Of a stretch of 64,000 nucleotides of DNA, positions 1 to 64,000 are shown one piece after another (within the stretch, counting starts at the first letter, position 1; every line of letters begins with the position of its first letter). Source of the DNA: Methylotenera sp. Its GTDB lineage: Bacteria; Pseudomonadota; Gammaproteobacteria; Burkholderiales; Methylophilaceae. Position numbers and translations under genes: made by a program. The notes below the pieces were generated by a model. That model was not told the origin of the DNA. It searched no databases and saw only the letters and a program-made list of their open reading frames with translations. The DNA lies in NCBI RefSeq assembly GCF_029945705.1, contig NZ_JAQSDC010000004.1:62001-126000 (forward strand). The letters run 5' to 3'.

Positions 1-688
1 CAAAGCCCCACATGGTTTGTAAGTAACGTGGATGCGCGGCATCAGGTTCGATTAGTTTGCGCAAACGTGACACTTGCACATCAATGCTACGGTCAAATAC
101 GTCTAGTTCACGTCCACGTGCAAGTTGCATTAGTCTATCGCGAGATAATGGCTGACGTGGATGATCCACAAATACTTTCAGCAAGGCAAACTCGCCGCTG
201 GTAATTGTGACAGAGGCACCATCTTTGCTTAGTGAGCGTGTAGAGGCATTAAATACAAATTCACCAATCGTCACGCTATCTGTATTCACGGCAGGCGCGC
301 TTGGTTGCAAGCGCTCGTGCCTACGCAACACTGCGTTGATTCTAGCGAGTAATTCGCGCGGATTAAATGGTTTTGGCAGGTAATCATCCGCGCCCATTTC
401 TAAGCCGATAATTCTATCGACTTCATCGCCACGGGCTGTCAACATTACAATTGGTAACAAAGTGCCAGAGCCTCTTACTCTACGGCAAATGGACAGCCCA
501 TCTTCTCCTGGCAGCATTAAATCTAGCACCAAGAGGTCAATAGGTTCTGCCGCTAAAACCACATCCATCTCTTTAGCATCAGAAGCCACTTTCACTGTAA
601 AGCCTTGCTCCGTCAAGTAGCGCTGCAATAACTCACGTAAGCGCACATCGTCATCAACCACTAATATTTTTTTATTTTGATCAACCAT
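1..688 (-). CDS. ompR: OmpR-family response regulator (3' end outside window)
   Basis: Two-component response regulator with an N-terminal receiver domain and a C-terminal OmpR/PhoB winged helix. The minus-strand reading frame starts with ATG at 688 and stays open to base 1. It begins MVDQNKKILVVDDDVRLREL, with the acidic pocket DDD. The phospho-acceptor Asp lies in LVLDLMLPGEDG, the switch Thr in MLTARGDEVD and the conserved Lys in LPKPFNPREL. The DNA-binding domain contains SGEFALLKVF and VSRLRKLIE and reads to LQTMWGF, so only about 10-20 residues are missing. The RLRELLQRYL and PFNPRELLARINAVLRR segments are close to OmpR itself; an EnvZ-like kinase would be expected just beyond the left edge. 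Family certain; the exact symbol is likely rather than proven. Confidence 0.9.
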   Translation of the reverse strand, partial: MVDQNKKILVVDDDVRLRELLQRYLTEQGFTVKVASDAKEMDVVLAAEPIDLLVLDLMLPGEDGLSICRRVRGSGTLLPIVMLTARGDEVDRIIGLEMGADDYLPKPFNPRELLARINAVLRRHERLQPSAPAVNTDSVTIGEFVFNASTRSLSKDGASVTITSGEFALLKVFVDHPRQPLSRDRLMQLARGRELDVFDRSIDVQVSRLRKLIEPDAAHPRYLQTMWGF

Positions 689-748
689 AGTTATTTAGCC
701 CGCGTCTTATTATTCAGTTAATTGAAATTGACTTTTAATGCAAATGTG

Positions 749-778
749 ATGAAACTAAGTTTAATATTTCTTTGTCAA
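749..778 (-). promoter_or_regulatory. candidate sigma70 promoter of the response regulator; gap 689-1021
   Basis: On the minus strand a perfect TTGACA (778-773) is followed 18 bp later by TTTCAT (754-749), a weak -10 box, about 60 bp upstream of the start codon. The rest of the 333-bp gap to the EF-hand gene is AT-rich and shows no gene, terminator or repeat that I can support. Inference from sequence match only. Confidence 0.35.
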
Positions 779-1021
779 AAACCAGAATACTAAACCATTA
801 CAAAGTGTAAGCTATATTGAGTTAATTTAAAATAATGCCTTAAATTAAATGAGGCGAACTCAACTTAAGTTTTAGGGGTATTAAATGACCGTTTTTATAA
901 CGTTACAATTAATTACAATTTCAATGTTCAATGAAACAATCAGTTAACAATCGTACTTCATTATGATGCGGTTAAGTTAAGGTAAATTGTTTTTAAACTT
1001 ATTTATTATAAAGTTAGCGCA

Positions 1022-1615
1022 TTGATTAAACTCACTTCAAAACGTATTTTAACAGTTAAACACACATGCATCGCAGTGTGTGTTGGCTTTGGAGTGTCTT
1101 TTAATGTGAATTCTGCGGGGAAAACCAATTTCATTGCAGCCGGTAGTGTTGAAAAACCAGTCGCTGGTGAAGAGGCTGCCGGTGATGGCATGCGGCAAAC
1201 ACTTAATCTTAATTTTAGCCCAGAAAATCGCGAAAAAATTCGTAAGGCATTAGATGATTATGCTAAATCGGTAGACCAAGATCATAACCGAATTGAAGAG
1301 CGCCGGAGAGCCATGCAGGAGAGCTTGAAAGAACGCTTTTTAGACGCTGACAATGATAATGATGGCACCATAGATAGGCAAGAAGCGACAGAAAAGTTAC
1401 CGCAAATTGCAAGGCTTTTTAGTCAAGTGGATACTAATCAAGACGGTGTTATTTCATTAGAAGAACTTCAAGATGCCCAATCTCGCGCAGCTGAACGTAG
1501 AAACGCTGCGGAAGCTGCTATAGAAGCACAAAAATCACAAGCAGCAGATGCTGCTTTGGAAGCAAAGTCTAAAAATAAGCAAGCTTCAAATAATTCCAAA
1601 AAGCGCACTTATTAG
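1022..1615 (+). CDS. secreted EF-hand domain protein
   Basis: Small calcium-binding protein of 197 residues. It begins with a basic stretch and a hydrophobic segment (about residues 10-31) that looks like a signal peptide ending near NSAG, so it is probably periplasmic. Two canonical 12-residue EF-hand loops are visible: D110-E121 (DNDNDGTIDRQE) and D137-E148 (DTNQDGVISLEE), both with Asp at positions 1 and 5 and the obligatory Gly at position 6. The flanks (70-105 and 152-190) are charged and probably helical, and the tail is rich in Ala and Lys. The only start that keeps the signal peptide is TTG at 1022; no good Shine-Dalgarno is visible, so the start is the weak point. A calcium-sensing role is inferred from the loops; no specific partner is indicated. 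Confidence 0.7.
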   Translation: MIKLTSKRILTVKHTCIAVCVGFGVSFNVNSAGKTNFIAAGSVEKPVAGEEAAGDGMRQTLNLNFSPENREKIRKALDDYAKSVDQDHNRIEERRRAMQESLKERFLDADNDNDGTIDRQEATEKLPQIARLFSQVDTNQDGVISLEELQDAQSRAAERRNAAEAAIEAQKSQAADAALEAKSKNKQASNNSKKRTY

Positions 1616-1695
1616 CTATCTAGTTATCAGTACGTTGTTCTCAACGTTATCTCTTCAAGCCAGCGTTACCATTTTTTTAGCGCTATATTAATTTA

Positions 1696-2820
1696 ATGAG
1701 TTTGATTCTCGAAATTACCGACAGCATTCAGCAGGTTGATGCTCAAAGTTGGGATGCCTTAGTGGGCGATATGCCATTACTCAGCCATGCGTTTTTAAGC
1801 GCACTGGAAATTTCAGGCTCAGTTGGTAAGGGCACTGGCTGGCAGCCTTACCCAATGCTAGTGCATGATGATGGCAAATTAGTTGGCGCAATGCCGCTGT
1901 ATATAAAAAGCCACTCTTATGGTGAATACGTATTTGACTGGGCATGGGCAGAAGCTTATGACCGCAATGGCTTAAGTTATTATCCTAAATTAGTTTCAGC
2001 GATTCCGTTTACGCCCATTACTAGCCAGAGGTTGATTGCAAACGACGACCAAACACAAGCGTTAATGGTAGAAGCGCTGACTGAAACTATGCACAAACAT
2101 CAGTTATCGTCAGCACATGTACTTTTTCCTGATGATTTTTCTGCTGCCGAGTTAAAACGGGCAGGGTGGTTACAGCGTAACGGTGTGCAATTTAGATGGC
2201 AAAACGACAGCTTTACGGATTTTGAAGATTTCTTACGCACGCTCAGCCACGATAAACGTAAAAAGATTCACCAAGAGCGTAAAAAAATCGTCGCTTCTGG
2301 GGTGGTTTGTAAACGCATCAAAGGTGCCGACATTACCCCAGAGCAATGGCAATTTTTCTACGAATGTTATGAAAACACCTACCTTGAGCATCGTTCAACG
2401 CCTTATTTAACCCCCACATTTTTTCAGAAAATTGGTGGTAATATGCCGCAGAATATTTTGTTGATATTGGCGTATTTAGAGGGTGAACCAATTGCCGCCG
2501 CACTGAATATTTATCATCAAACAACCCTTTACGGTCGCTATTGGGGTGGTTTGAGATATGTGCCTAATTTGCATTTTGAGCTATGTTATTACCAAGCTCA
2601 AGAATTTTGTATTGAAGAAAAAATTCAATATTTTGAAGGCGGTGCGCAAGGCGAACATAAGCTGGCACGGGGGTTTAAGCCACGATCCACTTGCTCGTTT
2701 CACAAAATTGCGCATCCTGAGTTTGCGCATGCGATTCAAGCGTTTGTCACGCAAGAGTCGCAAGGCATTGCCGCTTATACCAACGAGCTAGAAGAACGCG
2801 CGCCGTTTAAGGCGCAGTAA
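1696..2820 (+). CDS. FemAB-like GNAT-fold protein (DUF482/PF04339 family)
   Basis: Protein of 374 residues that reads like the DUF482 'peptidogalycan biosynthesis/recognition' family, which has a GNAT/FemAB fold. Recognisable stretches are the N-terminal ITDSIQQVDAQSWDALVGD and LSHAFLSALEISGSVGKGTG, the middle LSHDKRKKIHQERKKI, and the C-terminal YYQAQEFCIEEKIQYFEGGA followed by GEHKLARGFKP, which are family hallmarks. No signal peptide or membrane segment is seen, so it is probably cytoplasmic. FemAB-fold proteins transfer amino acids or acyl groups, but the substrate of this family is not known to me. The gene stands alone and converges with the SDR gene across a short hairpin. Confidence 0.8.
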   Translation: MSLILEITDSIQQVDAQSWDALVGDMPLLSHAFLSALEISGSVGKGTGWQPYPMLVHDDGKLVGAMPLYIKSHSYGEYVFDWAWAEAYDRNGLSYYPKLVSAIPFTPITSQRLIANDDQTQALMVEALTETMHKHQLSSAHVLFPDDFSAAELKRAGWLQRNGVQFRWQNDSFTDFEDFLRTLSHDKRKKIHQERKKIVASGVVCKRIKGADITPEQWQFFYECYENTYLEHRSTPYLTPTFFQKIGGNMPQNILLILAYLEGEPIAAALNIYHQTTLYGRYWGGLRYVPNLHFELCYYQAQEFCIEEKIQYFEGGAQGEHKLARGFKPRSTCSFHKIAHPEFAHAIQAFVTQESQGIAAYTNELEERAPFKAQ

Positions 2821-2834
2821 AACTCCTAAACACC

Positions 2835-2861
2835 GTCATTCTGAGCGCGGCTAAGAATGAC
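2835..2861. terminator. hairpin between convergent genes (REP-like or bidirectional terminator)
   Basis: GTCATTCT (2835-2842) pairs with AGAATGAC (2854-2861), and after one mismatch the stem continues AGC/GCT-like. It sits in the 47-bp gap between two convergent genes and lacks a long T-run. Its GTCATTC ends resemble those of the longer REP-like inverted repeat at 38142-38219, so it may be a dispersed palindrome that doubles as a terminator. Confidence 0.5.
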
Positions 2862-2867
2862 TAGGCG

Positions 2868-3557
2868 CTACCAAGCAATCTCTTTGCCATCATAAGCAAT
2901 AAATTTCCCAGTATTATTTAAGTTCAAATTCTCAATCACCTGACGCAAACCTACCACACTTGTTTTGGTATCTATCAATGCATTGCTGCCACCCATGTCT
3001 GTGAGTACCCAGCCTGGGTGCAAAGTCACCACCGCAATACCAGCAGGTTTTACGTCTATCGAAAGACTTTTCATGACCATATTCACAGCCGTTTTTGTAC
3101 TACGATAAATGTAACTACCGCCGCCAGCGTTGTCGCTCATGCTACCCATTTTGCTGGAAAGTGTGGCTATTTTTTTAAGCTTGCTATTGGCAATGTGCGC
3201 GGTAAAAGCTGTTGCCATTTTTAATGGTGCAATACTGTTGATTTTAAACGCATCTAGCCAATTTTCCGTATTTGCATCACCCAAACTACTTTCAGGATAA
3301 ACGCCTGCATTATTGATTAACACATCAATTTTTTCGTCTTTTAGTTGCAAAGCTAACGCATCAATTTGGGCAAAATCTGCCACATCTAAATGCAATATAC
3401 GAATGTTGGCATGTGCTTTTGCCAAAGTTTGCAAAGCGCTAGCATGTTGAGGATCGCGGCAGCAAGCTAATACGCTATAACCATCTTCTGCATATTGTTG
3501 GGTAAATTCCAAGCCAATACCACGATTGGCGCCAGTAACTAATACTTGGTAAGTCAT
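2868..3557 (-). CDS. short-chain dehydrogenase/reductase (SDR)
   Basis: NAD(P)-dependent oxidoreductase of the classical SDR family, 229 residues. The cofactor-binding TGANRGIG motif is at residues 8-15, LDVADFAQIDAL carries the Asp for adenine binding, NNAG follows in DVLINNAGVYPES, and the catalytic Tyr-x-x-x-Lys lies in YIYRSTKTAVN with an upstream Ser in SKMGSMSDNAGGGS. The post-catalytic segment VTLHPGWVLTDMGG is also typical. The length fits short cytoplasmic SDRs of the C-factor/sniffer type. It is a single gene with its own upstream gap. Substrate cannot be told from the sequence. Confidence 0.88.
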   Translation of the reverse strand: MTYQVLVTGANRGIGLEFTQQYAEDGYSVLACCRDPQHASALQTLAKAHANIRILHLDVADFAQIDALALQLKDEKIDVLINNAGVYPESSLGDANTENWLDAFKINSIAPLKMATAFTAHIANSKLKKIATLSSKMGSMSDNAGGGSYIYRSTKTAVNMVMKSLSIDVKPAGIAVVTLHPGWVLTDMGGSNALIDTKTSVVGLRQVIENLNLNNTGKFIAYDGKEIAW

Positions 3558-3795
3558 TGCTATATCCTCAAATAAATAATTGGTAAATTATCCGCCTAAA
3601 AATACAAAAGCCACAATCAATGTTGTGGATTCTATCAATCAACTTAATCTGCATATCAAACTCGTTCTAAATGCTGACGTTGATTACCCAAGTAATTAAC
3701 TGGGTTTAAAGTTCACAAATGGCTAAATTCAACTCAGCGGGAACATTTCAATCTCATACGTATCATATGGAGTCAATTCACTAAAATATAACGTT

Positions 3796-4257
3796 ATGTA
3801 CAAATTAAGTGCTAATTTACTTGTAGTTATTTTGCTTGCAATAAGCACTATGGCTAATGCAGAAACATTTTTTGATAAAAACTTTACGGGAAAGCATGTC
3901 GAGAAATTTGCCGATGGCAAACCAAAATACGAAGTTACTATTAAAAAAGGTAAAAAAGAGGGTCTTGAGATTTTTTATTACCCAAATGGTAGCAAGCAGA
4001 TTCAAACGAACTATGTGGACGATAAAGAAGATGGCGTTTGGAACCAATGGTACGAAAATGGCCGGCTTAAGCTTGATGCGCATTATCAAGCGGGGCAAGA
4101 ACATGGCATGTTTACGCAGTGGTATGAAAATGGGCAAAAAAGGTTAGAGGCAAATTTTATACATGGTAAAAAAGAAGGCGTTGAATACGCTTGGGCTAAA
4201 GATGGCAGTATAAAATCTACAACCCGTTACAAAGACGGCCAAGTGGTTGCTGAATAA
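3796..4257 (+). CDS. MORN-repeat (YwqK-like) secreted protein
   Basis: Protein of 153 residues with an N-terminal hydrophobic stretch ending in MANAETFF, which looks like a signal peptide cut after about residue 22. The body is a series of MORN-type repeats of about 22-24 residues, visible as GLEIFYYPNGSKQIQTNY, GVWNQWYENGRLKLDAHY, GMFTQWYENGQKRLEANF and GVEYAWAKDGSIKSTTRY. The regular Y/WYENG core is the diagnostic feature. Such proteins are often annotated as 'YwqK family antitoxin', a name derived from one Bacillus system; no toxin partner is present here, so that role is not supported. A periplasmic or surface structural role is inferred. Confidence 0.75.
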   Translation: MYKLSANLLVVILLAISTMANAETFFDKNFTGKHVEKFADGKPKYEVTIKKGKKEGLEIFYYPNGSKQIQTNYVDDKEDGVWNQWYENGRLKLDAHYQAGQEHGMFTQWYENGQKRLEANFIHGKKEGVEYAWAKDGSIKSTTRYKDGQVVAE

Positions 4258-4272
4258 ATTAGCAAATACTAA

Positions 4273-4437
4273 TTGAAATTTAAAAGTACATTTAAGGGCA
4301 ATAAAATTAACTTGCCCAGCAAAATTTGCGCGCACTGTGGCCTAAGCATGGTGTGGCGAAAGTCGTGGGCTAAAAACTGGGCTGACATCAAATATTGCTC
4401 TGACAAATGTCGAACATTATCGAGAACCAAGGCATGA
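4273..4437 (+). CDS. DUF2256 small zinc-ribbon protein
   Basis: A 54-codon gene starting with TTG. The product carries CAHCG, then WRKSWAKNW and YCSDKCR, i.e. two CxxC-type pairs around a Trp-rich centre. That is the complete signature of DUF2256 (PF10013), a family of about 40-60 residues commonly encoded beside photolyase-related genes. Its stop TGA (4435-4437) overlaps the ATG of the photolyase gene (4434) in the sequence ATGA, so the two are probably translationally coupled. The four Cys suggest one zinc site. Its role is unknown; co-occurrence suggests a partner or maturation factor for the FeS photolyase. The TTG start lacks a clear ribosome site. Confidence 0.75.
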   Translation: MKFKSTFKGNKINLPSKICAHCGLSMVWRKSWAKNWADIKYCSDKCRTLSRTKA

Positions 4438-5993
4438 CAAGAAACCTTATTCTAATTTTGGGCGACCAATTAAATTTTGATAACCCTGCGCTAGAGGATT
4501 TTGATCCGACACAAGATGCGATTCTTATGGCGGAAGTGAGCCATGAAGCCACACAGGTTTGGAGCCATAAAGCGCGAATTGTGTTGTTTATATCTGCTAT
4601 GCGTCACTTCTACAAGGCGTTCACAGATCAATATCCCAATTGTTTGCAGGCCAGCTATTTAAAGCTTGGCGAACATGATTTTACAACGCTAAAAGCTGCT
4701 TGGGCGCAGCAAATCTACATCTTAAAGCCGCAGCAAGTGATTGTTTGCGAGCCTGGTGAATATAGGTTAGAGCAAGATTTAGTCACGCTGTGCAAAGAAA
4801 TGAATACGCACTTAGCGGTGCGTGATGACACGCATTTTATGTGTTCCAAAGCAGATTTTAGCCATTGGGCAAAAGCTAATAAGCAATTACGCATGGAGTT
4901 TTTCTACCGCAAAATGCGCCAAAAGTATGACGTGTTAATGCAGGGTGATGAGCCAGTAGGTGGCGCGTGGAATTATGATGCTGAAAATCGTAAAACCTTT
5001 GGCAAAACAGGCCCACAAAATATACCTGCAGCACCACAAATAAATATTGATGCCATTACTCAAGAAGTCATAGAAGCTATAGAAAAGCATTTTCCTAATC
5101 ACCCAGGGTCATTAAAAAACTTTATTTGGCCAGTTACCCGTGCTGCTGCTCTTGAGTTCCTAGGTGGTTTTCTTAAAAACAAGCTGATAGGGTTTGGCGA
5201 TCATCAAGATGCGATGTGGCAATCAACTAATGGCAGCCAAAGCCTATATTTATGGCATTCTCTGCTTTCTACTTCGCTTAATTTAAAACTGCTAAACCCG
5301 CGAGAAGTGATTGCTGCTGCGGTTACTGCTTATCATCAACATCAACTACCACTTGCCAGCGTAGAAGGCTTTATTAGGCAAATTCTAGGCTGGCGCGAAT
5401 TTATACGTGGCGTATATTGGCTAGATATGCCAAAAATGAGCGAGGCCAATCACTACAACCATACACGCCCATTGCCCAGCTGGTATTGGAATGGCAATAC
5501 ACACATGAACTGCATGAAGCAAAGTATTAGCGACACCATGCAGCATGGCTATGCACACCATATTCAACGCTTAATGGTGACGGGTATGTTTGGCATTTTG
5601 GCAGAATTAAACCCACGTGAAGTCGAAGCTTGGTATTTAGCAGTTTATGTAGATGCCGTAGAGTGGGTGGAGCTTCCTAATGTTGCTGGCATGGCCTTGT
5701 ACGCCAATGGTGGGCGCTTCACTAGCAAGCCATACGTCGCCAGCGGCGCCTATATTAAACGCATGAGTAATTATTGTAGCAATTGCAAATACAAACCAGA
5801 GCTGAAAACGGGCGAAGCCGCTTGCCCTACCACTACGCTTTATTGGAATTTTCTAATTAAGCATTACGACACCTTTAGCCGCAACCCACGTACTGCTTTA
5901 ATGACTAAAAATGTGGATCGATTCAGTGCTGCAGAAGTGGATGCAGTGCATGCACATGCCCAATATTTACTAAATCATATCAATAACGTTTAA
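4434..5993 (+). CDS. FeS-type (6-4) photolyase/cryptochrome-related protein
   Basis: Deoxyribodipyrimidine photolyase-related protein (FeS-BCP/PhrB class), 519 residues from ATG 4434. An in-frame ATG at 4407 would add nine residues, but 4434 overlaps the DUF2256 stop as ATGA and gives the usual start MTRNLILILGDQLNF. The N-terminal photolyase-like domain is followed by the FAD-binding helical domain (QSLYLWHSLLSTSLNLKLL, ILGWREFIRGVYW). Four Cys that should hold the [4Fe-4S] cluster are at 360, 448, 451 and 464. Their spacing (88, 3, 13) is the same as that of the cluster ligands I recall for Agrobacterium PhrB. By family it repairs (6-4) photoproducts or senses blue light using FAD and a lumazine-type antenna. 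No photoreceptor partner is nearby. Confidence 0.92.
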   Translation: MTRNLILILGDQLNFDNPALEDFDPTQDAILMAEVSHEATQVWSHKARIVLFISAMRHFYKAFTDQYPNCLQASYLKLGEHDFTTLKAAWAQQIYILKPQQVIVCEPGEYRLEQDLVTLCKEMNTHLAVRDDTHFMCSKADFSHWAKANKQLRMEFFYRKMRQKYDVLMQGDEPVGGAWNYDAENRKTFGKTGPQNIPAAPQINIDAITQEVIEAIEKHFPNHPGSLKNFIWPVTRAAALEFLGGFLKNKLIGFGDHQDAMWQSTNGSQSLYLWHSLLSTSLNLKLLNPREVIAAAVTAYHQHQLPLASVEGFIRQILGWREFIRGVYWLDMPKMSEANHYNHTRPLPSWYWNGNTHMNCMKQSISDTMQHGYAHHIQRLMVTGMFGILAELNPREVEAWYLAVYVDAVEWVELPNVAGMALYANGGRFTSKPYVASGAYIKRMSNYCSNCKYKPELKTGEAACPTTTLYWNFLIKHYDTFSRNPRTALMTKNVDRFSAAEVDAVHAHAQYLLNHINNV

Positions 5994-6110
5994 GTAAAAT
6001 CACTAGGCAAAATTACGCTAAGTGCATAGGGTTGGTTTTGAGAAAGCGCTCATAATGCAATACATGGAGCGAATCATTGTGAATCGCCAAACTAAAAAGG
6101 ATACCGAATC

Positions 6111-6182
6111 ATGTGGACAACACCAGCAGCTACAGAAATGCGTTTTGGCTTTGAAGTAACAATGTACGTAATGAACAAATAA
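6111..6182 (+). CDS. pqqA: PqqA, precursor peptide of pyrroloquinoline quinone
   Basis: A 23-residue peptide, MWTTPAATEMRFGFEVTMY followed by VMNK. It has the PqqA hallmark E-x-x-x-Y (Glu15, Tyr19), whose Glu and Tyr side chains are joined by the radical-SAM enzyme PqqE to make PQQ, the cofactor of periplasmic methanol and glucose dehydrogenases. Length and sequence match short PqqA forms such as that of Klebsiella. A good ribosome site (AAAAGGA) lies about 10 bases upstream. The gene is followed at once by a terminator and no pqqBCDE gene is in the window, so this copy stands alone, perhaps as an extra dose of the substrate peptide. Confidence 0.93.
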   Translation: MWTTPAATEMRFGFEVTMYVMNK

Positions 6183-6196
6183 TCAACTAGTTGATT
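6181..6196. repeat. perfect 16-bp palindrome overlapping the pqqA stop codon
   Basis: AATCAACTAGTTGATT is a perfect dyad that begins on the last two bases of the pqqA stop codon. It could be a protein-binding site or an RNA stem that protects the 3' end of the short pqqA message. Confidence 0.5.
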
Positions 6197-6209
6197 TGTA
6201 AATATAATG

Positions 6210-6236
6210 CCCAGTGAGAAATCGCTGGGTTTTTTT
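6210..6236 (+). terminator. Rho-independent terminator of pqqA
   Basis: CCCAGTG (6210-6216) pairs with CGCTGGG (6223-6229) around a six-base loop, and the stem is followed by seven T (6230-6236). It lies 28 bp after the pqqA stop and makes pqqA a monocistronic unit. Confidence 0.88.
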
Positions 6237-6347
6237 ATTGGCGTTAAAATAAGTCACCAAGCTTAACCTTGTATTCTAAAGCCCACCTTGATTTTGACTT
6301 GAAAGTGAGCAACTTTTCCTTTTTCAATATGCCCACGCGTTTCAACT

Positions 6348-6383
6348 ATTTCTCACTGTTCCTAAAGCTTAATAGTGAGAAAT
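6348..6383. repeat. 13-bp inverted repeat hairpin between pqqA and the EPS cluster
   Basis: ATTTCTCACTGTT (6348-6360) pairs with AATAGTGAGAAAT (6371-6383) with one G-T pair and a ten-base loop. The core AGTGAGAAAT also occurs inside the pqqA terminator (6213-6222). A further smaller hairpin, GGATGAGT/ACTCATCC (6424-6447), lies six bases beyond the end of the wzy-like gene but has no T-run. No coding region is apparent from 6237 to 6453. Confidence 0.55.
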
Positions 6384-6453
6384 GCATTGTGAGTCACATT
6401 TTTAACTGCTTCGTCATTCCAATGGATGAGTACCAAGCAACTCATCCTATTAC

Positions 6454-8019
6454 TTAATAATCTCTAGCTTGCTTAATCGCAACCCTATTAGCAGCAGTGA
6501 TGACTAAAAGTGGAAATAGCAATATCTGCAAAGTTTTATCGTCGGCAAATAAGTCTAGGTTCATATATACCACTGCCACCAAGACAATTCCTAAGCCAGC
6601 AATACCTATAAATCGTAGTAGTGGATCTTTTGATTTTGAGCAGCTTTTAGCGTCTCTGTAAAACTCATAAAATATCATCAGCCATAACAGTAGTCCAACT
6701 ACTCCTAACTCTGACAAGATAAGCATATATTTATTGTGCACGGGTAAGGGGATGATAAGAGTAGGGTATCCAGGCACGTCAATGCGTGCCAGCTCAATTC
6801 TGCCAAGTGGAGGCACAATTGCTTTGTCACCTAATGGTGTCCATTCATTAGTTTTATAACCTGGTGGATATAATTTAAGTCCCGCCTCTACATATTCTGA
6901 GGGGCCAACGCCAATGATTGGGTATTGTAAAAACAAATCTTTTGCTAAGGTGATCATTCTGATGCGTGAGTCTGTTGCGCCGTCATCCCCCTTTGTTAGC
7001 CTGTCGATGATAGGTTGCGCTACGGCGGCTAAAGCTGCAGAAAATAAAAGCATAATCAGTCCGCCAACTAACCAAGATCTGGGGGTAATCTCTCGCCTCT
7101 TAAAAAAGACACAAAAAATAAGCACAGTAGCTAAGCCCATGGTTAACCATGAGCCACGAGAAAATGTGAAGATTACTGCGATAAAACTCCCCACGATTAC
7201 CGATAGAGCAGCATATCTAAAAAAAGGTTTTTTAACGGCAAAAAAACCAATCAACAAAAAGGTAAACATTGCATGAAATAAACCTTGTTGGTTTGCTACA
7301 CCCAATGTACCGACGGCGCGTGTAATGGTATTGGTACCACCAGAGTATGTTTGTGAAAACGAGGGACCACCTAGTAGACTCCCAAAGTTATATACTTTAG
7401 TCGTCACAAAAGATAAACATACTAGGAATGATTGTAAGACTAAGATTAATAGCACTGCGATTAAAACCCAAATCAAGTCGGATCGCGTTTTAATGGCAGA
7501 GGTGATGATGATGACAAATAGTAAGACTCTAACTAAATGTAATATGCCAAGCTGAGATGTATTAATAAACTCACTTTGATAAAATAAAAGGTGTATTAAA
7601 TAGGAAACAATAGCCCAAAGCACCATGGCTAAGAATAGAGAAGATTTTTTATCCCACACCCAGATGGCTCGCCGAGATTTAGTCCCTTCGAAAATAACAA
7701 TGCCAGCTAATAATATTAAAATTAAATCACCTGCGTTCATGATGACTTCTAGGCCGCGAAAGTTATCCCATAGACCAGGTGCGGTATAGAGAATTTTCTC
7801 AATGCTTAGCGGTTGTATTAATACCCATAAAAATAAACAAAAAGATCTTTTATGCGGCACAAAGGCAATCACCAAAAAACCAAACATGCCAATACCTAAG
7901 GCCACTTGAAATTTAGGCGCGAGTGCTCCAAGAAAGCCAACGCCTATTCCAAATGCTAAGGTGACAGCAATGACAATTAATGTCTCGTAAAAACTTCTAT
8001 TTTTAAAATAATTAAGCAA
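6454..8019 (-). CDS. O-antigen ligase/Wzy-like polysaccharide polymerase
   Basis: Integral inner-membrane protein of 521 residues with about ten to twelve hydrophobic segments. A long hydrophilic loop around residues 340-430 contains DSRIRMITLAKDLFLQYPIIG and VGPSEYVEAG, followed by VPGYPTLIIPLPVHNKYMLI and LSELGVVGLLLWL. This VHNxYL-like segment and the R-rich loop are typical of the O-antigen ligase/polymerase (Wzy_C) family. It would polymerise flipped repeat units on the periplasmic face. It is the last gene of the minus-strand exopolysaccharide cluster, 29 bp after the Wzz/Wzc-like gene. Ligase and polymerase cannot be told apart from sequence; the neighbours favour a polymerase. Confidence 0.8.
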   Translation of the reverse strand: MLNYFKNRSFYETLIVIAVTLAFGIGVGFLGALAPKFQVALGIGMFGFLVIAFVPHKRSFCLFLWVLIQPLSIEKILYTAPGLWDNFRGLEVIMNAGDLILILLAGIVIFEGTKSRRAIWVWDKKSSLFLAMVLWAIVSYLIHLLFYQSEFINTSQLGILHLVRVLLFVIIITSAIKTRSDLIWVLIAVLLILVLQSFLVCLSFVTTKVYNFGSLLGGPSFSQTYSGGTNTITRAVGTLGVANQQGLFHAMFTFLLIGFFAVKKPFFRYAALSVIVGSFIAVIFTFSRGSWLTMGLATVLIFCVFFKRREITPRSWLVGGLIMLLFSAALAAVAQPIIDRLTKGDDGATDSRIRMITLAKDLFLQYPIIGVGPSEYVEAGLKLYPPGYKTNEWTPLGDKAIVPPLGRIELARIDVPGYPTLIIPLPVHNKYMLILSELGVVGLLLWLMIFYEFYRDAKSCSKSKDPLLRFIGIAGLGIVLVAVVYMNLDLFADDKTLQILLFPLLVITAANRVAIKQARDY

Positions 8020-8048
8020 GGCAAGTGAATGTTAAGTAGTGGTCATCA

Positions 8049-10019
8049 TTAGAGCATGTTGTAAATAAAGGCTGGCAACACTTCTTTACTTTGATTAAAA
8101 ATAATCCCTGTGACTTTTGCGCTGTTCGACTCTAGTTTTTCAACCGCAGTTCTAAGCATACTCTTGCGTGTAACACCACTTGCCGCGACCATCAAAGACT
8201 CGTCAGCTAAAGCAGAAAATACAAGTGCCTCGTTGCTTTTAAGTGCTGAGCCTGCGTCAATGATAATGTAATCAAAATTTGATTTAATCTCACTAATGAC
8301 TTCTGCAGCAGCGGTTGCGTAATACCCAAGCTCGGTCTTGCTGGCAAGTTTTCCTGCCCCCACCACAAATAAGCCTGCATCCTCAATATGATGTTGAATG
8401 TTTGCATTTCCTCCTAACAGCGCTTCAATTAAACCGTAACTCTCATTTAATTTGAATAGCTGACTTAATTTTCCATCTACAAAATTGGCATCGATTAAGC
8501 ATATTTTATTTTTCTTATTCTTAGCTAGATTCATTGCTAATGCAGTGGCAATAAAGGTGACCCCTTCACCAAAACTAGCGCTTGAAATAGTGATTACTTT
8601 AGCTTGCTTATGTTCTAACTTTTCGCCAATGCGCGTAATTAACTGCCAAATTCCTTGATGTATTATTTCGTTGTTTTTCAGTGCATGGTAATCATGCATG
8701 TTAAATTGCTTAATCATCGGCATATAACTGACGATCGGATTTGGTAACAATTTCTCAACGTCACCTCTAAAGTGAAGACGTGGGTCAAGCACATTGAGAA
8801 CAACCATTGAGCTAATGGCTAAGATGCAACCCAATGTAATACCAATGATGCCGCTAATCATCAATTTTAATAGCTTCCTTCCGCCAGCCTTTGCAGGTTC
8901 ATCTGCATACTCAGCAATACTAATGGGTACGAGTTTGTTTTTATAAACATTTTCGGTATTAAGTGCTTGATAGCGCTTTGTCTTTAGCTGTTCAAGTAGT
9001 TGCTTGCTAATTTCAATTCGTTCTTGTTTTTTGAGCATGAATTTTAAATTTTCGACTTGTGAGCTCAATCTTGTTACTTGTGGAGAGGAAGCTGCGTAAA
9101 TTTGTCGAGCTTTAGTTAAATCTGCTTCAACCTCCATTAATTGGGTAGCCATGTTTGCAAGCAATGGCACATCTTTTGAAATAAGTTCTCTACCACTACT
9201 ATTCGCTTGGGCAATACCTGAATGAAAGTCTGCAGGTGTTGTTTTTTCAATACGTGCAAGCTCCTGCAGCTCTTTTGCGACTAAGGTATCTAAATAGGCT
9301 GTCTGTTTTTTAGCTTCTTGTGCGTAAATGCTGTAATACTCGTCAATAAAAGCGGCTGCTAAGCCATTGGCCATGTTATCCACTTTTTCACGGTTAAATG
9401 ATTTAACTTGTAGCGTAATCAGCTCATCTAATTTCATTGACTCTGGAACTTGGGAAGTTTTTTCTAAAATCTCAATGGCTTGTCCGCCGCCAGATTTTTT
9501 TGATGAGCTCTCTAAAGAGGCCTTGAATGTATTAATCAGTCCTGTTTCATTGATGCTAGCTTGTTTAGCATCAATAACGCCATTATCTTTTTTAGAAAAA
9601 ATAGATCCTAGTGAGCCGATAGCCCCAAACACTTTATTACTAATGACTTGCGTTGAGCTTTGATAAAGGTCTCCGTTGGTAATACCGACAGTTTTAATTG
9701 CCTTTTCTAGTACTGGTTTACTTTTAATTAGTTCGGCACTAGTTGCGCCAGAGATGCCTAAGCCGCCTTCAGAGACTAAATTTTTTAATAGACCTGTGTC
9801 CGTTGCACTGTAGCGAATTAGAATCTTGGTTGAGGCTGTCCAGTCTAATGGCACTAAAGATGTCATTAACACAGCAATGATAGGTGGTGTTAATAATGCA
9901 AATAAAAATAACCTTGGCCTTAAAAATATCCTTGAAATAACTTCTCTAAAAGAAAACATATCAGTTTGGCTATCTACCAATTTTTCTGCCAAGCTTATCT
10001 GGTTTATATTCTGATTCAT
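8049..10019 (-). CDS. Wzz/Wzc-like chain-length protein with degenerate BY-kinase domain
   Basis: Protein of 656 residues laid out like a Wzc-type polysaccharide co-polymerase. It has an N-terminal Wzz domain with a membrane segment (about 32-52), a large periplasmic coiled region, a second membrane segment (about 385-410) and a C-terminal P-loop ATPase-like domain (from about 470). The kinase motifs are damaged. The Walker A region reads SASFGEGVTF, with Val487 in place of the essential Lys. Walker A' is LIDANFVDG with Asn512. Walker B is YIIIDAGSA. The Tyr-rich C-terminal tail is absent. It can probably set chain length and bridge to the outer-membrane exporter, but is unlikely to autophosphorylate. 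Codon 487 is GTC (8561-8559), so a single base error would not restore Lys. Confidence 0.85.
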   Translation of the reverse strand: MNQNINQISLAEKLVDSQTDMFSFREVISRIFLRPRLFLFALLTPPIIAVLMTSLVPLDWTASTKILIRYSATDTGLLKNLVSEGGLGISGATSAELIKSKPVLEKAIKTVGITNGDLYQSSTQVISNKVFGAIGSLGSIFSKKDNGVIDAKQASINETGLINTFKASLESSSKKSGGGQAIEILEKTSQVPESMKLDELITLQVKSFNREKVDNMANGLAAAFIDEYYSIYAQEAKKQTAYLDTLVAKELQELARIEKTTPADFHSGIAQANSSGRELISKDVPLLANMATQLMEVEADLTKARQIYAASSPQVTRLSSQVENLKFMLKKQERIEISKQLLEQLKTKRYQALNTENVYKNKLVPISIAEYADEPAKAGGRKLLKLMISGIIGITLGCILAISSMVVLNVLDPRLHFRGDVEKLLPNPIVSYMPMIKQFNMHDYHALKNNEIIHQGIWQLITRIGEKLEHKQAKVITISSASFGEGVTFIATALAMNLAKNKKNKICLIDANFVDGKLSQLFKLNESYGLIEALLGGNANIQHHIEDAGLFVVGAGKLASKTELGYYATAAAEVISEIKSNFDYIIIDAGSALKSNEALVFSALADESLMVAASGVTRKSMLRTAVEKLESNSAKVTGIIFNQSKEVLPAFIYNML

Positions 10020-10042
10020 TGTCGGCCCTTAATTTGCCAATT

Positions 10043-11728
10043 TTAGTTTGTTTTTGGTATATCAATGACTACTGTCACTACAGAGAATGGCGCAAGCATG
10101 ATATTTGAGTGGGTAGGCCAAGACGACTCTTGAATACCAATGCTGTCTGGAGCTGCTGTAGAGTAAGGTTCGCTCGCTTTACCATAAGGCCATTCTGGAG
10201 GGATGTCTTTGCCATTATGTGCAGTCATTTCATGTGCTTCAATTTTGAGCAGCTTTGCTTTTGCGGGCAGGCTCAGTTGACCAAAATCTAGTTGGATCGG
10301 ATAGCCTGTGGTCATACTACGATTAAGCAGATTTACGTATAACTTACCTTTTGCCGCATCCTTACTTGCTACAACAGTGACTTCTGATACCTGCTTTTCT
10401 GCCATGATCGTGCCAATGGCTGCACTGTCATAATGCGGACTCTGTAAGGTAGTTGCTACTTGCTGATTGCCAGTATAGTTGGCATACAGCGCAAATATCC
10501 AGAATGGCACTTTGGGTTTGCCTTCGTAGTTAATCCAACCCATAAAGCTTCTGTCTGTGAGTTTAAAATAGTTTGCTAGCTCTACGCTAGGGTGTGACAT
10601 TATCACCTGCAACATACGTGCTATGTAAACACCACTCCCCATGGTTTTTACGTGATCCAACCAATAGTTATCAACATCTGGTAAAGAAAACAAAGCGCCC
10701 CATTCGGTGATAGCGATACCAATTTTTTTATTCTTTTTATATTGATTAATGAGCTGTTCTAATTGGGTAAGACTTCTATCTACCGCCTCTGGTGCCGCCC
10801 ATAATGCTGGGTACACATCGTTTACATGAGGTTGACGCTCTGCTATTAATAATGGGAAATAGGCATTATGTACCGCAATCATATCAATGTCATTGGCGGC
10901 GTTCTCTAGTAATATTTTAGTCCAATCTGGATATTGTGTAGAAGGGCCTACATGCGCCTTAGCTACACCAATAGCAATGGTGGTTACGGTTGGATCTACT
11001 GCTTTAATCGCACGTGAAAATTCCACGTAGCGCTTCGCATACACTTCAGGAGTCACGGTAATTTTTTGCTCACCAGGGTTACCCGGCAGGTAAAGTTCAT
11101 TACCAATTTCCCACAGTTTAATATTCATAGGCTCGACTATGCCGTCTTCTAAGCGCAGCGGATTCTTTGGTTGATTGGCGTATGCTACCCAATCGGCTGC
11201 TTCTTGTGCAGAAGCTGTACCTGCATTGACGGTAATTAATCCCTCACTATGCGTTTCTTTTAAAAATTTAAAATACTCTGTTGTACCAAAACTATTTTCA
11301 GAGGTGCCTGGATCGGTAGGGTGCTTAGTTTGATGACGACGTTCAATAGGACCGATGCCATCTTGCCAATGATAGAAGTCTGCTAGAGTACCTCCTGGGT
11401 ATCGCATCACTGTTGTTTTCTGTTCTTTCACTAGCGTTACAATCTGCTCTTTCAATTGAGCATCTTTACCTGCAAGTCCACCAGCATCATTAAACCATTC
11501 TAGATTTGTACCGAAAATATGTGGATTAATGCTACCTAAATTAACATTCAAATTAATATGGCACTTAAGCGCTTGTTTGGCCCATGTTACGGGGTAGGGT
11601 GCCGGCTGATTTACAGCAGACCCCACGTTTCGATAGTGTGTTTTAGCCACTTCCGATTGCTGACCGCAAGCCGTAAAAGTCAATAGCAACAATATTGCTA
11701 ACCATATAGCCTTTTTGTGCTGCATCAT
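10043..11728 (-). CDS. secreted GH-A clan glycoside hydrolase (arabinofuranosidase-like)
   Basis: Exported hydrolase of about 561 residues. The N-terminus has a hydrophobic stretch ending in TFTAC, a poor but possible lipobox. The catalytic domain resembles clan GH-A enzymes of the GH51/GH39/GH79 type. HIFGTNLEWFNDAGG and RYPGGTLADFYHWQDG open the barrel, WEIGNELYLPGN holds the acid/base Glu, and AITEWGALF holds the nucleophile Glu. A small beta domain follows from about residue 440. Numbering from the alternative TTG at 11734 puts these at 213 and 344. I prefer ATG 11728, because the TTG form adds only two residues. Lying between the wza- and wzc-like genes, it probably trims or releases the exported polysaccharide. 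Exact family and bond specificity are uncertain. Confidence 0.75.
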   Translation of the reverse strand: MMQHKKAIWLAILLLLTFTACGQQSEVAKTHYRNVGSAVNQPAPYPVTWAKQALKCHINLNVNLGSINPHIFGTNLEWFNDAGGLAGKDAQLKEQIVTLVKEQKTTVMRYPGGTLADFYHWQDGIGPIERRHQTKHPTDPGTSENSFGTTEYFKFLKETHSEGLITVNAGTASAQEAADWVAYANQPKNPLRLEDGIVEPMNIKLWEIGNELYLPGNPGEQKITVTPEVYAKRYVEFSRAIKAVDPTVTTIAIGVAKAHVGPSTQYPDWTKILLENAANDIDMIAVHNAYFPLLIAERQPHVNDVYPALWAAPEAVDRSLTQLEQLINQYKKNKKIGIAITEWGALFSLPDVDNYWLDHVKTMGSGVYIARMLQVIMSHPSVELANYFKLTDRSFMGWINYEGKPKVPFWIFALYANYTGNQQVATTLQSPHYDSAAIGTIMAEKQVSEVTVVASKDAAKGKLYVNLLNRSMTTGYPIQLDFGQLSLPAKAKLLKIEAHEMTAHNGKDIPPEWPYGKASEPYSTAAPDSIGIQESSWPTHSNIMLAPFSVVTVVIDIPKTN

Positions 11729-11787
11729 ACCCAAAAAAATAAGGTATACATGGCTTATGCCTCTAGGGAATCCAGTTTAAGCGTCAT

Positions 11788-13077
11788 TTATCTTGTGCTA
11801 GGGCTACTGTTGATGTTGTAAGAGACGTTAGTACCAAATGGCAAGATACCGCGCACATATTGCGCGATGTAACGGTTTGCCTTAGCAATACCAGTTGGTG
11901 GCAAAATGATTAAGTCTTGAGGATTAATCTTAAGGTCTTGCGCGCCAGAAGCTTGGCCTTCAATAATCTCATCAAGGTTGGTTTGATAAATGATGTATTC
12001 GTTATCTTTACCAGGCCTTAATAAAAGCACATTAGCTAAATCTGCATTTTCATTACCCCAGCCAGCCTGAGCAATCAGTTTAAGCATACTTAATTTTTTA
12101 GAAAATGGATAACGGCCTGGATAACGCACCTCACCACCAATATACACGTTGTATTCTGCATACTCTTGCACTGCAACATTGACTACGATTGGATTTTGAT
12201 AGTTTGGTTGTAGTCTTTGCGTGATTTCAGCTTTAAGCTCGGCGACCGTTTTCCCTTCGGCTGGTACATCTCCGTAGTTGGCAATATACACTGAGCCATC
12301 TTCTGCCACACGGGTTGGTAAGTTGCTCAAGTTTGTGTTTATTAACAAGCCGCTAGGGGTTAGGCGGGTATCTACTTGTTCGCGCGTATTTACTTTTGCC
12401 GCTGACACACTGGCTACAATTTCATTGTTAAACTTTTTGCTTACGGCAGTGGTAAGCGTATGTTCAACCTCCTGAACACTTTTTCCTAGTACATCAAAAC
12501 TTCCAAGGCCGGGTAGCATAACGTCGCCTTCCGAGCCTACTGAATAGTCACCTGTCATGCGTATAAGTTGCTCACCGAAAGAGTGTGTAAGCGCCCAAGA
12601 AACCTTAGGTGTTACATATAAGTCTTTATAGCTACTTTGTGATTTTTTGTTAAGTTCAGTCAGCGTCATACCTGAGGCAGCTATACTTTTTCCAACTCTA
12701 GGCAAGGTGATTCGTCCATCAGGGTTAACCATCACTTGGTAAACGCCTTCTGCCTCATCTGGAAGCTCTAAGGTTAACTCATCGCCAGGTGCCAACTTAT
12801 AACTAGAATCGCTATTCTGCGCAAAGCCTATATGTAATTGATTTCCTTTCTCCAATTTACGCGCTGAGCTTCCAAACTCTAAGGGCTCTATCTGCACTAA
12901 TATGACGTCTTTAGGCGATAAATGATAGAGATCAGTTGCGCTATTAATGGTTTTAGGGTCAATTTTCTGCATAGCTTTGCCAGGCACGATCAAATGTGAG
13001 CCTGGTAACGTATGTGCACATCCGCCTAGCAAACCACTTAATGCTAAAGATAAACAAAATAATTTAAAAATTTTCAT
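11788..13077 (-). CDS. Wza-like polysaccharide export outer-membrane lipoprotein
   Basis: Polysaccharide export protein of 429 residues with a lipoprotein signal (SGLLGGC, lipidated Cys20). The Poly_export domain begins YKLAPGDELTLELPDEAEG and continues NPDGRITLPRVGK. A second export-like segment (DGSVYIANYGDVPAEGKTV) and an SLBB domain (YNVYIGGEVRYPGRYPFSK and LSMLKLIAQAGW) follow. It would form the outer-membrane pore working with the Wzz/Wzc-like protein two genes downstream. The C-terminal segment after SLBB (residues about 385-429) should include the membrane-crossing helix seen in Wza. The first 60 residues after the signal (PGKAMQKIDPKTINSATDLY) are less typical. Confidence 0.9.
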   Translation of the reverse strand: MKIFKLFCLSLALSGLLGGCAHTLPGSHLIVPGKAMQKIDPKTINSATDLYHLSPKDVILVQIEPLEFGSSARKLEKGNQLHIGFAQNSDSSYKLAPGDELTLELPDEAEGVYQVMVNPDGRITLPRVGKSIAASGMTLTELNKKSQSSYKDLYVTPKVSWALTHSFGEQLIRMTGDYSVGSEGDVMLPGLGSFDVLGKSVQEVEHTLTTAVSKKFNNEIVASVSAAKVNTREQVDTRLTPSGLLINTNLSNLPTRVAEDGSVYIANYGDVPAEGKTVAELKAEITQRLQPNYQNPIVVNVAVQEYAEYNVYIGGEVRYPGRYPFSKKLSMLKLIAQAGWGNENADLANVLLLRPGKDNEYIIYQTNLDEIIEGQASGAQDLKINPQDLIILPPTGIAKANRYIAQYVRGILPFGTNVSYNINSSPSTR

Positions 13078-13103
13078 GTTGCTCGCTCTATTGTTTGGTG
13101 TTT

Positions 13104-14264
13104 TTAATCACGTGCTTTTGCGTTAGCTAAATGCTTAATTGCCTGATCTACTTTGCTGACAAATGTTTGCCAGGTAAATTGTTTAACATGTTGATGTGCT
13201 TGCTGTCCCATTGTTTTGCATAGCGTGGGATTTAACGCTAATGCTCGCATTGAATTTGCCCAACTATCAATATCTTCGGGTGCATGCAAAAACCCAGTTT
13301 GACCATGAACAACACTTTCTAAAGGGCCACCACTCGCATTTGCAATCACGGGCTTAGCAAAGCCCATAGATTCTAACGGAACAATACCCCAATCTTCGTT
13401 TAATGGTGTAAATAAACAAAATGAAGCCGTGCTGTATAAAGAGTTTAACTGTTGGCTGCTAGGGGAGATCACAAACTCCACCTCTACACCCTCAGGTACT
13501 AGATCACGCATATCTTGTAAATAACTGTGGCTTTTCGCATCCAAAAATCCAGCCACGACGAGCTTCCAAGGGCTAGGTAGCCCAGCCTTAACAAAGGCTT
13601 TTATGCCTTGCTGAATGTTTTTTGTCCACATAATACGACCAGGCAGTAGGATGAATGGCTGATATGTAACGTTTGAAACATCCTCTTTCCATTCAATACC
13701 AGGGTATGCCATAGTCATAGCAGCTTCGTCTGTACACAAGTTGCCTTTAATAATGCGATTTTTCACTTCGGAGCTAGTGGTAATCACGCCATCGTAATAT
13801 GACCAAGCCAATCTATCGACCGCTGTAAACAAGTATTTGAATGTTTTGTAAGCTACTTTATATAAAATCCCTCTGCCTTTGAGTGCTAATTGCTCATACA
13901 CAGGATCAAATGCAGCACGCAAGGGAGTGCTGCATATATTTAGCAATGGTAACTTATGATTACGGAATGTAATTAAATCACCGATGCCATCACACCATAC
14001 TGCAACAATATCGATGTTTTCAGTCGGGATTTTTTGCTTTGATACTTGAAATGCACTTTTCAAAGTACCACCAATGGTACGTTTAACAGTTGTCTGGTTG
14101 AGCACACGTACATCAACATTGGCAAACTCTTTAAATGTGTTTTCTGGGTCATAATAACCAGTATAGACAATCCATTCATGCTCAGAGCGCGTAACCAGCT
14201 CCAGTAAGCTTTTCTCAAGGCCGCCATGAAGGTAAATCCATGGTTGGTATAGTGCAATTTTCAT
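13104..14264 (-). CDS. glycosyltransferase family 4
   Basis: GT-B-fold glycosyltransferase of 386 residues, probably retaining (GT4). The N-terminal domain starts MKIALYQPWIYLHGGLEKSL, with the Gly-rich GGLEK acceptor loop. The C-terminal nucleotide-sugar domain has FILLPGRIMWTKNIQQGIKA and the E-x7-E motif in LNEDWGIVPLESMGFAKPV followed by NASGGPLE. It is cytoplasmic and adds one sugar to the lipid-linked repeat unit. Its start overlaps the stop of the preceding gene by 4 bp (ATGA), showing translational coupling in the EPS operon. Donor sugar unknown. Confidence 0.85.
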   Translation of the reverse strand: MKIALYQPWIYLHGGLEKSLLELVTRSEHEWIVYTGYYDPENTFKEFANVDVRVLNQTTVKRTIGGTLKSAFQVSKQKIPTENIDIVAVWCDGIGDLITFRNHKLPLLNICSTPLRAAFDPVYEQLALKGRGILYKVAYKTFKYLFTAVDRLAWSYYDGVITTSSEVKNRIIKGNLCTDEAAMTMAYPGIEWKEDVSNVTYQPFILLPGRIMWTKNIQQGIKAFVKAGLPSPWKLVVAGFLDAKSHSYLQDMRDLVPEGVEVEFVISPSSQQLNSLYSTASFCLFTPLNEDWGIVPLESMGFAKPVIANASGGPLESVVHGQTGFLHAPEDIDSWANSMRALALNPTLCKTMGQQAHQHVKQFTWQTFVSKVDQAIKHLANAKARD

Positions 14265-15379
14265 TTCTGACTCATTCTTAGTATATTAAAATAAATTTGT
14301 TCTTGAGCTTCTGCAAGTCGATCCCAAAGGTAGCTTTTAGCTTCCTGATATGCGCACAAGCCTTTTCTCAAGCACTCACTTTCATCTTTCCAGTAGTTGG
14401 CTATATGTTCAGCAAAACCACTGATATCCCCTGTGCTGGCGAGAGATGACCAGTCTGGCTTTAATAGTTCATTTAAGTGGTCAATATCGTAAGCAATCAC
14501 GGGCTTGCTGCTTGCCATTGCTTCTAGCGCCGTCAAGCCAAAGGTTTCCTGTCTGGAAGGCATCACTAAAAAACGACAGTTGCGTAAAACTTCATTTTTT
14601 TGTGTGCCTTCTAAACGACCCTTAAACAGGACAACATCGCTTAAACCAAGTGTTTTAACACTTTGCTTTAAAGCGGATTCGTCTTGCCCTGCCCCCACTA
14701 TCCATAATGGGATATTCAAGTTCTTTTCTTTTAGCATTTTCCATGCCAATAGTAGGTCATCTAAACCTTTATGTTGAATATCCAGTCTGCCTAAGAATAG
14801 GGCGTAGTCACCAAGCATTCCTGGTTGTTGTAATGCACTAGCATTAATGCCGCATGGAATTTTATAAATATCTGCATGTGGTAATAGGGCCTTAAAGTAT
14901 TCGCCCATTTTGTGTGTTTGTACGATGATATGGCGGTGTGGAAAATGTAAGGCACGCTTGCGCATGATGGCTTCAAATGGCAGTTTGTAGCGCTTTTCCC
15001 AGTCTTTGAAAAAATGCCATTGCACGATAGAAATGACTGGCTGTTGCGTAGATTTTTGCAAATTACAAAAGCCAAATGGCGGCGTAAATTCCTCTACAAT
15101 CAGGTCATGAGGTATACGCTTTATTGCTGCAGGTAGTCGACTCAAATAACTTAAATGTGAAGATAATCCCCAACCAGGAATAGTAATGCCTAAGCGCTGG
15201 TAATGAATATTGCTTCTAACAATGCCTTGTTCGCTGCCTTTATAGCTTGCTGTTAGCACCGTGATTTGATGATTTTTCGACAGTCTTGAGTTAATTTCAT
15301 AAGTGCGCACTGGCTGCCCACCTCGTAAAGGGTTATCAAGATCATCGGTATCTGTATGAATAATCCGCATATCGATCAT
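14261..15379 (-). CDS. glycosyltransferase family 4
   Basis: GT4-type enzyme of 372 residues. The N-terminal Rossmann domain carries LDNPLRGGQPVRTYEI, the C-terminal one ALFLGRLDIQHKGLDDLLLA and IVGAGQDESALK, and the E-x7-E motif is in SRQETFGLTALEAMASSKP. It overlaps the genes on both sides by 4 bp, so it lies in one tightly coupled transcript with them. An internal ATG at 15370 (MRIIHTDTDDL) is an alternative start. It should transfer a sugar during repeat-unit assembly; donor and acceptor are not readable from the sequence. Confidence 0.85.
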   Translation of the reverse strand: MIDMRIIHTDTDDLDNPLRGGQPVRTYEINSRLSKNHQITVLTASYKGSEQGIVRSNIHYQRLGITIPGWGLSSHLSYLSRLPAAIKRIPHDLIVEEFTPPFGFCNLQKSTQQPVISIVQWHFFKDWEKRYKLPFEAIMRKRALHFPHRHIIVQTHKMGEYFKALLPHADIYKIPCGINASALQQPGMLGDYALFLGRLDIQHKGLDDLLLAWKMLKEKNLNIPLWIVGAGQDESALKQSVKTLGLSDVVLFKGRLEGTQKNEVLRNCRFLVMPSRQETFGLTALEAMASSKPVIAYDIDHLNELLKPDWSSLASTGDISGFAEHIANYWKDESECLRKGLCAYQEAKSYLWDRLAEAQEQIYFNILRMSQK

Positions 15380-16476
15380 TCAATTAAACTTAATGCGCCA
15401 GCCACGTTTTTTGCAGTGCGTTGCCAGCTGAACTCAGCAATTTTCTTATGCCCTTGCGTAGCGAGGTGTTGACTTGTATGTGTGTTATCTAAGATGCTCT
15501 TTATTTTGTCAGTGAGATCATCTGCGGAGTTTGGGTTAAAAAACACCGCAGCATTACTAAATAACTCCAAGTGCACAGCAATGTTTGAGCAAACTACGGG
15601 CACACCGCAAGCCATGGCCTCTAAAGGCGGTATATTAAAGCCCTCGTCTCTGGAAGCTGTGATAAATAATGCAGCATTTTGATAGAGATTAATAAGTGCA
15701 GATTCGCTCATAAAACCCATATAGTGAACGCGCTTAGTTAACCCTAATGCTTTTAACTGCACTTGCAGTTCGTTAAAGTAGCCTTTATCCCTGATTGCAC
15801 CAACGATAGCCAATTCAAGCTTTGGATAGTCATTTAGCTGCGATAGCATTTCAAAAATAGTTTCGATATTTTTGCGTTTTTCTATGGCGCCCACTGTGAG
15901 TAAATAAGGTTTTTCAATAGGCAATTGCGTTACTAAATGATCTTGATTAAAAACGCTAACATCAACGCCATTGTAAAAGGCAACTATTGGGGCTTTTACG
16001 TTTGTGCAGTAGGCTTCCACTTCAGCTTTAATCGCGAGTGTGGGCGTCAATATTAAACTTGCACGTTTAATTGTGTTTTTTGTGAGTGCGCGTACCAAGT
16101 TGTTCGATAGCCCTTTGTAGGCTTGTGCAAACTTGATTGGGGTTAAATCATGAATAGTCGCAATCAGTTTACAGCGCCCGCAAAACCATGGTGCTAACCT
16201 TTGAATAAGCAAAGCATCTAAATGATAGCGATATACCAGCCATGGTAATAGAATCAAGCGCTCGAACAAAGGGTTAGCAAAAGCCAGTGGCACATATTGA
16301 ACGCCTTTAATGTGATTGGGCGTTACTTGCAATGTAGCAAATTCAGTTTTGGTCACAAATACAATATATTCATGCTCAGGCGCTTCTGTAGGTAGTTGCT
16401 GAACGAGCTCGCGAACAAAGCGTTCTACGCCACCGATGTTTTTACCAAGCACATGTCCATCAATGCCGATACGCAT
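15376..16476 (-). CDS. glycosyltransferase family 4
   Basis: GT4-type glycosyltransferase of 366 residues. It starts MRIGIDGHVLGKNIGGVERF with the acceptor-loop GGVERF. The donor domain reads YLLTVGAIEKRKNIETIFEM, with the family's R/K-K-N motif, then VHYMGFMSESALINLYQNA. The E-x7-E motif is in SRDEGFNIPPLEAMACGVP. This arrangement is typical of mannosyl- or rhamnosyltransferase-like GT4 enzymes, but specificity is not provable. It overlaps the upstream GT2 gene by one base and the downstream GT4 by four. Confidence 0.86.
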   Translation of the reverse strand: MRIGIDGHVLGKNIGGVERFVRELVQQLPTEAPEHEYIVFVTKTEFATLQVTPNHIKGVQYVPLAFANPLFERLILLPWLVYRYHLDALLIQRLAPWFCGRCKLIATIHDLTPIKFAQAYKGLSNNLVRALTKNTIKRASLILTPTLAIKAEVEAYCTNVKAPIVAFYNGVDVSVFNQDHLVTQLPIEKPYLLTVGAIEKRKNIETIFEMLSQLNDYPKLELAIVGAIRDKGYFNELQVQLKALGLTKRVHYMGFMSESALINLYQNAALFITASRDEGFNIPPLEAMACGVPVVCSNIAVHLELFSNAAVFFNPNSADDLTDKIKSILDNTHTSQHLATQGHKKIAEFSWQRTAKNVAGALSLIE

Positions 16477-17423
16477 TATTGAGTCACTTTCTTCATGTTG
16501 GTAACCTTTAATATATCAATTAGTCTTGCCCACGCACATTGCAGTGCTTCGTTATTCACTACACCTAATTTGGGAATTTTGAATAATGCAACTGAGAGGC
16601 GGATTAACGTACCTAAAAAAATAGCTAAACGCGCTGAGCGGGCCTGCGAACTGCCATAATAGTCCTGCACAATCATCATTAAGTGGCGTTGTTGCCAAAG
16701 GCTGTTTCTTACCTTTGCCGCGATATTTTTTGAGCTTGCGCCACCGTAATGCATAATGTCTGCGGCATCATAAAGAATAACTTTTCCATGTTTAGCCAGT
16801 TTTAAGCAAAGCTCTATATCTTCGCAATACATAAAAAACCTTGCATCAAATCCACCTACACTTAAGTAATCTTTGGTACGCATGACCATGCACACGCCTG
16901 ATACCCAGTCGACATTCATCTCTTTTGCCCAGCGGTAATCTCCATCTGTGCCCCGAAACCATCTGGCTTTAGGAAATACTCTATTTAAGCCAAAACTCTG
17001 CATCCATACGCGCATGGCGGTAGGTGCGAAGCCAAAGGTTTTTGGTTGGATTTCACCAGTATTTGGTAAAATCACTCTTGGGCAAATACAACTGACTTCC
17101 TGATGTTTCTCAAGATAGTCCACGAGTATCTGTGGAGTGTTTGTGGTTAAAATGGCATCGCTATTCAGTAGCATGACATATGCCCCCTTAGCCTGTTGAA
17201 CACCTAAATTGTTTGCCAAACCAAAGCCTAAGTTGCTTTTAGATTCAATCAGAACAACCTCTGGGAAGTTTTGTTTTACCATTTCGCAACTGCCATCGAT
17301 TGACGCGTTATCGACAACAATCACCTCTAGTTGATTTGGTGCGTAGGTATAAACCGAGCTTAAGCACTCATTAAGATAGGCTAAGGTGTTGTAACTGACA
17401 ATAATAATGCTGAGATTAGTCAA
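16476..17423 (-). CDS. glycosyltransferase family 2 (WbbL-like)
   Basis: GT-A-fold, inverting GT2 enzyme of 315 residues. Visible motifs are LSIIIVSYNTLAYLNECLSS at the start, VDNASIDGSCEMV, LLNSDAIL in the place of the DxD motif, WVSGVCMVMR, and the acceptor motif YCEDIELCLKLAKHG (ED). The pattern is closest to rhamnosyltransferases of the WbbL/RfbN type. The C-terminus has a hydrophobic stretch (about 265-290) that may bind the membrane. It is cytoplasmic and acts on the lipid-linked repeat unit. It lies 5 bp after the upstream acyltransferase gene. Confidence 0.85.
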   Translation of the reverse strand: MTNLSIIIVSYNTLAYLNECLSSVYTYAPNQLEVIVVDNASIDGSCEMVKQNFPEVVLIESKSNLGFGLANNLGVQQAKGAYVMLLNSDAILTTNTPQILVDYLEKHQEVSCICPRVILPNTGEIQPKTFGFAPTAMRVWMQSFGLNRVFPKARWFRGTDGDYRWAKEMNVDWVSGVCMVMRTKDYLSVGGFDARFFMYCEDIELCLKLAKHGKVILYDAADIMHYGGASSKNIAAKVRNSLWQQRHLMMIVQDYYGSSQARSARLAIFLGTLIRLSVALFKIPKLGVVNNEALQCAWARLIDILKVTNMKKVTQ

Positions 17424-17428
17424 GGCTT

Positions 17429-18040
17429 TTACTTCTGATCAGATTGCTTAGCGACATTTCTTGCTGGCACGCCTAGTAACACGGCATGGTCGGGAAAGCT
17501 TTTATCGACAGCACTATTCATTGAAACTTTAACGTGGGTGCCTAAAGTAATGTTTCCAAAAATCACGGAGCCACCACCCATCATTAAGTGATCCCCAATG
17601 ATGGGCGCTTTGTTTGCATTGATGTCCTCTAGGAGATAGGTTTTGACATCATCAGCCTCTAAATTTTCTTCACAGTAAAAAGGAGAGGCGCATATTGTAT
17701 TTTGATGACCTAGAATGCAGTTTTTACCAATGATAACGTTGGCACCTATGGTGATAAAGTTAGCATGTAGCATCACAAACCCTGGCCCAATCTTGGCAGA
17801 TGAATCTATTTTTACAGCGAAAAAAATGATGTTGATGAAACTCAATAATGAGGCTAACGGCTTTAAGTAATGGTAGAAAAAAAATACTTGCAGCCTATAA
17901 ATAATGCTGCTCAAAGTAGCATGGAGAAAACAAAACCTTAATGCGCGTAGCCAAGTTAATTTTTTATTTTCATAATCACAACGCATTTTCATGTCTAGTC
18001 TAAGTAGCGCTATCGTTTGTCTCGTAGATTGACTCATCAC
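17429..18040 (-). CDS. left-handed beta-helix acyltransferase, CysE-like, His-containing (pair 1, type A)
   Basis: Serine-acetyltransferase-like protein of 203 residues: about 70 N-terminal residues rich in helices and aromatic residues, then hexapeptide repeats forming a left-handed beta-helix (AKIGPGFVMLHANFITIGAN, VIIGKNCILGHQNTI, PIIGDHLMMGGGSVIFGNIT, VPARNVA). The His in GPGFVMLH sits where CysE has its catalytic His. It probably acetylates a sugar of the polysaccharide. Its start overlaps the end of the next-upstream gene by 4 bp. It is clearly paralogous to the protein of 20198-20764: both share the MRCDYE/FRCDYE, IYRLQVFF/LYRFQIFF and AVDKSFP segments. Confidence 0.8.
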   Translation of the reverse strand: MMSQSTRQTIALLRLDMKMRCDYENKKLTWLRALRFCFLHATLSSIIYRLQVFFFYHYLKPLASLLSFINIIFFAVKIDSSAKIGPGFVMLHANFITIGANVIIGKNCILGHQNTICASPFYCEENLEADDVKTYLLEDINANKAPIIGDHLMMGGGSVIFGNITLGTHVKVSMNSAVDKSFPDHAVLLGVPARNVAKQSDQK

Positions 18041-18645
18041 TTGACCTCAGCAATAGGAATACCTAATAGCGGGTTCCATTGTGTGATTTTTTCAATCGAA
18101 TCAATACGTCTACGGCGCGCTGGAATGCCGAACAGACTGCATCCTTGTTTTGTTTCCGTCAGCATGACCACCGAGTTTGGCTTGATTTGGATGCCATCAG
18201 CAATGTTAATGGGGCGCATTACTCTAGCTCCGCTACCTAACACACAATAATTGCCGATTGTAATAGCGTCTTTATTTAAATCCACGCCCTCTATCATGCC
18301 TAAGCTGAGAGTGTTCCTTCCTAGGAAAGTGCAGTTTTTGCCAATGATTGCAGAGGAGCATATGCCTATGGCCACACCTTCAAATACTAGGCCTGGGCCT
18401 ATAATAGCCATTGGAGAAACTTCATTTTTGCAATACAAAAGTTCGATGATTGACAGAAATCGAGTCAAAAATCCAAGGTTGTTGTAAACGCAAAAATGCG
18501 AAACTCGATACAAAATAACGCCGACCATGCCCTGTTTGACGCAGATTCTTAGTTTGTTTAGCAGGCTGGGGCGCTTGCCTTCTAAAAGCAGCCTTCTTTG
18601 GAAATCTGCTTTGATATTGCTGATTGTTTCTCTAAGTGTAACCAT
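18037..18645 (-). CDS. left-handed beta-helix acyltransferase-like, lacking the CysE His (pair 1, type B)
   Basis: Hexapeptide-repeat protein of 202 residues. Helical N-terminus (ADFQRRLLLEGKRPS), then beta-helix turns (MAIIGPGLVFEGVAIGICSS, AIIGKNCTFLGRNTLSLG, ITIGNYCVLGSGARVM) and the end IKPNSVVM...GIPARRRR. At the position of the CysE catalytic His the sequence reads GPGLVFEG, so that His is missing. It is a close paralogue of the protein of 20764-21387 (shared RRL-LEGK, LYR, IIGKNCTF and ADGIQIKPNSV/ADGVQIKPNSV). It overlaps its type A neighbour by 4 bp, suggesting equal production and perhaps a mixed complex. Confidence 0.78.
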   Translation of the reverse strand: MVTLRETISNIKADFQRRLLLEGKRPSLLNKLRICVKQGMVGVILYRVSHFCVYNNLGFLTRFLSIIELLYCKNEVSPMAIIGPGLVFEGVAIGICSSAIIGKNCTFLGRNTLSLGMIEGVDLNKDAITIGNYCVLGSGARVMRPINIADGIQIKPNSVVMLTETKQGCSLFGIPARRRRIDSIEKITQWNPLLGIPIAEVK

Positions 18646-18658
18646 TTTTAATTATTCA

Positions 18659-20116
18659 TTAATGATGAAATAAAAATTGTCTAATACGGGTTCTTTTAGC
18701 AAGCGTAATGCCACCCATGACATAAAGTAAAAATACATAGAGTATCAGTGCTATTGGTACACAAAAGATCCATAAATATTTACCATTTGCTAACACTGAA
18801 AACATTGATAGTTTGAGGCCCATGTCGAAAAAGATAAAAGTAATGAGTGATGCGAGGCTCGGTCGCCAAGTGCTGAGTAATAAAAGTTTAATTGGAAAAA
18901 CTGATCTTAATAGCCTAAGCCTTATGATGACCGTCGCTAGCATGGCTAAAACTAAAGCCAGCGCAGCCCCCGTTGCGCCGCTATGCATCACCAGTACAAC
19001 GGTGAGGGCAGCTGCACTTAGTCCTCCAACCAAGATTGAAATCATATCACTCTTATAGTCTTTACGTGCAGTCATAACTTGCGAGAGCACTTGATCCACC
19101 ATGACCAGCCCAGATGCAATCATTAATAACATTAAAGCGTGCTTAGCGAGCAAGTAATGATCGCCATATAAAAACATTAAAAAATTCTGTGCAAAGGCCG
19201 CGGTAATCGCGATACACGGAAAAAGTGCGAGAGATGTAATCGAAACGAGTTGTGTCGAGACCCTTCTTAGCGCAACGTTTGATTGATTAGCTTTATTAAC
19301 AAAGACATGGTTTGAGGTCACGGCCAATACAGAGGGGATAAGTAATATCATGTCGAACAATTGATAAGCAACGCCAAAAATGGCATTTTCAGCATCACTT
19401 ATGAGTGCCGGAATAAGCACAAGGGCAGCATTTCTTAATGTCAAGAATGCAAAAATAATCACCAGAAACTTTGGTGCATCACGTAGCACATAAGCTACAT
19501 CTTTTTTATTTGGCAACCAATGGTCCGCTTCCAGCATTTGGCTAAGCACGTAAAAGCTATAAAAGGCAATGCCCCAGCGAGTCAACACAAAAACCCATAT
19601 CACGTCAGTAACAGAGAAGTTTAAATAAATCAGTAAAATTGAAACGGTACATCGAATTAAATATTCGATGCCATTATATTTGCCAACAGCGTAAGTTTTC
19701 CCAACACCAATCAGTGCGGATTGTACGCATTGATAAATGCCAGATGGAATTATGCTCAAAGCTGCTAGTTTTAAGCCATGGTCAATGCCTGGGCTATAAA
19801 CGTCTAGATAAGAGATGGATAAGTAAGTGATTATCAGAAATATTGAAACACCCAGCATCACGGAGTTCGTGGCTAAAAACAGAGCCCAGCGCCCTTTGTT
19901 TTCAGAAGCCATTTCTGTGGCTAGCCAACGGTGCATGCCTAGCATGCCAAGAAACTCTGCAATGACAAGGTAGGTCACGACGGTTCTAAAAACACCAGCA
20001 TCCTGTGGGGAGTGCCTAGCTAAAACTAGAAATAGCAAAAAGGAGAGTACCATCCCTAACATTCGCGCTATAGCAACTGAGCCACCACCTTTGACTACGG
20101 AGTCACTCTTACTCAT
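18659..20116 (-). CDS. Wzx-type polysaccharide flippase
   Basis: Membrane protein of 485 residues with about 12-14 hydrophobic helices, as in the MOP/PST flippase family. It starts MSKSDSVVKGGGSVAIARM, with the typical Gly/Ala-rich amphipathic first helix, followed by LVLARHSPQDAGVFRTVVTY. A middle loop has QLFDMILLIPSVLAVTS and a late stretch has FLYGDHYLLAKHALMLLM, a Wzx-like motif (F-G-x-x-Y). It would move lipid-linked repeat units across the inner membrane to the Wzy-like polymerase. An upstream TTG at 20125 adds three residues, but ATG 20116 is the more natural start. The gene sits exactly between the two acyltransferase gene pairs. Confidence 0.85.
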   Translation of the reverse strand: MSKSDSVVKGGGSVAIARMLGMVLSFLLFLVLARHSPQDAGVFRTVVTYLVIAEFLGMLGMHRWLATEMASENKGRWALFLATNSVMLGVSIFLIITYLSISYLDVYSPGIDHGLKLAALSIIPSGIYQCVQSALIGVGKTYAVGKYNGIEYLIRCTVSILLIYLNFSVTDVIWVFVLTRWGIAFYSFYVLSQMLEADHWLPNKKDVAYVLRDAPKFLVIIFAFLTLRNAALVLIPALISDAENAIFGVAYQLFDMILLIPSVLAVTSNHVFVNKANQSNVALRRVSTQLVSITSLALFPCIAITAAFAQNFLMFLYGDHYLLAKHALMLLMIASGLVMVDQVLSQVMTARKDYKSDMISILVGGLSAAALTVVLVMHSGATGAALALVLAMLATVIIRLRLLRSVFPIKLLLLSTWRPSLASLITFIFFDMGLKLSMFSVLANGKYLWIFCVPIALILYVFLLYVMGGITLAKRTRIRQFLFHH

Positions 20117-20197
20117 AAAAATCAATCAAAAATAATGAAAGACACTTATTTTGGTAGACACATAAAATATGGCGCATCAATATAAATCCATTTTTCT

Positions 20198-20764
20198 TTA
20201 TGAGAGTGATAAGTTTTTGGCAGGAACGCCAATCAGTATGGCATTGCTTGGGAAGCTTTTATCAACGGCAGTGTTGACTGATATTTTGGAGCGACTGCCT
20301 ATGCTTATGTTGCCAAAAATGGCGCAGCCTACACCGCACAATACATCATCTCCAATGATTGGGCCTTGGTCAGATACGCCTGCTTCGGTTTCGATGACGT
20401 AAGCGGGACCAATAGAGTTTTGTTGCGCCAAAATACAACGTTTACCTAACACTACATTTTTACCTATAAAAATATAATTTGGATGAAGCATTAACAATCC
20501 CTCACCTATCTGCGTTTTTGAATGAATATTGACAGTAAAAATCAGACTATTGATACCTTTGAAGATAGACGCAAAGATACCTAAGTGGTTAAGGTGAAAA
20601 AATATTTGAAATCGATACAGTATTTGACTAATGACAGCATGGTTAGTTAAAAAAGCTAACACACGTAAGGCTGTCAGCTGTTTATGTTCGTAATCACAAC
20701 GGAACTGCATGTCACTGCGAATAAGGGTAATTGTACTTAGAAGTGATTGAGATTGCTTATCCAT
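20198..20764 (-). CDS. left-handed beta-helix acyltransferase, CysE-like, His-containing (pair 2, type A)
   Basis: Hexapeptide acyltransferase of 188 residues from ATG 20764. A longer frame starts at 20806, but the 20764 start overlaps the upstream stop by one base (TAATG) and matches the start of its paralogue at 17429-18040. The N-terminal part reads LIRSDMQFRCDYEHKQLTAL, and beta-helix turns include TQIGEGLLMLHPNYIFIGKN, VVLGKRCILAQQNSIG and PIIGDDVLCGVGCAIFGNIS, ending IGVPAKNLSLS. The His of MLHPN is in the CysE catalytic position. The downstream gap to the flippase gene is about 80 bp, larger than elsewhere in the operon. Confidence 0.8.
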   Translation of the reverse strand: MDKQSQSLLSTITLIRSDMQFRCDYEHKQLTALRVLAFLTNHAVISQILYRFQIFFHLNHLGIFASIFKGINSLIFTVNIHSKTQIGEGLLMLHPNYIFIGKNVVLGKRCILAQQNSIGPAYVIETEAGVSDQGPIIGDDVLCGVGCAIFGNISIGSRSKISVNTAVDKSFPSNAILIGVPAKNLSLS

Positions 20765-21387
20765 TAGTGACTCATTGCTAGGGTTTGAGACAGAATAGGG
20801 CTCCAAGACTTGATTAATGTCATAGGCACTATACCAACCGATTTTGCTGGGAACCCAGCAATAATCGTTCCGGATTCTTTGACTGAGGTCATTAATACCG
20901 AGTTAGGCTTGATTTGCACGCCATCCGCAATAGTGACGGGGTTAATCACCTTAACGTTGTGACCAATGACACAATAGTCACCAATACGAATGCGGTCGTT
21001 CATCAGATCGATACCTTCCATTGCGCCCAGTGTTGGGGTTGCTTTACCCATGAAGGTACAGTTTTTCCCAATAATTACGCTAAAGCCTAAGCTCACTCCC
21101 CCCATGTCGCTTAACACCAACCCAGGCGCTATGATGGCTCTTGGGTCAAGCTCATTATGACAATAATGAAATTCAGGGAACTTAAGTAGACGTACTGCAC
21201 TTTTTAAAATTAAGTTGTTTTTGTAATAGAAGTAACGTTTAAGCCGATATAGCAATACTGAGGTCACGCCTTTACTTGTGATAATGCTCAGAACACTCCA
21301 AAAATTGATTGCTTTACCTTCTAAAGTCAGCCTTCTTGCGAGATCTTGTTTGAAATCTTCTAAGGTTTGCTTGAATGTAATGTGCAT
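20764..21387 (-). CDS. left-handed beta-helix acyltransferase-like, lacking the CysE His (pair 2, type B)
   Basis: Hexapeptide-repeat protein of 207 residues, first gene of the exopolysaccharide cluster in this window. The helical N-terminus contains LARRLTLEGKAINFWSVL. Beta-helix turns include RAIIAPGLVLSDMGGVSLG, VIIGKNCTFMGKATPTLG and IRIGDYCVIGHNVKVI, then ADGVQIKPNSVLM. The CysE catalytic His is replaced (APGLVLSDM), as in its paralogue at 18037-18645. Product identity is limited to the fold; acyl donor and acceptor are unknown. Its promoter must lie in the 291-bp gap shared with the divergent carrier-protein operon. Confidence 0.78.
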   Translation of the reverse strand: MHITFKQTLEDFKQDLARRLTLEGKAINFWSVLSIITSKGVTSVLLYRLKRYFYYKNNLILKSAVRLLKFPEFHYCHNELDPRAIIAPGLVLSDMGGVSLGFSVIIGKNCTFMGKATPTLGAMEGIDLMNDRIRIGDYCVIGHNVKVINPVTIADGVQIKPNSVLMTSVKESGTIIAGFPAKSVGIVPMTLIKSWSPILSQTLAMSH

Positions 21388-21474
21388 CGCTAAATTTAGC
21401 TCAATCTTTTTAATAGGGTTGTTTTCATCGAAACTGTCAAGTTCACATTACTTTAAAGCTACAAATCAGTGATA

Positions 21475-21483
21475 TGCTATAAT
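21475..21483 (+). promoter_or_regulatory. extended -10 promoter of the carrier-protein operon
   Basis: TGCTATAAT is a perfect extended -10 element (TGn-TATAAT) on the plus strand, with no good -35, as expected for that promoter class. It would give a leader of roughly 190 nt before the carrier-protein start at 21679. The rest of the 291-bp divergent gap holds the hairpin listed separately and no visible gene. The promoter of the minus-strand EPS operon was not identified. Confidence 0.45.
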
Positions 21484-21576
21484 TTTTACATGTTGTATTT
21501 TACGCAGTGTAGGAATGTTTAATATAGTCCATTCAGGCTAGTAGCCCATCAGATAATGCTTTTAAGGCATGTGTCA

Positions 21577-21594
21577 ATAGCCAATTTTGGCTAT
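21577..21594. promoter_or_regulatory. 18-bp dyad in the leader of the carrier-protein operon
   Basis: ATAGCCAA (21577-21584) and TTGGCTAT (21587-21594) form a perfect inverted repeat with a two-base centre. It is not followed by a T-run, so it is not a terminator. A smaller GGCTA/TAGCC-like element lies 40 bp upstream. It may be an operator for the divergent region or a leader stem. Confidence 0.4.
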
Positions 21595-21678
21595 TTACGT
21601 ATAAATTAAAGCCAGTTAGGATGTAGATGGCATAGTTTTTGCCAAGTATTTTTAATAAAAATTTGCAGGGGGTAACAC

Positions 21679-21939
21679 ATGGAAGCTGTCAATAATGAAA
21701 TCATCTCAAGAGTGCAACAAGTCATTGCTAATTATGCAGAGCTTGGCGCAAACGCGGTTGCCTTATCAGCCGATGAAGATTTATTCGCACGAGGCATGAG
21801 CTCGCGCGCTTCTGTAGGCGTGATGCTGGGCTTGGAATCTGAGTTTGATATTGAGTTTCCAGATGCAATGTTAAGGCGTGATGTATTTGAAAGTATTAGT
21901 TCTATTAGTAACGCAGTGAATAATTTACTCAATAAGTAA
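21679..21939 (+). CDS. acyl carrier protein-like carrier for the amino acid ligase
   Basis: Carrier protein of 86 residues. The family's four-helix layout is visible, with the phosphopantetheine site in LFARGMSSRASVGVMLGLE: Ser42 is the likely attachment residue, and the usual Asp before it is replaced by Ser41. The downstream helix has LESEFDIEFPDAMLRRDVFE, typical of ACP-fold helix III. The start is fixed by a strong ribosome site (AGGGGG) eight bases upstream. It is the first gene of the operon that includes the SerRS-like ligase, so its job is presumably to carry an aminoacyl thioester, not a fatty acid. Confidence 0.88.
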   Translation: MEAVNNEIISRVQQVIANYAELGANAVALSADEDLFARGMSSRASVGVMLGLESEFDIEFPDAMLRRDVFESISSISNAVNNLLNK

Positions 21940-21996
21940 TGCTTATTAAATATTTAAATCAAAAAATAGCGTCGGGAAAATGTGTGTATTGTCTTT

Positions 21997-23148
21997 ATGA
22001 ATGAGTTGATTGCAAGTTTAGATAAGGTCGGTCGCGAAATTGCTAAAGTCCATGCCTACGATGTGGATGCAAGCCCTCGCTTTCCAAAAGAGGCCGTAGA
22101 AGCCATGCGTGCTATCGGTGCTTTTATTTGGCCTATTCCCAAGGAGTATGGGGGCATGGGGGCAAGCCCGATTGAGTTAGCAAAAGCCTGTAAGGTCATT
22201 GGTCAATATTGCTCAGCTTCAGCGGCGGTGCTTTCTATGCATTACACGCAAATTCTATCTGTGGTATGTCACGCAAAAGATGATGATAATCTTAAAGACT
22301 ACATGCGTCGTGCTGCACGCGAAAATCGCTTAATTGCTTCAGTTACTTCAGAAGTTGGTCCTGGTGGCAATATGCGTAACAGTAGTTGCGCAGTTGAGCT
22401 TGAAGGCGATCAATATACATTGTTTAAAGACGCCACTACCGTTTCATATGGTAGCTATGCGGATGATCTGATGATTACGGCTAGAAAAAATGCCAATGCT
22501 ACGGCTGGCGATCAAGTGTTGGTGATTGCAGAAAAAGGCATGTTTGAACTTAAGGACATTGGAGAGTGGGATACTTTAGGTATGCGTGGCACCTGTAGTC
22601 CTCCCGCTAAGGTATACGCAAAAGGTTCTGCCTGGCAAGTGATGGCTGCGCCCTTTGCTGATATAGCGACCTTCACGATGGTACCCACTTCACATATTTT
22701 TTGGTCTGCATGGTGGTTAGGTTTAGCTACAGATGCGACCAATAAAGCAAGAGAGCTGTTGCGCGCCAAAGGTCGCTCAAATCCAGGTACTACACCGCTT
22801 GGTGCACATCGCGTTGCCGACTTAGATGCGGCGTTGCAAAGCATGGAGTATGAGGTCATGGGTTTAGCCAGAGAGTATAGCGAAGCGCTTGCCGCGAACG
22901 ATGTACAAAAATTGGGCGGCATGGCGTTTGCCTTGCGGATTAATGCGTTAAAGCTTAATAGCTCTCGTAACGTAGTCGCCATTGTCTCGGAGGCGCTCGC
23001 GATTTGTGGTATTCAAGCCTACAAAAATAAAGGCCAGTTTGCGCTAGGACGCCATCTACGTGACGCCTATTCCTCTATCATGATGGTGCATAACGATCGA
23101 ATTCAGCAAACAAATGCATCCATGCTGCTGATTCATAAGGGGTTTTAA
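21997..23148 (+). CDS. acyl-CoA dehydrogenase-family flavoprotein
   Basis: Acyl-CoA dehydrogenase-fold protein of 383 residues from ATG 21997. A GTG at 21982 would add five residues, so the start is not certain. The N-terminal helical domain has AIGAFIWPIPKEYGGMGASP and the middle beta domain has LIASVTSEVGPGGNMRNSS and WDTLGMRGTCSPPAKVYAKG (DTLGMRGT is family-typical). The C-terminal helical domain ends ALAICGIQAYKNKGQFALG then LRDAYSSIMMVHNDRI. It should bind FAD. In this operon its substrate is more likely an aminoacyl or acyl group on the carrier protein than a CoA ester, by analogy with prolyl-carrier dehydrogenases in pyrrole synthesis; that is inference. Confidence 0.82.
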   Translation: MNELIASLDKVGREIAKVHAYDVDASPRFPKEAVEAMRAIGAFIWPIPKEYGGMGASPIELAKACKVIGQYCSASAAVLSMHYTQILSVVCHAKDDDNLKDYMRRAARENRLIASVTSEVGPGGNMRNSSCAVELEGDQYTLFKDATTVSYGSYADDLMITARKNANATAGDQVLVIAEKGMFELKDIGEWDTLGMRGTCSPPAKVYAKGSAWQVMAAPFADIATFTMVPTSHIFWSAWWLGLATDATNKARELLRAKGRSNPGTTPLGAHRVADLDAALQSMEYEVMGLAREYSEALAANDVQKLGGMAFALRINALKLNSSRNVVAIVSEALAICGIQAYKNKGQFALGRHLRDAYSSIMMVHNDRIQQTNASMLLIHKGF

Positions 23149-23152
23149 ATAA

Positions 23153-24067
23153 ATGAGTGATTTAAATACGCAACACTTAGCGTTTAAACAGCAGCTGTTT
23201 GACCATAAATTATTATTTGGTAGCGGTGTGAATGGTATTGTCGGCCGCAGCTCGAAAATAGTAGAGCTTGTTGCGGCTTTGCACGGAATGGTGGATAAAG
23301 AGTCTGTTAAAGATGGTGCACAAAAAGTCGCTTTCCCTCCAGTCGTCCCGCGTGAGTTGCTGCGCACTGTGGGTTATATGAATAACTTTCCTCAGCTTTC
23401 TGGCTCAATACACTCTTTCTCTGGGGACGATAGACAGCACCTTGCTTTACAAGAGACGGTAAAAAATGGGGAGGATTGGTCGCCGCATCTTTCGCAAACA
23501 GATGTCACCTTAACTCCCGCCAGTTGCTATCCACTTTACCCAACGTTGGCGGGCAATCTGCCAGAAGGCGGGGCATTATTTGATTTGAATTGTTATTGCT
23601 TTAGGCACGAACCCTCCAATGATCCGGCACGTTTAATGAGTTTTGAAATTCGTGAAAATGTACGCGCAGGTTCGCCAGAAGAAGTGCAAAAATGGCGGCA
23701 TAGTTGGTTAGATCGTGGGCATAACCTGCTTGAGTCACTCGGTTTGTCAGTGGTATTAGATACTGCAAGTGACCCATTCTTTGGACGTGGCGGTCGCATG
23801 ATGAAAGCAAGCCAAAAAGAGTTAGAGCTTAAGTTTGAGCTACTGGTGGATATTTGGGGCAAAGATAATCCAACCGCATGTGCTTCATTTAATTATCACC
23901 AAGACCATTTTTCACATCTTTTTGGCATTCACCTAGCTGATGGCGCAGATGCACACACCGCCTGTTTGGGTTTTGGCATTGATCGTTTAGTCATTGCTTT
24001 GCTTAAAACACACGGCTTTGATATGAACGCTTGGCCAGCCAGCGTGCGTGAAAAACTAGCATTATGA
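23153..24067 (+). CDS. amino acid:[carrier protein] ligase (class II SerRS-like)
   Basis: Protein of 304 residues that is a stand-alone class II aminoacyl-tRNA synthetase catalytic core without a tRNA-binding arm. Motif 2 is CYCFRHEPSND (Arg151), motif 3 is CLGFGIDRLV, and LTPASCYPLYP precedes them. C125, E168 and C271 fit the three zinc ligands known for atypical SerRS and the Bradyrhizobium ligase Bll0957: the E-to-C distance of 103 agrees, and the C-to-E distance is 43 against 45 as I recall it. This family activates small amino acids (Gly or Ala) with ATP and loads them onto the phosphopantetheine of a carrier protein. The carrier gene lies two genes upstream. The stop overlaps the next gene's ATG as ATGA. 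Confidence 0.88.
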   Translation: MSDLNTQHLAFKQQLFDHKLLFGSGVNGIVGRSSKIVELVAALHGMVDKESVKDGAQKVAFPPVVPRELLRTVGYMNNFPQLSGSIHSFSGDDRQHLALQETVKNGEDWSPHLSQTDVTLTPASCYPLYPTLAGNLPEGGALFDLNCYCFRHEPSNDPARLMSFEIRENVRAGSPEEVQKWRHSWLDRGHNLLESLGLSVVLDTASDPFFGRGGRMMKASQKELELKFELLVDIWGKDNPTACASFNYHQDHFSHLFGIHLADGADAHTACLGFGIDRLVIALLKTHGFDMNAWPASVREKLAL

Positions 24068-25053
24068 GTCCAGTTGATACCTCACAGATTTTTGCGCGCT
24101 TGCCAGAAAATTTTGTGCCGCATGTACTGCATTTGTCTGAGAAAAACTTTCGTGAAACCAATTGCTATTCAGATTTAATGATCGAAATAGTGAACGGCTT
24201 AGGGCTTAATCCATTGGCTTGTCTTGGCTACACGCTAGCCGCTGATTTTGAAGGGGATCAATGGACCTTTGGTAAGCCTGCACATCATGATTTAGAGCGT
24301 TTGTATGGTATTCGGATTGAGGAACTTTCGCTATATCGGTCATTAACCGCGCAACTTGTGACTCAAGTCTCGCGAGGTGCAATTCCTCTGCTAGAGGCAG
24401 ATGCATTCCACTTGCCAGATACAGCAGGCATTGATTACCGCAATAACCATGTTAAAACCACCATCGGCATCACACATATTGATGCTGCAAAAAATGTGAT
24501 GCATTACTTTCATAACGCTACATTTGCTAAGTTAGAAGGCGAAGATTTTAACGGCGTTTTAGCCCCACTCAATTCAAATAACAAAGGTTACTTGCCGCCT
24601 TATTGCGAAATTGCGAAGCTTAACCAAGTCTTTAAATTAAGTGAAGATACATTGCGTCTTCGTGCGTACGACATTGCAGCCTCTCATTTGCGTAAGCGAC
24701 CCACTGAGAACCCAATTAAGGCATATGCTAATGCGATACTGGAGCATCAACAAACCATTGCTGCTGATGGCAATGACGCCTATCACGCTTATACTTTTGT
24801 GGCCCCAAGGCAATTGGGCGCATCACATGAACTTGGTGCGCAATTTTTGCGCTGGTTAGATGGTGAAAATCCTCATTTACTTGAAGCGGCTAACGCGTTT
24901 GATGGCATTGCGACCCTATCTAAATCTTTAGTGCTCAAACTTGCACGTGTTGCCCACAGCGGTAGACCTGTAGATTTAACCTCTATTTTAGGCGATATGT
25001 CGGTACATTGGGAGCATGCGGATCAGCAACTACGCGCATCATTTACGCTATGA
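24064..25053 (+). CDS. DUF1839 family protein
   Basis: Protein of 329 residues matching DUF1839 (PF08893) in overall sequence: ETNCYSDLMIEIVNGLGLNP, CLGYTLAADFEGDQWTFGKP, LERLYGIRIEEL, and the acidic IPLLEADAFHLPDTAG followed by a His-rich KTTIGITHIDAAKNVMHYFH. No signal peptide or membrane segment is seen. The segment LYGIRIEELSLYR and the Asp/His-rich centre recall peptide-handling or cysteine-protease-like folds, but no catalytic set can be assigned. DUF1839 genes are known neighbours of amino acid:[carrier protein] ligase genes. Here it is coupled to that gene by a 4-bp overlap, so it probably takes the aminoacyl group from the carrier or acts next to it. Confidence 0.8.
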   Translation: MSPVDTSQIFARLPENFVPHVLHLSEKNFRETNCYSDLMIEIVNGLGLNPLACLGYTLAADFEGDQWTFGKPAHHDLERLYGIRIEELSLYRSLTAQLVTQVSRGAIPLLEADAFHLPDTAGIDYRNNHVKTTIGITHIDAAKNVMHYFHNATFAKLEGEDFNGVLAPLNSNNKGYLPPYCEIAKLNQVFKLSEDTLRLRAYDIAASHLRKRPTENPIKAYANAILEHQQTIAADGNDAYHAYTFVAPRQLGASHELGAQFLRWLDGENPHLLEAANAFDGIATLSKSLVLKLARVAHSGRPVDLTSILGDMSVHWEHADQQLRASFTL

Positions 25054-25084
25054 TATGTCTTAATTAAATAAAGTCAGTCAAGCT

Positions 25085-27619
25085 ATGCTGTTAACTGAGG
25101 TATCAGAGCAAGAAATCATTTTACTTCACCAAGGATTTGAATGGGGAGCGTCGTCTGCAAATGCGTATGCAATACCTGACGATATTGATGCAAGTGTCAC
25201 CTTCAAACCAGCCATCGTACCTTGCACAGTGGCGATGCTTATTGAACATGCGCATGAACTTGTCCATTTAGATGCGCAAGATCATTGGTATCGCACTACG
25301 TTTAGTGCGGACCCTAAAGCCTACCAAAAAACGCTGCTGCAATTGGATGGCTTGCTAACGTTTGCTGATGTTTATTTGAACGGCGCGCTGATATTGCAGT
25401 CTTTGAATGCTTACCATGTGCATGAGGTGGATGTAACCCTATTGCTGCAAGCTAGCAACCAGTTGGCGATATGCTTTCGTGCTATTAGGCCATTTTATAC
25501 AGCCAAACATCCGCGTGCAAAATATATCACACGCCTAATCAATGAACGTCATTTACGATTTATTCGCACACCTGTGTTGGGTTATACGCCGGGTTTCTCT
25601 GCACCAACTAAACATGTAGGGCCTTATCGACCCATTCGATTGATTCGTCAAAATGCATTCAGCATCACATCTTCTTGGGTGAGTACACAATTACTGGGTG
25701 ATGACCAAGGTCTGGCAGAAGTGAATGTGATGCTTCAAGCGCTCGAGCAGTTGCCAGATTCGGCCAGCTTAAACTTGTATGACGAGGCAACAAACCAAGT
25801 GCTCAAGAGTGAGCTACTCAGCGTAACTCTCGAAAGCAACAATAACATTTCACTCAAGGGTACGTTAAGTTGCAAAGTCTATGCTTATTGGCCGCATACT
25901 CATGGCTCACCCAAACGTTACCAGCTTAAGTTGGCATTAAATGCGGGTCAGCAAGTTTTTAATATTACGCTAGGTCATTATGGTTTTAGACGTATTGAGC
26001 GCGCAAATCTAGAAACCTTTTCGCTACATTATAACGGCGTGCCGCTTTATTTTAGAGGAGCTTGTTGGACTCCAATGCACCCTACCAGCTTATTGGTCAG
26101 CTATGCAGCACTGCTGCAAAGGCTTACTTTATTAAAAAATGCGGGCGTTAATATGCTCCGCATTCCAGGCAATATGCTGTATGAAAGTGATGATTTTTAT
26201 GCCTTATGTGATGAGCTTGGCATTCTGGTATTTCAAGACTTTGCTTTTACCAATTTTGATTATCCCGAAACAGAAGATTTTATTACCAGTGTAAAAAAAG
26301 AAATCACGGATTTTCTAAATAAACATGGCAGCCGCCCTAGCATGACCGTACTATGTGGTGGTAGTGAAGTTGCGCAACAAGCATGCATGATGGGTGTGCC
26401 AGTTGACCAAAGCGACCACGTTTTATTTACTGAACTTATCCCTAAGCTCACGCAAGCGCGGGCACCCAATGTGCCTTATACCGTTTCAAGCCCTTATAAT
26501 AGCCAAGGCCTACCTTTTCATACTGGGGATGGACCATCCACTTACTTTGGCGTAGGTGGATATAGGCGTGATTTTGATGACGCACGCGTTTATAAGGGTC
26601 GTTTTATTGCTGAGTGTTTACCGTTCTCACACATACCAGAAGATGAAAGTCTGCGTACTTTTTGGGGTGGTGAAATTCCACCTCCTCATCATCCATTGTG
26701 GAAAGAGGGCGTTACCCGCGACCCAGGTTCAGGTTGGGACTTCTCTGACATCACTGATTTCTACATGGAAAAGTTGTTTGAATTGAGTGCAGTGAAGCTC
26801 AGGTCCATTGAGCCAGACCGTTATTTAAGATACTGCCGCGCTACTTTAGTCGAAGTCGTTGAAACCACGCTCTCCATTTTTCGCGCAAACTCGGCAGAAG
26901 GCCGTGCAGCACTTGTTTGGAATTTACACGATTTAAAACCAGGCGCAGGTTGGGGTTATATTGATGTATTAGGCCGCCCAAAATCTGCTTTTTATGCTTT
27001 GTCCAGAACCGCGCAACCTACTACAGTTTTGTTTGTTGATGAAGGGTTAGATGGTTTAGCGGTTTACCTTACGCATGATGGCAACACTGCACTCGATTGT
27101 CAGCTTACGATAACACTTGTGACTAGTGAGGGGAAGCTGTTTGAGCAAGGCACATTGCCTATCAACCTTAATCCTCGTGGGCTTGTTCGGTTAAGTGTAG
27201 ATAGTGTGATTGGCAGATTTGTTGACTCCAGCCATGCTTATCGCTTTGGCCCGCGTGCATTCTCGGCTGTGGTGGCTCAATTGCACCATGCTAATGGAGC
27301 ATTAATTACGCAAAAAGTATATGCGCCTCCTTGCGAAACACACACCATGATTAACGACGCCGGCCTTACTGCAATCGTTAAGAAGCAATTAAATGGTGAT
27401 TATTTATTGGATATATCCACGCAACATCCAGCATTCTTTGTCTCGATTGAATTACCGAATTTTACATTAAGCGATAATTACTTTCATATCATCCCTGGTT
27501 TTAATAAGCAGGTCTTAATCACAGCGCAGCAGGCTGCACAAACTCCTAATGGTCGACTACGCGCTTTAAATGCTAAAGCTAGTAGCGCCATTATTGACGG
27601 TATTTCAGAGGTGTCTTAA
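25085..27619 (+). CDS. glycoside hydrolase family 2 (beta-mannosidase-like) protein
   Basis: Protein of 844 residues with a GH2 layout: an N-terminal jelly-roll (QDHWYRTTFSADPKAYQKT, LLQLDGLLTFADVYLNG), an immunoglobulin-like domain, a TIM barrel (about residues 310-650) and C-terminal beta domains. In the barrel, YFRGACWTPMHP and AGVNMLRIPGNMLYESDDFY are typical. VLCGGSEVAQQ holds the acid/base Glu (GNNE in classical enzymes, altered here to GGSE) and RFIAECLPFSHIP the nucleophile Glu. There is no signal peptide, so it appears cytoplasmic. It is the last gene of the carrier-protein operon, 31 bp after the DUF1839 gene. The altered GNNE motif may mean an unusual substrate or a glycosyl-transferring role. 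Confidence 0.82.
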   Translation: MLLTEVSEQEIILLHQGFEWGASSANAYAIPDDIDASVTFKPAIVPCTVAMLIEHAHELVHLDAQDHWYRTTFSADPKAYQKTLLQLDGLLTFADVYLNGALILQSLNAYHVHEVDVTLLLQASNQLAICFRAIRPFYTAKHPRAKYITRLINERHLRFIRTPVLGYTPGFSAPTKHVGPYRPIRLIRQNAFSITSSWVSTQLLGDDQGLAEVNVMLQALEQLPDSASLNLYDEATNQVLKSELLSVTLESNNNISLKGTLSCKVYAYWPHTHGSPKRYQLKLALNAGQQVFNITLGHYGFRRIERANLETFSLHYNGVPLYFRGACWTPMHPTSLLVSYAALLQRLTLLKNAGVNMLRIPGNMLYESDDFYALCDELGILVFQDFAFTNFDYPETEDFITSVKKEITDFLNKHGSRPSMTVLCGGSEVAQQACMMGVPVDQSDHVLFTELIPKLTQARAPNVPYTVSSPYNSQGLPFHTGDGPSTYFGVGGYRRDFDDARVYKGRFIAECLPFSHIPEDESLRTFWGGEIPPPHHPLWKEGVTRDPGSGWDFSDITDFYMEKLFELSAVKLRSIEPDRYLRYCRATLVEVVETTLSIFRANSAEGRAALVWNLHDLKPGAGWGYIDVLGRPKSAFYALSRTAQPTTVLFVDEGLDGLAVYLTHDGNTALDCQLTITLVTSEGKLFEQGTLPINLNPRGLVRLSVDSVIGRFVDSSHAYRFGPRAFSAVVAQLHHANGALITQKVYAPPCETHTMINDAGLTAIVKKQLNGDYLLDISTQHPAFFVSIELPNFTLSDNYFHIIPGFNKQVLITAQQAAQTPNGRLRALNAKASSAIIDGISEVS

Positions 27620-27839
27620 TAGTGTATGACACTCTATATTGTTGGGAAAGAGTCAACCAAACACGCTCTTGTAAGCCTCTATATATAAGGGTTTAAATAT
27701 ATATTAAAAATATGTTACCCCTAAAGTTACCCCAAACATCTTATACTCTTCATAGCCTTGCTTAATCCTCAGCATTAATTTTACCCTAGTATGTGTTTTA
27801 AACATATCGTATAACTTACAGATGTTCATTAATTAAATA

Positions 27840-27858
27840 TGTTCACGTTACGTGAACA
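27840..27858. promoter_or_regulatory. 19-bp palindromic operator, copy 1 (gap 27620-27937)
   Basis: TGTTCACGTTACGTGAACA is a perfect 9-1-9 palindrome. Half-sites (TGTTCA or TGAACA) also occur at 27823, 27870, 27892 and 27939. The left part of this 318-bp gap (27620-27820) is AT-rich with a small direct repeat of GTTACCCC (27713 and 27728 region) and no gene. Likely the binding site of the AbiEi-type antitoxin. Confidence 0.65.
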
Positions 27859-27908
27859 ATTATAATAAATGAACAAAAGTGTTGACTATGATGTTCAATT
27901 TAATGTAA

Positions 27909-27927
27909 TGTTCACGTAACGTGAACA
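27909..27927. promoter_or_regulatory. 19-bp palindromic operator, copy 2
   Basis: TGTTCACGTAACGTGAACA, the same palindrome with only the central base changed, 69 bp after copy 1 and ending 10 bp before the antitoxin start codon. The similarity goes on past the palindrome (ATAAATGAACAAAA at 27865 and 27934), so the whole 69-bp unit looks duplicated. Its position implies negative autoregulation. Confidence 0.65.
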
Positions 27928-27937
27928 AAATAAATAA

Positions 27938-29008
27938 ATGAACAAAATGGAATTGGCTAATATAAAAGAAAACGAGATGCTTGATCAGGCTATAGATGCC
28001 CTGAGGCAAGCTGCTGGTTTAGATATTGAAGTTACAAAGCTCAAGATACATGGCTTTCTAAATAAAGCCGATGCATTTATTCGAGTTACGATAAACCAAA
28101 AAATATATGCGTTTGTAGTTGAGGTCAAACATGTTGATCGATTCGCAATGGTTGCTCAAGTTAAGCATCAGTTGGAAGAGTTTGAAGAGAGGCCACTACT
28201 TATTGCGCCTAAGCTCACCGATGCTGCCGCAGATAAGTGTAAAGAGCTTGGGCTTAATTTTATTGATTTAGCTGGTAACGCTTACATCAACACGCCAGAT
28301 TTTTTTATTTTGATAAAAGGTCAAAAATTAGATCAACATCAAAATAACCCGATGAACTACTTCAAAGGCAATAAAGCGCTTACGCCTACCAATTTGCGCA
28401 TGGTGTTTGCGCTGCTGTGTAACGCTGAAATGCTAAATGCACCTTACCGTGAAATTGCCAAAGTGGCAGGCATTGCATTAGGTGCAGTTGGCTGGGGATT
28501 TAATGACTTGGCCGCAAGAGCGCTTACCCTTGGCGATGGTAAAAAGAATGATCGTGTAATCATTCAGCAAGAAAAGCTTATTCAAGAGTGGGTGACAAAC
28601 TACCCAATTAAATTACGCCCTAAATTAAACCCAAGGCGTTTTAAAGCAAATAATTTGGAATGGTGGAAGAATCTTGATGTTGGGCGATACGAAGTGCAAT
28701 GGGGTGGTGAAGTAGCTGCCGATAGGCTTACTAACTATCTAAAGCCAAATTTTTTCACGCTGTATTTACATGGCAAAGATTTGAAAAAAAACATGAATAA
28801 GCTGATTGTAGAAAATAGACTGGTGCCAGACCCTAAAGGCGATATTGAGTTATTAGAAGCCTTTTGGGATTTTGATGATGCAGACTTCTTGCCAGAGACT
28901 GTACCCACTTTGTTAGTCTATGCCGACCTGATTGCAAGCAATGACCCACGCAACTTAGAAACGGCAAAAATGATTTATGAAAAGTTAATTCAACATGCAA
29001 ACCATTAA
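27938..29008 (+). CDS. type IV toxin-antitoxin AbiEi-like antitoxin
   Basis: Protein of 356 residues. An N-terminal nuclease-like alpha/beta segment (LNKADAFIRVTINQKIYAFV, VEVKHVDRFAMVAQVKHQL) is followed by LGLNFIDLAGNAYINTPDFF, which is characteristic of large AbiEi-type antitoxins paired with nucleotidyltransferase toxins. After this comes a winged-helix-like part (MVFALLCNAEMLNAPYREIA, then KVAGIALGAVGWGFNDLAAR). The C-terminal half (WWKNLDVGRYEVQWGGEVAA) is family-typical. By family it binds operator DNA and neutralises the toxin; the two palindromes just upstream fit this. The start is ATG 27938, though an ATG nine bases on is possible and neither has a clear ribosome site. Overlaps the toxin gene by 14 bp. 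Confidence 0.78.
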   Translation: MNKMELANIKENEMLDQAIDALRQAAGLDIEVTKLKIHGFLNKADAFIRVTINQKIYAFVVEVKHVDRFAMVAQVKHQLEEFEERPLLIAPKLTDAAADKCKELGLNFIDLAGNAYINTPDFFILIKGQKLDQHQNNPMNYFKGNKALTPTNLRMVFALLCNAEMLNAPYREIAKVAGIALGAVGWGFNDLAARALTLGDGKKNDRVIIQQEKLIQEWVTNYPIKLRPKLNPRRFKANNLEWWKNLDVGRYEVQWGGEVAADRLTNYLKPNFFTLYLHGKDLKKNMNKLIVENRLVPDPKGDIELLEAFWDFDDADFLPETVPTLLVYADLIASNDPRNLETAKMIYEKLIQHANH

Positions 29009-29849
29009 ACCTATTAAGCCAATTGGCGAACTGACCGTTGAAATTGCGCGTGAAATAAACGAGGTAAGCAAAACACTGGGGTTAGAGTTGCTGTTGGTTG
29101 GCGCTCAGGCCAGAATTATTTTGTTAGAAAATATATATGGTTTAAATCCAGGTGGTGCCACACGAGATATTGATTTTGCATTTGCTGTTGAAAGTTGGGA
29201 TCAGTTTAACCAAATTAAGCAAAGTTTAATTTCAACTGGGCAATTTAGGGAGTTAACTAAAGAAAAGCAAAGACTACTTTATAAATCTGATTTAATTCAA
29301 CATGAATATATTGTAGATATTATCCCGTTTGGGGCTGTGCAGGATGATAACAACATGATTGCATGGCCGCCAGAGCTAGACGTGGTGATGAGTGTCAGCG
29401 GTTATCAAGAGGCGCTTGAATCTGCGTTATTGGTAGCGCTAGATACCGATTTAACTATTAAAGTGGTCTCGCTGGCTGGGCTGGCAATATTAAAAATATT
29501 TGCGTGGTCAGAGCGTGGCACAGTAACCGAAAATAAAGATGCGCTTGATTTGCTGACTCTGCTCCGCACTTATCATGAAGCTGGCAATGCAGACAGAATC
29601 TATGAAGTGCCAGAACCAGAGATTTTGGAGATTATCAATTACAACCCAGAGCTGATGGGAGCTTGGCTACTTGGTTATGATGCATCGGCCATAGCTGATA
29701 AAAGCACAATTGATACAATTGCTGGGCTTATTGAACGCAAAAAAGAAAACCTTATATTGCAGATGGCTAAGTCATTATTAGGTAATGAAAATGCCCTGAA
29801 TGAAGCTGAAGCCTTGCTATCATGTTTTACTAAAGGCCTGCAAAACTAA
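28995..29849 (+). CDS. AbiEii/AbiGii-type nucleotidyltransferase toxin
   Basis: Protein of 284 residues with a minimal nucleotidyltransferase fold. The first catalytic motif is GATRDIDFA (Asp58, Asp60), preceded by LLLVGAQARIILLE; the third acidic position is in YIVDIIPFG. The domain continues SLAGLAILKIFAWSERGT and NKDALDLLTLLRTYHEAG, as in AbiEii/AbiGii toxins. Such toxins add nucleotides to tRNA or other targets and cause growth arrest or abortive infection. The 14-bp overlap with the upstream antitoxin gene shows coupled translation. All catalytic residues appear intact, so this system should be active. Confidence 0.8.
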   Translation: MQTIKPIKPIGELTVEIAREINEVSKTLGLELLLVGAQARIILLENIYGLNPGGATRDIDFAFAVESWDQFNQIKQSLISTGQFRELTKEKQRLLYKSDLIQHEYIVDIIPFGAVQDDNNMIAWPPELDVVMSVSGYQEALESALLVALDTDLTIKVVSLAGLAILKIFAWSERGTVTENKDALDLLTLLRTYHEAGNADRIYEVPEPEILEIINYNPELMGAWLLGYDASAIADKSTIDTIAGLIERKKENLILQMAKSLLGNENALNEAEALLSCFTKGLQN

Positions 29850-29977
29850 CCAACCTTCGCCAGCGCATTCTCATTCACCGCGCCCACTAACTTAGTCACC
29901 TTTTTAGCGCCAATTTCATCAATCACGCCCAGCAAGCCATCTTGGTGAATATGCGTAAAAGGTGGCTCAAACAGCAT
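29846..29977 (-). pseudogene. possible C-terminal remnant of another type I restriction R subunit
   Basis: A 43-codon frame, ATG 29977 to TAG 29846, whose product contains FEPPFTHIHQDGLLGVIDEI and NENALAKVG. This reads like the last residues of helicase/restriction proteins (a PPFT-x-x-H-x-x-G-x-x-G motif). It lies directly behind the intact hsdR gene and converges with the AbiEii toxin gene, the stops overlapping. It could be the scar of an earlier hsdR-like gene. The match is from memory, so confidence is modest. Confidence 0.35.
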
Positions 29978-30018
29978 GCTTCAAGAGTTTTAGGATTTTT
30001 AGCTAATTTTGATAAGGT

Positions 30019-32352
30019 TTAGTTTGCAGTCGATTGATATAAGTACTTTTGAAACCCAATAAAAATTTTGCGAATATCATTTGGATTTCCAAGTAATTTA
30101 GTAGCATCAAGTACTGATTGATATTTAAGCTCTAATAACCCTTTAAGTTTTTCTTGGCTCAGTTCATCAACACCTTGGTTAATATATTGTCCCAATACAA
30201 AGTCTATAAATGTGCTTTGTTTATCTTCAAAATGTTCATGCACTGCTCGCTTAGCTTCCGTGGCTCTTAGCGCTCGTGTGATTGGCTGTAAAGCGAATGC
30301 GACATTAGCCAATACATCAAATAAATCACTATTTTCCGCATCGATAATGCGTTGCATTTCAGCCAGTACTTCTTTATTAAAACCTTTTTCGCTGAGACCT
30401 TCAAGTAGCTTTTTGCGGGTTTCAGGATTGCTCCAAATGGAGCGCAGTGTGTCTTCATCTTTAAAAAACTCTGGCAACACACCAAACAAACTTTCTAAAA
30501 ACTGCGCGGCAGACATCGGTTTGCCATCCGCCCCCCAAAAGCTGGTTGCCATCATGTGCTGAATTTGGCGCGTTTTACCATCTGAGAGTTTAATTAAAAT
30601 TTTCTCTGGCTTAGGTTCTTGTGTGTAGGGTGCTTGCGGCTGTTCAACTACATTTGGCTTAGTGACATTTCCGCCAGATTCTGTTGGCTCTATCGGCTCT
30701 GGTTCGCCATCCCACTCTGGGTCACTAAAATGGTGATGCGCTTTTACAAAATCATAAATCGTAAAATAATCTTTGCCGTCATAAAGCCGCGTGCCACGGC
30801 CTACAATCTGCTTAAATTCAATCATGCTGTTTACTTCACGCATCAACACAATATTACGCACATTGCGTGCATCTACGCCTGTTGAGAGCTTTTGCGAGGT
30901 AGTGAGTATGGTGGGGATTGCGTTATCGTTATCTTGAAACGCTTTTAGATATTGGTCGCCTAACGCACCATCGGCGGCCGTAACGCGTACACAGTATTCG
31001 GGGTCTTTACTGGTTTTAATCTGGTTAATATAATCGCGCACCTCTAAGGCATGCTCTTGCGAGGCGCAAAATACCAGCGTCTTTTCGCGTTGATTAATTA
31101 AATCCATAAACAATTTCACGCGGTATTGCTCACGCGCGGGGATTTTAATAATCCGATTAAAATCACCTTCTTTATACAGTCTGCCAGGTTCAGCCTCGCC
31201 TTGCACCACCACGCCATCACCAGGCGTGTAAATATATTCATCCATGGTAGTGGCAATTTGTTTTACTTTAAATGGCGTTAAAAAACCATCGTTAATGCCT
31301 TCTTTTAGCGAATACACATACACAGGCTCACCAAAATACGCATAAGTATCTACATTGTCTTTGCGTTTAGGCGTGGCGGTTAAACCAAGTTGAACGGCTG
31401 GGCTAAAGTACTCTAAAATGCCGCGCCAATTGCCTTCATCATTCGCGCCACCACGGTGGCATTCATCAATAATAATAAAATCAAAAAAGTCAGGCGGGTA
31501 TTCACCAAAGTTAGGCGCTGGGTTACCTTCGGCATCTGTGCCACTCATAAACGTTTGAAAAATGGTAAAGAAAATATTGCCATTTTTAGGCACGCGGCCT
31601 TTTTTGCTAATGTCAGCAGGGTCAATGCGCACCAACGCATCTTCTGCAAAAGCAGAGAACGCGTTATACGCTTGGTCGGCTAAGCCGTTGCGGTCTGCCA
31701 AAAACAAAATGCGTGGCCTGCGTGGCTTATCGCCATTGAGCTCGCGGCTTAAGTTCCAGCGGCTATAAAACAACTTCCAAGCTAACTGAAACGCAATAAA
31801 CGTTTTGCCTGTGCCTGTGGCTAGCGTAAGTAAAATGCGGTCTTTGTTATTGGCAATGGCTTCAAGCACCGCCTCAACCGCATTATGTTGATAATAACGC
31901 GCACCAAAAGTACCGCCTTTATCTTCAAATGGAATTTCCGCAAAGGCATCACGCCAAGCGTTTTGCTCAGCAAAGGTTTGTTGCCATAATTCGTCTGGGC
32001 TGGGGTAAGTGGCAACATCTGCTTCTTTACCCGTGTGCATATCAATGCCATAAATACGTTGCCCATTGGTGGCATAAGCAAAGCGGCTTGCCAGTTTTTT
32101 GGCATAGGTTTTGGCCTGCGCCACGCCCTCGGTATAAGGCTTATCAAACGCTTTAGCCTCAATCACCGCTAATTTATGATTTTTATAGATCAGCACATAA
32201 TCGGCAATTTCTTGCTTACCTCGTTTGCCGCCGCCCTGCAAGCGACCGAGTGTAATATGCTCACGCTTTACATAACTGCCATCCACCACGCCCCAGCCAG
32301 CGGCTTTAAGGGCTGGGTCGATTAGTTCGGCGCGAGTTTCGGCTTCGTTCAT
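30019..32352 (-). CDS. hsdR: type I restriction enzyme, R (motor/nuclease) subunit
   Basis: HsdR of 777 residues, the DNA-translocating and cleaving subunit. The N-terminal PD-(D/E)xK nuclease is seen as ADYVLIY with LAVIEAKAFD (Asp51, Glu65, Lys67). The SF2 helicase core has Walker A LATGTGKT (residues 177-184), DECH (296-299), LGLTATPKR and the late motif VGRGTRLYDGKDYFTIYDF. A C-terminal helical domain ending FIGFQKYLY follows, where it would meet HsdM. The size fits EcoEI-like (type IB) enzymes. It is separated from hsdM and hsdS by an AlbA-domain gene and a 218-bp repeat-bearing gap, so it may have its own promoter. No damage is visible. Confidence 0.93.
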   Translation of the reverse strand: MNEAETRAELIDPALKAAGWGVVDGSYVKREHITLGRLQGGGKRGKQEIADYVLIYKNHKLAVIEAKAFDKPYTEGVAQAKTYAKKLASRFAYATNGQRIYGIDMHTGKEADVATYPSPDELWQQTFAEQNAWRDAFAEIPFEDKGGTFGARYYQHNAVEAVLEAIANNKDRILLTLATGTGKTFIAFQLAWKLFYSRWNLSRELNGDKPRRPRILFLADRNGLADQAYNAFSAFAEDALVRIDPADISKKGRVPKNGNIFFTIFQTFMSGTDAEGNPAPNFGEYPPDFFDFIIIDECHRGGANDEGNWRGILEYFSPAVQLGLTATPKRKDNVDTYAYFGEPVYVYSLKEGINDGFLTPFKVKQIATTMDEYIYTPGDGVVVQGEAEPGRLYKEGDFNRIIKIPAREQYRVKLFMDLINQREKTLVFCASQEHALEVRDYINQIKTSKDPEYCVRVTAADGALGDQYLKAFQDNDNAIPTILTTSQKLSTGVDARNVRNIVLMREVNSMIEFKQIVGRGTRLYDGKDYFTIYDFVKAHHHFSDPEWDGEPEPIEPTESGGNVTKPNVVEQPQAPYTQEPKPEKILIKLSDGKTRQIQHMMATSFWGADGKPMSAAQFLESLFGVLPEFFKDEDTLRSIWSNPETRKKLLEGLSEKGFNKEVLAEMQRIIDAENSDLFDVLANVAFALQPITRALRATEAKRAVHEHFEDKQSTFIDFVLGQYINQGVDELSQEKLKGLLELKYQSVLDATKLLGNPNDIRKIFIGFQKYLYQSTAN

Positions 32353-32372
32353 TACCTATAAGTCTTTTCTTT

Positions 32373-32569
32373 GATTTGCATTAAAACACTTATCCTCATG
32401 ATTTTAATCATAAATTATCACAATTTTAGCAATACTAAGCTTTGCATTAAAGCATAGATTTAGTCGTTTTTTATACATCTGGGCAGATTTGCATTAAAAC
32501 ACTTAACTTTATGATTAATATCATATAAATTAAGAAAAATAAAAAAGTACGATTTGCGTTAAAGCACTA
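32373..32569. repeat. four spaced direct repeats with dyads upstream of hsdR
   Basis: The 20-bp sequence GATTTGCATTAAAACACTTA occurs exactly at 32373-32392 and 32486-32505. Weaker copies are at about 32438-32457 (TTTGCATTAAAGCA) and 32551-32569 (GATTTGCGTTAAAGCACTA). Start-to-start spacing is 65, 48 and 65 bp. Behind the two exact copies are dyads, ATGATTTTAATCAT (32398-32411) and TATGAT-TAAT-ATCATA (32510-32525). The array fills the gap between the AlbA-domain gene and hsdR, so it is probably a regulator-binding region for hsdR. Confidence 0.7.
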
Positions 32570-32570
32570 C

Positions 32571-33989
32571 TCAAGCCCAAAACGGCAAATACCGCGCGTA
32601 TCTAGTTGATTTTGTTTCCGCTGCGTCATCTTTAATCAACCCAGCCTCTTTTGTTGCCCCTATGATTAAAGAAATAGTGGCCGCTTTACTCTCAACAACA
32701 CCAAAACGCTCTCTTAGAGATTGGTTAGACATGCGGCTATTACTTACATACTGCAAGCAACAATGCTGATAACAGGCACGAACACGGTCATCTTTACTCA
32801 TTGAAGAAAAATCCTGATGTGCAAACAAAATGGCAATGGTGCGCATTTCTCCCACCCTAAAAGCTGGGGCGGGCAATTGATATATCTCTGCTGCGCTCAC
32901 CACCTTATCAACACCGCTCCCTTTTTCTTCACAAATACCCAATCTGCGCATTAGCTCTGCAAGTTTTTCGTTACAAGAGCGATACTCATCAATAAATCGG
33001 TCAACGCTAATCGGTGGAATGCCAGGGTTAGAGATTTCAACGCGATCATCAAACATCTCAATCATTACAGATGCGCCCGAAGTGGAAAAATCTTGGTGAA
33101 TAAGCGCATTAGCAATCAACTCACGTAACGCCTGCTTAGGAAACATTTTCACTTCTTCTCTAACTGCTTGCTCAATAAACTTATTTTGAGGCGCAGCAGA
33201 ATGCACAAAGTCCACAAGGCTTTCAAAACCTACCGCATAACCACGGTTGCCAGGCTTATCTTCACGCGTTTTAAGTTTATTTTTACCCTCATAAATCACA
33301 ACACGCGGCGCTTTTCTAGCCAATGTTGCTGAAAAAGCATCTAGCTTTTTAGCCAACAAAATCGCAGCAAGATTCGTAATTTGCCAACCTGCGGACTTAG
33401 GCAGAATAAGGCCTTCACCTTTTAGCTTTTCTATAACTGCATCACGGTTAGTTGGGTAAGGCTGCTTCAATAAATCAAAGAAAGTTTGCGTATCAAGTAA
33501 AGCAATGACATCTTCTGCGCTTGCATGATCTTTTGCAATTTGCGTAAACCAATCTGACTGACTTTCAGCAAAAATGCGCTTTAACTTATCAGGTGTCATG
33601 GGGACTAAATCTTCCCCCGCACGCATTAAATAAGCACCTTCATAATTAACAGGCTGACCTTGTGGCCTAGGTGGAATCTCAAACACCAGCACACGCCCAT
33701 CTGCATGCACTATTTCAGTCACCTCAACCCTAAAATGCAACTTTTCTACAATATAAGCCTTAATTTTATTAAGTTCTGCCGTGGTGGTAAAAGCCTGTGT
33801 GCCAACTACATTTCTTGGCGCTTTATCGGTTACGCCAAGCACTAAATACCCGCCACCTTCGTTAGCCAAAGCAACGCAATACTTCAACAGCTTTGTCGTG
33901 TCATATTGATTTTTGGCCTCTTTAAACTCCAGTTGCTCTGTTTCTGCGGGAGTGGTGAGCCAACGTTCAAGTGCTTGTATCGTAATCAT
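32571..33989 (-). CDS. AlbA_2 (Schlafen)-HATPase ATP-binding protein in the R-M operon
   Basis: Protein of 472 residues. The N-terminal AlbA_2/Schlafen-type domain shows EQLEFKEAKNQYD and NEGGGYLVLGVTDKAP. The centre carries a GHKL/HATPase-like region (ALRELIANALIHQDF, VMIEMFDDRVEISNPGIPP, RRLGICEEKGSGVDKVVSAA). The C-terminus looks like a winged helix (NSRMSNQSLRERFGVVESKA). Such ATP-binding, DNA-binding proteins are frequent passengers in type I restriction loci, and a regulatory or extra defence function is presumed. It follows hsdS by 14 bp with a GAGGT ribosome site, so it is co-transcribed with hsdM and hsdS. Confidence 0.82.
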   Translation of the reverse strand: MITIQALERWLTTPAETEQLEFKEAKNQYDTTKLLKYCVALANEGGGYLVLGVTDKAPRNVVGTQAFTTTAELNKIKAYIVEKLHFRVEVTEIVHADGRVLVFEIPPRPQGQPVNYEGAYLMRAGEDLVPMTPDKLKRIFAESQSDWFTQIAKDHASAEDVIALLDTQTFFDLLKQPYPTNRDAVIEKLKGEGLILPKSAGWQITNLAAILLAKKLDAFSATLARKAPRVVIYEGKNKLKTREDKPGNRGYAVGFESLVDFVHSAAPQNKFIEQAVREEVKMFPKQALRELIANALIHQDFSTSGASVMIEMFDDRVEISNPGIPPISVDRFIDEYRSCNEKLAELMRRLGICEEKGSGVDKVVSAAEIYQLPAPAFRVGEMRTIAILFAHQDFSSMSKDDRVRACYQHCCLQYVSNSRMSNQSLRERFGVVESKAATISLIIGATKEAGLIKDDAAETKSTRYARYLPFWA

Positions 33990-34003
33990 AATGAAAGTTT
34001 ACC

Positions 34004-35227
34004 TCAAAGCTCGCCTGCAAACGCTTTGTGTAGCAGGGATTTTTTTAGGGCATCCAAGGCCTTAAGTTTGCGTTGGTAGAGGGATTCTAGGCGTTGGGTT
34101 TCTTTTGCAAGGGCATCAAGTGTGAATACGATTTCATCTTGCTTAGCTAATGACATTTTGGGTACTTTGATATTTCTTAAAACTTTTAGAGATACTGTTT
34201 TTTGTGCTGTACCCGTAGCGCCATCACTTGCTTGTTGAAAAACCAAAGGTGATAAAAGTAAGTAGTAAAGCCATTGGCTGTTAGTATTTTTATTTGGGCG
34301 AATCAAGCCAATGTGGCGTTGAAAGCAAAACTCTAGTTCATAATTAACGATAATTGGTATGCCATAAGACCCAGTAACTGTGTATAAAACGTCACCTTTT
34401 TGCGGTTTTCTATTAGGTTTTAGCTTGTTGTAATACTCATTAGCTACAGTGAAAGTATCACTAAAGTCAATTTGACGAGTTTGTTTATTCACGTTTGAAA
34501 TCGTAATAAACGGAATGCCTTTAACTGATTTTGGTGGTGGCATGTGGTCACCATCGGTAATATCGGTAGCTAACTCTGATAAAGCAACAAGCTCACCACG
34601 TCCTTCGACAAGCTCAGGACGAACGGTAAAGACGTTTTGCAAATGGCTTTCAAACAAGGCGCGGGCGTTTTGTAGGTTTTTTTCGGTGTTGGCGCGGACA
34701 ATGGCAATCTGCTCAAACGCATCATCAAGAATCGCAACGATGCGTTGTTGTTCTTGAACTGAAGGAACGGGGATTGGGATTTCACCGAGTTTACTTCTAC
34801 TTATACGCTTTCTTGTTGTACCTGATGTTTCTGCATCAATATTACTTAAATAATCATTCGACTGAGTGTAGTAAACAAAAAACTCTGGAATAAATTGACT
34901 ACTATCAAAGCGCACAATAGTACAATCTACGGCTGTAATCATTTGCTCGCCAGTATCTGGCAACAAACAACTGCGACCTACAGGGTCGGGTAATCTAGAA
35001 ATTAAACAGTCATTTTCAAATATTTCCGTACAGCGTAACCTTGCAAATGTTTCTTTTGAAATGTAGCGCGCTTTTTCACCACGGTCTTTAAAAAAACCTT
35101 TGCCTACATTTCCAGTTTGAATTAAACGAACCCCTTTAGCAGATTGATCTTTACTTTCAATCCAGTCTCCATCAGCAAATATTTTGCATATAGCTGCTAA
35201 TGGTTTTACTTGCCAACCAGCCTTCAT
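34004..35227 (-). CDS. hsdS: type I restriction-modification specificity subunit
   Basis: HsdS of 407 residues with the usual two target recognition domains. TRD1 (about 1-170) is followed by a conserved helix (LGEIPIPVPSVQEQQRIVAI then LDDAFEQIAIVRANTEKNLQ). TRD2 (about 215-370) begins with TDITDGDHMPPPKS and is followed by the second helix (MSLAKQDEIVFTLDALAKE). Each TRD reads one half of the bipartite recognition site and the helices set the spacing. Between the first helix and TRD2 an in-frame palindromic element adds VRPELVEGRGE. The start overlaps the hsdM stop by 4 bp. Full length, no stop. Confidence 0.9.
   Translation of the reverse strand: MKAGWQVKPLAAICKIFADGDWIESKDQSAKGVRLIQTGNVGKGFFKDRGEKARYISKETFARLRCTEIFENDCLISRLPDPVGRSCLLPDTGEQMITAVDCTIVRFDSSQFIPEFFVYYTQSNDYLSNIDAETSGTTRKRISRSKLGEIPIPVPSVQEQQRIVAILDDAFEQIAIVRANTEKNLQNARALFESHLQNVFTVRPELVEGRGELVALSELATDITDGDHMPPPKSVKGIPFITISNVNKQTRQIDFSDTFTVANEYYNKLKPNRKPQKGDVLYTVTGSYGIPIIVNYELEFCFQRHIGLIRPNKNTNSQWLYYLLLSPLVFQQASDGATGTAQKTVSLKVLRNIKVPKMSLAKQDEIVFTLDALAKETQRLESLYQRKLKALDALKKSLLHKAFAGEL
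34599..34621. repeat. REP-like palindrome inserted in frame in hsdS
   Basis: CGTCCT (34599-34604) and AGGACG (34616-34621) flank TCGACAAGCTC. Together with the following AACGG this is the widespread proteobacterial repeat of the 'TTCGACAAGCTCAGGACGAACGG' type (given here in part). On the coding strand it is translated as RPELVEG, so it acts as a protein-coding palindromic element in the linker between the HsdS helix and TRD2. Confidence 0.7.
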
Positions 35228-36696
35228 AACAACGCCCTAATATTTGCCAACACATCTGCGCTTTCTGCATCCAGCGCGGCAATTTCTTCCATAATGGCTT
35301 GTGGAGTTTGGTGTATCACTTCTTCACCACCGTTGGGATTTTTAACCGATAAATCATAAGTGTTGCTATCAATGGTGCTGGCGCTAACTGACCATGATTT
35401 GTCGCTATCGGCAAAGGTGCTTTGCAGGTTTACAAACTCAGCCAAATCATCATCATTGAGCGGGTTGGTTTTGCCCATGTTGCGCCCTGGCTCTAGCGCA
35501 TAGAACCAAGTATTTCGGGTTGGCGCGCCTTTTTCAAAAAACAGCACTACGGTTTTAACACCTGCACCTTGAAAGGTGCCGCCTGGGCAATCAAGCACGG
35601 TGTGTAAATTACAGCTCTCTAGCAACAATTTACGCAAACTGACTGAGGCGTTATCGGTGTTGCTTAAAAAGGTGTTTTTAATCACCACAGCGGCGCGGCC
35701 GCCTACTTTTAGGCTTTTAATAAAGTGCTGCATAAACAAAAACGCGGTTTCGCCCGTTTTTATGGGGAAGTTTTGCTGCACTTCCTTGCGCTCTTTGCCG
35801 CCAAACGGTGGGTTGGCGAGAATAATATCAAAGCGGTCTTTTTCTTGAATGTCGCTAATGTTCTCGGCCAGCGTGTTGGTGTGAATAATATTGGGCGCTT
35901 CTATGCCATGCAAAATCATGTTCATAATGGCAATCACATACGCCAAGCTCTTTTTCTCTTTGCCATAAAAAGTGCTGGTTTGCAGGGTGGTTAAATCGCT
36001 GGTGCTAAGCTTACTTTCTCCATTTTCTTGGTGTTGATTACGCAAATAATCAAACGCCTCGCACAAAAAGCCTGCGCTGCCCACGGCACCGTCATAAATG
36101 GTTTCGCCAATTTTGGGGTTAAGCACTTTAATCATGGCGCGAATGAGCGGGCGCGGGGTGTAATACTCGCCACCGTTGCGGCCTGCGTTGCCCATGTTTT
36201 TAATTTTGGCTTCGTACAGGTGTGAGAGCTCGTGCTTTTCAGCTTGGGTGTTAAAGCTGAGTTCATCAATACGCTCTATCACCTCGCGCAGGTTGTAGCC
36301 ACTTTGTATTTTGTTGTTAATCTCGCCAAAAATCTCACCAATTTTGTATTCAATTGTATTGGGGCCAGTGGCGCGTTGCTTAAAACCTTTTAGGTAGGGG
36401 AATAACTTAAGGTTTACAAAGTCTTTGAGGTCATCGCCCGTTAAAGCGTTGTTGTGATCAAACTTGCCATCGGGCGTTTTAGGCGCTGCCCATGTTGGCC
36501 AACGGTATGCGGCATCAATAATAAATTGATAGGCTTTGCCTTCAAGCTCGGCTTCCATCGCTTTGGTTTGCTCCAAAGCATCGAGATATTTTAAAAACAA
36601 AATCCAAGAAGTTTGCTCGGTGTAATCAAGCTCGCTGGTAGCGCCTGCGTCTTTATGTAGAATATCGTCAATATTTTTAAACGTTTGCTCAAACAT
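35224..36696 (-). CDS. hsdM: type I restriction-modification DNA methyltransferase subunit
   Basis: HsdM of 490 residues, N6-adenine methyltransferase. The helical N-terminal domain has ASELDY-like TSELDYTEQTSWILFLKYLD. The catalytic part has GEYYTPRPLIRAMI, motif I IYDGAVGSAGFLCEAF (the usual PACG is VxG-like here) and motif IV ILANPPFGGKE. The C-terminal SADVLANIRALL region would contact HsdS. A longer frame to 36774 runs into the tRNA-Met terminator, so I take ATG 36696, which has AAGGTG upstream and gives the usual start MFEQTFKNIDDILHKDAGA. It is the first gene of hsdM-hsdS-AlbA protein. With HsdR it forms a complete defence system. Confidence 0.92.
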   Translation of the reverse strand: MFEQTFKNIDDILHKDAGATSELDYTEQTSWILFLKYLDALEQTKAMEAELEGKAYQFIIDAAYRWPTWAAPKTPDGKFDHNNALTGDDLKDFVNLKLFPYLKGFKQRATGPNTIEYKIGEIFGEINNKIQSGYNLREVIERIDELSFNTQAEKHELSHLYEAKIKNMGNAGRNGGEYYTPRPLIRAMIKVLNPKIGETIYDGAVGSAGFLCEAFDYLRNQHQENGESKLSTSDLTTLQTSTFYGKEKKSLAYVIAIMNMILHGIEAPNIIHTNTLAENISDIQEKDRFDIILANPPFGGKERKEVQQNFPIKTGETAFLFMQHFIKSLKVGGRAAVVIKNTFLSNTDNASVSLRKLLLESCNLHTVLDCPGGTFQGAGVKTVVLFFEKGAPTRNTWFYALEPGRNMGKTNPLNDDDLAEFVNLQSTFADSDKSWSVSASTIDSNTYDLSVKNPNGGEEVIHQTPQAIMEEIAALDAESADVLANIRALL

Positions 36697-36724
36697 AGGC
36701 ACCTTAAATGGATGGTATTTTAAA

Positions 36725-36751
36725 TACCAGTGTAATCTAGTTAAACTGGTA
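36725..36751. promoter_or_regulatory. inverted repeat upstream of hsdM
   Basis: TACCAGT (36725-36731) and ACTGGTA (36745-36751) form a 7-bp inverted repeat about 30 bp before the hsdM start codon, between it and the tRNA terminator. A plausible operator; no regulator is assigned. Confidence 0.4.
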
Positions 36752-36762
36752 GCACCGAAAAT

Positions 36763-36795
36763 AAAAAAGGCCACACCCGAAGATGTGGCCTTTTT
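36763..36795 (-). terminator. Rho-independent terminator of tRNA-Met (bidirectional form)
   Basis: GGCCACA (36769-36775) pairs with TGTGGCC (36784-36790) around CCCGAAGA. A-rich sequence on the left gives a U-run for the minus strand and TTTTT follows on the right. It begins five bases after the tRNA CCA end. Confidence 0.9.
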
Positions 36796-36799
36796 GTGT

Positions 36800-36876
36800 T
36801 GGTGGTGAAAGAGGGACTTGAACCCTCGACCCCAGGATTATGAATCCTGTGCTCTAACCAGCTGAGCTACATCACC
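36800..36876 (-). tRNA. tRNA-Met (CAU), elongator type
   Basis: The minus strand folds into a 77-nt cloverleaf with encoded CCA. Acceptor GGTGATG, D arm GCTCAGCTGGTTAGAGC, anticodon arm CAGGA-TTCATAA-TCCTG (anticodon CAT), T arm GAGGG-TTCAAGT-CCCTC. The first pair is G-C, which argues for the elongator rather than the initiator. Its 3' end faces the defence island. Confidence 0.95.
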
Positions 36877-37033
36877 TTTTAAATCGGTTGCCAAAACTTT
36901 AGCAAGGGCGCAATTCTAGTGGTTTAGGCGCAAATTGTCAAAGCTAGTTTGCAATTTACGCTTAACTTTTTGCGTTGATGCGTTTGGAGCTAAACTTTAG
37001 CCCTCACGCAGCTATACCTTGAATCTTGCTAAG

Positions 37034-38119
37034 CTAAACATTAAACCTAAAGTGCATCACATCGCCATCTTGAACGATATATTCTTTGCCTTCTAAGCGC
37101 ATTTTGCCTGCTTCTTTGCTGCCTTGTTCGCCTTTGTTTTTCACGAATTCTTCGTACTGAATCACTTCTGCGCGAATGAAGCCGCGTTCAAAGTCTGTGT
37201 GAATCACGCCTGCGGCTTGTGGAGCGGTTGCGCCTTTTTTTACTGTCCAAGCGCGTACTTCTTGCACGCCAGCGGTGAAGTAGGTTTGCAGGCCTAGTAA
37301 ATCGTAAGCGGCGCGGATGACGCGGTTTAAGCCTGGTTCATCTTGGCCTAATTCTGATAAGAATAATGTTTTATCTTCTTCATCTAATTCAGAAATTTCA
37401 CCTTCAATTTTCGCGCAAATACATACCACTGGTGCATTTTCAGCTTTGCCTAGCGCCACGACTTTATCTAACAGCGGGTTGTTTTCAAAGCCGGATTCAT
37501 CTACGTTAGCCAAGTACATGACTGGTTTAACTGTTATTAAGCATAGAGGTTTTAATAGTAGTAGTTCGTCTGCATCTAGGTTTAGTGTGCGAACTGCTTT
37601 GGCTTGGTCTAAACACGGCACCACTTTTTCTAGCACTTTTAACAATGCAATAGCGTCTTTATCGCCACTTTTAGCTTTTTTGCTTTCGCGCTGCATGGTT
37701 TTTTCTACGGTTTCCATGTCGGCAAGCGCTAGTTCTGTGTTAATCACTTCAATGTCAGAAAGTGGATCAATTTTGTTTGAAACGTGAATGACGTTGGCAT
37801 CTTCAAAGCAGCGTACCACATGCGCAATAGCATCTGTTTCGCGGATGTTAGCTAAGAACTTATTACCTAAGCCTTCGCCTTTTGATGCGCCGGCTACCAA
37901 TCCAGCAATGTCTACAAATTCAACAATTGCAGGTTGTACTTTTTGCGGTTTAACAATGTCGATGAGCGCTTTCATACGCGTATCTGGCACTTCTACAATG
38001 CCCACGTTTGGCTCAATCGTGCAGAATGGATAGTTTTCTGCCGCAATACCAGCATTGGTAATGGCGTTGAATAGTGTGGATTTGCCCACATTTGGTAGAC
38101 CAACAATTCCGCATTTCAT
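37034..38119 (-). CDS. ychF: ribosome-binding ATPase YchF/OLA1
   Basis: Obg-related P-loop NTPase of 361 residues, which prefers ATP over GTP and binds ribosomes. G1 is [14 protein letters not shown], the switch region has [13 protein letters not shown]3 is [18 protein letters not shown] and G4 is YLANVDES (replacing NKxD, as in YchF). The C-terminal TGS domain reads FFTAG-like [19 protein letters not shown] and ends [13 protein letters not shown]. The length is that of the family. It is the last gene of the lolB-ispE-prs-rplY-pth-ychF block, a common betaproteobacterial order, and follows pth after a REP-like repeat. Confidence 0.97.
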
Positions 38120-38141
38120 AATTTAACTCTTTCTTTAATTC

Positions 38142-38219
38142 GTCATTCCCGCGAAAGCGGGAATCCATTTTTATATCTGTTTCATTCAACATGGATTCCC
38201 GCTTTCGCGGAAATGACGT
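38142..38219. repeat. REP-type inverted repeat pair between ychF and pth
   Basis: Two 28-bp arms, 38142-38169 and 38192-38219, are inverted copies with one mismatch and a 22-bp centre. Each arm starts or ends with GTCATT and contains CCCGC-GAAA-GCGGG, itself a small hairpin. This is the typical form of a REP pair (REPIN), a dispersed non-autonomous repeat. It may also shape the pth-ychF message. Confidence 0.85.
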
Positions 38220-38238
38220 GTGAATGTTATTTAAAACA

Positions 38239-38814
38239 TTATTTTTTAGTATGCAGTTTTAACATTGCGCTTTCAAATTCGCCTGCAAGCAATAAATCTA
38301 TCAGCTTGGTGCTTTCATAGACTTTTTCGTCTATAGCGGCTTGCTCATCTTTTGTTGGTGCTTTTAGAACAAAATTAACTACTTCATTGCGATCGCCTGG
38401 GTGGCCAATGCCTAATCGCAAGCGCCAGAAGTCTTTTGTGCCAAGTGCAGCCTCAATATCTTTTAAGCCATTGTGGCCACCATGGCCGCCACCAACTTTG
38501 AGTTTTAAACCGCCTGCTGGTAAATCAAGCTCATCATGAATTACTAATATTTCAGTGGGTGCAATTTTGTAATAGTTTGCTAATGCAGCCACTGATTTAC
38601 CACTAGCGTTCATAAACGTAGTTGGTTTAAGTAGCCAAGTGTCCGCTTTAGCGTTGAGCTTACCAACTATGCCGAAAAACTTTGCATCTAAAGCTAATTT
38701 ACTATTGGTTTGTGCAGCGACTTCATCTATCCACCAAAACCCCGCATTGTGTCTGGTTGCGGTGTATTTTTCACCAGGATTTCCCAAACCAACGAATAAT
38801 TTTATGCCATTCAT
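38239..38814 (-). CDS. pth: peptidyl-tRNA hydrolase
   Basis: Pth, 191 residues from ATG 38814; it recycles peptidyl-tRNA by cleaving the ester bond. KLFVGLGNPGEKYTATRHNA carries the conserved Asn and the catalytic His, followed by GFWWIDE. LLKPTTFMNASGKSVAALA carries the Asn that binds the substrate, VIHDELDLPAG the Asp, and GGGHGGHNGLKDIE the Gly/His loop. An in-frame start at 38844 lies inside the rplY terminator stem and is rejected; a second ATG at 38817 is equally possible. It follows rplY, as usual. Confidence 0.96.
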   Translation of the reverse strand: MNGIKLFVGLGNPGEKYTATRHNAGFWWIDEVAAQTNSKLALDAKFFGIVGKLNAKADTWLLKPTTFMNASGKSVAALANYYKIAPTEILVIHDELDLPAGGLKLKVGGGHGGHNGLKDIEAALGTKDFWRLRLGIGHPGDRNEVVNFVLKAPTKDEQAAIDEKVYESTKLIDLLLAGEFESAMLKLHTKK

Positions 38815-38831
38815 CATGCAATAGTACCAAT

Positions 38832-38864
38832 AAAAAACGCGCACTTCATAGTAAAGTGCGCGTT
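38832..38864 (-). terminator. Rho-independent terminator of rplY
   Basis: On the minus strand a 10-bp perfect stem (38854-38863 with 38837-38846, ACGCGCACTT/AAGTGCGCGT) with a seven-base loop is followed by a run of six T. It ends the rplY transcript before pth. Confidence 0.9.
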
Positions 38865-38882
38865 AGTTAGCATGCTTATAAA

Positions 38883-39491
38883 TTAAGCTGCTGGTGTTGC
38901 TTCAGCGGCATCTGCTGCGCCGCCACGTGTTTTAGCAATCGCTGCAACGGCTGCATCGTTACCGTGAGCTAGTTGTACAAATTCAACGCCTTTTGGCAAT
39001 TTAATTTGTGATAAGTGAACTGAGCTACCCATTTCTAGACCAGCTAAGTCAATTTCAAGGAACTCAGGCAAATCTTTAGCCAAGCAACTTACGTCAGCTT
39101 CAGTCAAAATGTGTGCAACAATACCGCCGCCTGTTTTAACGCCTGGAGCGATTTCAGCATTGATAAAGTGGAATGGCACTTTAACGTGGATTTTTTCAGT
39201 AGCACTTACACGTTGAAAATCAATGTGTTGAATAGTGTTGCGAACTGGGTGCATTTGGAAATCACGTAACAATACGCTTTCTTTTTTGCCTTCTACGTTC
39301 AACGTTAATACTGAAGCATGGAATGCCTCATGACGGAACTCTAAGAATAATTCTTTAGCGTTAATTTCAAGTGTTACAGCCTCTTTACCAGCGCCATAAA
39401 CAACACCTGGAACGGTGCCTGCGCGACGAAGACGGCGGCTCGCACCCGTACCTTTTACATCACGCTTTACTGCATTAATTTCGATAGACAT
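38883..39491 (-). CDS. rplY: 50S ribosomal protein L25, long Ctc form
   Basis: L25/Ctc of 202 residues, which binds 5S rRNA. The N-terminal L25 domain runs from AVKRDVKGTGASRRLRRAG and PGVVYGAGKEAVTLEI to QMHPVRNTIQHIDFQRV. The C-terminal TL5 domain has VKVPFHFINAEIAPGVKTGG and an Ala-rich tail. The start has a good GGAGT ribosome site. The position between prs and pth is conserved in the group. Confidence 0.96.
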   Translation of the reverse strand: MSIEINAVKRDVKGTGASRRLRRAGTVPGVVYGAGKEAVTLEINAKELFLEFRHEAFHASVLTLNVEGKKESVLLRDFQMHPVRNTIQHIDFQRVSATEKIHVKVPFHFINAEIAPGVKTGGGIVAHILTEADVSCLAKDLPEFLEIDLAGLEMGSSVHLSQIKLPKGVEFVQLAHGNDAAVAAIAKTRGGAADAAEATPAA

Positions 39492-39607
39492 TTTACTACT
39501 CCTAATTTGATACTACTTTTACTGCTAGGCTTTTGATAGCCTTACTACACAAAAACTGCATACCGCGACCAGTCTGCAGGGTTAAAAACTTTTAATCTAT
39601 AAACCTT

Positions 39608-40558
39608 TTAGTCCATGAAAAGTGAGCTAACAGAATCTTCACTGCTAATTCTGCGAATAGTTTCAGCTAATAATTCTGCTGTGCTTAATTGGCGAATTTT
39701 TTTGCAGTTGGCTGATTCAGTACCAAGCGCAATAGTATTGGTCACTACTAATTCATCAAGCTCAGAGCTCATAATGCGATCTGCTGCGCCGCCAGATAAT
39801 ACTGGGTGAGTGGCGTATGCGATTACTTTTTTAGCGCCAAACTTCTTAAGTGCGGCTGCCGCTTCGCAAAGTGTATTTGCGGTATCCACCATGTCATCCA
39901 TAATCACGCAGGTGCGGCCAGTCACATCACCAATAATGTTCATCACTTTAGCAACATTTGGTTTTGGACGACGTTTATCAATAATTGCTAAATCTGAATT
40001 TAACTGTTTAGCTGCTGCACGCGCACGCACAACACCGCCTACATCAGGTGAAACCACCATTAAATTCTCATGATTTTGTTTCAACAAGTCAGCTAACAAA
40101 ATCGGTGTGGCGTAAATATTATCGACTGGAATATCAAAGAAACCTTGAATTTGATCTGAGTGCAAATCCATAGTTAACAAACGATTAACGCCAACACCTG
40201 TCAGCATATTCGCAACCACTTTAGCCGTAATTGCTACACGTGCTGAACGCGGACGGCGATCTTGACGTGAGTAACCAAAGTAGGGGATTGCAGCAGTAAT
40301 ACGACCAGCAGAAGAGCGACGAAGCGCATCAACCATAACCATGACTTCCATTAGGCTGTCATTGGTTGGGTGGCTGGTAGATTGCAACACGAATACATCT
40401 TTACCACGTACGTTTTCAAGCAGTTCAACCGTGGTTTCACCATCGCTAAATGTACCAACGTGCGCTTGACCAAGCTCAATGCCTAAGTGCTTAGCTACTT
40501 CTTGCGCTAGCACTGGGTTAGCCGTGCCAGTAAAGACCATTAAGTTGCCGTTAGACAT
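39608..40558 (-). CDS. prs: ribose-phosphate pyrophosphokinase
   Basis: PRPP synthetase of 316 residues; makes PRPP from ribose 5-phosphate and ATP for nucleotide, His and Trp synthesis. [20 protein letters not shown], the flexible-loop region [20 protein letters not shown], the metal site [11 protein letters not shown] and the PRPP loop [13 protein letters not shown] are all present. In the PRPP loop the common GG is AN, which also occurs in betaproteobacterial forms. It has a good AGGA ribosome site and lies just after tRNA-Gln. Confidence 0.97.
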
Positions 40559-40698
40559 CTGTTGATTTCCTATTAAACCGTGCTTGTAAACACTGTGCTT
40601 AAAGCCTCAGCATCAAACTATCAATAAAAACTTTATTAGCAAAAACTTACAAAAAATAAAAGCGCGTAAATCAAAAATCTACACGCTTTGTATTCTAA

Positions 40699-40725
40699 GA
40701 AAAAGCAGTTTTAATTCTGCTTTCT
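40699..40725 (-). terminator. terminator-like hairpin after tRNA-Gln
   Basis: On the minus strand AAAGCAG pairs with CTGCTTT around AATTAAAA, and T-rich sequence follows. It lies right after the tRNA 3' end and before prs, so it should end or attenuate the tRNA transcript. Confidence 0.65.
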
Positions 40726-40730
40726 AAATT

Positions 40731-40807
40731 TGGCTGAGGAGGAAGGACTCGAACCTTCGGATGCTGGGATCAAAACCCAGTGCCTTAACCAACTTGGCGA
40801 CTCCCCA
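40731..40807 (-). tRNA. tRNA-Gln (UUG)
   Basis: A 77-nt cloverleaf on the minus strand with CCA encoded. Acceptor TGGGGAG/CTCCTCA, anticodon arm CTGGG-TTTTGAT-CCCAG (anticodon TTG) and T arm GAAGG-TTCGAGT-CCTTC. The location between ispE and prs is a conserved betaproteobacterial arrangement. Confidence 0.95.
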
Positions 40808-40825
40808 ATATTTTAATCAGTCTAT

Positions 40826-41698
40826 CTAATCAACCATAAGGTTCATTAGCGGGTGCTGATTCAACCCTTTTGCAACAAAGCCCTGAACATCTTTAGGTTT
40901 TTGATTGCATATATCACCTGCAGTTTTTTCATCTACTACTTCTAAAAAGACCGAAGCACCAGAACCACTCATTCTTGAGTCGCCAAATTGACTGAGCCAA
41001 TTTAAGCAATCTAAAACAGCGGGGTATTCACTGCAGACTATTTTTTCTAGGTCATTTATAAAATCAGCACTTAAGTTACATGCTGTTAATTTAGCCGTCC
41101 CAGAAAAGTCCGACATTGTCATAGGATTCGTGCTTTTTGTCAATTGCTTATTGGCAAATATTTGTGCTGTTGATACATGTATTTTTGGATTCAGCACAAC
41201 GTAGTAGGAATCGCGCAGATTAATCTCGGTTAATTGTTCGCCTATGCCTTCTGCCCAAGCGTTTTTGCCAAAAATAAAGAAAGGTATATCGGCGCCTAAT
41301 TTCAGGCCTAGCGACATGAGTTCTTTGCGGCTTAAGTTAAGCTGCCACAAACTATTTAAAGCTAACAGCACCGTCGCCGCGTCTGAACTGCCGCCGCCTA
41401 AGCCGCCGCCCATAGGAATGTGCTTTTCTACTAAAATCTCTACGCCGAACGGGCATTGTGTATGTTGCTGCAATAGATTTGCTGCGCGAACACATAAATC
41501 TTGTTCTGCAGGCACACCAGCGACATCGTTGACGCGCTTTATAATTCCGTCTTTAGTTGGCTTTAGTTTGATGGTGTCGTATAAATCAAGTAGGCGGAAA
41601 ACGGTTTGTAGCAAATGGTAACCATCTGCCCGCTGACCTGTAATGTGCAGAAATAAGTTGATTTTTGCAGGTGCTAAAAATGATTGAAAATCTTGCAT
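40826..41698 (-). CDS. ispE: 4-diphosphocytidyl-2-C-methyl-D-erythritol kinase
   Basis: IspE, 290 residues, a GHMP kinase of the non-mevalonate isoprenoid pathway. The substrate segment is [20 protein letters not shown] followed by HLLQTVF; the ATP-binding glycine-rich loop is [39 protein letters not shown] and the C-terminal [14 protein letters not shown] complete the GHMP set. It is usually next to lolB in this group; here a carbonic anhydrase gene intervenes. Confidence 0.97.
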
Positions 41699-41793
41699 AA
41701 GCCAATATTTTAACGCATCTAGCCTAAGGTTAGATTGACGAAGCTAATTTTAATTAGCTGTTCTAATGATTGTGCAGGATTGTTGCGTAAGTG

Positions 41794-43035
41794 CTACTCA
41801 ATAATCACCCGACCATTCAAAGCCTGCACAGGGCGATTATTACTGTGATGAACAGCTTTCTTAAAGGCATCGATTTGTTCTTTAGAGGCTGTGATAGGAT
41901 TTTTCATTAACAGCCAGCGTACGCCCTCACTGCAGGGTGGCGTGGTCAGAGAGCCGCTAAAGCGATAGTAGCTTTTATTGTCAGGCATAAACTCACTAGG
42001 CATGACGCGATTTTTTAGTACAACTGGTTCTCCTTCTGCTTCAGGTAGCTGCTCCCAAAGTTTGGCAAGCGCTGGATTGGCTTTGCCTTCGGTAAACATC
42101 ACGCCAATCACGGCTAAATTACCTTTAGAGTCAGCATGTACAAAGTGCGCTTCTAGCGGAAAGGACTTGCCATGTATGGTGTTTTCACTAGGGGCATGGA
42201 AATGTACTTGCTTCATTTGGAAGGCGCTGTTATCAAGTGCCAGCATATTGCCTTCTTTAAAGTTAATTTGTACGGTATGACCATTGTTGAAAATATCTTT
42301 TGCAGGAAATTTCTGTATCGCTTTTAAAGCTTTAATAGCAGCATGAATGCTATCTTCAATATTGATTGGCGACTGATTGCGACCCACATCGCAAGTTGCA
42401 AATTCAGGGCTAAGTTTTGCCCAATTCTCTGGACCTTCTTTGCCTTCGTACGTCCAGTGTGTTTTGCTGTCGTTTTTTTTGTTGCCCACAGGTTTAATCA
42501 CTGCCGCTTTGGCTGTGACGGCGACAGCTTTAGTATCAGCTGGTTTTTCTGTTTCAGGTTTTGCTGGTACGGGTTTTTGCGTTTCAGCCTTAGTTAAAGC
42601 TGTGGTAGGTTTTTGCTCTATGGGAGCAACTTTAGGCTTTTCTGCTTGGCACACATAGCGCATGGCAATATCCATGTCAGTTTCTGGCACGGGTTCAATA
42701 AATTCAGCACTTTTGGAATCAATACCTGCTGAGTAAACTAGCTCGCTATTAAAATATTGAAAAACTTGAGAAGTGGCAGATTTTTGTGCGGAACAATCAA
42801 AAAACCAGAGTAATTTTGATAAGTTATATTGTTTATCGATAGTTTCTGGATTTTTTTGTGGAGTTTTGTATTCAACTTTCACCCACGCTCTTTTGTATTT
42901 ATCTTGTTGCAAGATAGATTGCTTATCCAACATTATTTTTTCAATATTGTTGTCGCTGAGCTTGACCCATTGCGCCGCTTGGCTATTGCTGCATATAGCA
43001 AAACAGAATATGAATAGTGCGATTAATCTTTTCAT
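41794..43035 (-). CDS. alpha-carbonic anhydrase with N-terminal adhesin-E-like domain
   Basis: Exported two-domain protein of 413 residues. A signal peptide (1-20, ending NSQA) is followed by a domain of about 110 residues (AQWVKLSDNNIEKIMLDKQS, YNLSKLLWFFDCSAQ, AMRYVCQAEKP) resembling the surface-adhesin protein E family. A Lys/Pro/Thr/Ala-rich linker (132-190) leads to a complete alpha-carbonic anhydrase (HWTYEG, NQSPINI). The zinc ligands are His278 and His280 (QVHFHAPSEN) and His297 (EAHFVH). The substrate-pocket segment GSLTTPPCSEGVRW is intact. It hydrates CO2 to bicarbonate in the periplasm. A role in handling CO2 from C1 oxidation is inferred. It interrupts the normal lolB-ispE neighbourhood. 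Confidence 0.88.
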   Translation of the reverse strand: MKRLIALFIFCFAICSNSQAAQWVKLSDNNIEKIMLDKQSILQQDKYKRAWVKVEYKTPQKNPETIDKQYNLSKLLWFFDCSAQKSATSQVFQYFNSELVYSAGIDSKSAEFIEPVPETDMDIAMRYVCQAEKPKVAPIEQKPTTALTKAETQKPVPAKPETEKPADTKAVAVTAKAAVIKPVGNKKNDSKTHWTYEGKEGPENWAKLSPEFATCDVGRNQSPINIEDSIHAAIKALKAIQKFPAKDIFNNGHTVQINFKEGNMLALDNSAFQMKQVHFHAPSENTIHGKSFPLEAHFVHADSKGNLAVIGVMFTEGKANPALAKLWEQLPEAEGEPVVLKNRVMPSEFMPDNKSYYRFSGSLTTPPCSEGVRWLLMKNPITASKEQIDAFKKAVHHSNNRPVQALNGRVIIE

Positions 43036-43170
43036 TGCATCTCAGCCCTCAACAAATTTATTTCAGCCTAAATTATGCTGAGATAGTCAGAGATTTTAAT
43101 GATGAAGTACTGCTGGATTTAGACCTTAATTCCTAGATTTGGACTAGTTTTGGAATAATTTTGCTTGAAA

Positions 43171-43800
43171 TTAGTTGGTAATGCTGGAGTTTGTAATATG
43201 AGACCAACTTTCAATCAATAGCTTTAAATAGACTTTTTCGTTTCTAAGTAGGATTTTGCTTGGTAAAAAATGACCATTCTGATCGGCATAGTTCTCGTAT
43301 TGAATATCCCAACCATCTTGCTTTAAAGTACTCAAACGACCTTGTTCATCCCATGTGCTGGCTTGAATGGCGCTGTTGCTTGGACGTCCTAGCGACCAAT
43401 CCGCAAGACCTGCTAGTGGCAATTGCCATCCTAACGTGTTTTGAGTGAGCGTTTCAGCATCTGCGGCAGTAACGCGATTGCCTTTAGCGTCCTCTAAAGT
43501 CACGTTTTCAGCAGTTTTCTTAATGCTAGCTAATTGCCCGCCAAGCGGCGAGTATAGGGCGATGTCATCGTTTATTTTGTTATGTTGCCAAGAGAGGCTG
43601 CCAGAGAAGCCTTTGCCATCCGCTTGGACGCCGATGCGACCTTTAATGCTAAATTGGTCTATACCTGCAATATCTTGCAAATGCGCTTGCTGGCGTGCTA
43701 GTGAGGCGGCGTTGTGGTTGGTTTCAGGCTTAGGTAGCGAGCTGCAACTCGCCACCATAGCAACAAGGCTACAAGTGAAAAGTAAACGAGCTAACTTCAT
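43171..43800 (-). CDS. lolB: outer-membrane lipoprotein receptor LolB
   Basis: LolB, 209 residues; accepts lipoproteins from LolA and inserts them in the outer membrane. The lipoprotein signal ends VAMVASC. The body shows DQFSIKGRIGVQADGKGFSG followed by SLSWQH, DIALYSPLGGQLASI and WQLPLAGLADWSLGRP, the LolB-typical order, including the 'SxxG(R/K)xxV' opening. Position upstream of ispE supports the name. Confidence 0.92.
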   Translation of the reverse strand: MKLARLLFTCSLVAMVASCSSLPKPETNHNAASLARQQAHLQDIAGIDQFSIKGRIGVQADGKGFSGSLSWQHNKINDDIALYSPLGGQLASIKKTAENVTLEDAKGNRVTAADAETLTQNTLGWQLPLAGLADWSLGRPSNSAIQASTWDEQGRLSTLKQDGWDIQYENYADQNGHFLPSKILLRNEKVYLKLLIESWSHITNSSITN

Positions 43801-43838
43801 CTGTAAATCTTAATTCCTAAATCTTTAAGCAAAAAAAC

Positions 43839-45587
43839 TTATGATTTGAATTTATTGGCAGTTGTCATCAGTACTTCATTATCTGGATTTTTGCTCAGTG
43901 CGTCAGTCCAAATCTTTTTAGCTTCATCATGCTTACCTTTTTGCCATAAAACCTCACCTAAATGTGCAGCTATTTCAGGGTCTTGATTTACTTGGTAAGC
44001 TTGTTCCAAGTATGTAATTGCTTTGTCCAGCTTGCCTTTTCTGTAGTATGCCCAGCCAAGGCTATCCAGCATGTAGTGGTCATTTGGGCTGATGGTTAAA
44101 GCTTTTTCTATCAGTGTGACTGCTTCATCTAGCTTGATGTTACGGTCAGCAAATGAGTAACCCAGTGCATTGTATGCTGCTGCAAAATCAGGCTTAGCCG
44201 CGATAGTTTTGCGTAACTCGCTTTCCATGATGTCTAGTTTGTGAACTCGCTCAGCGGCTAGCGCGTAGTCGTAAACTAACTCTGGAGTATTTGGTAGATT
44301 TTTAACAGCTTTATCCAGTAAATCAAAAGCATCATTGTCGCGCTTAGCCTTTGCTAGCAATGAAGCCTGCGTTTGAATGACAATGATTTGCTGCTCAGTT
44401 GTTAAGTCTTCTACAGCATCTAGTTTTTCAATGGCTTTATCTACCGACTGGGTACGTGCAATTAAGTTTGCCGCACTAATTTGAGCTTCTAAGAAGCGTG
44501 GACCAGGTTGCACTTTGCTGTACCAAGTCATTGCGTCAGCATCACGGTTTTGTTTTTCAGTGACTTGCGCTAAGTAAATGTATAGTTGGTCGGTATCTTT
44601 AAAGTCTTGTGTTAAGGCTTGCTTAAAATAAGCCTCAGCTCCCGCAAAGTCACCAGCTTGGAATGAAAGTAATCCAACAACGGCAGTCACTTCTGGGCTA
44701 TTTTTACCGTATTGCAATATGATTGGATATTGATTTTTCGCCGCGTCATATTGCTTTTGGTTCACCATGATTTTCGCCATGTTGACGCGAACTTCATTTG
44801 AATCAGGATATTGATCTAAAAATGATTGATAAAAATCTATACCAGATTGCGGTGCTTGATTGAATAAGATTTGCCCTTTTAGCAATGCTGCGACGTTCCA
44901 GCCTGGTTTAAGTGTTTCGGCTTTATCTAGTGCTTGCAATGCTACGTTATTTTGGTTTGCTGCATAGGCGGACTGCGCAATTGCGAACTGCGCTTCAGCT
45001 AGGTCTGGATAAGGTGCTGCAAGCGACTGAACCAAACTCAATACCCCAACTTTGTCTTTGCTGCGGCTAAGTAGGTTATTTAGATATAAAAAGCCACCAG
45101 CACGGGTTTCTTCTTTATCAAAAAGTTTCTTCAAATAAGGTTTTGCCGCATCTAATTGGTCTGTCGCAATGAGTATTTCTGTCATTGCTTGTTGCGCTTC
45201 GGTGGAAGTTGGGTCGAGTTCAGACCACAGCCTTATGCTAGGAACGGTCATGCCCGGCACATTGCCATAAGCTGCAACTTTGGCAGCACGCTCTGCTAGG
45301 CTGGCATCTTGCGAAGTTTTCGCCAACTCATAAAAAACCTTGCTTGACGTTGCTAGATCGCCGCGCTGCCCAGCAACTTCAGCCACTAAATATTTAAAAA
45401 CAAAGTCTGCTTCAGCGTTGAATGGATTGGCTTGAGCTGCTTGGTTGGCTGGCCCATTCGCGACGGTTGCGCAACCGCTCATGCATAAGGCGCCAGCAAT
45501 CAGGCTTGTACCGATGATATGTTTAGCCTTAAACAAATTTTTGTTTAAGTGGCGTTTAGTTTGAGATAGACGAGTCATTGGGCGCAT
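43839..45587 (-). CDS. TPR-repeat lipoprotein
   Basis: Protein of 582 residues. A signal segment ends GALCMSGC, a fair lipobox, so it is probably an outer-membrane lipoprotein. Most of the rest is tetratricopeptide repeats; clear ones are FAAAYNALGYSFADRNIKLD, HYMLDSLGWAYYRKGKLDKA and EIAAHLGEVLWQKGKHDEAK. TPR proteins of this kind are regularly encoded just upstream of lolB in betaproteobacteria and are thought to serve as scaffolds for envelope protein assembly. The gap to lolB is 38 bp, so they probably form an operon. Specific partner unknown. Confidence 0.85.
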   Translation of the reverse strand: MRPMTRLSQTKRHLNKNLFKAKHIIGTSLIAGALCMSGCATVANGPANQAAQANPFNAEADFVFKYLVAEVAGQRGDLATSSKVFYELAKTSQDASLAERAAKVAAYGNVPGMTVPSIRLWSELDPTSTEAQQAMTEILIATDQLDAAKPYLKKLFDKEETRAGGFLYLNNLLSRSKDKVGVLSLVQSLAAPYPDLAEAQFAIAQSAYAANQNNVALQALDKAETLKPGWNVAALLKGQILFNQAPQSGIDFYQSFLDQYPDSNEVRVNMAKIMVNQKQYDAAKNQYPIILQYGKNSPEVTAVVGLLSFQAGDFAGAEAYFKQALTQDFKDTDQLYIYLAQVTEKQNRDADAMTWYSKVQPGPRFLEAQISAANLIARTQSVDKAIEKLDAVEDLTTEQQIIVIQTQASLLAKAKRDNDAFDLLDKAVKNLPNTPELVYDYALAAERVHKLDIMESELRKTIAAKPDFAAAYNALGYSFADRNIKLDEAVTLIEKALTISPNDHYMLDSLGWAYYRKGKLDKAITYLEQAYQVNQDPEIAAHLGEVLWQKGKHDEAKKIWTDALSKNPDNEVLMTTANKFKS

Positions 45588-45920
45588 AAGTTATTTTGTA
45601 ATTATTGAGAATGAGTGAAAATAAGCTTTAAAAATAAGGTTTAATAGTCGCGACAAATTAATATGTAAGATAATAAGCCATTACTACGGTATTGTACTGT
45701 TCTATTTCTTAGTCCGTGACAGGTGCTGCAAGTTCCTCCATAATTATGGATTGACTGCGATGAATGTCAATAGAACTTTACTGTGTTGCGGTTCTCAATA
45801 GATTGTAGCTCTCAAAAACATAAGTAATTTTTAGCGCTGACAGGCTCGTGATTTTTAAAGATAACTGATTGATTTTTAGTCACAATAACCTGTATTTTTG
45901 TAATAACAAATAGAGTAACT
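45588..45920. other. divergent intergenic region
   Basis: This 333-bp AT-rich gap separates the TPR gene from the ABC operon and must hold both promoters. The only structure I see is an inverted repeat ATTGAC-(10 bp)-GTCAAT at 45750-45771, a possible operator. No gene, repeat or terminator is supported. Confidence 0.4.
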
Positions 45921-46871
45921 ATGAATAATTTTACAGTAGAGGCAAACGAGCTCACACGGCTATACGGTGGCAGAGAAGCTGTCAGCAATGTGAGTTTTAC
46001 TTTAAGTAAAGGTCAAGTGTTGGGCTTTTTAGGTCCAAACGGTGCGGGTAAATCGACCACAATGAAAATGCTGACTGGTAATCTTGCGCCAAGTAATGGC
46101 TCAGTCAAGATTTGCGGTATTGATATGATGGAAAGCCCAAAAGAAGCCAAAGCGCTTATTGGGTACTTGCCTGAAATGCGCCCTCTGTATAAAGAGTTAA
46201 CTGTAGATGAGTATTTAACCATTGCGGCCAGGTTGCACAGAGTGAGTGCTGGCAGTATCAAAAAAGCAGTGGAAGTGGCAAAAGAGCGTTGTGGTTTGGG
46301 TCATATGAGCAAGCGTTTAATTGAAAACTTATCAAACGGTTATCAACAGCGCGTAGGTATTGCACAAGCCATTATTCATAACCCGATGGTTGTCATTTTG
46401 GATGAGCCAACGGTTGGTTTAGATCCAATTCAAATTCGTGACATTCGTGCCTTGATTCGTGAAGTAGGCGCAGAACGTAGCGTGATTATCTCTACTCATA
46501 TTTTGCCTGAAGTTGAAATGGTGTGTGACCATGTGCAAATTATCGATAAGGGTAAGTTGGTCTTTAATGGCGCGATTGATGTGCTTAAAAAGCACCGTAT
46601 CGGTAATAAGCTATTAGTTGGTATGCACAATTCACCATCTACAGATGAAATGTTAAAAATTGATGGTGTTACTGAAGCTGAAAACGTTTCAGCCGGTTTA
46701 ATGCGAGTGCGTTTTGCTGAAGATGCCGCGCCAGCTGAGTCTATTGTGCAAGCAGCAGTTAAAAATGGTTGGGGCTTGTATCAAATTGCACCTGATCAAA
46801 CCAGCTTGGAAGATGTATTCGTGCAACTTACCTATCAAGAACAGCCTGTTGCAGAACATACTGCCGCGTAA
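45921..46871 (+). CDS. ABC transporter ATP-binding protein (GldA/NatA-like)
   Basis: ATPase subunit of 316 residues. Walker A is GPNGAGKST, the Q-loop region is IGYLPEMRPLYKELTVDEYL, the signature is LSNGYQQRVG, and Walker B with D-loop is VVILDEPTVGLDPIQ. The switch His is in IISTHILPE. The C-terminal 90 residues are typical of the ABC-2 exporter group. It has a ribosome site GAGTAA and starts a five-gene unit with a permease, a Gld-like auxiliary protein, a DUF4340 protein and mutM. The cargo is unknown. Confidence 0.93.
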   Translation: MNNFTVEANELTRLYGGREAVSNVSFTLSKGQVLGFLGPNGAGKSTTMKMLTGNLAPSNGSVKICGIDMMESPKEAKALIGYLPEMRPLYKELTVDEYLTIAARLHRVSAGSIKKAVEVAKERCGLGHMSKRLIENLSNGYQQRVGIAQAIIHNPMVVILDEPTVGLDPIQIRDIRALIREVGAERSVIISTHILPEVEMVCDHVQIIDKGKLVFNGAIDVLKKHRIGNKLLVGMHNSPSTDEMLKIDGVTEAENVSAGLMRVRFAEDAAPAESIVQAAVKNGWGLYQIAPDQTSLEDVFVQLTYQEQPVAEHTAA

Positions 46872-46886
46872 ACTTAAGGTCTCATC

Positions 46887-47633
46887 ATGATTATCAATGT
46901 AGCAAGAAAAGAACTTAAAAGTATGTTTGCCTCGCCTATGGGTTGGGTAATTTTATCTCTACTGATGTTTTCATTCGGTACATACTACTTAAACGGCGTG
47001 AATGATTATTTTGCCGTCATGTCAGGCGCAATGCGCCCTGCAGAACGAACTGGCGTCACGCAGTTCGTCGGGCAAATGGTGTATGGCTTTGCGTCATTTA
47101 TGGTGCTGTTTGCCGTGCCATTATTATCTATGCGATTGATTTCTGAAGAGCGTCGTAGCCAAACTTTACCATTTTTATTTAGTGCGCCAATTTCACTTAC
47201 GGAAATCGTAATGGGTAAGTTTCTGGGCTTAGTAGCATTTTTAAGTATCTTGGTTGTGTTTATCGGACTGATGTTATCTACACTTAATATCTGGGCAGAC
47301 ATCGATTTTGGCTTCATCATTGCCAATTCAATCGGCTTGTTGTTGATGATTGCTAGCTTCTCTGCGCTCGGTTTGTATTTCTCAAGTATGACCCAGCAAC
47401 CAGTGATTGCCGCAATTTTAACGTTTATCGCTTTATTCGCTTTGATGTTCTTAGATCGCTTTTTTGCGGGCGACCCAAGCAATATGTTAGCGAGCTTGTC
47501 GCTTACACGTCACTTTCAATCATTCTCAGGTGGTTTAATTGATACAGGTGATATTGCTTATTTCTTGTTATTTATCATCACATTTTTAACTTTAACTGTG
47601 CGTCGTTTAGATGCCGACCGCTTGCGCGGCTAA
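46887..47633 (+). CDS. ABC-2 type permease (GldF-like)
   Basis: Membrane subunit of 248 residues with six hydrophobic segments. It begins VARKELKSMFASPMGWVILS and has MRLISEERRSQTLPFLFSAP, both typical of the ABC-2 permease group that includes GldF and NosY-like proteins. It starts 15 bp after the ATPase gene and would form a half-transporter with it. Function in Gld-type systems outside gliding bacteria is unclear; export of a lipid, polysaccharide or protein is possible. Confidence 0.88.
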   Translation: MIINVARKELKSMFASPMGWVILSLLMFSFGTYYLNGVNDYFAVMSGAMRPAERTGVTQFVGQMVYGFASFMVLFAVPLLSMRLISEERRSQTLPFLFSAPISLTEIVMGKFLGLVAFLSILVVFIGLMLSTLNIWADIDFGFIIANSIGLLLMIASFSALGLYFSSMTQQPVIAAILTFIALFALMFLDRFFAGDPSNMLASLSLTRHFQSFSGGLIDTGDIAYFLLFIITFLTLTVRRLDADRLRG

Positions 47634-47686
47634 CTAATCATTGAATTTTCGTCGCTATGCTGCGTTCCCCAGAAAAAACTACTCCT

Positions 47687-47705
47687 CGCATATTGAACAT
47701 ATGCG
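47687..47705. repeat. hairpin in the 161-bp gap inside the ABC operon
   Basis: CGCATAT (47687-47693) pairs with ATATGCG (47699-47705) around TGAAC. A T-run follows only after eight more bases, so it is a weak terminator at best. The surrounding sequence (47645-47740) looks like a dispersed intergenic repeat rather than coding DNA. It could lower expression of the downstream genes. Confidence 0.45.
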
Positions 47706-47794
47706 GCGTGATAATTTTTTGTCCGCACCTTGCCTAGCTTAGAAACTTAAATGATTAAAAACCTTTAAATATTTGAAATATTAGGTCTTGTAAA

Positions 47795-49180
47795 ATGAAT
47801 ATCAATCGTAAATTACGTTTTCAACTGTTAGTGCAAAATGGTTTTTTTGTTGTACTGTTTTTATTGTTGGTGATATTGCTTGGCTATTTAGCGAGCCAGT
47901 ATCGGATTGCAAAAGACATTACACAAGCGAACCGTAACATTCTCACGCAAGGCAGTGTTAACGTGCTTAAGCAAATGAGTGCACCTGTCAATATTACGGT
48001 ATTTGCGACTAAAGATGACGCATCGGGCGGCGACAATTTCCGAAAAGGCATGATTGACTTTGTAGCGCGCTATCAACGTGAAAAGAAGAACGTTAATCTG
48101 ACTTTTGTAAACCCTTCAATTGAGCCAAAACTAGCGCAGGATGCTGGTGTTAAAGAAGATGGTGAAGTGATTGTGGAATACAACAAGCGTATTGAACACA
48201 TCATTCCACCTATTGCTGAACAAGAAATGACCAACTTATTGGTACGCTTGTCTCGCACGAATCAACAAGCAGTCATGTATTTAGACGGTCACGGTGAGCG
48301 CAATTTACTAGGTGTAAAGAACTTTGACTTGGGTGAGTTTGGTAAACAATTAGAGAAAAAAGGCTTTAAATTTGCCAACCCAGATTTAACCATCGCGCAA
48401 AACGTACCTAGTAATGGTGCGATGCTGGTGATTGCTAGTCCACAAGTTGATGTGAGTGAAGTAGAAGCGAAGAAAATCAAAGCTTATCTTGAAGCGGGGG
48501 GTAACTTATTTTGGTTGCTTGATGACGATAATTATCGTGGCATGAAAGAAGTTGCAGATTACTTAGGTTTGCACGTTTCGCCTGGTATCGCCTTAGATAT
48601 GGCTTCAGCGCAATATGGTGCGGATGCTCGTGTTGCATTCGCGAGTTTGTATGGTGAACATGCAATTACTACCAATTTTATGCTGCGTACTTTATTCCCA
48701 GAAGCGCATGAAGTGACGGCTAAAGGTACAGATGAAAATGGCTGGAAAGTTAGTAATCTAATTGAAGTAGCACCAAATGGTTGGTTAGCCTCAGAAAAGT
48801 TAGCTAAAGATGCTAAACCTACTTTCAATGAGAAAAAAGACAAACGTGGCCCAATCAATATTGGTGTGGCTTTAGAGCGTACCTACGGCAAAAAAGGTCA
48901 GCGCGTAGTGGTGATGGGTAATGGTAACTTCTTGTCTAATACCTTTATTACCAATGGTGGAAACCTAGATTTGGGCGTGAATATGGTGAACTGGCTTGCA
49001 GGTGACGATAAGCTTATCACGATACAACCTATGCCACTTAAAGATATTAACGTGAATATTCCAGATACAGAGTCAGGCCGCATAGTTGCTTGGACCGTGT
49101 TTCATGGCTTTCAATACTTCATCCCGTTTGGCATGATGATTGCGGGTTTTTACTTCTGGTGGAAACGTAGAAAAGCTTAA
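47795..49180 (+). CDS. GldG-like ABC-associated protein (PF09822 type)
   Basis: Protein of 461 residues with a membrane helix at each end (about 10-32 and 435-457) and a large periplasmic part between. It begins NRKLRFQLLVQNGFFVVLFL and includes VMYLDGHGERNL, AYLEAGGNLFWLLDDD and VVVMGNGNFLSNTFI, all characteristic of the GldG/ABC_transp_aux family, whose fold resembles IFT52. It would couple to the permease on the periplasmic side. Separated from the permease gene by a repeat-like gap of 161 bp. Confidence 0.86.
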   Translation: MNINRKLRFQLLVQNGFFVVLFLLLVILLGYLASQYRIAKDITQANRNILTQGSVNVLKQMSAPVNITVFATKDDASGGDNFRKGMIDFVARYQREKKNVNLTFVNPSIEPKLAQDAGVKEDGEVIVEYNKRIEHIIPPIAEQEMTNLLVRLSRTNQQAVMYLDGHGERNLLGVKNFDLGEFGKQLEKKGFKFANPDLTIAQNVPSNGAMLVIASPQVDVSEVEAKKIKAYLEAGGNLFWLLDDDNYRGMKEVADYLGLHVSPGIALDMASAQYGADARVAFASLYGEHAITTNFMLRTLFPEAHEVTAKGTDENGWKVSNLIEVAPNGWLASEKLAKDAKPTFNEKKDKRGPINIGVALERTYGKKGQRVVVMGNGNFLSNTFITNGGNLDLGVNMVNWLAGDDKLITIQPMPLKDINVNIPDTESGRIVAWTVFHGFQYFIPFGMMIAGFYFWWKRRKA

Positions 49181-49238
49181 CTTGTGAGTATTTGAATCCG
49201 TAAGTTTTAAGTTTAAATTGTGAGAGATTAAGGCATAC

Positions 49239-50150
49239 ATGAAAAAACGCTGGTTAGTTAATTTGGTGATGTTGTGCATAGTGGCAAGTTTGGTTGCATT
49301 TTTATATTTGCGCCCTAAACAAACTACAGAACAAGAAGCTAACTATGATATTTCTGCATACAAGCTTGCTGAATTTAATGCAATTAGTGTGGAGTTTCCA
49401 GCTAAAGCTGCCGTTAAACTGGATAAAGTGAATGGTTTCTGGCGTTTAAGTGCGCCTGTTAACATGCGAGCGGACCAAGCATCTGTGCAACGTATTTTGT
49501 CTATTATTGCGGCAAGATCAAAAGATAAAATTACTAATCCTGATTTAGAGAAGTTCGGTCTAAACAATCCTGAGCTTAAGCTCAAACTCGTTAGAGATAA
49601 AAACAGCCAAGATAAAAACAATGTAGAAGAGTTCACCTTTGGTACACACAATCCTGTGACGGATGAGCAGTATGTCGCTCATCGAGATGCAGTTTATTTG
49701 GTGTCAAATAATTATGCTGAAGCGGCTTCAACACAGGTTATTGAGTTAATTGATAAATCCCCATTAAAACCAACTGAAAAAATAGCTGGTTTTGACTTTA
49801 GTCATCTAGAGCAGTGGTCAGATATAAGATTGAATGTCGATTTGGCTGACGGCAAATGGAATGCTTCAATCGCGTCAGCTAAGCCACAACAGAATGAGAT
49901 GAACGAATGGTTAGATTTTTCATGGGTGCATAATCCAGCAAAATCTGTCGAAATGTATACACCAGATCGTAAAGTTACTTACCCATATGTGGTGATTAAG
50001 TTAGCTGATGGCAGCAAAGTACATTTTGATAAAATTCAAGAGTCGCCTGATTTGTTGCTAGCACGTCCAGACGAAGGTTTGATTTACAATTTCCCTGCGG
50101 ATGCTGGATTCACTATGCTTAATCCGCCCATTAATATTCCAAGCAAGTAA
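49239..50150 (+). CDS. DUF4340 protein of the Gld-like ABC operon
   Basis: Protein of 303 residues with an N-terminal signal anchor (MKKRWLVNLVMLCIVASLVA) and a periplasmic body containing LDKVNGFWRLSAPVNMRADQ, LEKFGLNNPELKLKLV and FTFGTHNPVTDEQYVAHRDA. These are hallmarks of DUF4340 proteins, which accompany GldG-like proteins in many Gram-negative genomes. It ends 5 bp before mutM. Molecular role unknown; presumably part of the same envelope complex. Confidence 0.84.
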   Translation: MKKRWLVNLVMLCIVASLVAFLYLRPKQTTEQEANYDISAYKLAEFNAISVEFPAKAAVKLDKVNGFWRLSAPVNMRADQASVQRILSIIAARSKDKITNPDLEKFGLNNPELKLKLVRDKNSQDKNNVEEFTFGTHNPVTDEQYVAHRDAVYLVSNNYAEAASTQVIELIDKSPLKPTEKIAGFDFSHLEQWSDIRLNVDLADGKWNASIASAKPQQNEMNEWLDFSWVHNPAKSVEMYTPDRKVTYPYVVIKLADGSKVHFDKIQESPDLLLARPDEGLIYNFPADAGFTMLNPPINIPSK

Positions 50151-50155
50151 AAACT

Positions 50156-50971
50156 ATGCCAGAATTACCAGAGGTAGAAACCACAAGGCGTGGGCTTTTG
50201 CCTCTTGTTGGCAAAGTAGTTAAATCTGTCTCTATTCGCCATCCTACGCTACGTTGGCCAATTCCTCAGTCTCTGCTTCAAATACTACCTAATCAAACGC
50301 TGCGAGGCCTTACACGCCGTGCGAAGTACATTTTGTGTGAGTATGATACGGGTACTTTGCTATTGCACCTTGGCATGTCTGGCCGTATTCAATTACTTGA
50401 TACCCCTTACCCGCCGGAAAAGCATGACCATTTCGATATTGAGTTTGCTGATGGTCACGTGTTGCGGTTGCGTGACCCGCGTCGTTTTGGCGCAGTATTA
50501 TGGATAGATAACAAAGACAATAATCATGTGTTGCTAAATAGTCTGGGCCCCGAGCCGCTAGTGGTGGACTTTAACGCAAAGTATCTACACACAGCATTAA
50601 GCAATAAAACACTCGCCATTAAAAACGCGATTATGGATGGTCATGTCGTGGTGGGTGTAGGCAATATTTATGCATCAGAGTCTTTATTTCGAGCACGCAT
50701 ACATCCGGAAACGGCTGCTAATAAACTCACTTTGAAACAGTGTGAAAGATTGGTAGCGGAGATTAAAAGCACCTTGAATGATGCTTTGTCTGCGGGCGGC
50801 AGTAGTTTGCGAGATTTCTTTGGTGTGGATGGCAATATCGGCTATTTTCAGCAAGAGTACTTTGTTTACGGCCGCACGAACGAGCCATGTAAGGTCTGTG
50901 CAAAACTGATTAAATGTATACGTTTAGGCCAGCGCTCTACGTTTTATTGTGATAAATGCCAGAAACGATAA
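50156..50971 (+). CDS. mutM: formamidopyrimidine-DNA glycosylase
   Basis: MutM/Fpg, 271 residues; removes 8-oxoguanine and formamidopyrimidines and cuts the AP site. The catalytic N-terminus is MPELPEVETTRRGL (Pro after Met, Glu next). RRAKYILCEY carries the conserved Lys, LGMSGRI and LRDPRRFGAVLW follow. The helix-two-turn-helix is at VVGVGNIYASESLFRARIHP. The C-terminal zinc finger has four Cys (CKVCAK and YCDKCQ). It sits 5 bp after the DUF4340 gene, so it is co-transcribed with the ABC operon; the link is probably only positional. Confidence 0.97.
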   Translation: MPELPEVETTRRGLLPLVGKVVKSVSIRHPTLRWPIPQSLLQILPNQTLRGLTRRAKYILCEYDTGTLLLHLGMSGRIQLLDTPYPPEKHDHFDIEFADGHVLRLRDPRRFGAVLWIDNKDNNHVLLNSLGPEPLVVDFNAKYLHTALSNKTLAIKNAIMDGHVVVGVGNIYASESLFRARIHPETAANKLTLKQCERLVAEIKSTLNDALSAGGSSLRDFFGVDGNIGYFQQEYFVYGRTNEPCKVCAKLIKCIRLGQRSTFYCDKCQKR

Positions 50972-51006
50972 TTAGACTATGTTTAAATTAAATAGTTAAT
51001 TTTTAT

Positions 51007-52551
51007 CTATAAGTAACGGTACATCAACAACCCTGCCACTTGCAATACCACCAGTAGCCCAATGGCTAACGTTAATCGTTTTTGCCAGCGCGCCTGATTT
51101 TCTTGAGTTTTGATTAGTGCGTCAATGGCTAGTCTGATAGGCGCGTCTTGTTCGGCGCGGGTTTGTTGTGTCAAAAATTGATGCACCAAGCGCGGCATTT
51201 GTGGCAGGTTCTTTGCAATATAAGGCAGCTCTTTTTTCATGACTTTAACAATGCTGCGCCAACCAACTTGCTCGCTCATCCAGCGTTTTAAGAATGGTTT
51301 AGCCGTTTGCCATAAGTCGATATCAGGATCTAAATCGCGACCTAGCCCTTCAATATTCAGTAAAGTTTTTTGCAGCATGACTAGCTGTGGTTGAATAATT
51401 ACACCGAATTTACGTGACATTTGAAATAGGCTTAACAGTGTGCGGCCAAATGAAATATCTTTAAGTGGCTTGTCGAATATAGGCTCACATATTGCACGTA
51501 CAGCAGTTTCTAGCGCTTCTACGTTAGTGTCTTTGGGTACCCAACCAGACTCGATATGCGCCACAGCGACATCGCGATAATCACCATTGAAGAAAGCCAG
51601 AAAATTACGTGCAAGATAATATTTATCGTTGTCTGTCAGCGTGCCCATAATGCCGAAATCAAGCGCGATATAACGACCGTCATCCGCCACTTGAATATTG
51701 CCAGGGTGCATGTCAGCATGAAAGAAACCATCCCGAAATACTTGCGTGAAGAATATTTCTACGCCATCGTGTGCAAGTTTCGGAATGTCTATACCCTTAG
51801 CGCGCAGCACATCGACTTTACTAATCGGTGTACCCACCATGCGTTCCATCACCATGACTTGCTGACGGCACCAGTCCCAATAGACATGCGGAACTAACAA
51901 ACGTTTATCTGGAAAGTTACTGGAAAGTCGCGTGCAGTTGGCGGCTTCTAGGGTTAAATCTAATTCACTATGCGTATGCTCTGCAAACTCTCCGACAACT
52001 TCGCGCGGTTTTAAGCGCTTAATTTCTGAGGATATGCCTTGTAATAACAATGCGGCAGTATCTAAAAGCTCTAAATCATGATTGATGACTTTTGCAATGT
52101 CTGGACGTAATACTTTTACGGCTACAGGTGTGCCGTCGAGTAAGTGAGCAAAATGCACTTGTGCGACGGATGCACTGGCAATGGCGGTTTCTTCAAAACT
52201 TGAAAACACTTGATTGAGCGGTAAGTTAAACGCTTCATGTATGACTGCTTCAATTTGCGCAAATGCAACAGGGGGCACTTGGTCTTGTAGTTTGGCAAGT
52301 TCGTCCGCAATATCCAGCGGAATTAAGTCGCGTCGAGTGGATAGCATTTGTCCAAACTTAACAAAAAGCGGCCCTAGTGCTTCAAGCGCTAATCTTAGTC
52401 GTTCGCCACGCGGTTTGCTTTTGTCACGCCAAAACAGCAAAGCATTGATGATGCTCCCTAGCGGCTTCAGTTTTGTGTGGCTTAAGATGAACTCATCTAG
52501 GCCAAACCGTAGTGCGATATAAATAATATAAAAAAGCCGGAAAATACGCAT
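51007..52551 (-). CDS. ubiB: ubiquinone biosynthesis atypical kinase UbiB
   Basis: UbiB (ABC1/ADCK family), 514 residues. The KxGQ motif is in FVKFGQMLSTRRDLIP, the Ala-rich loop in SASVAQVHFA, the ATP Lys in VAVKVLRPD, the catalytic loop in FHADMHPGNI and the metal motif in ALDFGIMG. The C-terminus has a membrane helix (about 492-512). The ATPase activity supports the ubiquinone-making complex. It follows ubiE and ubiJ in the same direction, the classical ubiE-ubiJ-ubiB order. Confidence 0.95.
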   Translation of the reverse strand: MRIFRLFYIIYIALRFGLDEFILSHTKLKPLGSIINALLFWRDKSKPRGERLRLALEALGPLFVKFGQMLSTRRDLIPLDIADELAKLQDQVPPVAFAQIEAVIHEAFNLPLNQVFSSFEETAIASASVAQVHFAHLLDGTPVAVKVLRPDIAKVINHDLELLDTAALLLQGISSEIKRLKPREVVGEFAEHTHSELDLTLEAANCTRLSSNFPDKRLLVPHVYWDWCRQQVMVMERMVGTPISKVDVLRAKGIDIPKLAHDGVEIFFTQVFRDGFFHADMHPGNIQVADDGRYIALDFGIMGTLTDNDKYYLARNFLAFFNGDYRDVAVAHIESGWVPKDTNVEALETAVRAICEPIFDKPLKDISFGRTLLSLFQMSRKFGVIIQPQLVMLQKTLLNIEGLGRDLDPDIDLWQTAKPFLKRWMSEQVGWRSIVKVMKKELPYIAKNLPQMPRLVHQFLTQQTRAEQDAPIRLAIDALIKTQENQARWQKRLTLAIGLLVVLQVAGLLMYRYL

Positions 52552-52610
52552 ATATTTAGTCGTTGTTATCTACAGCATTGCTGTTTTTGTTTAATTTTCT
52601 GAGGCCATGG

Positions 52611-53210
52611 TTATAGACTGTTATCTAAGTCTGCTTTGATGCTCTTAGTAAGCTTAGCTAACTTCTTTTCAAAGCGTGCTACGTCCGAACCTAGCGTATC
52701 AACTTCTGCATTGAACTGCTCTACGTGACGCTTTTTAGCAATGAGCGGCATTTCTTCTTGCCAATATTCGCTCAACATTTCGGCTAAATTAATGCCAGTT
52801 TCTTTCACTGAATTTGCCGTATCGCGTGCAAAGGTACCTATTTTATTAGCAGGAATATCGCCAATCAGATTGCTTATATCATCCTCGTAATCCCAACGCA
52901 TATTCGAAAGTACTTTAGCCAACTCTGCGGCTAGGTGCGTGTCACCCTCAATGTTAATTTGTCTGTTTGCGGCTTCATCTTTAGCGAGTAATCTTAAAAG
53001 CAGGCTCGGTGGAATTGTCACTGTAGCATCGGAGATGTTAGTTTCGCCCGCAATGGCTAAATTGCCGTTCTCTAAAATCACTAAGCTAGTCGAAACAAAG
53101 CTCACATTAATTTGTATTGATTTCCCTGCAAATGGCTTTAACAGGTTACTCGCCCAACTGTTTTGAGAAATTAGATGCTGCAATAAACGCGTTGAAAGTG
53201 CTTTAAGCAT
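52611..53210 (-). CDS. ubiJ: ubiquinone biosynthesis accessory factor UbiJ
   Basis: UbiJ, 199 residues, an SCP2-domain lipid-binding protein that scaffolds the soluble ubiquinone complex. The SCP2-like part covers about 10-120 (LLKPFAGKSIQINVSFVSTS, NGNLAIAGETNISDATVTIP). The C-terminal helix-rich part has LAEMLSEYWQEEMPLIAKKR and a coiled coil (FEKKLAKLTKSIKADLD). It starts one base after the ubiE stop, so the two are tightly coupled. Confidence 0.9.
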   Translation of the reverse strand: MLKALSTRLLQHLISQNSWASNLLKPFAGKSIQINVSFVSTSLVILENGNLAIAGETNISDATVTIPPSLLLRLLAKDEAANRQINIEGDTHLAAELAKVLSNMRWDYEDDISNLIGDIPANKIGTFARDTANSVKETGINLAEMLSEYWQEEMPLIAKKRHVEQFNAEVDTLGSDVARFEKKLAKLTKSIKADLDNSL

Positions 53211-53211
53211 A

Positions 53212-53976
53212 TTAAGTTTTATACCCTTTATGCAAAGCTACTACACCTGCGGCAAGGTTGTAGTAGTCCACCTTGCTTAAGCCTGCCTCTACCATCATCT
53301 GTTTCAGTGTTTCTTGGTCTGGGTGCATGCGTATAGATTCAGCCAAGTATTGATAACTCTCCGCATCTTTAGCGAGAATTTTCCCCATGAATGGCAATAG
53401 TTTGAATGAATAGACATCGTATATTTTTGAAAGCGGCTGCCACACTTTTGAAAATTCCAGCACCAACAATCTACCACCCACTTTAAGCACTCGCTGCATT
53501 TCTGCTAATGCTTTATCTTTGTGCGTCATATTGCGCAAACCAAATGCCACAATCACGCAATCAAAGTGATTGTCAGGGAAGGGTAGCTTTTCAGCATCAC
53601 ATTGAAGCGCAGGTACACTCAAACCTGCATCCAGCATGCGGTCGCGTCCAACAGCCAGCATTGAAGCGTTAATGTCGGTCAGAATTACTTGGCCATCAGC
53701 GCCCACTTTTTTTGCGAATAACTTAGATAAATCACCACTGCCACCCGCAATATCTAACACCTTATCACCTGCTTTTACACCACTTATTTCTATGGCAAAG
53801 CGCTTCCAGCCTCTGTGTAAACCTGCTGACATGACATCGTTCATTAGGTCATATTTACTTGCTACAGAATGAAAAACTTCACCTACTTTTTTGGCTTTCT
53901 CATTTTCAGCAACAGTTTTAAACCCAAAGTGCGTATTTTGATTGCTGTCTTGGTTTGTGTTGTGTTCAGTCGTCAT
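53212..53976 (-). CDS. ubiE: bifunctional ubiquinone/menaquinone C-methyltransferase
   Basis: UbiE, 254 residues, a class I SAM methyltransferase that C-methylates the quinone ring. [20 protein letters not shown] then RGWKRF is the UbiE signature, [20 protein letters not shown] is the SAM loop, and [20 protein letters not shown] the second signature. The end [15 protein letters not shown] is typical. It heads the ubiE-ubiJ-ubiB unit and follows the DUF971 gene by 15 bp. Confidence 0.97.
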
Positions 53977-53991
53977 TAAACGTTATCCGTA

Positions 53992-54369
53992 TTAGCTTTC
54001 TTTGCGTTGAATGCCAGCAGCACTTAATCGGCCTAAGTATTCTAGCCAAAGTGCCTCATAGTCTCTACCAAGGTCATATAAGTAGTCCCATGAATATAAA
54101 CCTGTGTTGTGACCGTCAGAGAATGTAAGCTTGACCGCATAATTTCCAACTGGTTCGATAGCGGTGATATTGACATCCTCTTTACCCACTTGTAATACCT
54201 CTTGCCCAGGACCATGTCCTTTTACTTCCGCTGAAGGTGAGTAAACGCGCAAAAATTCGCAAGATAACTGGCATTCCATATTGTTATCAAACTTAATCTC
54301 TAATAGACGCGAAGCCTGATGCAATCGAATGTCAATTGGACGGGGAGTGTTGTTAGTTAAGCCGCTCAT
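53992..54369 (-). CDS. DUF971 family protein
   Basis: Small DUF971 (gamma-butyrobetaine-hydroxylase-like N-terminal) protein of 125 residues from ATG 54369. A longer frame from 54450 adds a stretch unlike the family, while MSGLTNNTPRPIDIRLHQAS is a typical beginning. RLLEIKFDNNMECQLSCEFL, GKEDVNITAIEPVGNYAVKL and HNTGLYSWDYLYDLG follow. In eukaryotes this domain is linked to Fe-S handling; the bacterial role is unknown. It regularly precedes ubiE in betaproteobacteria. Confidence 0.9.
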   Translation of the reverse strand: MSGLTNNTPRPIDIRLHQASRLLEIKFDNNMECQLSCEFLRVYSPSAEVKGHGPGQEVLQVGKEDVNITAIEPVGNYAVKLTFSDGHNTGLYSWDYLYDLGRDYEALWLEYLGRLSAAGIQRKES

Positions 54370-54565
54370 GATGACTCTTTTAGATAAAATAAGATGATAA
54401 CAGAATGGCATGGCTTGATGATGATGCATCAGTGCACCGTTCGTCATCAAATTTAGCCCGCCTATCTAAATTTTATTTTAAATGTAAATAATAGTTAATT
54501 GATTTGGTTGATTAATATAAAAATAATGATAGAGTTCCATTAAGTAAAAATAGGTAAGGATTGAC

Positions 54566-56536
54566 ATGGCTCAAGAAAAATCTAACAGCAAACTAGCAAA
54601 TCAATTTGCAGCATATACCGAATGGCGCAAAGCCTTAGTCGATACCATCTCTGATTATCGGAGTTGGTTGAATGAGCAAGAGCTCAATGACGGTCAAGTT
54701 GATCAACGTATACAGCATCTGTTAGACAGACTTCGTGAAGATAAATTGAACGTTGCATTCGTAGCGGAATTTTCACGCGGTAAATCCGAACTTATTAATG
54801 CAATCTTCTTTGCTGGCTACGGCACAAGGTTATTACCTTCAAGCGCAGGTCGTACAACCATGTGTCCGACAGAGTTGCTCTACGATAAAAGCAAACCAAG
54901 TTCAATTATGTTGTTGCCAATTGAAACGCGCTTATCTGATGCCACTACTACAGAATACAAGCGTTATCCAGAAGAATGGAAAACCGTTACCTTTGACATC
55001 GATTCAAACGAAAGTATGGTGACTGCCTTTAAAGAGGTGAGTAGCACTAAAGCGGTATCAGTATTAGAAGCAGAGAAATATGGTTTGTTTGACCCTAATA
55101 GTGCGGATGACGCGCTAAGCCTCAACAAAGATGGCACGATTGACGTGCCAAGTTGGCGCTATGCGATGATTAACTTCCCGCATCCGTTACTAGAGCAAGG
55201 TTTGGTTATTTTAGATACGCCAGGTTTGAATGCGATTGGTACCGAGCCTGAGTTAACCTTGAACATGCTGCCGAATGCCCACGCGGTATTGTTTATATTA
55301 GCTGCAGATACTGGCGTGACTAAATCGGAAATAGACGTTTGGCGCCAGTATATTAGTGGTACACGCTGGAAACAAAAAGGCCGTTTAGCCGTACTCAATA
55401 AAATTGATGGTCTTTGGGACGAGCTTAAAGACGAAGAGGAAATTCAAAAGGAACTTACCAAGCAAATCCAATCTAGTGCAGATTTGTTGGGCTTAGAGAC
55501 TAATCAGATATTCCCTATTTCCGCCCAAAAGGGTCTGTTGGCCAAGGTTAATAATGATCCAGAGTTGCTTGATAAGAGCCGTATTTTAGAGCTGGAACGT
55601 GCTTTATCTGATGAGTTGATTCCATCTAAAAAAGAAATTGTTCGCGATAACACACAAAACGAAATTGAAGATTTGATCGCCAACTCTCATTTAATTTTAG
55701 ATGCGCGTATCTCTGGAATCAATGATCAGCTGCTTGAGTTGCGTGGTTTACGTGGCAAGAATGAAGACGTTGTTGAGCACATGATGAACAAGGTTAAGGT
55801 TGATAAGGAGAATTTCGAGAAAGGTTTACAACGATTTCAAGCATTGCGCAGTATTTTCTCTCAACATACCAATAGACTGTTCACACTTTTAGGCATGGAG
55901 GCGCTTAAAACGCATGTACACTCTACTCGTGAGACCATGCAGGGTGCGAGTTTTACTAAAACTATTCGCGATGCGATGGATAACTTCTTCAAGGAGTTGA
56001 AAACGCGTTTAGTTTCGTCTGACTCTCAAATAGATGAAATTAAGAAAATGATGGATGTGATGTATGAGAAATTTTCCAAAGAGCATGGTTTGCGTAAGTC
56101 TGACCCACCTGCTTTCTCTACATTACGTTATCAAAAAGAGTTAGCTAAGTTAGAGCGAGCATACAAAGAGCAATTTAACACGGCATTTAATATGATTGCT
56201 AATGAGAAAATGACGCTCACCACCAAGTTCTTTGAAACGCTTGCTAGCCGGGTGATTCATGTATATGAAGTGGCGAACCGTGATATTGAAAACTGGCTAA
56301 AAGCAGTGATTTCACCAATGGAATCTCAAGTGCGTGAGCACCAGTTGCAATTGCGTCGTCGCTTAGAAAGTATTAAACGTATTTATAAAGCGACCGATAC
56401 TTTGGAAGACCGCATTCTAGAGCTGGAAGCGATTGAGAAGAGCATACAAGCGCAGTTAGATGATCTGAAAGTATTGCGCATGCACATGAAGAACGCACTG
56501 GCATTTGAGCCAGTTGAGAGTGAAATGGCTGCGTAA
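54566..56536 (+). CDS. dynamin-family GTPase
   Basis: Large GTPase of 656 residues. G1 is VAEFSRGKSELINAI (Gly72-Lys73-Ser74), with Ala in place of the first P-loop Gly. The G2 Thr is in SAGRTTMCPTEL, G3 is VILDTPGLNAIG and G4 is AVLNKIDGLWDE. From about residue 330 it is nearly all helical with coiled coils, as in bacterial dynamin-like proteins, ending EKSIQAQLDDLKVLRMHMKN. No clear membrane-spanning segment is seen. Such proteins remodel or guard membranes, and some protect against phage. It is a single-gene unit, convergent with rpoH across a strong shared terminator. Confidence 0.88.
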   Translation: MAQEKSNSKLANQFAAYTEWRKALVDTISDYRSWLNEQELNDGQVDQRIQHLLDRLREDKLNVAFVAEFSRGKSELINAIFFAGYGTRLLPSSAGRTTMCPTELLYDKSKPSSIMLLPIETRLSDATTTEYKRYPEEWKTVTFDIDSNESMVTAFKEVSSTKAVSVLEAEKYGLFDPNSADDALSLNKDGTIDVPSWRYAMINFPHPLLEQGLVILDTPGLNAIGTEPELTLNMLPNAHAVLFILAADTGVTKSEIDVWRQYISGTRWKQKGRLAVLNKIDGLWDELKDEEEIQKELTKQIQSSADLLGLETNQIFPISAQKGLLAKVNNDPELLDKSRILELERALSDELIPSKKEIVRDNTQNEIEDLIANSHLILDARISGINDQLLELRGLRGKNEDVVEHMMNKVKVDKENFEKGLQRFQALRSIFSQHTNRLFTLLGMEALKTHVHSTRETMQGASFTKTIRDAMDNFFKELKTRLVSSDSQIDEIKKMMDVMYEKFSKEHGLRKSDPPAFSTLRYQKELAKLERAYKEQFNTAFNMIANEKMTLTTKFFETLASRVIHVYEVANRDIENWLKAVISPMESQVREHQLQLRRRLESIKRIYKATDTLEDRILELEAIEKSIQAQLDDLKVLRMHMKNALAFEPVESEMAA

Positions 56537-56562
56537 TTTGATAGGATTTAGTTCATGGAAAT

Positions 56563-56589
56563 AAAAAAGGCTGCATTGCAGCCTTTTTT
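56563..56589. terminator. bidirectional Rho-independent terminator
   Basis: A perfect 13-1-13 inverted repeat: AAAAAAGGCTGCA, a central T, then TGCAGCCTTTTTT. It lies between the convergent dynamin-like gene and rpoH and gives a U-run on both strands. Confidence 0.95.
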
Positions 56590-56613
56590 ATTTAATTCTC
56601 ACGGTAATCTAAA

Positions 56614-57471
56614 TTACCGACCAGCTAACATCAAGCTTTTCATCTTCTGCATCGCTTTTTGTTCGATTTGGCGAATACGTTCAGCTGAAACACCAAACTC
56701 ATCAGCTAGCTCATGTAATGTTTTGCCGCCTTCATCTTGCAACCAGCGCGCTTCAACTACACGACGGCTTCTGTCATCTAAGTTTTGAAGTGCATTTGCT
56801 AAGCCTGTTGTTTCGGCTACTTCAGTCTGCTTAGACTGCAAAGCTTCTAGAGGTTCTAAACCTTCATCTGGTAGATAGGCGATAGGGCTGTATTGCTCAT
56901 CGCTGTCATCATCAATATTTGCCTCAAGTGAAATCTCGTGACCATTTAAGCGCGCTTCCATTTCCAGCACTTCTTCTGGTTTAACATTCAACTCTTTAGC
57001 AATATGCGCTACTTCAGCAGGTTGCAAGCTATTTAAGCCAGTTTTCATGCTACGTAAATTGAAGAACAGTTTACGTTGTGCTTTAGTCGTCGCAATTTTA
57101 ACCATACGCCAATTGCGCACAATATACTCGTGCATTTCAGCTTTAATCCAGTGCATCGCAAAAGATACCAAGCGCACACCACGCTCTGGATCAAAGCGTT
57201 TTACCGCCTTCATCAAGCCGATGTTGCCTTCTTGAATTAAATCTGACTGTGGCAGGCCGTAACCATTGTAGCCACGCGCAATGCTTGCGACTAAGCGCAA
57301 ATGCGAGACAATTAACTGACGGGCAGCTTCCAAATCATTGTCTGCTCTAAATTTTACGGCAAGCGAATATTCCTCTTCCGCGGACAGGACAGGATACGCC
57401 TTAATCACCCTAGAGTAATGCTCTAGGCTGTCAGATGCGGTTAATACTGGTAATGTTAATGCGTTACTCAT
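56614..57471 (-). CDS. rpoH: heat-shock sigma factor sigma-32
   Basis: RpoH, 285 residues. The start is ATG 57471, preceded by GGAGGA at good spacing; the frame upstream starts with a TTG lying in that ribosome site and is rejected. Region 2 reads SDLIQEGNIGLMKAVKRFDP, then GVRLVSFAMHWIKAEMHEYI. The RpoH box QRKLFFNLR is exact, distinguishing it from RpoD or RpoS. Region 4.2 has the helix-turn-helix TLHELADEFGVSAERIRQIE. It directs transcription of heat-shock genes. Upstream it carries a CIRCE element overlapping its promoter. Confidence 0.97.
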   Translation of the reverse strand: MSNALTLPVLTASDSLEHYSRVIKAYPVLSAEEEYSLAVKFRADNDLEAARQLIVSHLRLVASIARGYNGYGLPQSDLIQEGNIGLMKAVKRFDPERGVRLVSFAMHWIKAEMHEYIVRNWRMVKIATTKAQRKLFFNLRSMKTGLNSLQPAEVAHIAKELNVKPEEVLEMEARLNGHEISLEANIDDDSDEQYSPIAYLPDEGLEPLEALQSKQTEVAETTGLANALQNLDDRSRRVVEARWLQDEGGKTLHELADEFGVSAERIRQIEQKAMQKMKSLMLAGR

Positions 57472-57500
57472 TGAACTTATTTCCTCCAATAGATGTTATA

Positions 57501-57527
57501 TTAGCACTCTTGCTATTAGAGTGCTAG
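57501..57527. promoter_or_regulatory. CIRCE element (HrcA operator) in front of rpoH
   Basis: TTAGCACTC-(9 bp)-GAGTGCTAG matches the CIRCE consensus TTAGCACTC-N9-GAGTGCTAA at 17 of 18 arm positions. It covers the -10 region and transcription start of the predicted rpoH promoter, 30 bp before the rpoH start codon, so HrcA should repress rpoH. Confidence 0.93.
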
Positions 57528-57543
57528 TGGCTAAATGGTTCAA
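57515..57543 (-). promoter_or_regulatory. predicted sigma70 promoter of rpoH
   Basis: On the minus strand TTGAAC (57543-57538) and TCTAAT (57520-57515) are separated by exactly 17 bp. The -10 box lies inside the CIRCE element, a layout expected for direct repression. Confidence 0.6.
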
Positions 57544-57565
57544 TTAATAGTGATTTTTGTTCATG

Positions 57566-57605
57566 GATATTAAAGTCGTTAACAAGACATTAAAGTCGTT
57601 TACAA
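57566..57605. repeat. tandem 20-bp direct repeat
   Basis: GATATTAAAGTCGTTAACAA is followed at once by GACATTAAAGTCGTTTACAA (18 of 20 identical). It lies about 40 bp upstream of the rpoH promoter and 85 bp beyond the decayed toxin gene. Two side-by-side binding sites or a scar of recombination; no function assigned. Confidence 0.6.
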
Positions 57606-57689
57606 ATCGATTTTACTTATCCTAATTACATTTTTGACATCAAAATCTACAAAGTCACCAAAAAGTTTAATTAAACCAGCTAGTTTTTT

Positions 57690-57904
57690 CTATTTCCAGA
57701 GTTCACATTTGATTACAGCTAAATTTGCTAAACCGCCTTTAAACTTTAAAATACGCGCTAGTTCAGCATTGGCAAATACCCGATTCAACACCCACACCAC
57801 CCAAAAGTCTTTTTCTGCAATGGCAGGGGTTTTACGCATCGCTATTGCTGTTTCGGCAAATAAATCGCTACGATCTTTGGCAGATAAACGGGCGACTTAT
57901 CCAT
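57690..57904 (-). pseudogene. AbiEii-like nucleotidyltransferase toxin, frameshifted and truncated
   Basis: Directly after the DUF6088 stop (TAA then ATG 57904) a frame begins ATG-GAT-AA. One base is missing before the frame that reads VARLSAKDRSDLFAETAIAM, then TPAIAEKDFWVVWVLNRVF and ILKFKGG. This is the N-terminus of AbiEii/AbiGii toxins, where FKGGTSLSK and the catalytic SEDIDL should follow. Instead the sequence changes to LANLAVIKCELWK and stops at 57690. The active site is therefore lost. It is the decayed partner of the antitoxin-like gene upstream. Confidence 0.72.
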
Positions 57905-58525
57905 TTAGCTATTAGCCGTTTCTATGGGGTTGCAAATAGCCTTAACCGCCTCGTAAATCCAGCCAGTGCTGCCCTGCGTATCACGTAAAATTTTGCTATA
58001 GTTTTTAGCGTCAACCTGTTCACGGATTTTTGCAAATAACTCAGCGCTTAAATGCTCTTTACCCAATGCTTTAAGTGCTTGCACAATCAGCGTGCTTTCG
58101 CGGTGTTTAAAACCAATATCTTTTAAGGTGGCTTTTTTAAAGCTCAGTTGTACACCCATCACATCATAGCTTTTGCTGGGCCCATCACTCAGGTAAACAT
58201 ATTGCGAGGGTATTTGGGTAGAAAGCCCTAATAGGTTGAGGGCAGAATCACCAGAAACCTCAATGCGCCAATTAAACTTACGAGCGTAGGCATAGGCTAC
58301 TTGGTCAATATCGGGCGATAAGGTCTTTTGCAATAAATCGCTAAAGCGAGGGTAATCGTACAAGCCACGTGCTACGCGACGGATTTTACCAGCCTCAGCT
58401 AGATCAGAAAGTGCATTATCAATCTGTTGGCGTGCAAAACGCCCAGCCAAATCACTGGATGAGAATGCCCACGCCCTTCCGTGACCAGCTATAAAGTAAA
58501 GTATTGATTCAGATATGTTTTTCAC
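57905..58525 (-). CDS. DUF6088/AbiEi-like antitoxin
   Basis: Protein of 206 residues. An N-terminal winged-helix part (AWAFSSSDLAGRFARQQIDN, then ALSDLAEAGKIRRVARGLYD followed by YPRFSDLL) is typical of AbiEi-type antitoxins with the DUF6088 annotation. The C-terminal part has NLLGLSTQIPSQYVYLSDGP and LIVQALKALGKEHLSAELFA. By family it represses its own promoter and neutralises an AbiEii toxin. The toxin gene directly behind it is broken, so the antitoxin is an orphan. Two TTTCTAGAAA palindromes lie just upstream. Confidence 0.78.
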   Translation of the reverse strand: MKNISESILYFIAGHGRAWAFSSSDLAGRFARQQIDNALSDLAEAGKIRRVARGLYDYPRFSDLLQKTLSPDIDQVAYAYARKFNWRIEVSGDSALNLLGLSTQIPSQYVYLSDGPSKSYDVMGVQLSFKKATLKDIGFKHRESTLIVQALKALGKEHLSAELFAKIREQVDAKNYSKILRDTQGSTGWIYEAVKAICNPIETANS

Positions 58526-58543
58526 ATTGTTAATGTAATTAAA

Positions 58544-58575
58544 TTTCTAGAAAAAGTATATATTTTTTCTAGAAA
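58544..58575. promoter_or_regulatory. paired palindromes upstream of the DUF6088 gene
   Basis: TTTCTAGAAAAA (58544-58555) and TTTTTCTAGAAA (58564-58575) form a 12-bp inverted repeat with an 8-bp centre. Each arm contains the palindrome TTTCTAGAAA, and the two are centred 22 bp apart, about two helical turns. Position suggests operators for the DUF6088 protein; the same DNA also lies seven bases after the RhuM gene and could form a weak terminator. Confidence 0.55.
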
Positions 58576-58581
58576 AATACG

Positions 58582-59604
58582 CTACTTTTTATCATTTAAC
58601 TTAATCACATCAATTAACTGGCTTAAATAATCCTTTTCAGCCGCAGTCTCTTTTAAAGCACGCCTTGTTTCGTCAAATTGCTCATATTCCAAACTGGCTT
58701 TAGCCTCCGCCTGTTTTTTACTCACACTCCCTGCATTGTTTAATACCGCTCTATCGTTAAAGCGCAAAAAATCATCCAGCTTATCTGCCCAGTCTTGCAT
58801 AAACACCTGCTTGCGCCTTCTGGCTTGGTCTTCAGCAAAATCTAGCCACATCGTTACAATGCGGTTAAGCTCGGTCACTTCTTTTTCGGCTAGATAGTTT
58901 TTAGCAATCATCACATCGGTTTTACGTACCTCATCTTTTAGCCAAGTATTTAACCCCATATTAGGCTTAGCATGGTCTACGCGGCTGGAAATTAACTCTG
59001 CCGCTGTCATGCCTGTGGCAGCAAAATGCAGTTTATTTTGAATCACACTAAAAAACTTCGTCGTTTCGGCCAGCGTTGGCGCATAGTCCGCCGCCAGTGC
59101 AAAAATCTCACGCACACGCAGATACATACGTCGCTCACTGGCGCGTATGTCACGTACACGGGCAAGCATTTCAGCAAAGTAATCAGGGATTGCAGAACCA
59201 GCGACAGGTGGATTCTTTAAGCGCACATCATCCATCACAAAGCCTTTGATGATGAATTCTTTTAACTGCTGCGTTGCCCAGATTCTAAAGCGGGTCGCAA
59301 TCACACTTTTAACGCGATAACCTACGCTGATAATCGCATCTAAATTATAGTGTTTGATGTTACGTGAAACTTGCCGCTCACCTTCCAAACGAACTACCGA
59401 GAATTCCTCGGAAGTTGCGGCTTCAATCAGCTCATTTTCTTCAAAGATATTTTTAAGGTGCAATGAGACATTGTCGGCTGAACAACCAAATAACTCTGCA
59501 ATTTGGCTTTGCGTCATCCACAGCGTTTCGTTTTGCAGGCGAGTTTCTAGGCGTATGCGACCATCGTCGTTTTGGTAAATAATCATTTCAGATTTATTAG
59601 ACAT
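58582..59604 (-). CDS. RhuM family protein
   Basis: Protein of 340 residues of the RhuM ('virulence_RhuM') family. It begins with IIYQNDDGRIRLETRLQNET, then LWMTQSQIAELFGCSADNVS, a helix-turn-helix, and continues NLDAIISVGYRVKSVIATRF and WATQQLKEFIIKGFVMDDVR, which are the strongest family marks. The C-terminal half is helical and charged. The name comes from Salmonella pathogenicity island 3; in most genomes the gene is a mobile-island passenger, often near restriction or toxin genes. Function unknown. Confidence 0.88.
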   Translation of the reverse strand: MSNKSEMIIYQNDDGRIRLETRLQNETLWMTQSQIAELFGCSADNVSLHLKNIFEENELIEAATSEEFSVVRLEGERQVSRNIKHYNLDAIISVGYRVKSVIATRFRIWATQQLKEFIIKGFVMDDVRLKNPPVAGSAIPDYFAEMLARVRDIRASERRMYLRVREIFALAADYAPTLAETTKFFSVIQNKLHFAATGMTAAELISSRVDHAKPNMGLNTWLKDEVRKTDVMIAKNYLAEKEVTELNRIVTMWLDFAEDQARRRKQVFMQDWADKLDDFLRFNDRAVLNNAGSVSKKQAEAKASLEYEQFDETRRALKETAAEKDYLSQLIDVIKLNDKK

Positions 59605-59612
59605 AACTTTTT

Positions 59613-59816
59613 CTATACTCCGAAATCATTTTTAATAAAACTAACTTTACTTTCTTTCATCTTTTTCCAGTATTTAGTTAGTTTATCTTTTGCTAGTACC
59701 TCATAAATAAACAACCAATGTTCATCAAACTCACCAACTTTTAAATTTTCAGCTAAATCTTTATAAGGCTTTAAAGCTGGTCTTTTAAGATTTTTTTTAT
59801 CATGTAAATATGCCAA
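59613..59816 (-). pseudogene. 3' remnant of an unidentified gene cut by an IS3-type insertion
   Basis: A 67-codon frame (TTG 59816) with HWLFIYEVLAKDKLTKYWKK near its end. The frame continues without a stop upstream into the end of the IS3 remnant at 59835, where the sequence changes, so it looks like the tail of a longer gene. I do not recognise the family. It lies 8 bp before the RhuM gene. Confidence 0.4.
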
Positions 59817-59834
59817 TAGTAAAAGAACGCAATC

Positions 59835-59986
59835 TGGACTTCACCCGCTTTAGTAGACGTTTATTGACTTCCACTTTGTAACTTTTCAAACGCTAGCGGA
59901 CTCATCTGATCAAGATGACTGTGCCGACGTTTTCTATTGTAAAACACTTCGATGTATTCAAATATCTCTGATTTAGCTTCCTCTCT
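59835..59986 (-). mobile_element. IS3-family remnant (right end and OrfB C-terminus)
   Basis: The frame ending at 59861 finishes with [20 protein letters not shown] then MSPLAFEKL, the invariant C-terminus of IS3-family OrfB transposases. About 25 bp further lies TGGACTTCACCCGCTTTAG, which looks like the element's terminal repeat. The rest of the transposase, with the catalytic DDE region, is gone. Confidence 0.7.
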
Positions 59987-60241
59987 TGCTAAACGCTGTG
60001 CCATTTTAATGGTCGCCGCATCAAAATGATCGATTGGCGTGTCTGCATTTGAAATCTGCTTATACTTTGCGTAAGCATCTTCAAAAGAGGAGTTTTGAAT
60101 ATAAGCGATTAGTTGTGTGTACCTATCTCGTTGTTGAGTATCTTTGCTTGATGTTCTTTCACAATAAATATTCTCAAGATGCATCGCCATCGACGCAACA
60201 AATTCGAGTTGCATACTATTCTCAATATTAACGACACTCAT
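59861..60241 (-). pseudogene. chimeric ORF: unknown N-terminus fused to IS3 OrfB tail
   Basis: A 126-codon frame from ATG 60241. Residues 1 to about 85 ([50 protein letters not shown]) match nothing I know. From residue 86 on it is the OrfB C-terminus of an IS3 element. The junction suggests that deletion between an IS copy and a resident gene fused the two in frame. Whether the product is made is unknown. It starts 11 bp after the LON-domain gene. Confidence 0.5.
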
Positions 60242-60251
60242 AGATTCGAAT

Positions 60252-60866
60252 CTATCTTAATTGATTTGCATATAAAATATCGTTAATCAACTCTAGTCTT
60301 AGTATTGGGCTATCCATTTGCATTAGTCTGTGTTTATTCAATAGTGGTAAATCCAACAACTCTACCCATCGATTTGAAACCCATGTGGCATTATCAAAGT
60401 CATACGGTTCAGCTATTGGCAAATTCTTCAAATCAGAATCTTGATCAGTTAATGTGCTTAATAGTTGCTTCAATACTTGTTGCGTGGGCATTAAATCTTC
60501 TGGAATGGGCATCGATAAATCATTTGGTATATCCTGCACTTGACCAATTACTAAGCCATCAGCTTGTTGTGCAAACGATTCAATTTTGATTCGCTGTTGG
60601 CCGATACAAGTGATCATCATTAAACCCACAGTAGTGACATCGGCTTCAGCAATTTTTACAACGGTTCCAACATTAGCAAATGGAAAGCTGCCTTCTGGAT
60701 CCGTGTCACCCTCTGGCAATATGGTAACGATAGCAAATGAAGAATTATTCCTCATGCAATTACGCACCATATCAAGGTAGCGAGCCTCAAATATTCTAAG
60801 CGGCAATCGCCCTCCAGGGCATACTACCAATTCTAGTGGGAAGAGTGGTATTGGGTAAATTTCCAT
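60252..60866 (-). CDS. LON substrate-binding-domain protein
   Basis: Protein of 204 residues consisting of the Lon N-terminal (PUA-like) domain plus a helical tail, without AAA or protease domains. It begins [20 protein letters not shown], then [20 protein letters not shown], and continues [20 protein letters not shown], all typical of PF02190. Such single-domain proteins are common and uncharacterised. It lies 5 bp after the exonuclease/GIY-YIG gene, so they are probably co-transcribed. Confidence 0.9.
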
Positions 60867-60871
60867 GATGC

Positions 60872-62287
60872 TTAAATAAACGCTAAATCGGATTTATCAA
60901 ACTCAACTACATTACGCGTATTGCTCAAAGCTTTACCAATTAACCTATAAATATCTAAATCAAATTTCAAACTGTATTTAGTGTTCACAGTTTCAGTTAA
61001 ATCCACGTCGGAATCAACTGTGTCTAAGTAACACCAATTTTCAAATAAATGCATTTCAGTTTTGTTGGTATCTGGGTTTAGTTCTTTAATTCCCACTTTA
61101 CCTGCATATGGCCATGCTTTAAGTTTATATGAAGCAAGCGACATTTTGAGTCTTAAGTGATGTAACTCGTGCTTTTCTTGACCTACGCAGACGCCACTAC
61201 ATTTACCTACTTGATGGGCGAAGCATTTACCAATCCCTTTTTCAATGCCTAAAAGTTTTAAACATATTTTGTATTCGTCCGCTAATTTATGAATTAAATC
61301 TTTTGCACCTTTCTTAGTTTTGAATATGCCATACATGTAATCTAAACTTTCTGGATCAAGATCTTCGATATTCACAATACGCAACCACGGCAAGTCATTC
61401 ATTTGATTGGATAGACGTAGGGCATATAACTTGGTCACATTACGTAAAAGACGGTTATAGCTAGGTTGCATCTGTTTAACTAACTTTGCCTCTAATAACA
61501 AAGCACCTAGTTCACCGGCAGTTTCTCTGTACTCAATACGCCGAACCTTTTGCGATATCTCCATTTCAGCAACAGTTTTATAGTCTGATGCGAAATGATT
61601 TAACACTCTGGTTTTTAGCTTAATGCTTTTACCAATATATAGCGGTAAATCGCCGTCATCGTAAAAGATATAAACTCCGGGTACATCTTGGATTTTTTGT
61701 ATGATTGTGTGATCCAGCCAGGAGGGTAATGTTGGGCCTTTTAGTAGATAGTTGATGGCATCCAAAACCTTTACGGAACCTAAATCCTTTTTTGCGGCTT
61801 CCAAAAAATCCAGCATCAGTTGAGTATCACCCATACCACGGTGACGGTCATTTGCATGAAGATTGAACCGACGCATAATTGCATCTAAAGAATGGCCTGT
61901 CACATGGGGATATAAGCGTCTGGACAGCTTAACTGTGCATAGCGTTTGTAGCCTTAAAGTACCGCCCAAACGTTTAAATTCAGCTTTTAAAAAGCCATAA
62001 TCAAATCGACAGTTATGTGCGGTAAGTACCATACCCTCAAGATGGCTAAATAAATCACCCGCAATTTCTTTAAAGGTTGGTGCGTGCTGCACCATGTCAT
62101 TAGTGATACCAGTTAATCCCGTAATTTGACGTGGAATGGGTGTCTCTGGGTTGATTAAAGACTCCCAGACTACCGTTTTCTCACCACCCTCAATTTTAAT
62201 CAAAGCAACTTCAGTAATGCGGTCAAACAGAGGTGTACCCCCTGTAGTTTCAATATCTAAAAAAACTAAGTCTGGTAGCCAATACAT
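60872..62287 (-). CDS. DnaQ-like exonuclease fused to a UvrC-type GIY-YIG domain
   Basis: Protein of 471 residues. The N-terminal 3'-5' exonuclease has ExoI DIETTGGTPLFDRITEVA, ExoII HNCRFDYGFL and ExoIII RHRGMGDTQLMLDF (DEDDh type). A GIY-YIG nuclease follows (VPGVYIFYDDGDLPLYIGKS, then IKLKTRVLNHF), with the Cho/UvrC-like AHQVGKCSGVCVGQEK later. This fusion is known in proteobacteria as an epsilon-like/Cho-like nuclease and presumably serves in excision repair. It is the first gene of a pair with the LON-domain gene; its upstream region was hit by the IS1595-type element. Confidence 0.9.
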   Translation of the reverse strand: MYWLPDLVFLDIETTGGTPLFDRITEVALIKIEGGEKTVVWESLINPETPIPRQITGLTGITNDMVQHAPTFKEIAGDLFSHLEGMVLTAHNCRFDYGFLKAEFKRLGGTLRLQTLCTVKLSRRLYPHVTGHSLDAIMRRFNLHANDRHRGMGDTQLMLDFLEAAKKDLGSVKVLDAINYLLKGPTLPSWLDHTIIQKIQDVPGVYIFYDDGDLPLYIGKSIKLKTRVLNHFASDYKTVAEMEISQKVRRIEYRETAGELGALLLEAKLVKQMQPSYNRLLRNVTKLYALRLSNQMNDLPWLRIVNIEDLDPESLDYMYGIFKTKKGAKDLIHKLADEYKICLKLLGIEKGIGKCFAHQVGKCSGVCVGQEKHELHHLRLKMSLASYKLKAWPYAGKVGIKELNPDTNKTEMHLFENWCYLDTVDSDVDLTETVNTKYSLKFDLDIYRLIGKALSNTRNVVEFDKSDLAFI

Positions 62288-62329
62288 TTGGTTTAATGCG
62301 TCCTAAAGCTTGAGATTAATTATCTTCTA

Positions 62330-63043
62330 GGGGCTGTCCTAGATAACTAGCCCATATGTTGTTTAACCCATTGTTTTATTTGTAATAGCTGCACTTGTGG
62401 TGTTGGGTTATTAAAACGCCACTCGCACTCCTTTAAAAACAGCACGAAATTAGCCTTTGGCACACCGTTAAATTTACGCATCTGACGCTTCGCTTGATTC
62501 CAAAAATTCTCTATACCATTGATGTGATTTTGTTTGTCAGCAAACAGTTTCGAGTGGTTAATTCGATAGTGCTTGAAATCAGAAACATCCAACACATTAT
62601 AGCCACGCCAACTATCAGAATACACGATACTGTCTGGTATCACTTTGTTGGCAATAATGGGCATCAATTTTTGACTACTAGCATCAGTAATAATCTTGGT
62701 ATAGACCTTGCCACCGCGCTTTAGCAGGCCAAACACGGGACTTTACCTGCTGACCCTCGACCGCGTTTTCCTTTGCGTGTACCACCAAAATAACTTTCAT
62801 CTACTTCTATTTCACCCGTAAAAACTTCGTGTGATTCCTGCTCTAATTCATACGCAATAATCTCACGTAGCCTTTGAAAATAGTAGGCCGCCGTATTGCG
62901 ATTAACACCTATCAAATCAGCAGCACATCTAGCCGTTGTTCCAGCAACAAAATGCTCTATTAGTTTGCTTTGTTTAGCTGAACTTAATCTGCTCTTTCTC
63001 ATGCCGTCCTTATAACATTTTATGTGTTATCTAGGACAGCCCC
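62330..63043 (-). mobile_element. IS1595-family insertion sequence, 714 bp
   Basis: The element is bounded by perfect 18-bp inverted repeats GGGGCTGTCCTAGATAAC (62330-62347 and, inverted, 63026-63043). An 8-bp target duplication ATCTTCTA flanks it (62322-62329 and 63044-63051), so the boundaries are certain. It carries one transposase gene on the minus strand, interrupted by a frameshift. Intact ends and duplication indicate a recent insertion. Confidence 0.95.
62347..63002 (-). pseudogene. IS1595-type transposase, frameshifted
   Basis: The 5' frame (from ATG 63002) has a helix-turn-helix (AADLIGVNRNTAAYYFQRLR) and the start of the DDE domain EVDESYFGGTRKGKRGRGSA, reaching GKVP before shifting. 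The other frame resumes VFGLLKRGGKVYTKII, VYSDSWRGYNVLD and NHINGIENFWNQAKRQMRKF, the rest of the catalytic core. The joint near 62735 (GTCCCGTGTTT) lacks one base compared with the expected reading. All DDE residues are present across the two frames. No slippery sequence is obvious, so it is treated as inactivated. Confidence 0.85.
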
Positions 63044-63061
63044 ATCTTCTATTAAAAAGGG

Positions 63062-63275
63062 TTAATTCGGTCTAATGACTTCAAATTTTGGATGATGTGG
63101 AATCAAAATATATTGACTCTTTTCTTTACCAAGCTCTTTGATAGTCACTTCATTTGAGCCCTCCAAACTGCAATGATTATATTGCCGACGCGTGCATCGG
63201 TTATCTTCTCATACACCGTACAATCACCATTTAAGATGCCTCTATCCACCATTGAGTTCCATATGACTTGTCACA
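63062..63275 (-). pseudogene. UmuD/LexA-type peptidase gene remnant
   Basis: On the minus strand one frame reads SMVDRGILNGDCTVYEK and VGNIIIAV, the S24 peptidase segment around the catalytic Ser. A frameshift follows, then GSNEVTIKELGKEKSQYILI, ending FEVIRPN and stop at 63062. The order and motifs (SM..GI..GD, then V-x-IK with the Lys) are those of UmuD or LexA. The N-terminus and correct frame are lost, and the IS1595-type element lies right behind it. No umuC is in the window. Confidence 0.65.
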
Positions 63276-63320
63276 TTCTGGCGATTGATGGCTTTAAATG
63301 ACTGCTTTCGATTAAAAGCG

Positions 63321-63989
63321 CTAGTCAACTTCTACCATTAACTCATTGCGCCTTAAGAAGGGAAGAGTCCAAGGTGGATTGTACCTAGCGAGTTCTGGAT
63401 TACTCAGTGCATTAAAGTTTTTGTGTGTGATCCATCGATTTAGCTCTGCTTGTTTTACAGTCATTTTTTCTTGACCAACTAACCCAGTAAACCTAATTAC
63501 AGCAAATTTTTGTCCTGGTATTCCTCTGATGATTACTAGTGGATTATTAGGTTTGGGCAACGTTTGTAACGTATATTGGCTAGGCATTACAAAATAAACT
63601 CTCCAGCCACTATTAGATTGTTGCAACCCCACAGGGGCGGTCATAGAAATTTTCTCAGCCGATGCTTTAACAGCGACTGGCGCAGTCATATTGATTTTTT
63701 CACTTTTACCAGATTGTGCTCTATTGTTTCCAAAGATATAGTCAGCAATCAGCTTAAATCCTTTACTAGATGCATCATTCATGTCGCCATCTACAAAGAC
63801 CTCAGCAATTATCTTAGGCTCATAAGCTCTAAGTTCAAAAGCCTCTTCTTTTTCTAAGAGTGTGAATTTTGGTTCTTCAATAGCCATAGCAGTATTTGAG
63901 AACATAAATAAAATGGAAATCCATAGTATCATTTTTGCATAACATAACTGTTGAAGTCGATTTAAGATTTGCTGAGATATTGCCATCAT
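63321..63989 (-). CDS. SOUL family heme-binding protein
   Basis: Protein of 222 residues with an N-terminal signal segment ending SNTAMA. The SOUL/HEBP domain has EAFELRAYEPKIIAEVFVDG, SKGFKLIADYIFGNN, KINMTAPVAV and KISMTAPVGLQ (a repeated 'MTAPV'), then FVMPSQYTLQTLPKPNNP, all family hallmarks. It is probably periplasmic. Bacterial members bind heme, but physiological roles are poorly defined. The start ATG 63989 is immediately followed by a second ATG. The gene is complete, ending 11 bp inside the window edge. Confidence 0.9.
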   Translation of the reverse strand: MMAISQQILNRLQQLCYAKMILWISILFMFSNTAMAIEEPKFTLLEKEEAFELRAYEPKIIAEVFVDGDMNDASSKGFKLIADYIFGNNRAQSGKSEKINMTAPVAVKASAEKISMTAPVGLQQSNSGWRVYFVMPSQYTLQTLPKPNNPLVIIRGIPGQKFAVIRFTGLVGQEKMTVKQAELNRWITHKNFNALSNPELARYNPPWTLPFLRRNELMVEVD

Positions 63990-64000
63990 GCTATTTACTC

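What the first reader, a model, noticed from the sequence alone, without database searches (positions are those of the whole stretch)
21679..27619. Aminoacyl-carrier-protein pathway of unknown product beside an exopolysaccharide cluster
Five plus-strand genes (carrier protein, acyl-CoA dehydrogenase, SerRS-like amino acid:[carrier protein] ligase, DUF1839, GH2) form one operon, two of them joined by an ATGA overlap. Seen: ligase motifs 2 and 3, plausible zinc ligands C125/E168/C271, and a phosphopantetheine Ser42 in an unusual SSR context. Known: such ligases load Gly or Ala onto carrier proteins, and prolyl-carrier dehydrogenases oxidise carrier-bound amino acids. Inference: the loaded amino acid is oxidised on the carrier, handed on by DUF1839 and attached to, or removed from, a sugar made or trimmed with the GH2 protein, perhaps to decorate the polysaccharide encoded next door. 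No product is known to me.
Basis: partly seen in the sequence, partly recalled or inferred. Interest (0 to 1): 0.85.

Follow-up and report, generated by a model that had tools for sequence, protein, structure and literature searches.

The report
Carrier-bound amino acid transfer operon
Five neighbouring genes look like a small assembly line that loads an amino acid onto a carrier protein, oxidises it there and hands it to an unknown acceptor, probably in the cell-surface sugar pathway; the gene set was noted in 2010, but its fold relatives and its place in biofilm sugar clusters make it newly testable.

Summary
Five co-directional genes (carrier protein, acyl-CoA-dehydrogenase-fold flavoenzyme, SerRS-like amino acid:carrier ligase, DUF1839, GH2) lie at 21679-27619. 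They are one cassette: of 90 long relative loci, 65 hold all five in this order and 8 more with part inverted; all 16 DUF1839 genomes in a 398-genome sample also have a full-score ligase.

It is not new: a 2010 note (PMC2922099, section read) described the neighbourhood and predicted ligation of an amino acid to a cell-surface amino sugar.

Added here: DUF1839 models confidently (pLDDT 94.6) on AziU3/U2, CtaG and CcbD; CcbD joins a carrier-bound amino acid to an amino sugar. The flavoenzyme lacks the classical base. By synteny a B. cenocepacia copy lies in the Bep/bec biofilm-polysaccharide region, where an insertion in becG (acyl-CoA dehydrogenase) lowers biofilm (PMC5507470). Cysteine-less operon DUF1839 copies were accompanied by a cysteine-bearing copy in 19 of 19 genomes (mostly picked as two-copy; probably one event).

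Best reading: an aminoacyl transfer module, most likely for envelope polysaccharide. Acceptor and product are unproven; the published Bep repeat has no amino sugar and only alpha linkages, which speaks against the simplest version.

The parts
21679..21939 (+). acyl/aminoacyl carrier protein (86 aa); pantetheine attachment Ser42 at 21802-21804
   Evidence: PF00550, NF005480 over cut-off; Ser42 43/43 in the family
21997..23148 (+). acyl-CoA-dehydrogenase-fold flavoenzyme (383 aa; alternative GTG start 21982); MCAD Glu376 position is Val364
23153..24067 (+). SerRS-like amino acid:[carrier protein] ligase (304 aa); Zn ligands C125, E168, C271
   Evidence: NF005479 over cut-off; solved relative Bll0957, 3mey, 4.7e-76
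24064..25053 (+). DUF1839 papain-fold presumed aminoacyltransferase (329 aa); Cys34 24163-24165, His129 24448-24450, Thr132 24457-24459, His150 24511-24513
   Evidence: PF08893; AF2 model and Foldseek hits AziU3/U2, CtaG, CcbD; conservation
24064..24067 (+). ATGA overlap of ligase stop and DUF1839 start
25085..27619 (+). GH2 protein related to beta-mannosidases over most of its length (844 aa); acid/base Glu428 (26366-26368), nucleophile Glu510 (26612-26614)
   Evidence: acid/base E in 41/43 (D in 2), nucleophile E in 43/43
6454..21387 (-). adjacent, divergent polysaccharide cluster (Wzy_C, Wza, GT1 x3, GT2, flippase, hexapeptide-type transferases)
21388..21678 (.). 291-base intergenic stretch between the divergent EPS cluster and the cassette
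   Evidence: promoter-like sites in 21300-28000 no more than in shuffles

Best explanation
The cassette is a carrier-based aminoacyl transfer module. (1) The ligase makes aminoacyl-AMP, probably of glycine or alanine, and loads it on the phosphopantetheine of the carrier (inferred from the solved, biochemically studied Bll0957; its amino acid specificity is recalled, not read). (2) The flavoenzyme oxidises the carrier-bound aminoacyl group (inferred; dehydrogenation or oxygenation is open). (3) DUF1839 takes the acyl group on Cys34 and passes it to an amine, or possibly a hydroxyl, of an acceptor, as CcbD does (inferred from fold and from the cysteine pattern). (4) The acceptor is most likely a sugar of an envelope or biofilm polysaccharide precursor; GH2 and, in about half of the first 51 loci, a tandem alpha/beta hydrolase process it (inferred from neighbourhood). 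Shown: gene content, conservation, predicted fold, enrichment of polysaccharide genes. Estimate for steps 1-3 as a transfer pathway about 0.75; for an envelope-polysaccharide acceptor about 0.5.
For: Fixed cassette; DUF1839 genomes have the ligase over its cut-off in 16/16 and 7/7. DUF1839 model pLDDT 94.6, pTM 0.92; 18 PDB hits at E<=0.001, all AziU3/U2, CtaG or CcbD, TM 0.50-0.62. CcbD: Cys-His-Glu ping-pong transfer of CP-bound proline to the amino group of a thiooctose (PMC12945683, passages). Cys-less operon copies have a Cys+ partner in 19/19 genomes (selection told in the full report). AcpS-type pantetheinyl transferase gene beside the cassette in 8 of 51 loci, Pfam PF01648 in the two tested. 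Polysaccharide genes: Glycos_transf_1 in 11/128 neighbour proteins against at most 1/134 in controls (p 0.002); 8/13 loci against 0/20 control regions with iterated profiles (p 1e-4), 6/13 of the same loci with un-iterated searches. B. cenocepacia L197: WcaJ-type, Crp, cassette, sigma-54/VpsR regulator, ManC, GT, GNVR, matching the Bep region. becG (acyl-CoA dehydrogenase) insertion: biofilm 0.84 against 1.25, smooth colony, growth as wild type (PMC5507470).
Against: No product, substrate or assay. The published Bep repeat is Gal-Glc-Gal-Man, all alpha, without amino sugar (PMC7084887 abstract): no amine acceptor and no beta-mannoside for GH2; alkaline extraction (0.3 M NaOH) would remove esters, so an O-aminoacyl group is not excluded. 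becF, the small gene before becG, was in the library but not found in the biofilm screen. 19 of 21 genome-contig loci and 6 of 8 plasmid loci have no EPS marker in the held stretch, some of them cut by contig ends. Seeds for searches came partly from test loci. A polar effect could explain becG, whose defect is the mildest in its table.
Confidence: 0.55

Rival explanations
1. The cassette makes a free small molecule (an aminoacylated or oxidised-aminoacyl amino-sugar glycoside, signal or toxin) and its nearness to polysaccharide genes reflects shared regulation or shared sugar supply.
For: It stands on plasmids and in genomes without polysaccharide genes in the stretch read; the 18 best structural relatives of DUF1839 come from antibiotic-type small-molecule pathways (pathway names partly recalled); the published Bep repeat has no amino sugar.
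Against: Among the recurrent adjacent gene clusters that I annotated (hydrolase, AcpS, Crp regulator, SDR) no exporter or resistance gene was seen, though not all clusters were annotated; 34 of 40 loci of the Burkholderiaceae set have polysaccharide markers; becG insertion gives smooth colonies and less biofilm; in L072 the tandem hydrolase is fused to a polysaccharide flippase.
Confidence: 0.3
2. DUF1839 is a thioesterase or editing hydrolase that frees the oxidised amino acid from the carrier; the pathway is amino acid oxidation, not transfer.
For: Papain-fold enzymes often hydrolyse (general knowledge); loci with flavoenzyme and ligase but no DUF1839 exist (9 of 9 read), so loading and oxidation can be used without transfer by DUF1839.
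Against: The significant fold hits are full-length carrier-pathway enzymes; the listed peptidase hits reach at most 0.25 (TM by query length) and E 0.036 or worse; near-constant GH2 partner.
Confidence: 0.1
3. DUF1839 is a cell-wall glycan-processing papain-like protein, as suggested from context in PMC10318531.
For: That paper places DUF1839 in the papain-like superfamily with a C(T/S)H triad and proposes that it might process glycans at the cell wall in an acyl-CoA-dependent manner (passages).
Against: No secretion signal was seen in the window protein by eye (no signal-peptide tool was run); it is tied to a carrier-protein ligase.
Confidence: 0.05

Closest known systems
Amino acid:[carrier protein] ligase system of Bradyrhizobium (Bll0957, PDB 3mey) and the Atu2574 neighbourhood of the PMC2922099 note
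   Same: Same ligase family (NF005479; phmmer 4.7e-76), carrier, redox enzyme; the 2010 note lists the uncharacterised ORF and the glycosidase too
   Different: Nine loci of the DUF1839-lacking type have flavoenzyme and ligase (carrier in 7) but neither DUF1839 nor GH2; the window has all five. Whether Bll0957 itself lies in such a locus was not looked up
CcbD/LmbD lincosamide synthetase
   Same: Carrier-bound amino acid to amino sugar in CcbD; DUF1839 model matches CcbD over its length (TM 0.50-0.60)
   Different: Loading by an A-domain there, by a SerRS-like ligase here; 12-13% identity; triad order differs according to PMC10318531; acceptor unknown here
CtaG and AziU3/U2
   Same: Best Foldseek hits of DUF1839 (1.5e-8 for 7wuw)
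   Different: Other pathways; 14-18% identity; no ligase of this kind (recalled)
Bep/bec exopolysaccharide region of Burkholderia
   Same: Contains the cassette in B. cenocepacia L197 by synteny; becG is annotated acyl-CoA dehydrogenase
   Different: The window belongs to a Methylophilaceae-related genome with another EPS cluster; no Crp or sigma-54 regulator among the annotated neighbours
Dlt D-alanylation
   Same: Adenylating ligase, carrier and transfer to an envelope polymer; the carrier also scores against DltC models (5.7e-6, below cut-off)
   Different: No DltB/DltD among the annotated neighbours; the papain-fold transferase and the flavoenzyme are unlike Dlt (Dlt composition recalled)

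Membership tests
Amino acid:[carrier protein] ligase (NF005479) | score over the family cut-off | tested here: met
   395.3 bits against 357
Amino acid:[carrier protein] ligase (NF005479) | three zinc ligands C/E/C (role recalled) | tested here: met
   C125, E168, C271 in 45 (one gap), 46, 46 of 46; alignment to 3mey
Amino acid:[carrier protein] ligase (NF005479) | loads an amino acid on a holo-carrier | not testable with these tools
   needs an assay
DUF1839 (PF08893) | score over Pfam cut-off | tested here: met
   310.6 bits against 22.5
Carrier-dependent papain-fold transferase (CcbD/CtaG type) | full-length fold match | tested here: met
   TM 0.50-0.62 over 329-371 alignment columns
Carrier-dependent papain-fold transferase (CcbD/CtaG type) | nucleophile Cys at the N end of a helix | tested here: met
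   Cys34 opens helix 34-45; kept in 47/51
Carrier-dependent papain-fold transferase (CcbD/CtaG type) | Cys-His-acid triad in canonical order | tested here: inconclusive
Classical acyl-CoA dehydrogenase | catalytic Glu at the MCAD-376 or IVD-254 position (positions recalled) | tested here: not met
   I/V at 364 in 44/44; position 261 is K/R/Q/S/A in 37 and D in 5 of 44, no Glu among the six commonest; both positions mapped by hand, the first through the 7p98 alignment
Group D flavin monooxygenase (DszC/nitrososynthase) | fold match clearly better than to dehydrogenases | tested here: not met
   DszC 0.86/0.82, TdsC 0.84/0.81, against acyl-CoA dehydrogenase 3pfd 0.84/0.87 and butyryl-CoA dehydrogenase 0.81: no separation
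GH2 beta-mannosidase | acid/base and nucleophile glutamates | tested here: met
   E428 and E510; 5n6u 7.1e-45
GH2 beta-mannosidase | activity on beta-mannosides | not testable with these tools
   needs an assay

The most novel reading that the evidence does not exclude
A Gram-negative counterpart of Dlt: a cytoplasmic module puts an amino acid, oxidised while on its carrier, as an ester or amide on lipid-linked polysaccharide precursors of biofilm matrix, with an alkali-labile linkage that would explain why the published Bep structure lacks it; in Cupriavidus-like genomes the transferase became a pair of one cysteine-bearing and one cysteine-less subunit.
Probability: 0.25. Interest if true: 0.82.

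Novelty: new member of a known kind. Interest (0 to 1): 0.55.

Why it matters
What the SerRS-like amino acid:carrier ligases are for was left open by the 2010 note, and no paper with a product was seen in the searches named under Tried and rejected. Placing their cassette beside (in the Burkholderiaceae set mostly with) biofilm polysaccharide clusters that have known regulators, a published repeat structure and a mutant phenotype, and giving DUF1839 a mechanistic relative (CcbD), turns the question into a few direct experiments. If the group is an ester or amide on matrix polysaccharide, it would be a charge-changing decoration that alkaline extraction could miss.

Tried and rejected
Exosortase-A link: the tandem hydrolase near the cassette in 25 of the first 51 loci is related to TIGR03100/TIGR03101 but under both cut-offs in the six tested; the own genome has no TIGR03100 match at E<=0.001 and a paper search gave nothing; not used as membership. 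Prolyl-carrier dehydrogenase analogy: rejected as a test of mechanism because the base is missing. Sequence search of DUF1839 against solved structures: four chance hits only. The WZX column was contaminated by a flippase-hydrolase fusion and was dropped from the counts; one search used un-iterated searches. Three long proteins were left out of the 131 test proteins to stay under the residue cap (128 scanned); the control set was cut to genes under 1,200 residues ending before 13,200 in 13 of the 20 control regions (134 scanned). Control positions were picked by me on the same contigs as the cassettes, not drawn at random. Gene calls by codon score missed the ligase in L214 and L197; six-frame HMM searches recovered both. 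Promoter scan: at chance level. Paper searches; in this open-licence library no paper naming a product was seen in the listings.
Full report
What is there. The window holds five + strand genes at 21679-27619 as described. Pfam and NCBIfam identify a carrier protein (NF005480 over cut-off), an acyl-CoA-dehydrogenase-fold protein, an amino acid:[carrier protein] ligase (NF005479 over cut-off), DUF1839 (PF08893, 1.6e-92) and a GH2 protein. Ligase and DUF1839 overlap by ATGA. The ligase is 4.7e-76 from the solved Bll0957; its three zinc ligands and R151, E153 and R278 are kept across the 46 aligned (C125 in 45 with one gap). The carrier's Ser42 is invariant in 43; T or S before it is the family norm (40 of 43).

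It is a cassette. The window's DUF1839 brought 21 loci from genome contigs; 7 of 300 genomes of the order and 16 of 398 of the phylum have DUF1839, and all of them also have the ligase above its cut-off. The reverse does not hold: 8 of 300 and 28 of 398 have the ligase above cut-off, so 1 and 12 lack DUF1839. I then read 90 long loci, nearly all chosen because they carry DUF1839, many closely related, a few from the same genome, the window not counted. 49 read carrier-flavoenzyme-ligase-DUF1839-GH2; 15 the same plus a second, opposite DUF1839; 1 the same with GH2 in two ORFs; so 65 in this order. Eight more have all five with part inverted (5 with GH2 and carrier divergent, 1 with the carrier divergent, 2 with DUF1839 beyond GH2 and opposite). 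11 show no ligase (some cut by contig ends, some eroded, some solitary) and 6 are partial or other. Annotated Azospirillum and Rhizobium plasmid records show the exact order; R. binae (L055) lacks GH2.

Two kinds of ligase locus. Nine of the 12 phylum genomes with ligase but no DUF1839 were read: flavoenzyme next to ligase in 9 of 9, carrier in 7 of 9, DUF1839 and GH2 in none. L068, from the order sample, has carrier, flavoenzyme and ligase with AMP-binding, SDR, SnoaL, esterase-type and PLP enzymes instead. So loading plus flavoenzyme is the core and DUF1839 plus GH2 the second half. That the flavoenzyme follows the ligase in these loci too fits action on the carrier-bound aminoacyl group.

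DUF1839. An AlphaFold2 model from 42 sequences has mean pLDDT 94.6. Foldseek against the PDB gives 18 hits at E<=0.001, all AziU3/U2 (best 1.5e-8), CtaG or CcbD, aligned over the whole length with TM 0.50-0.62. CcbD moves a carrier-bound proline to the amino group of a thiooctose by a cysteine ping-pong mechanism (PMC12945683, passages). PMC10318531 (passages) had placed DUF1839 in the papain-like superfamily with a C(T/S)H triad. Cys34 is kept in 47 of 51 aligned proteins, His129 and His150 in all 51.

A natural cysteine experiment. In a wider set of 110 genomes or records with 133 copies read (rows without a genome assignment were left out), 77 have one copy read, in an operon with the ligase and with the cysteine, and 2 have two such copies. 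In 19 the operon copy has lost the cysteine (Arg or Gln; Lys131 to Arg; Thr132 to Ser or Ala) while His129 and His150 remain, and in 19 of 19 a second, cysteine-bearing copy was found, in 18 on the same contig and opposite strand, in G158 at the end of another contig. Selection: the 18 regions taken for this were chosen because one search listed two copies close together (16 of them show the pattern; G775 has two cysteine-bearing copies; G880 has one cysteine-less copy of a divergent kind beside another GH2, and one cysteine-bearing copy). Of nine one-copy genomes of the same genus label that I read, three have a full cassette with the cysteine, five have a cysteine-bearing copy without ligase nearby, and one (G749) has Ala and no ligase. 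L020 has a solitary cysteine-less copy and no cassette. Several genomes counted as one copy (for example G722, G731) are listed with two matches; only one was fetched. Of the 19, 17 genomes bear one genus label (g96), G747 another (g341), and L060 is a Cupriavidus plasmid record: probably one duplication, not 19 events. The pattern supports Cys34 as catalytic and suggests a paired, pseudoenzyme-containing transferase there.

Flavoenzyme. The model (pLDDT 91.9) matches dehydrogenases (9w61 TM 0.81; 3pfd 0.84/0.87) and the monooxygenases TdsC (0.84) and DszC (0.86) about equally. The residue at the MCAD Glu376 position is Ile or Val in 44 of 44; an N-D/E-R motif follows (N and R 44/44, D 42/44), also in 8 of 9 loci of the DUF1839-lacking type. 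The mapping was made by hand through the 7p98 alignment, in which that enzyme has Thr there. Profile search puts 7p98 (2.9e-26) and butyryl-CoA dehydrogenase 9w60 (5.8e-26) first, then 3m9v (2.2e-23), DnmZ (1.8e-22), nitrososynthase (1.1e-19), TdsC (2.1e-19) and DszC (3.5e-18) among others. Dehydrogenation or oxygenation is open.

GH2. It aligns with beta-mannosidases over most of its length (5n6u 7.1e-45) and keeps both catalytic glutamates (41/43, with Asp in two; 43/43). By eye it has no signal peptide; no tool was run for that.

Helpers. An AcpS-type pantetheinyl transferase gene is the immediate neighbour of the cassette in 8 of the first 51 loci (Pfam-tested in two). A roughly 600-residue tandem alpha/beta hydrolase lies near it in 25 of 51. 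In L072 it is part of a protein of 1103 residues that also matches a polysaccharide flippase; L070 has a protein of 1108 residues in the same cluster, which was not scanned against Pfam; in L071 flippase and hydrolase are neighbours.

Polysaccharide link. Non-cassette neighbours in 13 loci (128 of 131 proteins scanned): Glycos_transf_1 11, GNVR 5, Wzz 3, Polysacc_synt_3 3, Bac_transf 2. Control regions from the same genomes (134 proteins): no glycosyltransferase family among the 25 of 206 families shown, hence at most 1 each. Per locus, 8 of 13 against 0 of 20 with iterated profiles, 6 of the same 13 with un-iterated searches; some seeds came from test loci, which favours the test side. By group: 34 of 40 loci of the Burkholderiaceae set (39 genomes, close relatives), 9 of 20, 2 of 8 and 2 of 21 others, 0 of 20 controls. 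The two nearest relatives (L002, L003) show none; by eye both have a WaaA-like gene beside the cassette.

A phenotype in print. In B. cenocepacia L197 the order is WcaJ-type transferase, Crp regulator, all five cassette genes, sigma-54/VpsR regulator, ManC, glycosyltransferase, GNVR protein. This agrees with the Bep region, with berB BCAM1342 and berA BCAM1349 (PMC9684580, passages) and ManC BCAM1340 (PMC3584217, passages). In PMC5507470 (sections 16-18 read) a transposon insertion in becG, annotated acyl-CoA dehydrogenase, gave biofilm 0.84 against 1.25 for wild type (33% lower by the table, though its Fig 1 legend says at least 40% for all), smooth colonies and no change of growth or motility; it is the mildest value in that table. 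becF was in the library and not found in the screen. I did not see the annotation of becF or becH-K, so their identity with the cassette is inferred from position. Three genomes (L175, L176, L178) keep remnants of the cassette between WcaJ-type and Wzc genes without ligase or GH2: in those lineages the module was dispensable.

Against the simple version. The Bep repeat published for B. cenocepacia is Gal-Glc-Gal-Man, all alpha, with no amino sugar (PMC7084887, abstract and passages). The polymer was extracted in NaOH, which would strip esters but not amides. So either the group is an ester, or the acceptor is another molecule, or the group is lost later.

Prior art. That ORF (Atu2574) I take to be DUF1839; the record itself was not opened.

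Verdict. Real, conserved, already noticed in print, product unknown. Interest 0.55: modest for the finding as stated, higher because the open question has become testable.

Noticed in passing
27938-29849 (+): AbiEi/AbiEii-type toxin-antitoxin pair directly downstream of the cassette (Pfam; PADLOC weak hit for the second only).
   Followed up: partly
30019-32352 (-) and 32571-33989 (-): Type I restriction enzyme subunit (PADLOC REase_I 8.1e-131) and a protein with one weak PADLOC hit (1.5e-7) nearby.
   Followed up: partly
10043-11734 (-): A 563-residue protein in the EPS cluster without a Pfam match at 1e-5 that looks by eye like a glycoside hydrolase.
   Followed up: no
L168, L175, L176, L178: Eroded cassettes: L175, L176 and L178 keep carrier and/or flavoenzyme plus DUF1839 without ligase or GH2, inside a WcaJ-Crp-Wzc polysaccharide locus; L168 keeps carrier, ligase and two DUF1839 copies.
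   Followed up: partly
L171:15257-16249, L172:3417-4412, L177, L180, L191: A second DUF1839 kind with Arg at the His129 position, next to a divergent GH2 in three of these five loci.
   Followed up: partly
L068: Carrier-flavoenzyme-ligase trio in a different cluster with two AMP-binding enzymes, SDR, SnoaL and two PLP enzymes; possibly another product.
   Followed up: partly
L070:14373-17696, L072:2460-5768: Proteins of about 1100 residues with tandem alpha/beta hydrolase parts; in L072 Pfam also shows the polysaccharide flippase part.
   Followed up: partly
L020:9932-10930: Solitary cysteine-less DUF1839 in a Gemmatimonadaceae contig with no cassette in the 20.9 kb read.
   Followed up: no
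G875, G942, G957: Genomes of genus label g82 listed with 6, 3 and 4 DUF1839 matches; possibly decaying copies, not fetched.
   Followed up: no
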